Of a DNA stretch of 41,507 bases, positions 1 through 41,507 are shown one piece after another. The notes under the pieces were generated by a model. The model was given only the letters and a program-made list of their open reading frames with translations. It was not told where the DNA came from and made no database searches. The stretch spans positions 1 through 41,507 of the forward strand of contig JAQIBG010000037.1 of the NCBI GenBank assembly GCA_027859175.1, written 5' to 3'. The DNA comes from Planctomycetota bacterium. Lineage in GTDB: Bacteria; Planctomycetota; UBA11346. Both the position numbers and the translations under genes were made by a program. How positions within the stretch are numbered: position 1 is the stretch's first letter; each line of letters starts with the position of its first letter.

Positions 1-2
1 GA

Positions 3-176
3 TTTAGGGGTTGGGGTGCTGAGGTGTTGGCGCGTGCGGGGGCTGTTGCGGGCGTGGTGGTGTTTGCGTCGCTCATGTCGCCGGGGGCGGCGACACCCCC
101 AGAGGGCGGGCGCGGCATCGCTGGGATGATCGGCGTTGTTCGCCTCATGGACTTGATAAGCGAAGGGCTGTTGTGA
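3..176 (+). CDS. Possible 3' end of a gene cut by the window edge
   Basis: An open frame enters from the left edge and runs 57 codons to a TGA at 174-176. The translation is rich in Ala, Gly and Val and ends in SEGLL; codons favour G or C in the third position like the real genes nearby. No domain is recognisable in so short a piece. It could equally be chance openness in GC-rich DNA; the other two forward frames carry stops or run into the tandem repeat. Confidence 0.3.
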   Translation, partial: FRGWGAEVLARAGAVAGVVVFASLMSPGAATPPEGGRGIAGMIGVVRLMDLISEGLL

Positions 177-243
177 AGCCTAGCGTGCGCGGTTTCGGGC
201 TGTTAGACGCTCAGTCTTCGTTTGTGCTAAACCCCTTTAATCT

Positions 244-291
244 CTCGCGCCCTCGCGTCCTCGCGCCCTCGCGCCCTCGCGTCCTCGCGTT
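244..291. repeat. 8-bp tandem repeat, six units of CTCGCGYC
   Basis: Six consecutive 8-bp units occur: CTCGCGCC, CTCGCGTC, CTCGCGCC, CTCGCGCC, CTCGCGTC and CTCGCGTT. Units differ only at the seventh base, except the last, which also ends in T. The array lies in the intergenic stretch between the left-edge frame and the sulfatase. No gene is seen in 177-382. No function is assigned; replication slippage is the likely origin. Confidence 0.85.
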
Positions 292-329
292 ACCCCACAC
301 ATGCAAGCCCTCTCCAGCTACCACATCTG

Positions 330-357
330 TTACCTTGTTGTGAATGCTGGATATTTT
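330..357 (+). promoter_or_regulatory. Possible sigma-70-like promoter for the sulfatase
   Basis: TTACCT at 330-335 and TATTTT at 352-357 are spaced by 16 bp, and the -10-like element lies 25 bp before the sulfatase ATG. The local sequence is more AT-rich than its surroundings. Sequence match alone supports this. Confidence 0.3.
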
Positions 358-382
358 AGCCGGGCCTTGTTAGGGTGTCGGC

Positions 383-1828
383 ATGGCTACATCACAACCG
401 AATATTTTACTTATTGTCGCGGATCAGTGGCGGAGCGATACGCTTGGCTGTGCGGGGCATCCGTGTGTGCAGACGCCGCACTTGGATCGTTTGGCTGCTG
501 ACGGTATCCGCTTTCGCAATGCCTATAGTGCGACGCCGACCTGTGTGCCGGCCAGGGCTTCGCTGATGACGGGCTTGTCGCAGCGGCGGCATGGGATCGT
601 CGGCTACACCGAGGCGGTTGATTTTAATTATGATGTGACCCTTGCTGGTACCTTGGCCGATGCGGGCTACCACACCCAGTGCGTCGGCAAGATGCATGTG
701 AAGCCGTATCGTAACTTGATGGGCTTTCACAATGTGGTGCTGCACGACGGCTACTTGCATTCGGTGCAGTCAAAAACCGATGACTATACCCTGTATGATG
801 ATTACTTGCCTGATCTCAGGCGGCGCCTTGGCCGGCCCGAGGCCGACTTCCTCGATACCGGCGTGGGCTGCAACGGCTATGCAGTCAATCCGTGGTGTTA
901 TCCGGAAGAACTGCATCCAAGCGCGTGGGTGACCGATCAGGCGGTCGACTTTCTGCATCGCAGGCGTGATCCGTCGAAGCCATTCTTTCTCAAAGTGAGT
1001 TATCATCGGCCGCACCCGCCGCTTGATCCGCCGCTGTCGATGCTGGAGCGCTATCGCGATGCCGCTGTGCCCGACCCGATTACCGGCGACTGGGCTGAAG
1101 AGTGGCAGTTGCCGCATGGCACTAGCGTTGAATCACCAGTGCCGCACGACGCGGCCCAGATCAATCTGGCACGGCGCGCCTATTACGCCCAGTGCACACA
1201 TATCGACATGCAGATCAACCGTCTGGTCCACGCCATGATGCGGCGCGGTGCGATCAACAATACGGCGATCATGTTTGTGTCTGACCACGGCGACATGCTG
1301 TACGATCATAACCAGATTGCGAAGGCGATGCCGTTTGAGGCCTCGGCTGGAATTCCGTGCATCGTGCGGCCACCAAGCACCTGGGCTGATGCACCGCGTG
1401 GGCAGGTGTGCGACCAGGTGGTGGAGTTGCGCGATGTGCTCGCCACCTGCTGCGATTTTGCCGGCATCGAGCGGCCCGATAACGATGGCATCAGTATGCT
1501 CGGCGCGGCTCGCGGCGAGGAATCGCGCGACTGGCTCCATGGCGAGCACGAGCGCGGCGACTGGTCCAATCAATGGCTGACCGATGGTCACAGCAAATAC
1601 ATCTGGTGGAGTCAAACCGGGCGCGAGTACCTATTTGATCTCGATGCAGACCCGCTTGAGCGCCACGACCTCAGCGCCAAGGACCCAGAGACCGTGGCGC
1701 TGTGGCGGCAGCGTTTGATTGGCGAACTCGCGGGCCGCGAAGAGGGCTTCGTGCAGGCTGGTCAGCTCGAGGCTGGCCGACCGCAGAAGCCCGCCCTCAG
1801 TGGCGCTGGGGTGACGGCAGCACGTTAG
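383..1828 (+). CDS. Sulfatase, formylglycine-dependent (alkaline phosphatase superfamily)
   Basis: A 481-residue sulfatase. Near the N-terminus it has the family opening NILLIVADQ with metal-ligand region D14-Q15, and the signature C54-V-P-A-R58, whose cysteine is converted to formylglycine in this family. A second metal-binding motif, S300-D-H-G-D304, and a lysine at about 314 complete the active site. No signal peptide is visible, so a cytoplasmic enzyme is predicted unless export uses an unrecognised route. It removes sulfate esters, in this phylum group typically from sulfated glycans; the substrate cannot be read from the sequence. No maturase (FGE or anSME) gene is in the window. The gene stands alone and converges on the lipoprotein gene. 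A second, only distantly similar sulfatase lies at 36882-38489. Start chosen because the family motif begins a few residues later. Confidence 0.92.
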   Translation: MATSQPNILLIVADQWRSDTLGCAGHPCVQTPHLDRLAADGIRFRNAYSATPTCVPARASLMTGLSQRRHGIVGYTEAVDFNYDVTLAGTLADAGYHTQCVGKMHVKPYRNLMGFHNVVLHDGYLHSVQSKTDDYTLYDDYLPDLRRRLGRPEADFLDTGVGCNGYAVNPWCYPEELHPSAWVTDQAVDFLHRRRDPSKPFFLKVSYHRPHPPLDPPLSMLERYRDAAVPDPITGDWAEEWQLPHGTSVESPVPHDAAQINLARRAYYAQCTHIDMQINRLVHAMMRRGAINNTAIMFVSDHGDMLYDHNQIAKAMPFEASAGIPCIVRPPSTWADAPRGQVCDQVVELRDVLATCCDFAGIERPDNDGISMLGAARGEESRDWLHGEHERGDWSNQWLTDGHSKYIWWSQTGREYLFDLDADPLERHDLSAKDPETVALWRQRLIGELAGREEGFVQAGQLEAGRPQKPALSGAGVTAAR

Positions 1829-1842
1829 TTAGGTCCCTGGAG

Positions 1843-2178
1843 TCAGGGCCGAATCTGGACCTCGATGCGCTCGGTGCTGGTGTCGCCTTCGGCGCTGGTG
1901 CTGACCACGCTGCGCATGTCTCCGGTTGCGAGGTCCAGGTCGCCGGCCGGATAGCTCATGGCCCAAGCAGAGGGGGCGCCGTTGTTATCGCCGCGGCCAT
2001 CCACGTTGACGGTGGCCGGCATCACGGTGGTTCCGCTGATGGTGACGGTTTCGACCTGCCAGAGGTCGTCGACGAAGGCGGTGTTGGCCGGTGCGTCGCC
2101 GTCGCCACTGCCGCCGCATCCAGCGACGAGCAGTATGCTGAGAACCGTGACCAGGCCGAGTAGTCGTGTGGTAAGCAT
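1843..2178 (-). CDS. Small predicted lipoprotein
   Basis: A 111-residue protein with an n-region MLTTR, a hydrophobic stretch and the lipobox LVAGC with Cys21, so it is expected to be acylated and membrane-anchored. The mature part is short, Asp/Gly/Thr-rich and predicted beta; no domain is recognised. Its ATG shares one base with the TAA stop of the upstream esterase gene (TAATG at 2176-2180), which implies translational coupling and a shared role with the esterase. Last gene of the leftward group that begins at 4815. Confidence 0.75.
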   Translation of the reverse strand: MLTTRLLGLVTVLSILLVAGCGGSGDGDAPANTAFVDDLWQVETVTISGTTVMPATVNVDGRGDNNGAPSAWAMSYPAGDLDLATGDMRSVVSTSAEGDTSTERIEVQIRP

Positions 2179-3251
2179 TATCCGTCTCCCAGGGTGCTGC
2201 GGTCAACCAGGAGGGTGCGCTCTTGCACACCACTGGCGCTGTGAATCGAAACGGGGATCTCGGTGGTGCCCAGCGGCACGTCGACACTCAGGTTGAAGCG
2301 CCCGTTGCTCGGGGTGGTGACGGCATCGCCGTAGCGCAACTCGGTGACGCCATCGGTAACGGTGCCGCTGAGTTCAACCCGCATCGTACCGACGCGCGGT
2401 GGGCCTTGTCTAAAGAGCCAGTCCCACACCAAAGAATTATTATAGGTTCGAGTCCAGCTGTCGTGGCTCTTGTCGGTATAGAAGGTCAGCTTGGGATGGG
2501 TTGCGAGGGTGTCGGTCACGCCGCTGCGCCAGGTCCAGCCGCTGGCTGCGGTATAGGTGGCGGTTTTGGTTTCGCTGGCCGCGTTGTTGGGATTGCCGTC
2601 TACGTGGGGATAGCCGGCCAATACATCGCTGGCGCTCCCGCTGACCGCCTTGGCGATGGCATTGGAGGCATTGATGCTGCTGCTACGCTTGACGGTGTTG
2701 TCGCCCCAAGCGTGGAAGGACCAAGTTGGTGTGCTCAGGTGCGCGCTCGACTTACTGACTCCGCCGGCGCCACAGATGGGGATGCAGGCCGCGATCCGAT
2801 TACCATGGGCGCTGAGGTATCCATAGGTGCCGCCGCCGCCCATGCTCAGGCCGGTGAGGTAGACGCGGTTGGGGTCGATGCGATAGGTCGCAAGCGCATA
2901 GTCTACAAGATCGTCGATGAATCCGTCGTCCCACCCGGTTGACGTCTGTGGTGACAGCACGATGGCGTTCTCGTCGGCAAAACGGGTGCTGCCACTTAGG
3001 ATCATCGAACTGGGGCCGTGAACGGTAACGTCATCCCACAATGCTGTGGCGTCTGTGCCCGCGCCCTTTTCACCTGCGCCGTGTAAAAAGATCACGACCG
3101 GGTGGATGTTGGGTCCGTCTGTGGCGTAGCCAGGCGGTAAATATTCGACGTAACCATAAGGGGCGCTTGTGGTTCCCTTCGGGCGCGCTTGGTGCACGGC
3201 GGCCGCGAAAACGGGTGCGCACAGACACACTATGATAAGTGCGCGTAGCAT
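2178..3251 (-). CDS. Secreted alpha/beta-hydrolase, CE1-like esterase
   Basis: A 357-residue exported hydrolase. The start at 3251 is preferred over an ATG 16 codons upstream because GGAGG lies just before it and the protein then opens with a clean signal peptide (LRALIIVCLCAPVFAA). Features of the polyhydroxybutyrate depolymerase/feruloyl-esterase type are an oxyanion FLHGAGE at about 55-61, nucleophile elbow G-L-S136-M-G, acid candidate D184 in HAWGDNTV and H263 in KSHDSW. Length to residue 285 matches the catalytic domain; the last 70 residues form a beta-rich extra domain. Likely removes acyl or aryl esters from polysaccharide side chains in the envelope or medium (inference from family). 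Coupled to the lipoprotein gene by TAATG. Confidence 0.82.
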   Translation of the reverse strand: MLRALIIVCLCAPVFAAAVHQARPKGTTSAPYGYVEYLPPGYATDGPNIHPVVIFLHGAGEKGAGTDATALWDDVTVHGPSSMILSGSTRFADENAIVLSPQTSTGWDDGFIDDLVDYALATYRIDPNRVYLTGLSMGGGGTYGYLSAHGNRIAACIPICGAGGVSKSSAHLSTPTWSFHAWGDNTVKRSSSINASNAIAKAVSGSASDVLAGYPHVDGNPNNAASETKTATYTAASGWTWRSGVTDTLATHPKLTFYTDKSHDSWTRTYNNSLVWDWLFRQGPPRVGTMRVELSGTVTDGVTELRYGDAVTTPSNGRFNLSVDVPLGTTEIPVSIHSASGVQERTLLVDRSTLGDG

Positions 3252-3326
3252 GGCAGGTCCTCCACTCCTTATTGGAACGGGGGACAGCAAGGGGGACATG
3301 CCTGTTTGCCTGTGGTCTTGGGTGTT

Positions 3327-3590
3327 TCAGTCTCCGGTGGCGAAACTACGGCCAAAACGGGCGGCTGTAGCCACGCGTTGTTCGCCGGTGCTATCGAGAA
3401 CCCAGGTGATCATCCCGGCCAAGCCGCCTTGCCATTCAGGCAAATGATGACTCTCACCGATCACGGTCGCCAGGGTGGCGAGGTGGGCTGCGATGCGGCC
3501 GTGGTCGAGTCGTCGCTGGGCTTCGCGATACGGGTGTGCGTGCCGATAATGGCGACTGCAGGTCGCCCAAGGTTTTCTTGAGGCTAGTAG
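3327..3590 (-). pseudogene. Possible gene remnant between the propeller protein and the esterase
   Basis: About 75 codons on the minus strand end at a TGA (3327-3329) and read as plausible protein, for example REAQRRLDHGRIAAHLATLA followed further on by HLPEWQGGLAGMITWVLD. No start codon with a ribosome site lies inside the gap; the frame continues into the neighbour gene only as an out-of-frame shadow. It looks like the 3' end of a gene whose front was lost. I do not recognise the family. A non-coding spacer that happens to be open is the alternative. The rest of the gap (3252-3326) holds the esterase leader. Confidence 0.3.
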
Positions 3591-3612
3591 GCTGGTGTAT
3601 TTCAACAGCCTG

Positions 3613-4815
3613 CTAGGGCTGGGGCAGCGCTGCGCGTTGCAGGCGGCCGCCGCGATACGCGAGGTAGGCGTAACTTTGGGAGATCGCCAAGCAATTGGCG
3701 GGGCTGCCTTCCGGTAGCGTGCCCAGGCTGACCCATTCGGCATCGCGTAGAACCATGATCTGCTGGACGATGGCCTCGTCAGGCTTGCCGCGGCGGGTTG
3801 CGAGCGCGTAGATGGTGTCGCCATCGGCGGCCATATCGGTGACCAGCCACGGCGCTTCAAGAGGGAGGGCCTGAGCGGCCGGCGGCTGAATGCTGGTTAT
3901 CAACCAGCTATACCCAGCGGCTTCCACCACCAGGCCAGCCTGGCAGGCCTCAAAGCTGTTGATGGCCAGGGTGCTGGCGTAGACATCAACGCCCGGATGC
4001 GGCGGGAGCAAATCTTGCGGGATTTGGTGAACGGCTTGCCAGTGCGCATCCTTGCCGGTGCCATTCACCGTGATCATCCACGGCACCGTGTCGTTGGGGA
4101 TCATGTTGGCTTGAATCGCGGCCATCACGTCGCCGCCCTTTTTGATCGCGGCTTTGATGTCGAAGCCCTCTTTGGTTTTCAGGCTGTAGGTGGTGGCGTA
4201 GAGTTGATCGCGCCACGGGATGTAGCGGTGATAGAGGGCGCGCGGCCATTCTTGTTGTGCCTGATAAGATTGCCAGGTGGCGCCGTCGTCGTAGCTGACG
4301 CGCATCGATGGCCACGGCGGCTTGCTGTGGCCATAGCTGCACCACCACACGCCATCGTGTTTGGTGATGTCACGATTGTGGGCGTCGCCACTGGGGCGCT
4401 GCACGGTCAACTCACCCTCGCGCGTGATGCGAAACAGGAAGGCATTGGTGCCGATGGGGTCGTAGTCGACAATGGCGAGTTCGGTGCCGAGATCATTGAG
4501 CACGAACGTTTTTTCGATCGGCCAGCGTTTGGGCTGGCCGGCATCGTCACGCACGCAGTCGAAACTGCCCGTGGCCAGATCGTACCACAGGATGACCTGC
4601 TTGACCTTGGTGTTGGTGGTGCCGTGGGCGATGTAGAGCCGCTCGCCAAACACGGCGAGGTCGTCGACTAACTTCTTCTCGGAGGGCTTCTGATAGAAGG
4701 GCTCCAAGAAATTGCCCAGGTCTTCCAGCGCCAACTCGCTGGCCGGGCTGGGGGTCATGGCCAGTACCAGCGCGGTGGTCAGAATAGACTGGATGAAGGT
4801 GCGCGAGCGTTGCAT
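3613..4815 (-). CDS. Exported protein of unknown function, probable beta-propeller
   Basis: A 400-residue protein with a signal peptide (FIQSILTTALVLAMTPSPAS, cleavage near residue 26). The body contains repeated segments of the kind LYIAHGTTNTK, VRDDAGQP, RVSYDDGATWQSY and DTIYALATRRGKP. S/T-x-D-x-G-x-T-W is the Asp-box of sialidase-like and related propellers, and one copy (SYDDGATW, about residue 173) is clear. A secreted or periplasmic propeller that binds or cleaves glycans is plausible, but no catalytic set was identified. First gene of the leftward group, divergent from the guanidine operon. The ribosome site before 4815 is weak. Confidence 0.7.
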   Translation of the reverse strand: MQRSRTFIQSILTTALVLAMTPSPASELALEDLGNFLEPFYQKPSEKKLVDDLAVFGERLYIAHGTTNTKVKQVILWYDLATGSFDCVRDDAGQPKRWPIEKTFVLNDLGTELAIVDYDPIGTNAFLFRITREGELTVQRPSGDAHNRDITKHDGVWWCSYGHSKPPWPSMRVSYDDGATWQSYQAQQEWPRALYHRYIPWRDQLYATTYSLKTKEGFDIKAAIKKGGDVMAAIQANMIPNDTVPWMITVNGTGKDAHWQAVHQIPQDLLPPHPGVDVYASTLAINSFEACQAGLVVEAAGYSWLITSIQPPAAQALPLEAPWLVTDMAADGDTIYALATRRGKPDEAIVQQIMVLRDAEWVSLGTLPEGSPANCLAISQSYAYLAYRGGRLQRAALPQP

Positions 4816-4974
4816 GGGTGCAGCCTAGGCTCTCAGCCGAAAACTGCAGCTATTGGCGCTTGGGGGCGAAACGGGGTGTGTTGGCGCTGTTTTGCGGGCC
4901 ATAGTGACAAATGTTTACACAGACCGCGGGCGCTAAGTCGCTGATGAGCAACTGCTTGCGGCACGCGCTGGGGT

Positions 4975-5053
4975 ATTGTTGCAGCGTGCAGCATTGAAGG
5001 CTGCGCAATGCGCCACAATCAGGACCAAGCCACACGGCTTTGACAGATGACCA
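4975..5053 (+). promoter_or_regulatory. Leader and presumed promoter region of the guanidine operon
   Basis: The 463-base gap between the divergent genes (4816-5278) holds no gene. The riboswitch starts at 5054, so the promoter must lie upstream of it. TTGAAG (about 4995) followed by ACAAT is the best sigma-70-like pair I can see, with suboptimal spacing. GCAGC/GCTGC arms just before it can form a small hairpin. Weak support; placed here mainly by exclusion. Confidence 0.25.
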
Positions 5054-5096
5054 CGAGTGGGACGACCCGCTCGTTGTACCGTTACGGGACGGCCCG
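5054..5096 (+). ncRNA. Guanidine-II riboswitch (mini-ykkC), copy 1
   Basis: Two hairpins each present an ACGR tetraloop on a GGG/CCC stem, the defining feature of the guanidine-II class. P1 (5054-5073) is an 8-bp stem with loop ACGA. P2 (5085-5096) is CGGG-ACGG-CCCG. The linker is 11 bases and contains GTACCG, which is also present in copy 2. The class binds guanidinium and turns on guanidine transport or degradation genes. It sits 183 bases before the binding-protein ATG, at the head of exactly such an operon. Two loops plus context make this call strong despite the tiny aptamer. Confidence 0.93.
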
Positions 5097-5117
5097 GTGC
5101 ATGGCCGTTCCGTTCCA

Positions 5118-5161
5118 GCGGTGTCCCCCGGCTGCGTGCCGGTCCACATCGGGAACACCGC
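5118..5161 (+). promoter_or_regulatory. Hairpin downstream of riboswitch 1, candidate expression platform
   Basis: GCGGTGTCCC (5118-5127) pairs with GGGAACACCGC (5151-5161) with one bulged A, enclosing an inner CCGG/CCGG hairpin. It lies 22 bases after the aptamer and about 120 before the start codon. No U-tract follows, so a classical terminator is not evident; it may act on RNA stability or on Rho. How it connects to ligand binding is unknown. Confidence 0.4.
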
Positions 5162-5278
5162 ATGTACCAAGCCCAGTCTTATCACCACAGTCTACCCCGC
5201 ATTGCGATGCGCGGTCGATCATCCCATGGCCCGGCGGCGTGCGCTGCTGCGGTCAGCATGTCCAGCCCAGGAGAATCC

Positions 5279-6268
5279 ATGCATAGCTTTCGTACGCTCA
5301 TTCTGACCCTTGTGGTCCTCGCCCTCGCCGCCGCCTTTGCGCCGCGCATCCAGGCCGCCGAACCGCTCAAGATCGCCTACTCTGATTGGCCGGGCTGGAT
5401 CGCCTGGGAAATCGCGATCAATAAGAAGTGGTTTGAGGAAGAGGGCGTCGAGGTCGAGTTCTCGTGGTATGACTACGTGGCCTCGATGGACGCCTACGTG
5501 GCCGGCAATGTGGACGCCGTGTGCATGACCAACGGTGATGCCCTGGTTACCGGCGCCACCGGCAAGCCCTCGGTTGGCATCATCATCAACGACTTCTCCA
5601 ACGGCAACGACATGCTGGTGGCGGCGCCGGGGATCAAAACCATCGCTGACCTCAAGGGTAAGAAGATTGGTCTCGAAGAAGGCTTCGTGCCGCATCTGCT
5701 CACGCTCAAGGCCTTGGAGAGCGCCGGTCTTAGCGAAAAAGACGTGACCATCGTTAACACGCCCACCAACGAAACGCCCCAGGTGTTAAAGTCGGGTGCG
5801 GTGTCAGCGATTGCCGCTTGGCAGCCCAACTCAGGCCAAGCGCTCAAGGCGGTAGACGGTTCCAAGCCGATCTTCACCTCTGCCGATGCGCCCGGTATTA
5901 TTTACGACCTGCTGTACGTCAGCCCTGAGAGCTTGGCCGCCCGCAAGGACGACTGGCAAAAGGTGGCGAAGGTGTGGTACCGCGTAGCCGAGTTCCTCAA
6001 AGACGAAGACAATCTCGACGAAGCCCTGGCGATTCTGGCCGCGCGTGTTGAGATCAGCCCCGAGGAATACGAGCCCTTCTTCAAGGGCACCTACATCCTC
6101 AGCCTCGAAGAATCGCTGGCCGCTTGGAAGAAGATGGACGGCCTCAAGAGCGTCTATGGCTCGAGCGTCGTGTCGGATCAGTTCAACGTGAAGTATGGCG
6201 TTTATGAGAAGTCACTGGCGACCGAGCAGTACCTCGATCCCAGCCTGACCGAAGCCTTGGCCAAGTAA
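5279..6268 (+). CDS. ABC transporter substrate-binding protein (NMT1/TauA-like), guanidine operon
   Basis: A 329-residue periplasmic binding protein. The start at 5279 is chosen over long upstream in-frame ATGs because AGGAGA lies 6 bases ahead and a signal peptide then begins the protein ([15 protein letters not shown], cleavage near AQAAE-like residues 25-27). The mature part has the nitrate/sulfonate/taurine binding fold: [10 protein letters not shown], an aromatic-rich ligand cleft (W, Y, W near 35-60), and the [13 protein letters not shown] segment typical of the NMT1 family. Known gene neighbourhoods of this type accompany guanidine carboxylase operons, so guanidine or a guanidine derivative is the likely cargo; urea or another small nitrogen compound is the alternative. 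First gene after riboswitch 1; a strong hairpin separates it from the permease gene. Confidence 0.88.
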
Positions 6269-6281
6269 GGGCCCTGTGATG

Positions 6282-6307
6282 GCGGGAGGGTCGTTCGGCC
6301 CTCCCGC
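6282..6307 (+). terminator. Intra-operon hairpin after the binding-protein gene
   Basis: GCGGGAGGG (6282-6290) and CCCTCCCGC (6299-6307) form a perfect 9-bp stem with an 8-base loop, 13 bases past the stop codon. The following bases contain only a short T run (TGTTTGG). It fits a partial terminator or 3'-end stabiliser that keeps binding protein more abundant than membrane subunits. Confidence 0.6.
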
Positions 6308-6342
6308 TGTTTGGTCGCTATTGCATACCCCGAGGTGATTGT

Positions 6343-7728
6343 ATGCCTGCACCACGCACGCCGTGGTTGGCGATCCGCACTGAGCTGCCGGCTCGGCGAC
6401 GCCTGCTCCTGTCGGTTTTGTCGTTCTTGATTCCGCTTGGCCTGTGGTGCCTCGTGGCCTACGTGCCGCCGTTTCGCTGGCACCCAGACGTCAAGCTCGA
6501 ACTGAGCGCGATCAGTGGCGAGATTTCCGCGGTGTACACCGCTGGTGACCGTCTGGGTCGCGAGTTCTATCCTGAGTTTCAGCGCTTGATTCGCGACGAG
6601 AATGCGGCGGTGTTGGCGGCGCGGTCGGCGGGTGATCCGCTGATCGTGAGTCGGCGTGCCAATCAAAAGCTCCTGCGGCAGCTGGCACCGATCGGCATCG
6701 CGCATGGTTGGATCAGCGATGAGCAGGGCCAAGACGACGCCGCGCTGTATCATTTGTGGCGGGATTTGGCGACCGGCGCCAAGGTCACCACCAGCCCCGA
6801 ACTCAGCGACGAAAATAAAATGGTGGTGGTTGCCAATTGGGCGGTGCTGGGGGCGTCTAGTCCGGATTACTTATCGCGCGCAATCCCCAAGGAGGCCTTG
6901 CTGAAGCTGGTGCCGCAGGGGCGTTCGTCGACCCCCGTGTATTTGCCGGCGCCGCACGAGGTGGCGGTGGCCGGGTGGGCCGACCTGTGGGCGGAGCCCA
7001 AGGGCGACAAGCCGAGCATGTGGCAGCGCCTTGGTGACTCGATGGTCATCGTATTTGGTGGTTTCTTGCTTGCGGCGCTGATCGGGGTGCCGATCGGGAT
7101 TTTATGCGGAACCTTTGATTTCGTGTCGCGCTTGGTGGAGCCATTCGTTGATTTCTTTCGGTATTTGCCGGCGCCAACTTTCAGTACCTTGCTGGTGGCG
7201 GTGTTCCTGGCGCACGATGCACCCAAGGTGGCTTTGGTGTTTGTGGGTACGGTGTTCCAGTTAGTGCTGGTGGTGTCGAAAACCACGCGCTTGCTTGATG
7301 GCAGCCTGCTTGAGGCGGCGGCCACGCTTGGCGCCAATCGGCGTCAGTTGTTGGGGCGGGTGATTCTGCCAGGCATTTTGCCCAATCTGTATAACGACCT
7401 ACGGATTCTCCTCGGTTGGGCCTGGACTTGGTTGGTGATCGCCGAGTTGATCGGGGTCAAGTCGGGTCTGACCGAATTTATCGATACCCAGGGTCGCTAT
7501 CGCAACTTTGAACGGGTATTTCCTGTTATCATTCTGATTGGCGTGGTCGGTTTCCTGACCGATCAGGTCTTGGCCTGGGCCGGGCGCTTCTTGTTCCCCT
7601 GGGCCGGTGCTGGCCCTGGTCCAGCCAGTCGCGCTTTGGGCCGAGTGGTGACGTGGTTCCCGCGCTGGGTCCACAGTGATCGGGTCGATCCCCTGCACGT
7701 CGCGCGGGAAGCGAAGGAGACGCCATGA
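6343..7728 (+). CDS. ABC transporter permease (TauC/SsuC-like) with long N-terminal insert
   Basis: A 461-residue inner-membrane permease. The ribosome site GAGGTGAT precedes the ATG. A first membrane segment lies at about 22-45. It is followed by roughly 180 hydrophilic residues (50-225), which usual 250-residue TauC-type permeases lack. The ordinary permease core then begins near 235 and carries the coupling motif [12 protein letters not shown] at 324-335 for contact with the ATPase. The insert is predicted to face the periplasm and might help dock the binding protein (inference). The TGA overlaps the ATG of the ATPase gene (ATGA at 7725-7728), so the two are translationally coupled. Same operon as the riboswitch-led binding protein. 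Confidence 0.88.
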
Positions 7729-8621
7729 GCAGCACCATAGACCTGCCCGATTATCGCGACTTGCCCGAATCGGTACGTGCGCACATGGCGGCCTTGAAGG
7801 AACGCCCGGTGGTGCTCGAGGTCAAAGAGCTGGAACGCAGCTTTGAGAGTCCCGGCGGCCCTGTGCATGCGCTCAAGGGTATCGATTTCCAGGTTCACCG
7901 GCGTGAATTCATCGCGGTGATCGGCGCTTCAGGCTGCGGCAAGTCGACCTTGATCCGTTTGCTGGCCGGGCTCGACCATCCCACTGGCGGCCAGGTTTTG
8001 CTCGACGGCAATGCGATCACAGGGCCAGGCCCCGAGCGTGGGATGGTGTTCCAGGGCTATACGCTGTTCCCGTGGCTGTCAGTGCTCGGCAATGTGATGT
8101 TTGGCCCCAAGATGCGCGGCGCCGGCGATCGACGCGCCGAGAGCGAGGCCCGCCAGTGGATCGAGATGGTCGGCTTGAGCGACTTTGTTGACGCCTACCC
8201 GAGCCAGTTGTCTGGCGGCATGAAGCAGCGCGTTGCGATCGCGCGTGCGCTGGCCAACGAGCCGCGCATCCTGCTGATGGATGAGCCGTTCGGCGCGCTT
8301 GATGCGCAGACGCGTGGCAAATTGCAGGCGCATCTGTTGCAGATCTGGCGCCAGGTCAACCTGACGGTGTTGTTTATTACCCACGACCTGGAAGAGGCGG
8401 TGTATCTGGCCGATCGGATCCTGGTTCTGGGTGCACGCCCTGGTCATGTGCAAGAAATCATCGATGTGCCGGTGCCGCGCCCGCGCCGCCCTGATCAGTT
8501 CCTGAGTCCGCATTTCTTGTCGTGTCGCCGCCGAATCGAAGAGTTGATTCATCCGCGTCACGACAGGGACGAACTGCCGATTCCCAAGCTTACTGCGGTG
8601 GGTGACGAGGTCGATTCGTGA
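7725..8621 (+). CDS. ABC transporter ATPase (TauB/SsuB-like), guanidine operon
   Basis: A 298-residue nucleotide-binding subunit. Motifs are Walker [10 protein letters not shown] at 67-75, Q-loop Q110, signature LSGGMKQR at 162-169, Walker B ILLMDE at 182-187 with catalytic E187, D-loop ALD and H-loop H220. About 30 extra N-terminal residues precede the family core. It powers uptake by the permease with which it overlaps. A second riboswitch follows its stop, so its level relative to the catabolic genes can be set separately. Cargo is inferred from context as guanidine. Confidence 0.92.
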
Positions 8622-8703
8622 ACGAGCTGCGGCTCGCTTGTGGCAATAAGCTCGCCCTTGCCAGCGCGACATGGCGCGGCAGCATTGCGAGTAACATTCA
8701 ACC

Positions 8704-8747
8704 CCAGACGGGACGACCCGTCTGGTGTACCGATCCGGGACGGCCCG
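8704..8747 (+). ncRNA. Guanidine-II riboswitch (mini-ykkC), copy 2
   Basis: P1 (8704-8725) is a perfect 9-bp stem closing an ACGA loop, GGG-ACGA-CCC at its tip. P2 (8736-8747) is CGGG-ACGG-CCCG. The linker again contains GTACCG. The element lies in the 186-base gap between the ATPase gene and the first DUF1989 gene, 61 bases before the ATG. Bases near the ribosome site (CGCGA before CAGGAG, about 8791) can pair with TCGCG at about 8764, which may be the switch for translation. A small CGAGC/GCTCG hairpin (8623-8636) follows the ATPase stop. The rest of the gap shows no gene. Confidence 0.93.
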
Positions 8748-8807
8748 CTGTGAGCAGGCCGTCTCGCGTTGTTTTAGCATCGGTCGGCTCCGCGACAGGA
8801 GTGTGTA

Positions 8808-9521
8808 ATGAGTGCGATTATCTATGATGAGATCTTGCGTGGTGGCGCGATGTGGTCGATGCGTCTCAAGCGTGGCTATCGTCTTCGCCTAACCGACATC
8901 GACGGTGGCGCCAATCTGTCGCTGATGTTGCATAACGCCGAGCAGCCGCTCGAACGCTATAATATGCCCGACACCCTCAAGGGGCAGCATACCGCTCACA
9001 TCACCACCGGGTGCTGTCTGTATTCAGATATGGGCCGGGTATTGATGAGTGTGGTGTCTGACGATCTCGGCTGGCATGACACCGTCACCGGTTGTTCCAA
9101 TGCCGCCTCGGTGGTTCGCAAGTACGGCACCAAAGGCTACCAGGAACATCGCAACGATTTTCATCGCAATGCCTATGACAATTTCCTGACCGAACTCGGC
9201 AAGTATGGCCTCGGTGAGCGCGATATGACGGCCACGCTCAACCTGTTCTCGAAGGTGCAGACCGACGAGGCCGGTGCGCTGCATTTCGTCGCGGCGCATT
9301 CACCTGCTGGTGCCGGCGTCACCTTGCGTGCCGACATGAATGTGTTGGTGACCGCCACGGCGGTGCAGCATCCGATGCATCCGGGCGCTGCTTACGATCC
9401 CAAGCGGGTTGGCATCACCGTGTTGCGGGGCGAGGCCGCTGTGCCCGCTGACGATGTCTGTCGCGCGCGTTGCGATGAGAACGACCGCGCCTTCGCCAAC
9501 ACCGAACTGTACTTTGCCTGA
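8808..9521 (+). CDS. Carboxyguanidine deiminase subunit (DUF1989, urea-carboxylase-associated, first of pair)
   Basis: A 237-residue DUF1989 protein. Segments typical of the urea-amidolyase-associated family are [44 protein letters not shown] and [11 protein letters not shown]. Family members named for urea metabolism have been shown in other bacteria to be, as a heteromeric pair, deiminases that turn carboxyguanidine into allophanate and ammonia; that role is applied here by family and context. Conserved Cys and His suggest metal or catalytic use, but I cannot assign residues. CAGGAG precedes the ATG. It directly follows riboswitch 2 and is 11 bases from its partner. Cytoplasmic; no signal peptide. 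Confidence 0.9.
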
Positions 9522-9532
9522 GGGGGTCTGTC

Positions 9533-10186
9533 ATGAGCACCGTTTGTGAAAGTCAACTCGATCCTGCCGCTGCCGTTTTCGATTACGAAATGCCTGCGGG
9601 TACCGGCTGGATGCACGCCCTCAAGCAGGGCCAGATTTTCCGCATTGTTGACCTCGAAGGCAATCAGGCGGTAGACACCTTGTTCTACGACAGCCATGAC
9701 CCGGCCAATCGCTACAGCGCGACCGATACGATTCGCGAGCAAGGCGGCATTTATTTGACCACGGGCACCCGTTTATTGAGCGTGCGCGGCGATGACTTGC
9801 TGACCATTGTGGCCGATACCTGTGGGCGCCATGACACCCTCGGTGGTGCCTGCGCTGCCGAGTCCAACCAGGTGCGCTATGACCTTAAGAAGAAGTGGAT
9901 GCACAATTGCCGCGATAACTCCTTGCTGGCCTTGGCTACCGATCCGCTTGGCGCTGGCATGGGCAAGCGCGATCTGACCCACAATATCAACTTTTTCATG
10001 AATGTGCCGGTGACTCCAGATGGTGGGCTGAGCTTTGCCGACGGCATCTCGGCGCCCGGGCGCTATGTTGAATTACGGGCTGAGCGCGACATCACCGTGT
10101 TGGTGTCGAACTGCCCCCAGCTGAACAACCCGTGTAATGCCTATAATCCGACCCCGGCGCGGATGCTGGTGTGGGATCCGGCCTGA
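9533..10186 (+). CDS. Carboxyguanidine deiminase subunit (DUF1989, second of pair)
   Basis: A 217-residue DUF1989 protein, paralogous to its upstream neighbour but shorter. Landmarks are [55 protein letters not shown] and the C-terminal [25 protein letters not shown] provides the ribosome site. Its TGA overlaps the carboxylase ATG (TGATG at 10184-10188), the usual coupling in these operons. It is expected to form the deiminase with the preceding gene product, acting directly on the carboxylase product. Function comes from family knowledge and gene order; no assay-level evidence is visible. Confidence 0.88.
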
Positions 10187-13100
10187 TGTTCAGCAAAGTA
10201 CTGATTGCCAATCGCGGCGCGATCGCGTGTCGTATCATTCGAACCCTGCGCGCCATGGGTGTGGCCTCGGTGGCAGTGTATTCTGATGCCGATCGCCACG
10301 CGCGTCATGTTGAGTTGGCCGACGAGGCCGTGCGCATTGGCCCGCCGCCGGTGGCTGAGAGTTACCTGTCTATCGACGCCATCCTCGCGGCGGCCAAACA
10401 AACGGGCGCCGAGGCGATTCATCCTGGCTATGGCTTCTTGAGCGAAAACCCCGATTTCGCCACGGCCTGTGCTGAGGCCGGAGTGGTATTCATTGGGCCG
10501 ACGCCCGAACAGATGATCGCCTTTGGTCTCAAGCATGAGGCGCGCGCACTGGCCGAAGCCCTGGGTGTGCCGCTGGTGCCAGGCAGCGCTTTGCTGCAAG
10601 ACGAGACCGCGGCGGTGACGGCGGCCGATGCCATCGGCTACCCGGTGATGCTCAAGGCTACCGCAGGTGGCGGCGGCATTGGCATGCGGGTATGCGCATC
10701 GCAGGCCGAATTGCGCGAGGCCTTTGCCGCGGTGAAGCGTTTGGCTGGCGGCAACTTTGGCCACGATGGGGTATTTGTTGAGAAATATATCGAGCGCGCG
10801 CGGCACCTGGAGGTGCAGGTGGTAGGTGACGGTCTCGGTGGCGTGGTTGCCCTGGGGGAGCGCGACTGCTCGGTACAGCGACGCAATCAGAAGGTGATCG
10901 AAGAAAGCCCTGCACCCGGCCTCAGCCCGGCGCGTCGTAGCGAGTTGATCGACGCTGCGGTGAAGATGACGCGCGCGGTGCGCTATCGCAACGCTGGCAC
11001 CGTCGAGTTTGTGTACGATGTGAGCGCCGATGCGTTTTACTTCTTGGAGGTGAACTGTCGCCTTCAGGTGGAGCACGGCGTTACCGAAATGGTGACCGGC
11101 GTTGATCTGGTTGCGTGGATGTTGCACATCGCCGCAGGCGACACCGCGTGTCTGAGCAGCTACGATCACGCGCCGCAGGGCCATGCGATTCAGGCCCGCG
11201 TTTACGCGGAAGATCCCGCGCGCGATTTCCAGCCGGCGGCGGGCTTGGTGACCCGCTTCGCCACGCCCGAGGGTGTGCGCTGTGATCACTGTTTGGCCGA
11301 CGGTATTGATGTGCCGGCTTTTTATGATCCCCTGATCGCCAAGATAATCGTGCACACGGCAGATCGTGAAAGCGCGCGTAAGCAGTTGCGCGATACGCTG
11401 AGTAATCTCGAGCTGCACGGTATTGAGGCCAACCACACGTGGCTGGCGCACGTGCTTGAACAAGACGTGTTCACCGCCGGCGAGCATCACACGCGGTGGC
11501 TGGCCGACGTGCCCTGGCAGCCGCTGTCGATCGACGTGCTGCGCCCTGGCACCCATTCAAGCGTGCAAGACTGGCCAGGGCGTGAGGGCTATTGGGACGT
11601 GGGCGTGCCGCCCTCTGGGCCGATGGACGATCTGTCGTTCCGTGTTGGCAATCGTCTGCTCGGGAACGATGAGGCCGCGGCTGCTCTTGAATTGACCATG
11701 AGTGGGCCGCGTTTGCGCTTCAATGCGCCCGGCGCGTTCTGCCTGACGGGCGCGCGCATGAGCGCGACCCTGGATGGTGAGGAGGTCCCGCAGTGGACCG
11801 TGGTGCACGCCGCGGCTGGCGCGGTGCTCGATCTGGGTACGGTTCAAGACGCCGCCTGTCGGACTTATTTGTGTGTCGCCGGTGGTATTGATGTGCCGCC
11901 GTACTTGGGTTCGCGCAGCACGTTTGACCTTGGTGAATTCGGTGGTCACGGTGGTCGCGTATTGCGAACCGGCGACGTGTTGCGACTTGGTGCATGCGCG
12001 GCCTTGCCGCCGATACAGTCGGCGCCCGAGCAATTGCAGCCACACTACGGGCACCATTGGGATGTGGGCGTGTTGTATGGCCCGCATGGCGCGCCTGACT
12101 TTTTCACCGACGAGGACATCGACGCGATCTTCGCCGCGGATTGGAGCGTTCACTACAACTCCAATCGTACCGGCGTGCGTCTGATTGGCCCCAAACCAAC
12201 CTGGGCGCGTAGCGATGGCGGCGAGGCGGGTTTGCACCCGTCTAACATTCACGACAACGCCTACGCGGTCGGCACGATTGATTTTACCGGTGATATGCCG
12301 GTGATTCTCGGGCGTGACGGCCCGAGCCTGGGTGGCTTTGTGTGCCCAGCGACCGTGGTGGCGGCCGATTTTTGGAAGATCGGCCAGGTGCGGCCTGGTG
12401 ATACGATTCGCTTTCATCGCCTGAGCCAGGACCAAGCGGTGGCCTTGGAGCGCGATCAGGATGCTGCGATTGCGGCGCTCGGTTCCCTGCCGCCCACGCC
12501 CACCGTGATAACCGCGCCAATCGCTGAAGACTCGCCCATTCTGGCGCGACGCGAAGATGGCCCCGATGGGCAGTCGGTTACCGTGCGACGCGCTGGCGAC
12601 CGTTATCTTTTGGTTGAGTACGGCGACAATATTCTCGACATCAACCTGCGGATGCGGGCCCATACCTTGCAGCAGGCTCTGGCGGCTGATCGCCCCGCTG
12701 CGCTGCGCGAGATGGTGCCGGGGATTCGCTCTTTGCAGCTGCGCTATGATCCGCAGCAGCTTGATCAGCAAGACTTGGTTGATCATGTCATGGGCTTACA
12801 GAATCACTTGCCCTCGGTTGACGAGGTGGTGATTCCGAGTCGTATTGTGCACTTGCCCTTGAGCTGGGACGATCCGGCGACCCGCGAGGCGATCGAAAAA
12901 TATCAAAAGTCAGTGCGGCCCGATGCGCCGTGGTGCCCGTCGAACATTGAGTTCATTCGGCGCATCAATGGTCTGGATGACGAAGAGGCGGTACGCAAAG
13001 TCCTGTTCGGCGCCAACTACTTGGTGCTCGGTTTGGGTGACGTGTACTTGGGTGCCCCGGTGGCAACGCCGGTCGATCCGCGTCACCGTTTGGTCACCAC

Positions 13101-13815
13101 CAAGTACAACCCAGCCCGCACCTGGACCGCGCCCAACTCGGTTGGGATCGGCGGTGCCTATCTGTGCATCTACGGGATGGAGGGGCCCGGCGGTTACCAG
13201 TTTGTGGGTCGCACCTGTCAGGTGTGGAATACCTATCGCGAGACTAAACGCTTCACGCCTGGTCATCCGTGGTTGCTGCGCTTCTTCGATCAGATCCGTT
13301 GGCACGAGGTCAGCCATGACGAGCTGATGGAATTTCGGCAGGATTTCTTGCACGGCAAGGTCGACATCAAGGTCGAAGAAACCACCTTTGACTTGGGGGC
13401 CTACAATCGCTTCCTGCGCGACGAAGCCGACTCGATCGCGGACTGGAAGAACCACCAGCAAGCAAGTTTTGAGGCCGAGCGCCAACGTTGGATCGATCAG
13501 GGCCTGGCGACTTATGTCAGCGAGATTCCCGACGTGCCAGCGGAAGATAGCAACACGGCCATTCCGGATGGCGCGATTGGCGTAGACACGCCGATTCCAG
13601 GCTCGGTGTGGCAATTGCCGGTCAGCATTGGCGACGAGGTCGGCGAGGGCGATGCCCTGGTGGTGATCGAAGCGATGAAAATGGAAACACGGATCGACGC
13701 ACCGTGTGCGGGGCGCGTGGTCGATATTCGCTGCCGCGAAGGGGCGCCGGTCAACGCCGGACAATGCCTGGTGGTGCTCGAGTCTGTTGAGTCTGGTGTG
13801 TCACCGCTGGTCTGA
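10186..13815 (+). CDS. uca: Biotin-dependent urea/guanidine carboxylase
   Basis: A 1209-residue multidomain carboxylase of the length usual for urea carboxylase. The start at 10186 is chosen because of the TGATG overlap and the family opening KVLIANRGAIACRI. Order of domains: biotin carboxylase (about 1-450) with the glycine-rich ATP loop KATAGGGGIGM and active-site NCRLQVEH; carboxyltransferase made of the two allophanate-hydrolase-like (KipA/KipI) halves (about 460-1080), including DVYLGAPVATPVDPRHRL and GGAYLCIYGMEGPGGYQFVG; and a C-terminal biotinyl domain with biotin site K1165 in EAMKMET. It uses ATP and bicarbonate to carboxylate the substrate. Riboswitches, the deiminase pair and Gdx point to guanidine as the real substrate; the urea label is historical. 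A carboxyltransferase active-site alignment would settle this. Confidence 0.94.
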   Translation: MFSKVLIANRGAIACRIIRTLRAMGVASVAVYSDADRHARHVELADEAVRIGPPPVAESYLSIDAILAAAKQTGAEAIHPGYGFLSENPDFATACAEAGVVFIGPTPEQMIAFGLKHEARALAEALGVPLVPGSALLQDETAAVTAADAIGYPVMLKATAGGGGIGMRVCASQAELREAFAAVKRLAGGNFGHDGVFVEKYIERARHLEVQVVGDGLGGVVALGERDCSVQRRNQKVIEESPAPGLSPARRSELIDAAVKMTRAVRYRNAGTVEFVYDVSADAFYFLEVNCRLQVEHGVTEMVTGVDLVAWMLHIAAGDTACLSSYDHAPQGHAIQARVYAEDPARDFQPAAGLVTRFATPEGVRCDHCLADGIDVPAFYDPLIAKIIVHTADRESARKQLRDTLSNLELHGIEANHTWLAHVLEQDVFTAGEHHTRWLADVPWQPLSIDVLRPGTHSSVQDWPGREGYWDVGVPPSGPMDDLSFRVGNRLLGNDEAAAALELTMSGPRLRFNAPGAFCLTGARMSATLDGEEVPQWTVVHAAAGAVLDLGTVQDAACRTYLCVAGGIDVPPYLGSRSTFDLGEFGGHGGRVLRTGDVLRLGACAALPPIQSAPEQLQPHYGHHWDVGVLYGPHGAPDFFTDEDIDAIFAADWSVHYNSNRTGVRLIGPKPTWARSDGGEAGLHPSNIHDNAYAVGTIDFTGDMPVILGRDGPSLGGFVCPATVVAADFWKIGQVRPGDTIRFHRLSQDQAVALERDQDAAIAALGSLPPTPTVITAPIAEDSPILARREDGPDGQSVTVRRAGDRYLLVEYGDNILDINLRMRAHTLQQALAADRPAALREMVPGIRSLQLRYDPQQLDQQDLVDHVMGLQNHLPSVDEVVIPSRIVHLPLSWDDPATREAIEKYQKSVRPDAPWCPSNIEFIRRINGLDDEEAVRKVLFGANYLVLGLGDVYLGAPVATPVDPRHRLVTTKYNPARTWTAPNSVGIGGAYLCIYGMEGPGGYQFVGRTCQVWNTYRETKRFTPGHPWLLRFFDQIRWHEVSHDELMEFRQDFLHGKVDIKVEETTFDLGAYNRFLRDEADSIADWKNHQQASFEAERQRWIDQGLATYVSEIPDVPAEDSNTAIPDGAIGVDTPIPGSVWQLPVSIGDEVGEGDALVVIEAMKMETRIDAPCAGRVVDIRCREGAPVNAGQCLVVLESVESGVSPLV

Positions 13816-13858
13816 GCCGGTTGATGCCGGCACAGACCGTGTCAGGAGGAGCTGTGGT

Positions 13859-14182
13859 ATGGTGTGGATCTGGTTGATTGCCTCAGGCATCTCTGAGATC
13901 GCGTGGGCCGCAAGCCTGAAACAGGCCAAGGGCTTCACCGATCTGTGGTGGAGCGTGGCGGCCGTGATCACCACTATCACCACGGTGTTCACCTTGAGCC
14001 AGGCGCTGAAGGGGCTGCCCTTGGGCCTCGCCTATGCGGTATGGACGGCAGTGGCTGTGATCGGCACTGCCGGCGTGGCCCTGGCCACTGGTGAGCGCTT
14101 TTCGTTTTTACAGCTGTGCTGTGTAGCGGCGATTGTGGCCGGCGCGGTGGGGCTCAAGGTTTTGACGCCGGAGTCACCATGA
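13859..14182 (+). CDS. sugE: Small multidrug-resistance family protein, SugE/Gdx-type guanidinium exporter
   Basis: A 107-residue protein with four membrane segments, the exact SMR size. The start at 13859 follows GGAGGAG by 6-7 bases. The essential proton/substrate glutamate is E13 (ISEIAWAASLK). The SugE/Gdx branch is recognised by this W-A-x-x-L-K context and by GLAYAVWTAVAVIGTAG. Gdx members exchange guanidinium out for protons in and are commonly under guanidine riboswitches. Here the gene sits inside the catabolic operon, 43 bases after the carboxylase and overlapping allophanate hydrolase (ATGA at 14179-14182). It probably vents excess guanidinium. A quaternary-ammonium exporter is less likely in this context. 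Confidence 0.92.
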   Translation: MVWIWLIASGISEIAWAASLKQAKGFTDLWWSVAAVITTITTVFTLSQALKGLPLGLAYAVWTAVAVIGTAGVALATGERFSFLQLCCVAAIVAGAVGLKVLTPESP

Positions 14183-15939
14183 GTATTCCTGAGGAAATGT
14201 CGATCCAGGCGCTGCGCAGCGCCTACGCCGCCGGTCTGCAACCGGCAGATCTGGTCAGCGAACTGCTGCGCCGGATTCAGACCTATGACGATCCGGCGCT
14301 GTTTATTTATCTGCTGTCTGAGGCTGAGTTGCTGGCCCAGGCCCTGGCGCTGAGCAGTCAGGACGCGAGTAGTCTGCCGCTGTATGGCATCCCCTTTGTG
14401 GTCAAAGACAACATCGACCTGGCTGGTGTGCCGACTACGGCTGGCTGCCCAGCCTTTGCGCAGACGCCAAGCGAATCGGCGCCGGTGGTTCAGGCTTTGC
14501 TTGATGCTGGCGCGATCTGCTTGGGCAAAACCAATCTGGATCAGTTTGCCACTGGCTTGGTCGGGACGCGTTCGCCCTATGGCACGCCGCGCAACCCGCA
14601 TCATCCGGAATATATTCCAGGTGGATCAAGCTCAGGCTCTGCCGCTGCCGTAGCGGCCGGCTTGGCGAGTTTCGGCTTAGGCACCGATACCGCTGGCTCT
14701 GGCCGCGTGCCGGCGGCCTTCTGCGGCCTGGTGGGCTGGAAGCCAAGTCGTGGCCTGCTCAGCACGCGCGGCGTGGTGCCGGCGGTGGCGAGTCTCGACT
14801 GCGTGTCGGTGTTTGCCCGCACGGCGGCCGATAGCGCTGCGGTGCGCTCGGTGGTGGCGGGCTTTGATCCGGCAGATCCTTTCGCGCGCGCCGCCCCGGA
14901 GGGGGGCAGCGCCAGGCCGCAGCGGATCGGCGTGCCGCGGCCGGGGCAGCTTGACTTTATGGGCGATGCCGCCGCGCAGGCGGCCTACGCGGCCGGTTGC
15001 GAAGCGTTGGCGGCCTGCGGCTGCGAATTAGTGCCAATTGACTTTGCGCCCTTTAGCGAAACCGCCGAGATGCTGTATGGCGGCCCGTGGGTTGCCGAGC
15101 GCTATGCCGCCGTGGGGCGCTTTGTGGAGCATCGCCAGGCCGACTGTGACCCCAGCGTGGGCGGCATCATCGTCGCCGCCAAAACCATCACGGCGGTGCA
15201 AGCCTTCGAGGCCGATTACCGCTTGCGGGCCTTGCGCCGCGCGGTGGAGCCAGTGTGGGGCGAGGTCGACGCGATTGCTGTCCCCACCACGCCAACCATC
15301 TACACGCGCGCTGAAATCGCAGCCGATCCGGTCGGCCTCAACTCGATTCTGGGCCGCACTAATAATTTTGCCAACCTGCTCGACCTGTGCGCCGCGGTCT
15401 TGCCCACGGCGCCAGGCCGCGATGGGCTGCCAACCGGGCTCACCGTGTTGGCGCCGGCCTTTGCCGATGTCGGCGTGTTGAGTGTGGTGCAGGCCGCACA
15501 CCGTCACACCGGCGCCGGAGTGGCCACGCCAGCCGAGCGCGCGCAGGCTCTGAGCGATGACCCGATTGAGCTCCTAGTGCTGGGCGCGCATCTGCGTGGC
15601 GAGCCGCTCAATCATCTCCTGACGCAGCGCGGCGCGCAGTTCCGGCGCGAGGTGAGCACGGCCGCCTGCTACCGCCTGGTGGCCATTCCTGGCGCGATGC
15701 CCAAGCCAGGCATGTACCGCGTTGACGGTTCGGGCGCATCTATCGCCGGCGAAGTCTGGGCTCTGTCGCCAGCAGCCTTGGGCGCCATCGTTGCCGAGAC
15801 GCCAGCACCGCTTGGTTTCGGATCAGTAGAGTTGGCCGACGGTAACCGCGTCACTGGCTTTGTCTGTGAGGCCGACCAAGGCCGCGACTACGAAGACATC
15901 AGCGCCTATGGCGGCTGGCGCGCTTGGCTGGCCCGCTAG
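14179..15939 (+). CDS. atzF: Allophanate hydrolase (AtzF-like)
   Basis: A 586-residue enzyme. The start at 14179 overlaps the exporter stop (ATGA). The amidase-signature domain (about 1-440) has the Ser-cisSer-Lys triad K76 (VVKDN), S150 (GGSSSGS) and nucleophile S174 (GTDTAGSGR). The C-terminal domain (about 450-586, starting ELLVLGAHLRGEPLNHLL) is the AtzF-type domain that completes breakdown of the amidase product. Together they convert allophanate to two ammonia and two CO2. It is the last gene of the guanidine operon and completes nitrogen release. Many bacteria fuse or pair it with the carboxylase; here the exporter gene separates them. Confidence 0.95.
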   Translation: MSIPEEMSIQALRSAYAAGLQPADLVSELLRRIQTYDDPALFIYLLSEAELLAQALALSSQDASSLPLYGIPFVVKDNIDLAGVPTTAGCPAFAQTPSESAPVVQALLDAGAICLGKTNLDQFATGLVGTRSPYGTPRNPHHPEYIPGGSSSGSAAAVAAGLASFGLGTDTAGSGRVPAAFCGLVGWKPSRGLLSTRGVVPAVASLDCVSVFARTAADSAAVRSVVAGFDPADPFARAAPEGGSARPQRIGVPRPGQLDFMGDAAAQAAYAAGCEALAACGCELVPIDFAPFSETAEMLYGGPWVAERYAAVGRFVEHRQADCDPSVGGIIVAAKTITAVQAFEADYRLRALRRAVEPVWGEVDAIAVPTTPTIYTRAEIAADPVGLNSILGRTNNFANLLDLCAAVLPTAPGRDGLPTGLTVLAPAFADVGVLSVVQAAHRHTGAGVATPAERAQALSDDPIELLVLGAHLRGEPLNHLLTQRGAQFRREVSTAACYRLVAIPGAMPKPGMYRVDGSGASIAGEVWALSPAALGAIVAETPAPLGFGSVELADGNRVTGFVCEADQGRDYEDISAYGGWRAWLAR

Positions 15940-15973
15940 AAACTCATCCTGCACGCTCAGTCCTTAGAACCGC

Positions 15974-16003
15974 GGGCGGCCTCACTTGTGAGCGAGGCCA
16001 CCC
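15974..16003. terminator. Stem-loop between convergent genes
   Basis: GGGCGGCCTC (15974-15983) pairs with GAGGCCACCC (15994-16003) with one mismatch and a 10-base loop, 35 bases after the allophanate hydrolase stop and just past the SDR stop on the other strand. There is no T-tract. Position between convergent genes suggests a transcript end for one or both. Confidence 0.45.
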
Positions 16004-16011
16004 GATAGGGC

Positions 16012-16764
16012 CTATTGGGCCGTGAAGCCGCCATCGACGTTGATGGCTTGCCCGGTGGTGAAGCTGTTGGCGGGGTCGGCCAGCCACAGCACGGCGCTGG
16101 CAATTTCTTCGGGTTTGCCGGCGCGCCCGACGGGATGCAGCGATGCCATCATGTCTTGGGTTGCTTTATCGGCGGCGAAGCGGCCATACATTTCGGTTTC
16201 GATCGCGCCTGGGCCAACTGCGTTGACGCGGATGCCGCTCTTGGCGTACTCAAGGGCTGCTCCCTTGGTGAAGCCGATCACGGCATGCTTGCTGGCGGTG
16301 TAGATGGACATGCCTTGGAAGCCGACAACGCCGGCGATCGACGAGTTGTTGATAATAGACCCGCCACCAGTTTTCAGCATCAGGGGGATCTGGTGCTGCA
16401 TGCTGACCATGACGCCGCGCACGTTGATGTCGAAAACGCGCTGGTAGTTATCGACGGTCGACGTGTGCAGGGGGACAAACAGGTCGCCTTCAATGCCAGC
16501 ATTGTTGAAGGCCGCATCGAGGCGTCCGTAGGTACTCTCGGTGGTATCGATTAGACGTTTGATCTGATCGACGTCGGCGACGTCGGTTTGCACGAAGGTG
16601 GCTTCACCACCGGCGTCATTGATGGTGGCGGCAACGGCCTCGCCTTTGTCGGCACGACGCCCGGCAAGGACGACGCGATAGCCGGCTTTGGCAAATGTTT
16701 GGGCCGTAGCAGCACCGATGCCAGAGGTGGCACCAGTGACGAGGGCAACGCGATCATGGCTCAT
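16012..16764 (-). CDS. Short-chain dehydrogenase/reductase (SDR, classical)
   Basis: A 250-residue classical SDR. The cofactor loop T10-G-A-T-S-G-I-G17, NNAG at 87-90, N114, S142, Y155 and K159 (YTASK) make the complete catalytic tetrad. R36-R37 after the second strand fits NADP preference. The C-terminal INVDGGFTAQ is usual for the glucose-1-dehydrogenase/3-oxoacyl-reductase-like group. GGAG precedes the ATG by about 8 bases. It converges on the guanidine operon and diverges from the kinase gene, so nothing nearby reveals the substrate. Confidence 0.9.
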   Translation of the reverse strand: MSHDRVALVTGATSGIGAATAQTFAKAGYRVVLAGRRADKGEAVAATINDAGGEATFVQTDVADVDQIKRLIDTTESTYGRLDAAFNNAGIEGDLFVPLHTSTVDNYQRVFDINVRGVMVSMQHQIPLMLKTGGGSIINNSSIAGVVGFQGMSIYTASKHAVIGFTKGAALEYAKSGIRVNAVGPGAIETEMYGRFAADKATQDMMASLHPVGRAGKPEEIASAVLWLADPANSFTTGQAINVDGGFTAQ

Positions 16765-16995
16765 GGAATAGCTCCAGGGTTCGAGAAGGTGGTTGTGGCT
16801 CCTGGGTTACGTGCTTGTGCCAGTGCCGTTTGCCTGGGCCTCACAGGCAGCGTGGCTTGGGCTTGATTGATCTTGATCGCAGCCTGGTCGTGTCTTTGGT
16901 GGCCAAAGGCCATGCTTTACGCGTGGGGAAAACCGGTTAGAGTCTGGTGCTTGGTTGTTTTGGCCGCGTGTGCCAGTTGCAGTCATGTCAATGCT

Positions 16996-19900
16996 ATGGA
17001 CGACGACCTCCCATTTGCTGATACCGCTCCGATGGCGACTCGTGGAACCCGCTGGGAACCCGAAGCCATTAAGACCGATGACCTGTCGGCTTCGGGTATT
17101 CATCGGGCGATTAAGGGTAAGCGTCTTGAATTAGACGACCTGATCGCACGTGGCGGCATGGGTGTGGTGTTCTCCGGTGATGACCGGGTTCTGGAGCGCA
17201 GTGTTGCGATCAAGTACCTGAGTGAGGAGGACGCTGTTTTCAGCGGTGAGATGCTGCGGCGCTTTGTGCGTGAGGCTCGGATCACGGCGCAACTTGAGCA
17301 TCCTAATATCGTTCCGCTGTACGATATCGGGGTTGATGAGAACGAGCGCGCGTATTACGTGATGCGCCGCGTATACGGGCGTTCGCTGCGCGAGTTGCTG
17401 CGCGATATGCGAACCAAAACCGATGAGGAAGGTTGGACCACGGTTCGCCTTCTGCAGGCCTTCATTCAGATCTGCAATGCGGTTGATTATGCCCACGAGC
17501 GCGGGTTCCTGCATCGCGATCTCAAACCCGATAACGTGATGATGGGCGAGCACGGCGAAGTGTATGTGATGGACTGGGGGCTCGCGGTGCGCGCCGCTGG
17601 ACAAGAAATCGATCTCAGCGATGCACCCAAGGAAGGCTCGTTGGCAGGTCTTGATGGCACGCTGTATGGTCGTGTGTGGGGCAGCATCCCCTATATGGCT
17701 CCTGAGCAGGCCCGTGGTGACGAACTCGACGGGCGCGCCGATGTGTTCAGCCTGGGCGTGATGCTGTTTATGATCATCACCGGCCGTCAGCCGGTGAAGG
17801 CGGATGATATTGACGCGTACATCGACTTCCTGGAGCAACGCGATTACTTGACGACCAGCGGCATCGGCAGGGTTCAGGTGCCGCATGATTTGGAGGCCAT
17901 CGTTCAGCGTGCAACGGCAATGGACGTGGAGTCGCGCTATAGTTGTGTGGCCGAACTACGGCTCGACGTGCAGCGCTACTTGGATGGCCACCCAGTGGCG
18001 GCGCGCCCGGCTAACGCCCTAACCCACCTGATGGCTTTTGTGCGCCGGCATCGTCAGACCGTGGTGGTGGCAGCCGCGATCATGCTGGTGGCTGGTTTGG
18101 CCCTGGCTGGGGCGGCGTGGCAAAATTGGCGCAGTGAGCGTTCGGTAGAGGCCGAACGGGCGGCGCGTGAAAAAGTTGAGCGGCTGCATCAATGGCAGTG
18201 GAATCAGATCCTTGATGATGATTTTGGCGCCGGCCGCATAGCCTCGCATTGGATCCCCGAGGGTGATTATGAGGTTATTGATGGTGCTGCGCATGTCTCT
18301 GGCGGCCGCCCGCAACGCTTGGTGTATGCCGAGCCCATGGGCGGCGACCTGCGTCTGAGATTTCGGGCCAAGATCACCAGCGAATACCTCAATGATGTCA
18401 GCTGCGAGTTCGGGCCGGTGCGCTTGCAGTATGGCGGCTATGACAACAGTAAAATATGCGTACTGGTTGGCAGTCGCATCCATTGGTCGGTTGATGCCGC
18501 GCCACTGGTGAAAGACCGTTGGTATACCGTGGAGGCCGAGCGCATCGGAACCCGCTATCGGATGATCATCGATGGGGCCTTGGTTATCGATCAAATGGTT
18601 GAGCTGGGAGAGGGCACTGATTTATCGGGCGAAGTGGCCCTGTTTGGCTGGCTGGCCCATACCGTGTACGATGACGTCGCGATCTGGCAGCTTGGGCAGC
18701 CCGATTCATGGGACGCCTTGGAGCTCGCTACCCGCTTGGCGATAGATGGCGAGGCATCGGGTGCGGCGGCGGTGGCGCGCCTGGCGGCTCAGGGCAGCAA
18801 TGACCCCGAGGTGATCAAGCGTGCAGAACGCCTTGTGCGGCAGCAGGCACAGCGTGCCACTTTGCTTGGCGCGAGTATTCGTTTGCGCGAACGCATCGCT
18901 ACGCGTTGGCCAGAGAGCACGCCCGTGGTGTCAGTGTATGAAAACGGTCTCCAGGTTGAAGCGTTGGTAAGTGGCATCGATGACCTGCGACCCTTTGTCG
19001 ACTTCCCCATTGTCAGGCTCAATCTCTGTGACAACCCGATCACGGATATCGCGCCCTTGGCTGAGATCCCTGGCCTTGAGGAGGTCATTATAGCCGGTTG
19101 CCCGATTAGCAGCTTGGCACCCTTGTCTGGCAGTCAGGTGCGGAAGTTGGAGCTAATGCGGACCCGTATTTCGAGTCTTGAGGGCCTTGTGTTCCCGGAG
19201 TTGACTGATCTGTATCTGAACGATTCGCCGGTAGCTAGCCTTGCTGGCGTGGACATGCCCAAGCTGCGGTTTTTGAAAATCGCGCGTACCCAGATCGGTG
19301 ATCTTGAGCCCTTGCGTAATGCACAGCATCTTGAGCGCATCGATATGCAGTTCACGGCGGTGCGTTCACTTGAGCCACTCACCGGCGTGGCCTTGGTTGG
19401 CTTGATGGCTGAAGATGCGCCGATCAGCAACCTTGAGCCGCTGCGCGGCGCGCCAATCATTCATTGTTATGTGCAGGGAACCCGGGTGCGCGATCTGAGC
19501 CCGGTGCTGAACCCGCAATTGGTGGCGCTGCACTGTTCAGAGGTGGATGCGACGAGCTTGGTTGACCTGGCAAACTGTGAGCGTTTGCATCGCTTGAAGA
19601 TGGCGAACTACCCGGGCGTGACCCAACTGGCCAACTTGGGTATGATGGAATTAGACTGGCGTGGCCCTTGGCCCGAGCATTTTGCGCCAAGGTGGTCCTT
19701 GCGTGGGTTCACGGCCAATCACCTCAGCACCTTGGCTTTGTTGCAGCATTCGCATGTTGAGCGCTTGCGTTGGGTGGGGCCGTTTACGGAGGAGGTGGCG
19801 CAGGCGGTGGCGGGCCGTGCCGACCAGATCACGCTCAATCTGGCTGAGGCCGAGTGCTTGCCGCGCCAGATAAAAGTTATTAATGTAATGCCGGCTACGC

Positions 19901-20271
19901 AGGTCTTGGCCTATGGCGACACCCTATTGCGTGGTTTGCGTGGCGAGGGCAGCTTGCGCCCCTTGGCTGAATCCGGTTTTCTTGGCTCTATGTTGCTGGT
20001 TCCGCAGGGGATGACCTGGGACGGTGCCCAGGCCTTGGCTCAGGCCCAAGGCGCACGCTTGGCGCACGTGACCACGCCCACTAAACTACGTGAACTGCGT
20101 CAATGGGTCGGTGCCCGACAGGCTGGCAGCAATGTCAATGGTGGCGTCATAGCGCGAATTGATCTGCCGGGTCTGCTACCCGCGTATGGGTTCAGTAGTC
20201 AAGGTGTGCGCCTGGTGTCAACGACCCGGGATAACCTGCTGCGTCTGCCCGTTTTGATCTGGGACGACTGA
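16996..20271 (+). CDS. Membrane Ser/Thr protein kinase with LamG-like and leucine-rich-repeat ectodomain
   Basis: A 1091-residue receptor-like kinase. The start at 16996 is preferred to an upstream ATG (16867) because the kinase half must be cytoplasmic and the extra N-terminus adds a hydrophobic stretch; no good ribosome site marks either. The kinase domain spans about 48-340: GGMG loop, K73, HRDLKPDN with D175, D193-W-G in place of DFG, and MAPEQARGD. One membrane helix follows at about 355-375. The outside part has a LamG/DUF1080-like beta-sandwich (about 400-575), a run of irregular leucine-rich repeats (about 650-900; ITDIAPLAEIPGLEEVII type), and a short C-type-lectin-like piece (MTWDGAQALAQAQGARLAHV, about 1010). 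Probably senses an external ligand; targets unknown. DWG kinases are common in PVC bacteria. Confidence 0.88.
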   Translation: MDDDLPFADTAPMATRGTRWEPEAIKTDDLSASGIHRAIKGKRLELDDLIARGGMGVVFSGDDRVLERSVAIKYLSEEDAVFSGEMLRRFVREARITAQLEHPNIVPLYDIGVDENERAYYVMRRVYGRSLRELLRDMRTKTDEEGWTTVRLLQAFIQICNAVDYAHERGFLHRDLKPDNVMMGEHGEVYVMDWGLAVRAAGQEIDLSDAPKEGSLAGLDGTLYGRVWGSIPYMAPEQARGDELDGRADVFSLGVMLFMIITGRQPVKADDIDAYIDFLEQRDYLTTSGIGRVQVPHDLEAIVQRATAMDVESRYSCVAELRLDVQRYLDGHPVAARPANALTHLMAFVRRHRQTVVVAAAIMLVAGLALAGAAWQNWRSERSVEAERAAREKVERLHQWQWNQILDDDFGAGRIASHWIPEGDYEVIDGAAHVSGGRPQRLVYAEPMGGDLRLRFRAKITSEYLNDVSCEFGPVRLQYGGYDNSKICVLVGSRIHWSVDAAPLVKDRWYTVEAERIGTRYRMIIDGALVIDQMVELGEGTDLSGEVALFGWLAHTVYDDVAIWQLGQPDSWDALELATRLAIDGEASGAAAVARLAAQGSNDPEVIKRAERLVRQQAQRATLLGASIRLRERIATRWPESTPVVSVYENGLQVEALVSGIDDLRPFVDFPIVRLNLCDNPITDIAPLAEIPGLEEVIIAGCPISSLAPLSGSQVRKLELMRTRISSLEGLVFPELTDLYLNDSPVASLAGVDMPKLRFLKIARTQIGDLEPLRNAQHLERIDMQFTAVRSLEPLTGVALVGLMAEDAPISNLEPLRGAPIIHCYVQGTRVRDLSPVLNPQLVALHCSEVDATSLVDLANCERLHRLKMANYPGVTQLANLGMMELDWRGPWPEHFAPRWSLRGFTANHLSTLALLQHSHVERLRWVGPFTEEVAQAVAGRADQITLNLAEAECLPRQIKVINVMPATQVLAYGDTLLRGLRGEGSLRPLAESGFLGSMLLVPQGMTWDGAQALAQAQGARLAHVTTPTKLRELRQWVGARQAGSNVNGGVIARIDLPGLLPAYGFSSQGVRLVSTTRDNLLRLPVLIWDD

Positions 20272-20278
20272 GGGGCAG

Positions 20279-22573
20279 CTAGCGCACCCGCAATGCGAAC
20301 AGGCCGGGCGGTATACGCGCGTCGTGACGCCCGCGTAATTGAATCCGAATCAGATCGACGCGAATCGGCGTGCTGGGTTTGAGCTCAATGCGGTGCTGAT
20401 GGCATTGTTCAGCGCGGGCTAATTCTTCGCCGTGCGCGTCGAGCAACACGCAGTCGTAGGGGCAGAATGGCGCGACGCGTTCGGGTTGTTGTATCAAGGC
20501 AGACTCCATCGGGTGATCGAAGTCGACATCGAGTCGCAATTCAACCGTGGTCACGAGCACCGCTTGCGGCCAGCGCGCTTCAAGCCAGGGGCTGTGGTCG
20601 CCGGGGTCACAGACCCATGCGTGGGTTGCTGTCGTGGGGCGGGTGACGCCGTCGCTTAGTGCGTTGGCGTGGTAGCAGGGCAATGGCGGGTCGCAGCGCA
20701 GGGCGAGGTTGTGCCCATCGGGACGGCGCTGTGGCAGCCACAGTGGGTAGCGGTCGCCGCCTTGATCCCGGTGGTCGCGGTCTTTGCGCGCATCCACGCG
20801 TAGCAGACCCGTGCCGCGATCGAGGCTGGTGTGTATTGAGACATTGGGATTGGCCTCAAGGGCAAACAGTAGGTAGCTGTCGTGCTCCAGTTGGCAGTCA
20901 GTGTCGAACTGCAGTTCTTGATTGATGCCAGGCGCTAGGCGGTGGGTCTGGCTCCATAGCTCGACCACTGGGGCGTGGTGTTCGTCGCTGGCGGCGTGGC
21001 GTAGGCTGAGGCTTAGGTCGGTGGCAGCGCTGACATCAACGCGAACCGTTACGCGGGGTACGGCTCCGCGTGGGATCGGCAGCATCTGGCCGACGGCGGT
21101 GGTTAGCGGCAGCAGTGGCCCGGTGTCACTGAACTCATCGATGCGCCAGGTGCTGCTGGCTTGGAGCTGGGCCTGGTGAGCGAGGTCGGGCTCAAGACGG
21201 TGCCCAGGCAGGTAACCACCGGCAGACATGATCTCGGCTTGCAGCGCCTTGAGCTGCGTTGGGGTATTGAGCTCGGCTCCGGCGCAGCCGAGTTGATGGC
21301 AGCGCGCTGCGGCAATGCCCACGGCTTCGGCACCCACGGCACAGGTGGCAATTACGCGGGTGGAGCCAAAGGCCACGTGACTGGCGGAGATGATCCGTCC
21401 AGCCAAGAATAAATTACTAATATTGCGGCTGACATAGCAGCCATAGGGGATGTCATAGGCGCCGATGCCATGAACGTGCACGCTGCCGTCGCGCTCGGCG
21501 TAAACGCCATCAGCTGGGTGTAGATCAATTGACCAGCCGCCGTAGGCGACCGCATCCGGCTTGCGGCGCCGATGCAGGACCTCGTCTTGGGTGAGCATAT
21601 GCAGGCCCTCGAAGCGTCGACTTTCGCGTTTGCCGGGGATGGTGCCCACCCATTCGAGGGTCAAGCTATCGGCTTCGGGGAAGCGCCCAGAATTTTTGAT
21701 GTGATCCCAGACGCCATACACCACGCGCCACAGTTCGCGTTTGATGTGCTGACTATCATGAACGGTATCGAGGCGGCCGCCCCATTCGATCCACCACAAT
21801 TGGCAGCCGTTGAGTTCTGGCGACAGGCGCCGCCAACGTGGGATGCAGCCTTCGATGTCTTTGAGGGCAAAGGCCGGCGGCATGTAGCGCACCGATTTGC
21901 CAAGGTCTTTGGTATAGAAGTACAGCGAATGGCCAAGCAAGTGGCCAAACTCACCGTCGGGCGCGAAGACTTCGCCGAACTCCTCGCGGCTTTCAGCACC
22001 CATGCGAAAAGCTGCGCCGGCGCCAAAGGCCAAAATGCCGTCACCAGATGCGTCGCAGAACTGCGTGGCGTGGAGATCGTAGCCGGTGCTGTTTTGGCTG
22101 CAGAAGGCGCGGGCGCCAGCGATGCGGTTGTCATCAGCGGGGTCTTTGAGGGTTTCGTAGACGGCGGTATCGAGCAGGAGTTCGATCAGCGGTTCGCGGT
22201 CTACCCATTCGAGGAGGATGGTGTCGAAGATCAGGCTGTTGCCTTCGGGGTTACGCCACAGGTTCTCGCACAGCAACTCATCAACGATTCCGCCTTCGCG
22301 AATCCAGCGATGGCTGGTGCCGAGGTGGCAGGTGGCGCCCAGAATCCACAAGCGCACTTCGCTCGATGCATTGCCGCCGAGTACGGGGCGGTCTTGTACC
22401 AAAATGGTGCGTAGGCCGCGCCGTGCGGCGGCGATGGCAGCACAGCAGCCGGCGACGCCGCCGCCCACGACAAGAAAATCGACCGAGCGTTGTTCGCGCT
22501 GTGGGAGACGTGACGCAACCGCTTCTGCGCGGATCATGCGAGGGGTTTCAGGCGGTGTGTTAGAAGTGGTCAT
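20279..22573 (-). CDS. FAD-dependent oxidoreductase with C-terminal beta-rich domain
   Basis: A 764-residue flavoprotein if started at 22573 (an ATG 10 codons upstream is possible, but it would leave almost no room before the divergent AraC gene). The N-terminal dinucleotide fold has VVGGGVAGCCAAIAAARRG at about 36-54 and the following GGNASSEVRLW, characteristic of the FAD_oxidored family frequent in Planctomycetota and Lentisphaerota. Residues beyond about 490 form a beta-rich module resembling a carbohydrate-binding or fibronectin-like domain. No signal peptide. The substrate is unknown; family members often sit in glycan-use regions. It is divergent from, and probably controlled by, the adjacent AraC regulator. 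It ends 7 bases from the kinase stop. Confidence 0.85.
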   Translation of the reverse strand: MTTSNTPPETPRMIRAEAVASRLPQREQRSVDFLVVGGGVAGCCAAIAAARRGLRTILVQDRPVLGGNASSEVRLWILGATCHLGTSHRWIREGGIVDELLCENLWRNPEGNSLIFDTILLEWVDREPLIELLLDTAVYETLKDPADDNRIAGARAFCSQNSTGYDLHATQFCDASGDGILAFGAGAAFRMGAESREEFGEVFAPDGEFGHLLGHSLYFYTKDLGKSVRYMPPAFALKDIEGCIPRWRRLSPELNGCQLWWIEWGGRLDTVHDSQHIKRELWRVVYGVWDHIKNSGRFPEADSLTLEWVGTIPGKRESRRFEGLHMLTQDEVLHRRRKPDAVAYGGWSIDLHPADGVYAERDGSVHVHGIGAYDIPYGCYVSRNISNLFLAGRIISASHVAFGSTRVIATCAVGAEAVGIAAARCHQLGCAGAELNTPTQLKALQAEIMSAGGYLPGHRLEPDLAHQAQLQASSTWRIDEFSDTGPLLPLTTAVGQMLPIPRGAVPRVTVRVDVSAATDLSLSLRHAASDEHHAPVVELWSQTHRLAPGINQELQFDTDCQLEHDSYLLFALEANPNVSIHTSLDRGTGLLRVDARKDRDHRDQGGDRYPLWLPQRRPDGHNLALRCDPPLPCYHANALSDGVTRPTTATHAWVCDPGDHSPWLEARWPQAVLVTTVELRLDVDFDHPMESALIQQPERVAPFCPYDCVLLDAHGEELARAEQCHQHRIELKPSTPIRVDLIRIQLRGRHDARIPPGLFALRVR

Positions 22574-22578
22574 GTCTC

Positions 22579-22595
22579 TAGAATAGCTGGTTCTA
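22579..22595. promoter_or_regulatory. Inverted repeat TAGAA-N7-TTCTA in the AraC/oxidoreductase gap
   Basis: Five-base arms TAGAA (22579-22583) and TTCTA (22591-22595) flank TAGCTGG in the 39-base gap between the two start codons. CATAAT at 22601-22606 resembles a -10 for the AraC direction but lies very close to the ATG. An operator for the AraC-type protein is a reasonable guess; direct proof is lacking. Confidence 0.35.
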
Positions 22596-22612
22596 AAAGG
22601 CATAATGGGGTC

Positions 22613-23470
22613 ATGCCCGTGACCAAGGTGGTTCGAAGCGGTGATCCATGGATCTTGCCACGGCGCTCTGCGCAGCGCCTAGCCGAGACTTGGTGCGCTC
22701 AGCCAGGGCAGGGCCAGGCGAGCTTGGCGCAGACGGCGGCCCGCTTGCAGGTGCCTACTCGTTGGCGTGCCCGGGGTCCGGTGGCAGAGCATTTGGTCTA
22801 TCTGGTTCTGCGTGGTGCGATCAAACTGAGTTGGGAAGAGCGCAGCCTTTCTCTCGCTGCCGGTACTGCCGTGCTGATTCCGCCGCACTGTGTTTTCCTT
22901 GCCGAGGCACAGTCGATTGACCGCCCGGTCTTGCGCCGCTTGCGGTTTAACTGGACTGCGTTGCGGTGGCCACGGGTGACTCTGGTGCCACGTGGCTTGA
23001 GCCTTGAGCCAATGATGATAGCGCTGGCCGATGAACTGCTGACCGAGCGCGCGCAGACCGCACGAGCGCAAGCGGCGTGGTTGGAGTTGATGCTGGTTGA
23101 ATTAGCGCGTCAGGCGGCACCGGCAGCGCATGGCGGCTTGGACCTGCGTGCCCGCACACGCTTGGCTGAGTTGGTGGCCGGCCCGAGCCTGGTGCATTTG
23201 CACAGCGCCGGATTGGCGCGCGCAGTCGGCCTGAGTCATGATTATTTTTCCCGCTGCTTTCGCATCAGCTATGGCGTCAGTCCGCGGACGTGGCTGGTGC
23301 AGCGCCGTCTTGAGGCGGCGGCCAATGAGTTGGCTGCTAGCGACGAAGCAATGGCGGTCATTGCGGCGCGCTGGGGTTTTGCCGATACCAAGGGTTTCAG
23401 TAAGCAGTTTCGCCGCCGTTATGGTCAGATGCCGTCGCAGTGGCGACGGCATCATGCCGGCTTGGCGTGA
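22613..23470 (+). CDS. AraC-family transcriptional regulator
   Basis: A 285-residue regulator. The N-terminal half (about 55-110) is a cupin-like sensor (LVYLVLRGAIKLSWEERSLS, then LIPPHCVFL). The C-terminal 100 residues hold the two helix-turn-helix motifs of AraC proteins: LARAVGLSHDYFSRCFRISY and AVIAARWGFADTKGFSKQFR, ending RYGQMPSQWRR. Divergent by 39 bases from the FAD oxidoreductase, its likely target. Sugar-sensing AraC proteins of this layout often act on glycan genes. A MITE-like repeat follows the stop. The ligand is not known. Confidence 0.9.
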   Translation: MPVTKVVRSGDPWILPRRSAQRLAETWCAQPGQGQASLAQTAARLQVPTRWRARGPVAEHLVYLVLRGAIKLSWEERSLSLAAGTAVLIPPHCVFLAEAQSIDRPVLRRLRFNWTALRWPRVTLVPRGLSLEPMMIALADELLTERAQTARAQAAWLELMLVELARQAAPAAHGGLDLRARTRLAELVAGPSLVHLHSAGLARAVGLSHDYFSRCFRISYGVSPRTWLVQRRLEAAANELAASDEAMAVIAARWGFADTKGFSKQFRRRYGQMPSQWRRHHAGLA

Positions 23471-23483
23471 GTGGGTTTGGGGG

Positions 23484-23627
23484 CTGGGTCCTAGTGCGCG
23501 CTTGTCGGCGCTTGGATCGTGGGAACAGCCAGTGAATCTGGCACACGCCCTCGCATCGGGCGGGGTATCGGGGCAGCCGCCCCGCGTCTAAGCCTGCCTG
23601 CGGGCGTTCCAGGACCCAGGACCCAGG
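23484..23627. repeat. MITE-like palindromic repeat, copy 1
   Basis: About 144 bases begin with CTGGGTCCTAG and end with the near-complement CCAGGACCCAG plus a further ACCCAG unit. The interior shares a 17-base identical block (GGGCGGGGTATCGGGGC) and TAAGCCTGC with the copy at 41271-41407. Complementary ends with an internally folding middle and no coding capacity fit a non-autonomous element or a large structured RNA motif. It lies between the AraC stop and the P-ATPase stop. Less symmetrical than copy 2. Confidence 0.7.
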
Positions 23628-23638
23628 GCCCTCAAAAC

Positions 23639-26098
23639 TTAGCTCCGAAAATACTTACTCTGCGTCAGGTACAAAATCGTTAGCACGCTCGACACGGGCA
23701 TCGCTACGGCGCACACGTAGGGGCCCCAAACGCCGGCGAGGACCGCGGCGATGGCGATGACATTGTAGATGATTGAGGCATCGAGGGCGCGGCGCAGCAC
23801 GGCGGTGGTAGCGCGGCTGCCGGCGAGCAGGCGTGGGATGGCGTCGGGCTTGGGGTCGGCCACGTAGACTTGGCAGCAGGCCATGACCGCTTCCATGCCG
23901 CCGCGCAGGCCAATGCCAACGTGGGCGGCGTCGAGGGCGAGGCGGTCGTTGATGCCGTCACCGATCATCACCGTGGCGCCGCGTTCGGCCAGGGCGGCCA
24001 CGTAGCGTGCTTTGTCTTCAGGGCTCTGGGCGCCGTGGACGAGGGTCGGATCAAAGCCCAGTTCGGCGCCCACGCGGGTGGTGGTGGCGGTTTCGTCGCC
24101 CGAGAGCAGATGCACTTCGGCGCCGGCAGCGCGCAGGCAGGCAACCAGGTCATCGGCGCCCGGCTTGAGGGGGTCGCGTAGGCTGATGCGGGCTACGACG
24201 GAACCGTTACAGGCGATGCCAATCATGCTGGCGCCGGCCACGGCCTGGTCGCCATGCAGGCCAACGAAATGCGGACTGCCGATGAGCAGGGTGCCGAGTG
24301 CGCTGTGGCAGCGCAGACCCTTGCCTGGGAGTTCTTCGAAATTTTCGATCGGGGCTGCGTCGGTGCCGCGTTCAGCCAGCCATGCTGCCAGGGCTGGGCC
24401 AATTGGGTGCCGGCTGCGCGCTTCGGCGGCGAGCACGGCAGATTCAATCGCAGCCTGGTTGACCTGTTGGTCGAGCCATTCCCAGGCGACCACCTGGAAG
24501 CGTCCGGCGGTGAGGGTGCCGGTTTTGTCGAGCACGGCAAATTGTGGCGCGGCCAGAGTTTCAACGGCGCCGCCGTCTTGGATTACCAGTCCGCCCTTGG
24601 CGGCGCGGCGCACCGCGAGGGCGTAGGCCAGGGGGGTGGCGAGGCCGAGCGCGCAGGGGCAGCACGCTAACACCAGGGCCATGGCCTGATCGAGTGCGCG
24701 GGTCGGATCGATGCTGCGCCAGAGAAGCCAAGTGAACACCGCCATAACGGTAACGGTGGGCGCATACCAGGTGGTGAGCCGATCGACCAGTTTGCTGCGT
24801 TCGGTGGGTTGCCAGCTGCCCTCGCGCACCGCGGCGAGCAGGCGGCCCATGCGCGAACCGGCTCCGGCGGCCTCGCAGCGCATGGTCAACTCACCGTCAA
24901 TCAGGCGGCAGCCGGCGTTGATGCGGTCACCCACGGTCAGGCGCAAGGGGCGCGCCTCGCCGGTGAGCACCGCTACGTCGAGGTCGGCTTCGCCGCTGAG
25001 GACTTCGCCGTCGGCGGGGGTCAGGTCGCCGCGCTTGACCAGCACGCGATCGCCGGCGCTGAGGCTATCGGGCACCACGGCTTCAACGCTGTCGTCGGCG
25101 CGCAGGCGGCGAGCTTCGGGGGGCAGCAGGCCATGCAGGTGACCGGCACCCCCAGCAACCTTCTCGCGTGCGGTGACCAGGGCCAGGCGGCCACCAAGCA
25201 AGAAGGCGATGAACATGCTCATCGCGTCGGCATACACTTCAGGAGCGCCGCGGATAATATTGACCACGCTCAGTGCGGTGCCGAGCACCACTACCAGCAG
25301 CACGCTTTGTTCGATGGTGGCGCGGCGCAGACGGAAGCCGGCGATAGCGGTGCGATAAAAGGGCCAGGCGCCATACAGCAAGGCCGGGCTGGCGGCCAGC
25401 AGGGCAGCGCCAGCAAAGCCGCGCGTGGCCATAGCGCTCATGTCGCCCGTCTCGCGGCCGGCAAACAGCGACAGGCTCAAGTGCATGGTCGACATCGCCG
25501 AGGCCGCGCTCACGGCGAAGCGCAGCATCCATGAGCGGCGTTCGGCGCGGGCGGCATCGCTGGCGCTGCGGTCGCCCCAGGGGTGGGCGCGATAGCCGAG
25601 GCGGGCGATGGCGCGGGCCTGCTTGGCGGGTGAGACCGTGGCTGCATCGTAGATCAGGCGCAGACGGTTGGCGCCAAAATCGACGCGGGCCGCGCGCACG
25701 CCGGGGGTGATGCGCGGCAGTTGCTCGAGCAGCCACACGCAGGCCGCGCAGTGCAGGCCGCCGACGTGCCAGTCGAGCTCGCAGGTGCCGTCGCCGCGAT
25801 CGTGAACGAAGGCCTGCTGGAACGCTGGGCCGTCGTAGTCGTCGGCCTCGGGTTCGGTGGCGCCGGGGAGTTGGTCTTCCGGGCGCAGCACCCCGCCGCT
25901 GTCGCGCAGGCGGTAGAAGTCGTCCATGCCGCTGTCTTTGAGCATGGCGTAAACGGTGGCGCAGCCAGAGCAGCAGAACTGGGCTTGGCCGGCGGCGGCG
26001 CGTAGGCCAGGCGGCACCTCAAGCCCGCAGTGAGTGCAGACGGTACTTGGCGCCGGGGTCAGGTCGGCATCGGTGGGCTCGGGCGCGGCGGGGCTCAT
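23639..26098 (-). CDS. Heavy-metal P-type ATPase, CcoI/FixI-type copper transporter
   Basis: An 819-residue P1B ATPase. The N-terminus has the FixI-type cysteine domain C21-x2-C24 and C42-C-x2-C46, then a heavy-metal-associated domain with L-H-C117-A-A-C120. The transport motif C480-P-C482 marks copper class. The phosphorylation site is D524-KTGT, and the hinge is GDGIND. These features match CcoI/FixI, which supply copper for cbb3 oxidase assembly, rather than detoxifying CopA. No ccoNOPQ or ccoS gene is adjacent in the window; another copper enzyme may be served. Divergent from the GntR-type regulator with a 128-base gap. Confidence 0.93.
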   Translation of the reverse strand: MSPAAPEPTDADLTPAPSTVCTHCGLEVPPGLRAAAGQAQFCCSGCATVYAMLKDSGMDDFYRLRDSGGVLRPEDQLPGATEPEADDYDGPAFQQAFVHDRGDGTCELDWHVGGLHCAACVWLLEQLPRITPGVRAARVDFGANRLRLIYDAATVSPAKQARAIARLGYRAHPWGDRSASDAARAERRSWMLRFAVSAASAMSTMHLSLSLFAGRETGDMSAMATRGFAGAALLAASPALLYGAWPFYRTAIAGFRLRRATIEQSVLLVVVLGTALSVVNIIRGAPEVYADAMSMFIAFLLGGRLALVTAREKVAGGAGHLHGLLPPEARRLRADDSVEAVVPDSLSAGDRVLVKRGDLTPADGEVLSGEADLDVAVLTGEARPLRLTVGDRINAGCRLIDGELTMRCEAAGAGSRMGRLLAAVREGSWQPTERSKLVDRLTTWYAPTVTVMAVFTWLLWRSIDPTRALDQAMALVLACCPCALGLATPLAYALAVRRAAKGGLVIQDGGAVETLAAPQFAVLDKTGTLTAGRFQVVAWEWLDQQVNQAAIESAVLAAEARSRHPIGPALAAWLAERGTDAAPIENFEELPGKGLRCHSALGTLLIGSPHFVGLHGDQAVAGASMIGIACNGSVVARISLRDPLKPGADDLVACLRAAGAEVHLLSGDETATTTRVGAELGFDPTLVHGAQSPEDKARYVAALAERGATVMIGDGINDRLALDAAHVGIGLRGGMEAVMACCQVYVADPKPDAIPRLLAGSRATTAVLRRALDASIIYNVIAIAAVLAGVWGPYVCAVAMPVSSVLTILYLTQSKYFRS

Positions 26099-26226
26099 CT
26101 GGGGATTACGGTATGCCTTGTTCTGGTGACGCCACGCGCAGTGGGGCGCTCAATTACTGGTCAACGAGAGACACTCCCCGCCAGTATGGATCAAAGAATG
26201 TTGCTAATGATAAAAGGTGAGCCAAA

Positions 26227-27402
26227 ATGCATGACATGAGCCATGGCGATGAACGGATCTGCACCGAGCAGCAGCGCGTGGCTGGGCGATTGCTCGCCCA
26301 GATGGTGCGCGGCGAGCTAGCTCCAGGTACCCGTCTGCCGGCCGAGCGCGATCTTGCAAGCCGCTTTGAGGTCAGCCGGCGCACCGTCAACCTGGCGTTG
26401 GAACTCCTTCAGGAACAGGGGCTTGTGCATCAGGTGTCGCCTCGCATTCGCCACGTTGCGGACGACATCACGGCTCGCCTGAGCGCCATGCGAGCTCAGG
26501 CGGTGGTGATTCGATCGCGGCGCTATGAGCCCTGCGAGCCCGGTAGTGACGACGCCATGGCCGATGATGTGATCGCTGGGATTCGCGACCAGGGCTTCGA
26601 GCCCCTGATCTATCACCCCGAGGATCTTGACCGCGAGCACCTGCGTGCCTTGGTGACCCGGTCACCGGTGAGCTTGGTGCTGCTTGGGCAGGCCGCCAAT
26701 ACCCCGGCCGGACAGGCGGCGGCGCGGGAGTTCCTTGCCATCGAGGTGCCCGTGGTGGGCTATACCGACGTGATGCGGCATGACGCGGCGGCTGATTTTC
26801 CGGTCGATCGCGTTCAGTCTGACCAGCGCGCTGGCGGCCGCCTGGTGGCCGAGCGCTTGATTACGGCCGGCGCCAAGCGCTTGTTGCGGTTTTGGGATGT
26901 GGACAGCGCTTTTGAAGCCCCGCAGCACTGGTTGTGCGAGCGTGATGCCGGCGTGCTGGAGGCGCTGGCGGCCGCAGGTTTGCCGGTAATTGCCCCGCCT
27001 GATCCGGTACGGGTTGCTAACGGTACTGATCCGAGTCGGGCTGCGTTTGATCGCATGGTTCGCATCGTGGCAGGTTTTCTGGCCGAGTACCTTCTTGCTG
27101 AAAACCCGGTCGATGCGGTCCTGGCCAAGTCTGATAAAGAATTTATCTACGTGGCTGCGGCGTGCCGCCTCCTCGGCCGTGAGCCGGGGCGTGATATTTT
27201 GATCACCGGCTATGATCACACTTTGCATCGCTATCCGGAACTGCGCTGGGAGCCCGCGCGGCCCTTCGTGACGGTTGACAAACGGATGGGTGCTATCGGC
27301 CGCGCTATGCTGACCCTCATGAACGAGCGCGTTGCCGGCACTCTGACCGGGCCGCCAGTCACTCGCACACTCGAACCCGAACTGGTGCTCACTAAGCACT
27401 GA
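26227..27402 (+). CDS. GntR-headed regulator with LacI-type sensor domain, paralog 1
   Basis: A 391-residue transcription factor. The N-terminal winged helix (about 14-80) is GntR-like: LAPGTRLPAERDLASRFEVS, then RRTVNLALELLQEQGLVHQV. The remainder is a LacI/periplasmic-binding-like sensor (PVVGYTDV, VQSDQRAGGRLVAERLI, ILITGYDH). AAGGTGAG precedes the ATG. It shares architecture and clear similarity with the regulator at 35506-36702 (both keep RMVAGFL/RIVAGFL and YVAAACxLLG). It heads the unit hypothetical-glycoside hydrolase-prepilin, so it likely controls that unit in response to a sugar. Ligand and operator are unknown. Confidence 0.88.
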   Translation: MHDMSHGDERICTEQQRVAGRLLAQMVRGELAPGTRLPAERDLASRFEVSRRTVNLALELLQEQGLVHQVSPRIRHVADDITARLSAMRAQAVVIRSRRYEPCEPGSDDAMADDVIAGIRDQGFEPLIYHPEDLDREHLRALVTRSPVSLVLLGQAANTPAGQAAAREFLAIEVPVVGYTDVMRHDAAADFPVDRVQSDQRAGGRLVAERLITAGAKRLLRFWDVDSAFEAPQHWLCERDAGVLEALAAAGLPVIAPPDPVRVANGTDPSRAAFDRMVRIVAGFLAEYLLAENPVDAVLAKSDKEFIYVAAACRLLGREPGRDILITGYDHTLHRYPELRWEPARPFVTVDKRMGAIGRAMLTLMNERVAGTLTGPPVTRTLEPELVLTKH

Positions 27403-27422
27403 ACCCCCAGGAGTATCATCTG

Positions 27423-27917
27423 ATGCGCATGCTATTTATTGCCCTTGCTATGGGCCTGCTCGCGGCGCCACTTAGCGCTGCGGTGGTTGACGACTGCGAT
27501 GATTCGAGTCGCTTCTTCCTGTACCCGGGCGAAAAGAATGTGGCCGCGATGAGCGTTGTTGAGGGCACCGTGGTGATGGCTAAGACGCCACCTGGAGACG
27601 CGTTCACGCGCTGGAGTTCGGCGCCAATGGCGCGGATCCCCATCAACGCCGAGCACAACAAGCTTGCGATCCACTTTGGGCCCTTCACCGGCAAGACCTC
27701 GGCCCATGTCACGCTTGATCTGTACCGCGGTAAAAAGCGCGTTGGCAGCAAGAATCTGCCCAAGGTGACGGTTGGCGATCAAATCGTTGAGCAAGACCTA
27801 GAAGCTATCGCGGCCGAGATTGAAGGCGGGGCCGATGGCTTCGCGCTGTTTATCCGTCACGGCGGCGACGCCAGTGGCACGGTGGTGTTTGACCGCATCG
27901 CCGTCACCGCCAAGTAG
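27423..27917 (+). CDS. Small exported protein of unknown function
   Basis: A 164-residue protein with a signal peptide (LFIALAMGLLAAPLSA, cut near residue 19). AGGAG lies 9 bases before the ATG. The mature part is probably a single beta-sandwich, with VTLDLYRGKKRV and a closing GTVVFDRIAVT, the type of ending seen in carbohydrate-binding or jelly-roll modules. No catalytic motif is visible. It lies 20 bases after the regulator and 51 before the secreted glycoside hydrolase, so it is probably a polysaccharide-binding accessory of that enzyme. Confidence 0.7.
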   Translation: MRMLFIALAMGLLAAPLSAAVVDDCDDSSRFFLYPGEKNVAAMSVVEGTVVMAKTPPGDAFTRWSSAPMARIPINAEHNKLAIHFGPFTGKTSAHVTLDLYRGKKRVGSKNLPKVTVGDQIVEQDLEAIAAEIEGGADGFALFIRHGGDASGTVVFDRIAVTAK

Positions 27918-27968
27918 CCACTGCCCCGGGCTTATTGCCCCGTAGTCACCCATTTGAGAGGAAGTCTG

Positions 27969-30900
27969 ATGACGACCCTGCGCTTCGCCCTGCTCCTGAC
28001 TGTGTGTGCCCTTATCGGTGCTCAGGAGGCCTCGTTACAACTGAGCCCAGTTGAGAACTGGCGTCTGACGACGCGCAGTGGCAGCCCGAGTTGGGCCCAA
28101 CTGGAGTATACTGCTGACGAAACGCGGGTGCGCATCGCCGAGCGAACGCGGGGCTTTGAGCTGCGTTTGAGTAGCGCTGACGCGTCGATGAATTTACCGA
28201 TCTTGTCGGCAATGACGTTCAGCTGCGATCTCCGTGCTGGTGTTGGTCTTGCGATGCGCGTGGTAGTCCGCGATGCACTCGGTGAAAGCCTGGTGTTCGC
28301 AGACCAGCCGCTGGCACTTGGGGTCAATAACTTACGTTGGGATCTCATCGGCGTGGAGGCTGAAAATAGTTGGGGCGGCAAGCGCAACTTGCGTCTCGAC
28401 GGTACGCTTGCTCAGTTGGTCCGCTTTGAGTTGGTTCGCGATGAGGATGTTGACGATCCGGTTGTGGATCTCACGATTGGCGAGGTGCGCGCCCACTGCC
28501 TGGCTGATCCGGTGGCGGTGCTGCAGGTTGATGTGGATACCGGTACGCCCTACCACGTGCTGCGCACCGATCGCAACGACCGGCTTGCGCTGGTGGTGCG
28601 CAATCCGAGCGATAGCACCGTGACGGCACAGGTGGCGCTGCGCGTTGAAGGGGTTGACCGCAGCGTGCAAGAGCCGCAGCGAGAGCTGACGATCGCAGCT
28701 GGTGAGACCATCCGCTGGGAAGATTTTGTTACCGTTTCTGGCTATGGTCAGTGGTTCGTTGACTACAGCTTACGTGCAACCGATAGCGACAAGTCGGTCA
28801 AAGGGCTGCTGTCATTTGCGCGGATGCAGCCGGCTGGACCAACGCCGTTCAGGCGCGAGGGGTTCCAGTTTGGTGTCAACGGCGGAATCCCCGAAAACGG
28901 ATCGAGTGCCAAGATGGATAGCGCTGCTGAGGCCATTGCCATCGCCGGGATCAAAGTCGTGCGGACTTCTTTGGTCTGGGAGGCCCTTCAGTATGGCGGC
29001 CGCAAGTCTTGGGCGATGGAGAAGGTTGCTGACTACGGGCGGATGATAGACGCCGCGCAGGCGCAGGGGATAGAGTGCCAGGTTTTGCTCGGCTATGGCG
29101 TGCCATGGAATGCACCGGAGGCAGACCAGAAATCAGGCCATCGAGCGGATTGGCAGTTCTCTCCGCCCAATCATGGCGACATGCAGGCGTGGCTCGATTA
29201 CGTCAACCTGATGGTGACCACCTTTGGTGACCGGGTGCGCTACTGGGAAGTGTGGAACGAGCCTGATTTATGGCACTTCTGGCAGGGCTCGAGCGATGAC
29301 TATATTGAATTATTGCGCACCACCTACCAGGCGATCAAGGCCAAGGACCCGGCGCATCAAGTGCTCACCGGTGGGTTCGCGCTTCTCGATGGGCATGGCG
29401 GTCACAAGGAGCCGGGTTTCCAGCGGAATGTGTGCGTGAAGGCCGAGCCCTATTACGATATTTTAGCGCATCACCGGCATGGCCATATTGATGGCTTCAT
29501 GCGCGAGGTCGACGGGCCGCTGGCGGCGATTCGTGCTGAGTTGAAGGATCCCGCCAAGCCGCTGTGGTTTAACGAGACTGCGATCAATACACCGGATGAT
29601 CGCTATCGCGCCCAGGCGGCGGGTTTGGTCAAGAAAATTACTTTTGGCTGGTCGCGCGGCTCCAGTGGTCATGTGTGGTATCAGATGATCTCGGGTGATC
29701 TGAGTCTGCAATCGCGTCGCAAGTGGGGTTTGATGGCCTCTGGTCATTACCCCAAACCGAATTACGTGGCCTACAATGCGCTGGTCCATCAGTTGGGTCA
29801 GCAACGGCACGATGTGGTGTTCGAGCGCAGTGGTGATCGGCGTGCCCTCGGCTTTGCGCCGATGGCCGAGAACGGCGGCGATTACGTGACCGTGCTGTGG
29901 GACGACTACGCTTGGCAGCCACAGGATTTGGTCACGCTGGCGGTGGGCGAATCGAGCGTGTCGGTCGTTGACATGATGGGGAACGCCGCGCCACTTGCTG
30001 TGCATCAGGGCGTGGTGGTCCTCGATAGTAGCCTGTATCCGCGCTATCTGCGTTCATCTGGCGCGCAGCGCCCACAGGTGCTGGCGCCGATGGTGTCGCT
30101 TGGCGAGCGTTTGACTGCCGCCGCACCAGGGCGCGATTACGCGTTGGCAGTGCGTTTGCAGAATCCCTTGGCGGCGCCGATAAGTATCGACTTCACCTGG
30201 TTTGCGGTGCCTGGGGTGGCTGACGGCAGTGTCACGGCACGCGTCGTGGTGCCGGCCGGTGGCGAGGTCGTGGAAGCCTTCGCGCTCCCGATTGCAGCCG
30301 ATTTTGATCTCCCCTATGGCGACTTTCATGATCTGCACCTGCAGTACGCCGTTGCTGACACCCCGTGGCGCGGGACCCTGACGGTGCCGCTGGAGCCAGC
30401 GGTGATGGCGGGTGTTGAGCCTGACCGCGCTGCGGACGTGGTACTTGAGGAGTACCGCTACGTGCGCAATCGCTTTGAGAATAACCCGGGTAGCGACCAC
30501 TTGACCTGGCAAGGGCGCGATGACTTGTCTTTGCAGGCGTGGTTTACGCGGCGCGATGATGCCCTGGAAGTGCGCGTGGCGGTACGTGATGAGCAGTACA
30601 GCAGCGTGGCTGGCGACTGGGGTCAGAGCGACTGCGTTGAGGTTATGGTGGCGCCTGCGGTCGACCAGGGTCGGCGTATGGGTATCGCCCATCAGGACGG
30701 CGACACCGTGACGCTCCGTGGTGACCTCGCTGAACAGGGAGCAACGGTCACCATGACCACAGAGCCTGGCTTGCGGAATTATACCTTCACGGTGCCCCTG
30801 GTCGCCTTCGGTGCCGATGCCGACGTCTTGGCGGACGGCTTTCGAGTCAATATCGCGGCCCGCGATCGCGATGGTGACAACTTCAAGGGCTGGATTCAGA

Positions 30901-30971
30901 TGGCGCCGCTCTTGGAGCATTGGACGACAACCGGCGACGTCACGGTGTTTCCGGTGGTGGTAGTGGAGTGA
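27969..30971 (+). CDS. Secreted multidomain retaining glycoside hydrolase (clan GH-A, GH39-like)
   Basis: A 1000-residue exported enzyme. Start 27969 follows GAGAGGAAG and gives a signal peptide (LRFALLLTVCALIGAQ). N-terminal beta domains run about 25-285. A TIM barrel at about 290-680 carries acid/base E431 in YWEVWNEPD and nucleophile E536 in WFNETAI, the paired glutamates of clan A. The spacing and VWNEPD context recall GH39/GH5-type families, but the family is not certain. A CBM9/DOMON-like beta domain ends the protein (about 830-1000; DHLTWQGRDDLSLQAWF). It shares barrel and C-terminal domain with the enzyme at 33128-35509. Expected to cut an extracellular polysaccharide; followed by a prepilin-like gene. 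Confidence 0.85.
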   Translation: MTTLRFALLLTVCALIGAQEASLQLSPVENWRLTTRSGSPSWAQLEYTADETRVRIAERTRGFELRLSSADASMNLPILSAMTFSCDLRAGVGLAMRVVVRDALGESLVFADQPLALGVNNLRWDLIGVEAENSWGGKRNLRLDGTLAQLVRFELVRDEDVDDPVVDLTIGEVRAHCLADPVAVLQVDVDTGTPYHVLRTDRNDRLALVVRNPSDSTVTAQVALRVEGVDRSVQEPQRELTIAAGETIRWEDFVTVSGYGQWFVDYSLRATDSDKSVKGLLSFARMQPAGPTPFRREGFQFGVNGGIPENGSSAKMDSAAEAIAIAGIKVVRTSLVWEALQYGGRKSWAMEKVADYGRMIDAAQAQGIECQVLLGYGVPWNAPEADQKSGHRADWQFSPPNHGDMQAWLDYVNLMVTTFGDRVRYWEVWNEPDLWHFWQGSSDDYIELLRTTYQAIKAKDPAHQVLTGGFALLDGHGGHKEPGFQRNVCVKAEPYYDILAHHRHGHIDGFMREVDGPLAAIRAELKDPAKPLWFNETAINTPDDRYRAQAAGLVKKITFGWSRGSSGHVWYQMISGDLSLQSRRKWGLMASGHYPKPNYVAYNALVHQLGQQRHDVVFERSGDRRALGFAPMAENGGDYVTVLWDDYAWQPQDLVTLAVGESSVSVVDMMGNAAPLAVHQGVVVLDSSLYPRYLRSSGAQRPQVLAPMVSLGERLTAAAPGRDYALAVRLQNPLAAPISIDFTWFAVPGVADGSVTARVVVPAGGEVVEAFALPIAADFDLPYGDFHDLHLQYAVADTPWRGTLTVPLEPAVMAGVEPDRAADVVLEEYRYVRNRFENNPGSDHLTWQGRDDLSLQAWFTRRDDALEVRVAVRDEQYSSVAGDWGQSDCVEVMVAPAVDQGRRMGIAHQDGDTVTLRGDLAEQGATVTMTTEPGLRNYTFTVPLVAFGADADVLADGFRVNIAARDRDGDNFKGWIQMAPLLEHWTTTGDVTVFPVVVVE

Positions 30972-31072
30972 TGACCCTTTGGCGAATAGGCCTGGACCAC
31001 GCCAACGGTGTGTTCCAGGCACGAGGCGCCAGGAGCAGCTTGAAATGATCCTCTATTACGATAAGGCAATCC

Positions 31073-31762
31073 ATGATGCCGAGATTCAGGACAGCCTTTA
31101 CGTTAATCGAACTCTTAGTGGTGATCTCGATTATCGCGATTTTGGCGGCCTTGCTGCTGCCTGCGATTGGTCTTGCCCGCAATGCAGCGAGATCGGCTCA
31201 GTGCCTATCGAATCTGCGGCAAATTGGCTTGGCGCTGGAGGGCTATGTCAGTGACCATGAAGGGATGCTGCCCCCCGGGAAGCAGTTGCGTGATAATCCG
31301 TCCGATCACTGGCATTGGTATGAGTTAATCAGTCCGTATGCGATGGATCGCGATGGTCAGTCTGGACGGGTCACTATCTCCAGGGATAGTAATGTCTTGC
31401 GTGGTTGCCCAGAATGGGCGGCAGATCCCCTGAGTGCCGAGGTGTGGCGCCAGGGATATGGGTATAATAACCGTCCGCTCTTGCCTGATTCTCAGGCCCA
31501 CATGGACTTCACTGCGGGCGGAGCTGTGGTTATAGCTCGCTTTCGAGTCAAAAAGCACAGTGAACGTGTGGTGGTGGGTGATGGCAAGGGCTGGAAGCTG
31601 ACGGGTAATAAGCTGATCTCGAGCGGGCAGTTGACCAGTGATGCCGACCCGGAACGCCATGGATCCGGAGCAAACTACCTGTTTTATGATGGTCACGTGA
31701 GCCGACTGCGCGCTGCTGCTGCATATATCGGTTTGGCTGACCCGGGGTCAGCGCAGCCTTAG
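31073..31762 (+). CDS. Prepilin-like protein of the H-X9-DG family, copy 1
   Basis: A 229-residue (or 228 from the second ATG) protein with the type IV pilin-like leader [20 protein letters not shown] and a hydrophobic N-helix. The residue before the cleavage site is Ala, not the usual Gly. The C-terminal signature is H-x9-DG ([15 protein letters not shown]), which names this large PVC family. Between them [19 protein letters not shown] is the usual continuation. Processed by a prepilin peptidase, then probably envelope-anchored; the role of the family is not established. Placed 101 bases after the secreted glycoside hydrolase, probably in its operon. Confidence 0.88.
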
Positions 31763-31815
31763 CGTGGCGCCCCAGCCATTCGAGTCATAGCTTTGCCCCT
31801 GAGGTGTTGCCGGCG

Positions 31816-31902
31816 TTAGGCGAACACCACCGGATGCAGTAAGCTGGCAATGCTCGTGGTAGTCCAGCCGCGGTCGCTGGCGGCGAGTTGAATCCAGCGA
31901 TA
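31816..31902 (-). pseudogene. 27-codon scrap of the C-terminus of a GH paralog
   Basis: On the minus strand this piece reads [20 protein letters not shown], then HPVVFA and stop. That is nearly identical to the end of the glycoside hydrolase at 33128 ([26 protein letters not shown], stop). DNA is also alike across about 85 bases. Homology stops sharply at the ribosome-site region of the next prepilin gene (about 31903), so nothing before the last 27 codons remains. It is a leftover of a duplicated glycoside hydrolase gene. Confidence 0.85.
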
Positions 31903-31914
31903 GGAGAATCGAAA

Positions 31915-32706
31915 ATGCGAAGTCTCAACTCTGCGTTCACCTTGATCGAGCTTCTGGTGGTGATCACCGTCATCGCGATTTTGGCAGCCTTGCTGTTGCC
32001 TGCGGTGGGGATGGTGCGGGCCAGTGCCCGCCAGCTCCAGTGTCTGAGCAATATGCGGCAGCTGGGTATGGCGGTGGTTGCCTACAGTGATGACTGGCAG
32101 GTCTTGCCTACGCCAGCGGATTGTGTCAGGCCGAGTGGTTCTGATGCCGATCGCTGGGGCAACAGTCGGACCGGATGGGACTTGAAGCTCGCTGACCTGA
32201 CCGATGGCGACATTATCGGTGCCCTGCACTGTCCGGACAATGACCGTGCCCGACTGGGTACCGCAACGTCGAGCGTCACTGGTGCAACCTGGACCGGCCG
32301 GCGTTCCTACGCGATCCCGATTCCACTATGGCACGGCGTGGTTGATGGGGTGCGCGCACCGTTGCGCGAGGTGCTGCCAGGGTGGATCGATTTCGGCAAG
32401 AAGACCTCGGGTAGTCAGGCGATGTCCTCGGTGGGCAACAGTACTGTGATGGTGTTTCTGGTTGAACACTACGACGACCCGAGCCGACACGCCGACCACC
32501 GCTTCGGTATGACCTGGGGCACTGGTGTTTTTTATACCTTCGAATCGACCTACGGCATGGATTGGCCGCATAAGGACCGTAGCAATATGCTGTTTTGTGA
32601 CGGACACGTGGCGGCCCTGAAAAAGGTCCAGGCGATCGGCACTGGTGTTGATGGTGAGTTTGCGCGCGAGGCCCTCGGGGTGTTTACCAGCACGGTTGGT
32701 GACTGA
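31915..32706 (+). CDS. Prepilin-like protein of the H-X9-DG family, copy 2
   Basis: A 263-residue protein. Start 31915 is chosen over an ATG nine codons upstream because TAGGAGA sits 9 bases before it and the leader is then the short basic MRSLNSA. The cleavage region is [20 protein letters not shown], again with Ala before Phe. H-x9-DG is present as [14 protein letters not shown] near the C-terminus. The middle is longer than in the other two copies. One base separates its TGA from the ATG of a lipoprotein gene, so the two are translated together. The converging gene is the second glycoside hydrolase. Confidence 0.88.
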
Positions 32707-32707
32707 A

Positions 32708-33088
32708 ATGCGAGTGGCCTTGGTTTTATTTGCGGTGTTGTTCGTCGGCGCCTGTGGCTCTTCGGATGTGCCCCCGTATGAGTTGTCGCTGATGCCGGGC
32801 TTGGTCAAGGTGACCGCTCGTGAGCCAGTGCGTGTGATTGGCTCCGGGTGCGCAACTGTATCGCTCAAAGCCAATGCCGTGTGTACCGTGGAAGCGCGCC
32901 AGGGGCAGCTTGTCCTGGTTGTTGGCGATGCGGTCCAGGTCTTGGATGCAGATCGCCGGTGGGGACTTGAGTTCGACGTGGTGGTGGTTGACGCCGGCGC
33001 GACGCTCGCTTGTTACCCGCAGGCGGCGCCCCCGGCCACGCGTGGCGAAGCGCCGGTGCAGGTGTCGATCAGGCCCTGGGTTCGCTGA
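32708..33088 (+). CDS. Small predicted lipoprotein coupled to prepilin copy 2
   Basis: A 126-residue protein starting at 32708, one base after the prepilin stop. The N-terminus VALVLFAVLFVGAC has a lipobox with Cys16. The mature region is short, beta-type, with no recognised domain. It may anchor or partner the prepilin-like protein at the membrane (inference from coupling). Longer upstream in-frame starts lie inside the prepilin gene and would bury the signal sequence, so they were not used. Confidence 0.72.
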   Translation: MRVALVLFAVLFVGACGSSDVPPYELSLMPGLVKVTAREPVRVIGSGCATVSLKANAVCTVEARQGQLVLVVGDAVQVLDADRRWGLEFDVVVVDAGATLACYPQAAPPATRGEAPVQVSIRPWVR

Positions 33089-33127
33089 TTGGTCGAGCCT
33101 GTTGCTCGGCGCCGACCCCAGCGTGGC

Positions 33128-35509
33128 TCAGGCAAACACCACGGGGTGCAACAGGCTGGCCACGCTGGCGGTGGTCCAGCCGCGGTCGCCGGCGACGAGC
33201 TGGATCCAACCGCGGCGATGCTCGCCATCGCGGTCCCAGGCGGCGAGGTTGACCAGGAGTGGCGCCGCCGTGCAGTCGATGGCATCCAGGTCTACCGTGA
33301 GACGATAAAGGGTGCGTGTGCCCTTGCGTTCGCTGCTGGCCTTGAACGGGGCTGATGCGGCCTCGTTGTCGCCGTGCAAAACGCGCAGTTCGGTGCCGGT
33401 GTCGCGGTGGACCATGCGCGCGATCCAGGCCAAGGATTCGCGATTGGCCGCGAGAATGACTTCGCCGCAATCGCCCTCGGGCAGCGCGCCGTCGATCGAC
33501 TCTGGGCAGTGCTCGCTATCGCATACCGCGAGCTCCACGGTCAGCAGATCGTCGCTGCGTTTAAACCAGGCCCGGAGCGACAGGTCGTCGGGCCCCTGCC
33601 AGGTCAGGTGGTCGGTGTTGGGAACGTAGCGGAAGCGGTTGGTGACAAACTGTTCGCTCGCGAGGGTGATGTCGGGCGCGCGCTGGTCTGGGGCGCCGGC
33701 GGGCACAACGGTGGCGAGTCGTATCGGCAGGCAGGCATGGCCATGCCAGTGCGCATCAGGCAGTGACCACGCAACGCGATAGACCAAGGGCTCACGGTAG
33801 GTGGGCGCTGTATCGGTGGGTACGGCGATGGTGAGCGTGCTGTGATCAAGTTGGATGCCTGCTGGCCAGGTGCACACGAGGTCGGTGGCGCAACTGATGG
33901 GATGGACGTGGGTGTGGCCGGGCCGCATCGGGGCGGGGGCGCCAAGGTCGAGCAGTGGGTCGAGTTGTTCGCATCGCGTGCTGTTGGTGACCACTACGAA
34001 GTGTGGAACGTTGCGCGGCGTATCGCAGGCGAAGCGGCCCTTGTGAACCGGGATCGCGGTGGCATTGCCCATTATATCAACGACCTGCACTTTGGCGTCG
34101 GTATCAACCGCGAAACAGGCGACCTGCGAAGCGAGGGCGGCGTCTTCGTCCCACAGCACCAACACGTGGCGGGTGCCGGTGGTAAAGCGATAGCCGTGAC
34201 GACCAGGGCCGCGCGCATAGTTTTCAGCAAATGCGGTGTCGCGCAGCAGGCGCACCAGGGTGTTGTAGGCCGCGTAGACAGCGAAGGGCTGATAGTCGGT
34301 GCTCAGCAGGCCCCATTGGCGGGACCCGCTGCAATCGAGGTCGCCGTCAACCGCGGTGTACCACGTATAGCCCATGGCGCGGCAGGTGGCGCGCGCGTAA
34401 GTCAGCTTTTTGACCAAGGTGGCGGCCTGGTGTTGATAGCCGCGTCCGCGTCCGATCGAGGTTTCATTGAACCAAATATCTTTGTCGGCAGCTAGGTGCG
34501 CAATCACCGGTTGGAGTTGCTCGTCGAGCAAGCGTTGATATTCGCCAAAGGCGCCGTGTTGATGATGGGCAAACACATCGAAGTGCTGCTGGCAGTCGCG
34601 GGCGACTTTGAGCTCGAGTTCCGGGTCGAGCTTGCCGCCGTGCTCGCCAATGGTGGCGAATCCGGACGTCATACTGCGCAGACTTGGATCGCGCTGTTTG
34701 ATCAGGGCGTGGGTCTGGGCCAGCAGTTCGGCGTATTGCGCATAACTGCCACGCCAGAAATGGGTGATATCGGCCTCGTTCCAGATTTCCCACCAGCGGA
34801 TGCGATCGCCGAAGCGATCGAGCACAGTGCGTACGTAGCGCTCCCACAGAGCTGGGTCGGGAGGAGACTTCTGCCACAGTTGCATGTCACTGTGGAGGGA
34901 AGGGTCGGCCGCCCACTTGGTATTATAGCAGAGGATCGCTTGGAGCTCGATCGCGCGCGCGGCAGCAGCGTTGATGGCTTCGTCAATCCAAGCGAGCTTG
35001 TCTTCGTCAAAATCACCGGCTTGCGGCTGGACGTCTTGCCAGCGGAGGTCGGAGCGTAGGCAGTCGATGCCGGCCGCTGCGCAGGCTTCGATGATGTGAG
35101 CCAAGTGCTCGGGCTTGCGTTCTTTCAGCGCACCGGCGCAGCAGCTGAAGCGAAAACCGTTGCGCTGATTGGGCGTGATGCCAGCGGCCTGCATGCACAC
35201 CCATGACAGGGTTGTGAGCTGGTGCTGCTTGCCAGCGATGGTGGCTACGGGATGCGCTAGAAACCAGCCTTGGCGCCGATCCCAGGCGCTGAGTTCGAAC
35301 TCGCAACTGGTGTCTGGTGCCAGATCGAAATCGACCTGCTGGCTGAAGCGCTGATCGTTGATGTCGTGTACGTGCAGTTCGAGCCGGCCACTGAGTGGGG
35401 CATCGCTGAGATTGTGCACCAGTAGGCGGACTGCGTCGGCCTCGTTGGGGGCGCAGGTGTGGGCGGGGCCAGGAGTGTTGAGATCGCAGGATAGTAGGGG
35501 TGCGTTCAT
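33128..35509 (-). CDS. Glycoside hydrolase (clan GH-A, GH39-like) without signal peptide, paralog 2
   Basis: A 793-residue enzyme. Start 35509 overlaps the regulator stop (ATGA at 35506-35509) and has CAGGAG upstream. No signal peptide is seen, unlike its secreted paralog at 27969-30971. The barrel (about 110-470) has acid/base E245 in WWEIWNEAD, where Ala replaces the usual Pro, and nucleophile E349 in WFNETSI. The C-terminal CBM9-like domain (about 630-793; DHLTWQGPDDLSLRAWF) is shared with the paralog. Likely acts in the cytoplasm on oligosaccharides made outside, though non-classical export cannot be excluded. Second gene of a regulator-enzyme operon; converges on the prepilin/lipoprotein pair. 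Confidence 0.85.
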   Translation of the reverse strand: MNAPLLSCDLNTPGPAHTCAPNEADAVRLLVHNLSDAPLSGRLELHVHDINDQRFSQQVDFDLAPDTSCEFELSAWDRRQGWFLAHPVATIAGKQHQLTTLSWVCMQAAGITPNQRNGFRFSCCAGALKERKPEHLAHIIEACAAAGIDCLRSDLRWQDVQPQAGDFDEDKLAWIDEAINAAAARAIELQAILCYNTKWAADPSLHSDMQLWQKSPPDPALWERYVRTVLDRFGDRIRWWEIWNEADITHFWRGSYAQYAELLAQTHALIKQRDPSLRSMTSGFATIGEHGGKLDPELELKVARDCQQHFDVFAHHQHGAFGEYQRLLDEQLQPVIAHLAADKDIWFNETSIGRGRGYQHQAATLVKKLTYARATCRAMGYTWYTAVDGDLDCSGSRQWGLLSTDYQPFAVYAAYNTLVRLLRDTAFAENYARGPGRHGYRFTTGTRHVLVLWDEDAALASQVACFAVDTDAKVQVVDIMGNATAIPVHKGRFACDTPRNVPHFVVVTNSTRCEQLDPLLDLGAPAPMRPGHTHVHPISCATDLVCTWPAGIQLDHSTLTIAVPTDTAPTYREPLVYRVAWSLPDAHWHGHACLPIRLATVVPAGAPDQRAPDITLASEQFVTNRFRYVPNTDHLTWQGPDDLSLRAWFKRSDDLLTVELAVCDSEHCPESIDGALPEGDCGEVILAANRESLAWIARMVHRDTGTELRVLHGDNEAASAPFKASSERKGTRTLYRLTVDLDAIDCTAAPLLVNLAAWDRDGEHRRGWIQLVAGDRGWTTASVASLLHPVVFA

Positions 35510-36702
35510 GATCGGGCTCCTGATGCGGGGTTGTGTTCGTCGCAAATAACCAGCTGCGGTGCGATGGTGCGGATTTGGACGTCTTGTGGCAGGTTGGCGG
35601 CGACGCGCTGTTGTAGCAGAGTGACCAGTTCGGCGCCGATGCGCGGCATGTCTTTGCGGACTGTGGCTACCAAGGGGCGGCCGTAGCGTTCGCGTAGTTC
35701 GTAACCACGCCACAGGTCGTCGTAGCCGACAATGGGGAGGCTGACGCCAAGCAACTGGCACGCGGCGGCGACGTAGTAGGTGTCGATATCTGAGATCGCG
35801 AGAATGCCGTCGATTGGCGTATCACCCTGGAGGTGCTCGTACAAAAATCCGGCGACCATGCGTACGTGGCGCTGGAATTCCCGATCTGGTGGGTTGTCGC
35901 CGCGGACCAAGGGGAGCAGTTCGGCGCGGCGTGGCTCAGCGATCCTGAGTTTGGTGCAGGCTTCGGCCATGCCACGGCTGCGTTCGCTGCGCCATGCGGG
36001 CAGGGTGCCAGTAATAACGCTGTTGTCCCAGAGTTGCAGCAGGCGCTGGCAACCGCGGGCGTGCAGATGGTGGACCAGGGCACTGGCGCCAGCGCCCTGG
36101 TCTGAGCGGACGCGGTCGAAGGGGGCGTCGCGCAGGGCGTTTTCGCTGAGAACGTCGGCATACGCGGCAACGGGGATCCCAGCTTCAAGCAGGGTTTGGG
36201 CAACCGCTGCGCCGGTGCGCGAGGCGGGGATGTCTTGCAGCATTACCACGCCGCGTGGCCGTTGCGCCACGATGCGACGCACGGCATCGGCGTCCATGGT
36301 GGCGGGGGCGATGCTCAGCGGGCGCAGGCCGGCGGCCTGAATGGCCGCCATGATGCCGAGGACCGGGCCGCTGCGGCTCTCCATGCCCTCTGGCGGGCTG
36401 ACATCGATGCGAAAATCGGTGAGCACGGCCACGGTGTCGAACAGGCTGCCAGCATCATGCGGGTGTTCGGCCACGGCCCGAATGCGTGCTGAACGCTGCG
36501 TCACCAAGCCTTCGCGCTCGAGCGTGGCGAGGGCAGCGCGTATGGCCTTGCGGTTGACCGCTAAGGTTGCGGCCAACGCGCGCTCGGAGGGGATGCGCGC
36601 GCCGGCCGGCCAGCGCCCGTTGGCGATCCAGGCGCGGCAGCTGCCGAGGGCTCGATCTTCCTGGCCTACAAATATGGTCCCAAAATCTTGTAGCTCACTC
36701 AT
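35506..36702 (-). CDS. GntR-headed regulator with LacI-type sensor domain, paralog 2
   Basis: A 398-residue regulator, paralogous to 26227-27402. The N-terminal winged helix (about 18-80) has WPAGARIPSERALAATLAVN, then RKAIRAALATLEREGLVTQR. The sensor half has GIPVAAYADV, VRSDQGAGASALVHHL and PIVGYDDL. Its stop overlaps the start of the glycoside hydrolase gene. ATGGNNCCAAAA repeats lie at its start codon and 25 bases inside the gene, suggesting autoregulation. It probably also controls the divergent sulfatase-GH31 operon. The inducer is unknown, likely a sugar. Confidence 0.88.
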   Translation of the reverse strand: MSELQDFGTIFVGQEDRALGSCRAWIANGRWPAGARIPSERALAATLAVNRKAIRAALATLEREGLVTQRSARIRAVAEHPHDAGSLFDTVAVLTDFRIDVSPPEGMESRSGPVLGIMAAIQAAGLRPLSIAPATMDADAVRRIVAQRPRGVVMLQDIPASRTGAAVAQTLLEAGIPVAAYADVLSENALRDAPFDRVRSDQGAGASALVHHLHARGCQRLLQLWDNSVITGTLPAWRSERSRGMAEACTKLRIAEPRRAELLPLVRGDNPPDREFQRHVRMVAGFLYEHLQGDTPIDGILAISDIDTYYVAAACQLLGVSLPIVGYDDLWRGYELRERYGRPLVATVRKDMPRIGAELVTLLQQRVAANLPQDVQIRTIAPQLVICDEHNPASGARS

Positions 36703-36878
36703 TATGGAACCAAAAATGTCATCATAACGCAGGTTTGCAACAGGGTTCTGTGATTACAAACGGTTTAATGTAAAGAAAGACTGGAAATACGACACTTTGT
36801 CGCTATGTTTGGATCACGTATCACATAGGGACCAAAGAGATGAAGTTATGGTCCCTTCAGGCTCACATGGGACCAAAA
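36674..36878. promoter_or_regulatory. Operator cluster: repeated ATGGNNCCAAAA sites between regulator 2 and sulfatase
   Basis: Three 12-base sites match ATGGNNCCAAAA in the same direction: ATGGTCCCAAAA (36674-36685), ATGGAACCAAAA (36704-36715) and ATGGGACCAAAA (36867-36878). Related sites are ATAGGGACCAAA (36825-36836) and ATGGTCCCTTCA (36848-36859). They cover both ends of the divergent intergenic region. A possible promoter toward the sulfatase is TTTGTC (36796-36801), 17 bases, TATCAC (36819-36824), with the fourth site directly at its downstream edge. Binding by the adjacent regulator is inferred from position and repetition. Confidence 0.6.
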
Positions 36879-36881
36879 TCA

Positions 36882-38489
36882 ATGCGCCGACCGAACCTCC
36901 TGCTGATTCAAACCGACCAGCAAAAGGCCACCAGCCTCGACCTTTACAATACCGACCGGAACTTCATCCGAACCGATGCCCTGCGGCGCATCGCTGAGGC
37001 CGGGGTGGTGTGCGAGGCCGGCTACTGCCCGTACCCGCTGTGCGTGCCGTCGCGCATTGCGATGGTGACCGGGCGCTATCCCTCAGAGCTTGGCTATGTT
37101 GGCAATCGGCCGTACCCACTCGATTGCGACGCGCCCAATCTGTTCCGGCATCTGCGCCATAATGGCTACCGCAGCATGCTGGTGGGCAAGGATCACGCGA
37201 TCGGCCTGCCCTGGGATGAGGGCGGCAGCGTTGCCGAGAAGTGGCGCGGGAACCGCGCGATTCAAGACAGCTTCGATTGGGTGTATGCCACTTTTCACGG
37301 CGGCAACATGACGCCCGACACGCGCGCCGACCAACCGCATATCCAGTCCTTCCTCGACCAGGCCGATCAGCTGCAGCATCTCTGGGGTAGTGCGGTGGCG
37401 CCCTTCGATGGCGATCAATCGCAGTCGGCCCGAATGTGTGAGGTGGCGGTCGACTACTTGGACACCTGGAAGCGTGACGATGCCGGTGCCGACACGCCGT
37501 TTGCGATGTGGCTCAGCTTTCCCGATCCGCACGAGTTCTATCAGGCTCCGCGCGATGTTGTGGCACGGGTTCGCAGTGACGACCTGGGCGCCCCCCACGG
37601 TGCCGATGTCGACCTCGGTGATCGCGCTGAGTACATTCAGTTCATGCGCTGGTATTTTAATTCAGGCGGTGTGCCGCGTGAGGTGATTGACCAATTGGTG
37701 CGGGTGTATCTGGCGATGTGTTTGAACGTTGACGAACAGTTGCGCCGGGTTCTCGATCATCTCGAGCGTATCGGTGAGTGGGACAATACCCTCATCGTGT
37801 ACTGCAGTGATCATGGCGACTTCAATGGCGACCTGGGCTTGGTGCAAAAATTCAATGCCGGTTACGATGGCTGCTGCCGAGTGCCGTTTGTGATGGCTTT
37901 CCCGGGGCGTGGCCCTGGCGGCCTGCGCAGCCGCGAGCCGGTCAACTTGGCTGATCTGCCGGCAACGATCTGTGATGGACTTGGCGTGGCGGCCCTGCCT
38001 GGTGACCGTGGTCGATCCTTGATGCCGATTGTTGTTGGTGAAGAGCACGAGGAGGCGGCCTACACGGTGGTGGAGAGTGGCGTGCCTGGTGAATCTTTAT
38101 CAACGCGTGACATCGCCAACTTTGCCGATCATCGCTGGGATGTGCAGCCCGATGGTCGTTGGTGCTATGACCCGCCGCATCGATTTGGTGGGCGCATGTA
38201 CGCGGTGCGCAGCGCTGACCACAAGCTGATCGTGCGCGAGGGGCAGTGCAGCGAGTTCTACGACTTGGTGGCTGACCCTTGGGAATTGCGCAACGCGATC
38301 GACGATCCGCAGCATGCGCAACTGGTCGCGACGCATCACGAGTATTTGGTTGAACACTTGTGCCAGCGCGCGCCGGTGCCACCGGGGACGACCATCGCCG
38401 ATCAAGACGCGGTGTATCGCGCCGGTGGCAATCTGAGTTGGGCTGAGAGTTTGGCGCTGCATCGCGGTGTGCAGGGGGTGCCGGTATGA
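36882..38489 (+). CDS. Sulfatase, formylglycine-dependent, coupled to GH31
   Basis: A 535-residue sulfatase. The start at 36882 is chosen because the family opening RPNLLLIQTDQ follows at once; ATGs at 36840 and 36867 are in frame but would translate through repeat sites that look regulatory. The signature is C54-V-P-S-R58 (CxPSR), with metal ligands D12-Q13 and CSDHGDFNGD later. No signal peptide. Its TGA overlaps the ATG of the GH31 gene (ATGA at 38486-38489), so desulfation and glycosidic cleavage are produced together, presumably on the same sulfated oligosaccharide in the cytoplasm. The sulfatase class cannot be named from sequence alone. Confidence 0.9.
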   Translation: MRRPNLLLIQTDQQKATSLDLYNTDRNFIRTDALRRIAEAGVVCEAGYCPYPLCVPSRIAMVTGRYPSELGYVGNRPYPLDCDAPNLFRHLRHNGYRSMLVGKDHAIGLPWDEGGSVAEKWRGNRAIQDSFDWVYATFHGGNMTPDTRADQPHIQSFLDQADQLQHLWGSAVAPFDGDQSQSARMCEVAVDYLDTWKRDDAGADTPFAMWLSFPDPHEFYQAPRDVVARVRSDDLGAPHGADVDLGDRAEYIQFMRWYFNSGGVPREVIDQLVRVYLAMCLNVDEQLRRVLDHLERIGEWDNTLIVYCSDHGDFNGDLGLVQKFNAGYDGCCRVPFVMAFPGRGPGGLRSREPVNLADLPATICDGLGVAALPGDRGRSLMPIVVGEEHEEAAYTVVESGVPGESLSTRDIANFADHRWDVQPDGRWCYDPPHRFGGRMYAVRSADHKLIVREGQCSEFYDLVADPWELRNAIDDPQHAQLVATHHEYLVEHLCQRAPVPPGTTIADQDAVYRAGGNLSWAESLALHRGVQGVPV

Positions 38490-40495
38490 TCCGTAAAAAT
38501 ATGCTGCCGAGCGTGGAGGCGGTTGCGGCCGGCGTGTGGCGACTGCGCTTTGGAACGCCCGAGGAGCTGGTGCCAACCAGCCTGCGCGCGGCGGAGCCCC
38601 AGTTCGAGGCGCTTAATGCCTTGCCGGCGGTGACGGCGGAACCGCTGGATACATCGGCCATCACGTGCCGGATTGATAATCGTGGTGTGTTGCTTGAGTT
38701 GCCGCTGCGTCATGACGAAGATTTCTATGGTGGCGGCCTGCTGTTAAAGCACCTGCGCCAAACCGGTCGCAAGCAGCGCCTGCGGGTCACCTCAGACCCC
38801 GTCACCTCCGATGGCAGCGGGCATGCGCCCGTGCCGTTGTATCTATCGACGGCCGGCTACGGCGTGCTGGTTGACACCGCTCGTCAGGCCACCTTCTGCT
38901 TCGGTGGCCATGCTCGCGAGGGCGCACGGGGGCCAGAGCGCACCGCTTTGGCTGACAGCGAAGCAGCTTTGTATGATGGTGATGATGCGGTGCGTGGCCA
39001 CCATGTGCAGGTAGAAGTGCCACGCTGCGCAGGTGTAGATGTGTACGTATTCGCCGGGCCTGATCTGCGTGGCGCTCTGCAGCGCTATGTACTGTGGTCG
39101 GGCGGCGGTTGCATGCCGCCGGCCTGGGGCCTGGGCGTCTGGTATCGCGCCCATGTGCGCTCAGATCACGCTGCGGCGCTGTGTTTGGCTGATCACCTGC
39201 TGGCAGATGGCATCCAGGCTACCGTGTTTGGTCTTGAGCCCGGTTGGCAGACTCACAGCTATTCATGCAGCTTGGCCTGGGATCACGAACGCTTCCCGCG
39301 GCCGAGCGAAACCGCGGCCGCCTTGCGTGATCGTGGCATGCACTTGAATCTGTGGCAGCACGCCTTTGTGCACCCGAGTTCGCCGGCGCATGCGGCGCTG
39401 CGGCCGCACAGTGGCGACCACCTAGTGTGGGATGGCCTGGTGCCCGATGTGACCACCGCCGCCGCGCGTGATCACTTCGCCGCGCATTGCCGTGAATTGG
39501 TCAAGCAGGGCGTGTCAGGCTTCAAACTCGATGAGTGCGATGGTTCTGATAATAAACGTGACCCCTGGAGCTGGCCCGATCACGCGCACTTCCCTGGTGG
39601 TGGCGATGGCGAGCAGTTGCACGCGCTCTATGGCCAGGGCTACATGCTGGCGATTCAGCAGGCTTGTGGCGATGAGCCCACCTATGGGCAAGTTCGCAGC
39701 GCTGGTGCGCTATCAAGCCCCTTGCCCTATGTGCTGTATTCGGATCTGTATAATCATCGCGAGTTTTTGCGCGGTGTGTGCTCGGCGGGTTTGTCGGGCT
39801 TGCTGTGGACGCCCGAATTACGGCATGCCGACTCGCATGAAGATCTGATTCGACGTCTGCAGGCCCTGGTGCTCGCGCCGCAGTTCCTGATTAATGCCTG
39901 GTACGTGCCGCATCCACCGTGGCATCAGCCAGACCGCGTGCGCAATCAAGCCGGCGAGTTGTTGCCTGAGGATGAGCGCACCGCGCTGACCGAACTGGTG
40001 GCTGAAATCTGTGCCTGGCGCGCACGCTTGGTGCCCTATCTGCGTACCGCCTTTGCGCGCTACGCCCAGGAGGGTGTGCCGCCGTTCCGGCCGCTGCTGT
40101 GCGATTACCCTGAGGACCTGCGTTTGCGTGAAGTGGATGACGCCTGGTTGATCGGCGATGAACTGCTGGTGGCACCGCTGGTGGCCGGAGAGGCCGAGCG
40201 CAGCCTGTCGCTGCCGGCCGGTGATTGGTATGACTTTGAGACGGGCACCCACTGCCCGGGTGGCACCGATATCGTGGTCACGGCGAAAACCGGCCTGCCG
40301 CCGGTGTTGGTGCGCGCTGGTGCAGTGATCCCGCTTGCGGTTGACGGCGGGATCGAGTTGCGCGCCTACGGTGGCGCCCTGCGCGATGCGGCGCTGTGGC
40401 ACAAAGAGGCCCTGCATGCGATACGATTCGGGGCAGTCATTGCAGGCGAACTGCCCGTGGTGACCGCGACCCGTTTTGGGCAGGATGGGCCCTAG
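38486..40495 (+). CDS. Glycoside hydrolase family 31 (alpha-glycosidase)
   Basis: A 669-residue GH31 enzyme. An N-terminal beta domain (about 1-210) precedes the barrel. The nucleophile is D349 in GFKLDECDGSDNK, the GH31 K-x-D position, and WTPELRHADSHED about 95 residues later should hold the acid/base Asp. DELLVAPLVAGE and the closing beta domain with DWYDFETG and PVLVRAGAVIPLA are standard GH31 landmarks. No signal peptide. Coupled to the sulfatase by ATGA. Members hydrolyse alpha-glucosides, alpha-xylosides or sulfoquinovosides; the precise substrate is not determined. A prepilin-like gene follows after 66 bases. Confidence 0.9.
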   Translation: MIRKNMLPSVEAVAAGVWRLRFGTPEELVPTSLRAAEPQFEALNALPAVTAEPLDTSAITCRIDNRGVLLELPLRHDEDFYGGGLLLKHLRQTGRKQRLRVTSDPVTSDGSGHAPVPLYLSTAGYGVLVDTARQATFCFGGHAREGARGPERTALADSEAALYDGDDAVRGHHVQVEVPRCAGVDVYVFAGPDLRGALQRYVLWSGGGCMPPAWGLGVWYRAHVRSDHAAALCLADHLLADGIQATVFGLEPGWQTHSYSCSLAWDHERFPRPSETAAALRDRGMHLNLWQHAFVHPSSPAHAALRPHSGDHLVWDGLVPDVTTAAARDHFAAHCRELVKQGVSGFKLDECDGSDNKRDPWSWPDHAHFPGGGDGEQLHALYGQGYMLAIQQACGDEPTYGQVRSAGALSSPLPYVLYSDLYNHREFLRGVCSAGLSGLLWTPELRHADSHEDLIRRLQALVLAPQFLINAWYVPHPPWHQPDRVRNQAGELLPEDERTALTELVAEICAWRARLVPYLRTAFARYAQEGVPPFRPLLCDYPEDLRLREVDDAWLIGDELLVAPLVAGEAERSLSLPAGDWYDFETGTHCPGGTDIVVTAKTGLPPVLVRAGAVIPLAVDGGIELRAYGGALRDAALWHKEALHAIRFGAVIAGELPVVTATRFGQDGP

Positions 40496-40561
40496 CCATG
40501 GCTCGCAATTCGTTGCTGATCCGCTATCCTCAACTCCCTATGCCCGCGCCGAGGTGGTATT

Positions 40562-41266
40562 ATGCAAATTAATCGACAGGCATTCACGCTGATCGAACTC
40601 CTGGTGGTGGTCAGCATAATCGCAATCTTGGCCGGCTTGCTGATTCCGGCCGTCAACATGGCGCGGTCGGCGGCACGCAAGATGCAGTGCGCATCGAACC
40701 TGCGCCAGCTCGGCATGGCGGTGGAAGGCTATTGTTCTGACTGGGACGATTTCATGCCCTACACCCTGTGTAAGGAGCCCGGCACCAATGCTGACTGGCA
40801 TTGGTCACAGGCAGTGGCGCCCTATGTGGAGGTCGATGACAACAAGTCGGCCGTCAAGGCCAGTCGCCTGATCCATGGCTGCCCAGACTGGTCTTTTGAT
40901 GCTGGTAACGGTGGGCGTCTGTGGGAAATCGGTTACGGCCTCACTTTGGCACCCGGGCGTCCGGACCACAACGATCAGATGGAGTGGCGTTCAGCCGGCG
41001 GTCGCTATCGGCGTTTTCATCGCGGCGAGATCAGTAACCACAGCACGCGGGCTATGATCGGCGACAGCGAAGGGCTCAAGTTGACGGCGCCGGGCGGCGG
41101 CGGCGTTCCCAGTCCCTATGACACGTCGCCCGGCGCGTCCTACACCAACTGTGATCCAGGCCGACACGGCGGCCGTCAAGCCAACTACTGCTTCTTTGAC
41201 GGGCATGTTGAAACGATTGGCATTGCGCGGGCACATATCGCCGTTGCTAATCCTGCGGAGTATTAG
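40562..41266 (+). CDS. Prepilin-like protein of the H-X9-DG family, copy 3
   Basis: A 234-residue protein with leader MQINRQA and the pilin-like helix [20 protein letters not shown]; Ala again precedes the Phe. [21 protein letters not shown] continues as in copy 1. The C-terminal signature is present but with ten residues between His and Asp-Gly ([16 protein letters not shown]). GAGGTGG supplies the ribosome site. Copy 1 is its closest relative in the window by length and middle sequence ([11 protein letters not shown] against [12 protein letters not shown]). It follows the GH31 gene and is probably in the same transcript. Confidence 0.88.
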
Positions 41267-41270
41267 GGCG

Positions 41271-41407
41271 GGTCCTGGGTCCTGGTACGCGCCTGTGGCG
41301 CTTAGGTCATGGGGCAGCCAGGATCTCGCCGCATTGCGCATTGGGCGGGGTATCGGGGCGGGGCCCCGCGCCTAAGCCTGCTTGCAGGCGTCCCAGGACC
41401 CAGGACC
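41271..41407. repeat. MITE-like palindromic repeat, copy 2
   Basis: A 137-base element with perfect 15-base terminal inverted repeats, GGTCCTGGGTCCTGG (41271-41285) and CCAGGACCCAGGACC (41393-41407). A further inner pair (ACGCGCCTG against CAGGCGT) extends the stem. It shares a 17-base identical core and the TAAGCCTGC segment with copy 1 at 23484-23627. No coding capacity. It lies 5 bases after the prepilin stop, so it would also form the 3' end of that transcript. Confidence 0.8.
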
Positions 41408-41417
41408 TTGCCGCGCT

Positions 41418-41448
41418 CAGCTTTAGGTGCGCGCACCACCTAAAGCTG
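41418..41448. terminator. Perfect 12-bp hairpin near the right edge
   Basis: CAGCTTTAGGTG (41418-41429) and CACCTAAAGCTG (41437-41448) pair perfectly around a 7-base loop. The centre GGTGCGCGCACC (41426-41437) is itself a perfect palindrome, so two folds compete. There is no T-tract. A transcript end or a protein-binding palindrome is possible. Nothing recognisable is seen from 41449 to the window end. Confidence 0.55.
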
Positions 41449-41507
41449 GCAACCCCATGCGCGAGGTGCGCATCAGGACTCTGGAGGCTACTTTACCACC
41501 AACGGAT

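Follow-up and report, generated by a model that had tools for sequence, protein, structure and literature searches.

Two guanidine-II riboswitches precede the import and catabolic genes of one planctomycetal guanidine carboxylase cluster

A 41,507-nucleotide stretch of DNA from a Planctomycetota bacterium, analysed here in full and referred to as the window, carries on its forward strand a cluster of genes separated by short gaps, which we named with NCBIfam models. The cluster opens with an ABC transporter comprising a substrate-binding protein of the SsuA/urea type (SBP; 5279–6268; TIGR03427, E = 2e-47, and TIGR01728, both below the curated cut-off), a 461-residue permease (6343–7728; TauC/SaoP-like, below cut-offs) and a nitrate/taurine-type ATPase (7725–8621; TIGR01184, E = 1e-72). 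After an intergenic region of 186 nt (8622–8807) come the catabolic genes: cgdA (8808–9521; UAAP1, carboxyguanidine deiminase subunit, DUF1989; TIGR03425, 315.8 bits against a cut-off of 206), with a Shine–Dalgarno (SD) sequence AGGAG at 8797–8801; cgdB (9533–10186; UAAP2; TIGR03424, 323.8 bits, cut-off 285); the urea/guanidine carboxylase gene (10186–13815; TIGR02712, 1816.9 bits, cut-off 1304); a small SMR transporter resembling SugE/Gdx (13859–14182; PF00893, E = 4e-18; the SugE model fits best, below its own cut-off); and allophanate hydrolase (14137–15939; TIGR02713, 691 bits, cut-off 511). As judged from these matches, the gene content corresponds to a complete guanidine carboxylase pathway, as described before with these genes (PMC12508155, PMC12186494), plus an importer and an SMR protein. 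UAAP1 and UAAP2 are the CgdA and CgdB subunits of the literature (PMC12508155), and the term deiminase pair, used for them in an earlier, sequence-only reading of this DNA, was right in substance. Import, export and breakdown genes all lie in one cluster, with the SMR exporter gene placed within the catabolic operon and overlapping the start of allophanate hydrolase by 46 nt. Further along the window, two long open reading frames (ORFs) on opposite strands (27954–30971, forward; 33128–35761, reverse) seem paralogous by eye, and each has a GntR/LacI-type regulator-like ORF near it (26227–27402 and 35506–36702).

An Rfam 15 cmscan of the whole window, in which the gathering cut-off for guanidine-II (mini-ykkC, RF01068) is 32 bits, placed two matches on the forward strand: an outer one at 5054–5096 in the leader of the transporter genes (36.1 bits, E = 9.5e-4) and an inner one at 8705–8747 in the leader of the catabolic genes (40.0 bits, E = 1.1e-4). 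The sequence-only reading had claimed two complete mini-ykkC elements in one cluster, the first before the transporter and the second before the deiminase pair, and had proposed the covariance model as a check; both copies pass the cut-off, and they precede the ABC transporter (5279–8621) and the carboxylase genes (8808–15939), respectively. The window yielded no third match above any gathering score and no class I guanidine switch, and the same scan of the 5.6 Mb assembly returned RF01068 at these two sites only. Each copy comprises two hairpins with ACGR tetraloops joined by a short linker, and the loops (ACGA in P1, ACGG in P2) and the linker (GTACCG) are identical between them, as had been noted. 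The outer aptamer folds into P1 at 5053–5074 and P2 at 5085–5096, the inner into P1 at 8704–8725 and P2 at 8736–8747. The inner P1 had been called longer and perfect; it is perfect, with no wobble (8704–8712/8717–8725), but it is not longer, as the outer P1 also has 9 bp (5053–5061/5066–5074), one of them a U–G wobble. The suggestion that import and breakdown respond to different guanidine levels leaned on that extra length and has no support here, thresholds being beyond what sequence alone can show. The CgdA start codon lies 103 nt downstream of the start of the inner aptamer and 60 nt downstream of its end, and the 186 bases once given as the distance between aptamer and deiminase pair are the length of the intergenic region. 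Both copies lie, as expected of RF01068, upstream of genes for guanidine transport and metabolism (transporter, CgdA/B, carboxylase, SMR protein and allophanate hydrolase), and are best taken as genuine guanidine-II riboswitches that would bind guanidine here too.

Beyond the aptamer, the two copies have in common a downstream hairpin that consumes P2. In each, the segment directly after the aptamer is complementary to the entire 5′ arm and loop of P2, and minimum-free-energy (MFE) folding and a stem search define a hairpin of 11 bp at 5084–5113 in the outer copy (5084–5094 pairing with 5103–5113) and of 10 bp at 8736–8766 in the inner copy (8736–8745 pairing with 8757–8766). In both copies, unconstrained folding absorbs P2 into this alternative hairpin (z = −3.5 and −3.8), at a predicted gain of 11–14 kcal/mol over the P2-enforced structure, and in prefix folding P2 appears transiently before the competitor strand is transcribed. 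Stems this long occur in 0.3–0.7% of random 40-nt genomic segments (0.7% for the inner copy) and in about 2% of dinucleotide shuffles of the same segments. Directly 3′ of the inner hairpin lies a U-rich tail, CGUUGUUUUA (8767–8776), resembling that of an intrinsic terminator, in which UUGUUUU forms a U-tract with one G interruption; 8-mers with at least six T occupy 0.1–0.2% of positions. The outer 11-bp stem is followed by UCCAGCGG and lacks the immediate U-tract that marks an intrinsic terminator. In the inner region a terminator scanner listed just a short inner variant at 8749–8768, and its overall yield, 14 terminators against 10.5 expected from shuffles, is uninformative as a whole.

We screened 49 other guanidine-II leaders (21 from the family of the window, 28 from Gammaproteobacteria and other families). 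In none of them does the P2 loop fall within a stem of 8 bp or more that encloses a loop of less than 20 nt; the two longest stems among them have loops of 31–33 nt. The genus of the window is represented by one genome in the comparison set, and the two hairpins of the window may share a common origin, in which case they would amount to a single observation. The window copies resemble RF01068 members generally in their two ACGR-loop hairpins, their scores above the cut-off and their position before guanidine genes, but differ in the consumption of P2 and in the distance to the gene: the start codon follows P2 by about 10–26 nt in other guanidine-II leaders (Gammaproteobacteria and other families of the phylum), compared with 60 nt for cgdA and 182 nt for SBP, well outside the spacing of a canonical translational platform.

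Among the 23 family genomes compared, a set that widening the search to the order did not enlarge (relatives are denoted below by G numbers and loci by L numbers), 10 contain guanidine-II, each with at least two matches; an RF01068 match in G159 (L087), probably due to chance, was omitted. In G243, G159 and G009, tblastn with the window proteins located one copy before SBP and a divergent copy before cgdA. G129 has the same two copies and a third between SBP and permease (L094:11726–13812, L095:1435–1477), and divergent pairs also occur in G271, G060, G113 and G262, with other genes behind some copies. The window copies thus appear to follow a recurring plan in which import and catabolism each have a switch of their own, in tandem where those of the relatives are divergent. 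In named gammaproteobacterial clusters, the importer or cgdA is preceded by a class I switch, and the carboxylase by a pair of hairpins resembling class II. In trees of the carboxylase and of CgdB, the window genes group with proteobacterial ones, nearest to those of a Nevskiales metagenome-assembled genome (L032) and outside the family's set, and horizontal exchange of the pathway is therefore likely. Given these trees, the architecture of the relatives may not be ancestral for the window cluster, so we claim only that it recurs, and not that the tandem layout arose by direct inversion of a divergent ancestor.

Some copies in the relatives (L091:5542–6714, L093:651–1400 and L090, reverse strand, before position 2250) lie directly upstream of other genes, encoding a Rieske oxygenase (PF00848/PF00355), a creatininase-family protein (PF02633) and an ORF that looks like glutamine synthetase by eye, with no Pfam match in the frame tested; these neighbours hint that methylguanidine, creatinine or other guanidino compounds are used. 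At two loci (L089:12697–13341 and L092:2198–2860), the interval between a guanidine-II copy and cgdA encodes, on the opposite strand, a hydrophobic protein that matches no Pfam family, and the leader would thus be antisense to this gene over about 600 nt.

Where the target gene is distant, the leaders of the relatives usually have, 9–18 nt after P2, an ATG that opens a short ORF, 27–78 codons long where the case is clean. The stop of this ORF overlaps the target start as ATGA in seven of the eight leaders tested, against 0.5 expected from shuffled leaders (P about 3e-9, in shuffles that ignore phylogeny); these are the SBP leaders of G009, G159, G243 and G262, the cgdA leaders of G159 and G243 and the permease leader of G296 (loci L097, L098, L099, L090 and L096 for G243, G159, G009, G262 and G296, respectively). 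The SBP leaders of G113, G129 and G271 presented no clean case and stand outside the test; with them counted in, the fraction is 7/11. A possible leader ORF of 61 codons was also traced behind the outer aptamer (5101–5286, forward), its stop overlapping the SBP start in ATGCATAG at 5279–5286; with a null frequency of 0.09 it is not significant alone and draws its support from the pattern in the relatives. A leader-peptide function was rejected, as the peptides have no similarity by eye and codon-position bias is weak (GC3 of 0.68, pooled). The layout is known from Mycobacterium tuberculosis ppe2, which lies behind a B12 riboswitch and requires for its expression an upstream ORF with an AUGA overlap (PMC11260477). 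The guanidine-II leaders of the relatives share this layout on a different aptamer class; the outer copy of the window fits it loosely.

A TGGCAC-N5-TTGC element recurs upstream of the aptamers in the relatives. Scored with a simple weight matrix of sigma-54 consensus weights, 13 of 20 of their leaders have a sigma-54-like site of at least 10 bits 18–65 nt upstream of the aptamer, where a genomic rate of 1.8e-4 per position would predict about 0.2; rpoN, encoding sigma-54, is present in 22 of the 23 family genomes, that of the window included. These upstream elements (L089–L099) suggest that guanidine sensing is combined with nitrogen control. In the window, a candidate promoter for the inner copy, the −24/−12 element TGGCAATAAGCTCGCC (8641–8656, forward), lies 49 nt before the aptamer; it has the exact spacing and scores 9.3 bits, with TCGC for TTGC, which makes it weaker than the sites of the relatives (P about 0.066 for a best site anywhere within 250 nt and about 0.013 within their 18–65-nt range). 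The same matrix finds no sigma-54-like site upstream of the outer copy, and a scan of 4800–16100 for sigma-70-type promoters was uninformative (3 found, 2.8 expected). A second promoter before cgdA thus has moderate support. Because the copies of the relatives are separate, usually divergent and mostly equipped with sigma-54-like sites, and because the inner copy has such a site, if a weaker one, we favour two transcription units, each probably induced by guanidine. That the cluster may be two transcripts had been raised before; the relatives speak for it, although the inner site is weak.

We propose, at even chances, that each guanidine-II switch leads its own transcription unit, the outer that of the importer and the inner that of the carboxylase pathway, and that both are ON switches operated by the P2-consuming hairpin. 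P1 and P2 would form first as the RNA emerges. With guanidine present, they would dock loop to loop and P2 would persist; with guanidine absent, the strand made next would pair with the whole 5′ arm and loop of P2 to form the 10–11-bp hairpin. In the inner copy, this hairpin and UUGUUUU would constitute an intrinsic terminator before cgdA, at which transcription would stop. In the outer copy, the hairpin would block expression by weak or factor-assisted termination, or by masking the start of the leader ORF.

Each part of this proposal has a competitor. The inner copy could be an ordinary translational switch that controls the ribosome-binding site of cgdA, with the hairpin as its unbound conformation and the U-tract incidental. 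This is the published model for guanidine-II (PMC12186494, PMC9094411), and a CUCC–GGAG hairpin does cover the cgdA SD sequence in most folds; yet forming P2 did not change SD accessibility consistently (0.22 without P2; 0.24, 0.48 and 0.19 with P2 at three fold lengths), and P2 and the start codon are 60 nt apart where about 10–26 nt is usual. We consider this explanation rather unlikely, and a model in which P2 releases the SD sequence was not adopted, the effect of forcing P2 having varied with fold length. As forced P2 does not consistently free the ribosome-binding site, termination is favoured for the inner copy, and we suggest with moderate confidence that it acts by transcription attenuation through exchange of P2 and terminator. 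For the outer copy, control could instead be exerted on the leader ORF (5101–5286), with SBP made by termination–reinitiation at the overlap, much as in the B12-controlled ppe2 (PMC11260477) and in line with the ORFs found in seven of the eight tested leaders of the relatives. Here the AUG follows P2 by just 4 nt, compared with 9–17 nt in the relatives that have the overlap, the overlap is 8 nt rather than 4 nt, such an ORF is unremarkable in the window alone, and forced P2 does not free its start in folding; this route is doubtful.

Two further explanations concern the pair as a whole. One long transcript beginning upstream of 5054 could carry both switches, the inner serving as a second checkpoint that tests guanidine again and corrects read-through. 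All genes do lie on one strand with short gaps, Vreelandella boliviensis has an operon that begins with a class I switch and contains a class II switch internally (PMC12508155), and the gammaproteobacterial clusters above are similarly arranged; against this, the family relatives keep their copies in divergent units that have sigma-54-like sites of their own, and cgdA is set off by a 186-nt gap, wider than any other in the cluster, in which the candidate promoter lies. We consider a single transcript rather unlikely. The copies had also been read as duplicates, which is conceivable but weakly supported: they share the linker and the downstream hairpin, whereas their P1 arms differ. GTACCG argues little for duplication because it recurs in the copy in the Rieske leader of G262 and the P1 arms differ, and we do not accept it as proof. 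That the pair is a recent tandem duplicate of which one member is decaying and non-functional, as linker and hairpin might suggest, is very improbable: both copies exceed the RF01068 cut-off, both P1 stems are fully paired with differing sequences, and the family as a whole retains separate copies.

The preferred reading, of two separately transcribed, hairpin-operated switches, has partial precedents. Guanidine carboxylase operons of V. boliviensis and enterobacteria begin with a class I switch and carry a class II switch further inside (PMC12508155, PMC12186494). They match the window in combining two guanidine switches with an ABC transporter, cgdA/B, carboxylase and allophanate hydrolase in one cluster, but pair class I with class II, the latter before the carboxylase, whereas both window copies are class II and precede the importer and cgdA. 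Two guanidine switches per cluster are therefore already published in the form of class I plus class II; two class II copies with a P2-consuming platform are new. In guanidine-IV, one aptamer loop lies inside the terminator stem and the ligand prevents the terminator from forming (PMC7736828, PMC12186494), a likeness to the proposed inner mechanism that extends to mechanism only, the aptamer family being different. Since reviews describe guanidine-II as translational (PMC12186494, PMC9094411), attenuation by such a hairpin would be new; a P2-consuming platform was not found described for guanidine-II in the literature covered. Our wider proposal, that guanidine-II can act as an attenuator in which P2 provides the 5′ half of a terminator, and that leaders in the family drive ATGA-coupled ORFs under sigma-54 promoters, is tentative and falls somewhat short of an even chance.

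The window places the smallest guanidine sensor twice in one pathway. If the terminator reading is true, guanidine-II would take part in transcriptional control, a role undescribed for the class in the literature covered, and the ATGA-coupled ORFs of the relatives would extend control by a riboswitch plus an upstream ORF, recently seen for B12, to a different class of riboswitch in a different bacterial lineage.
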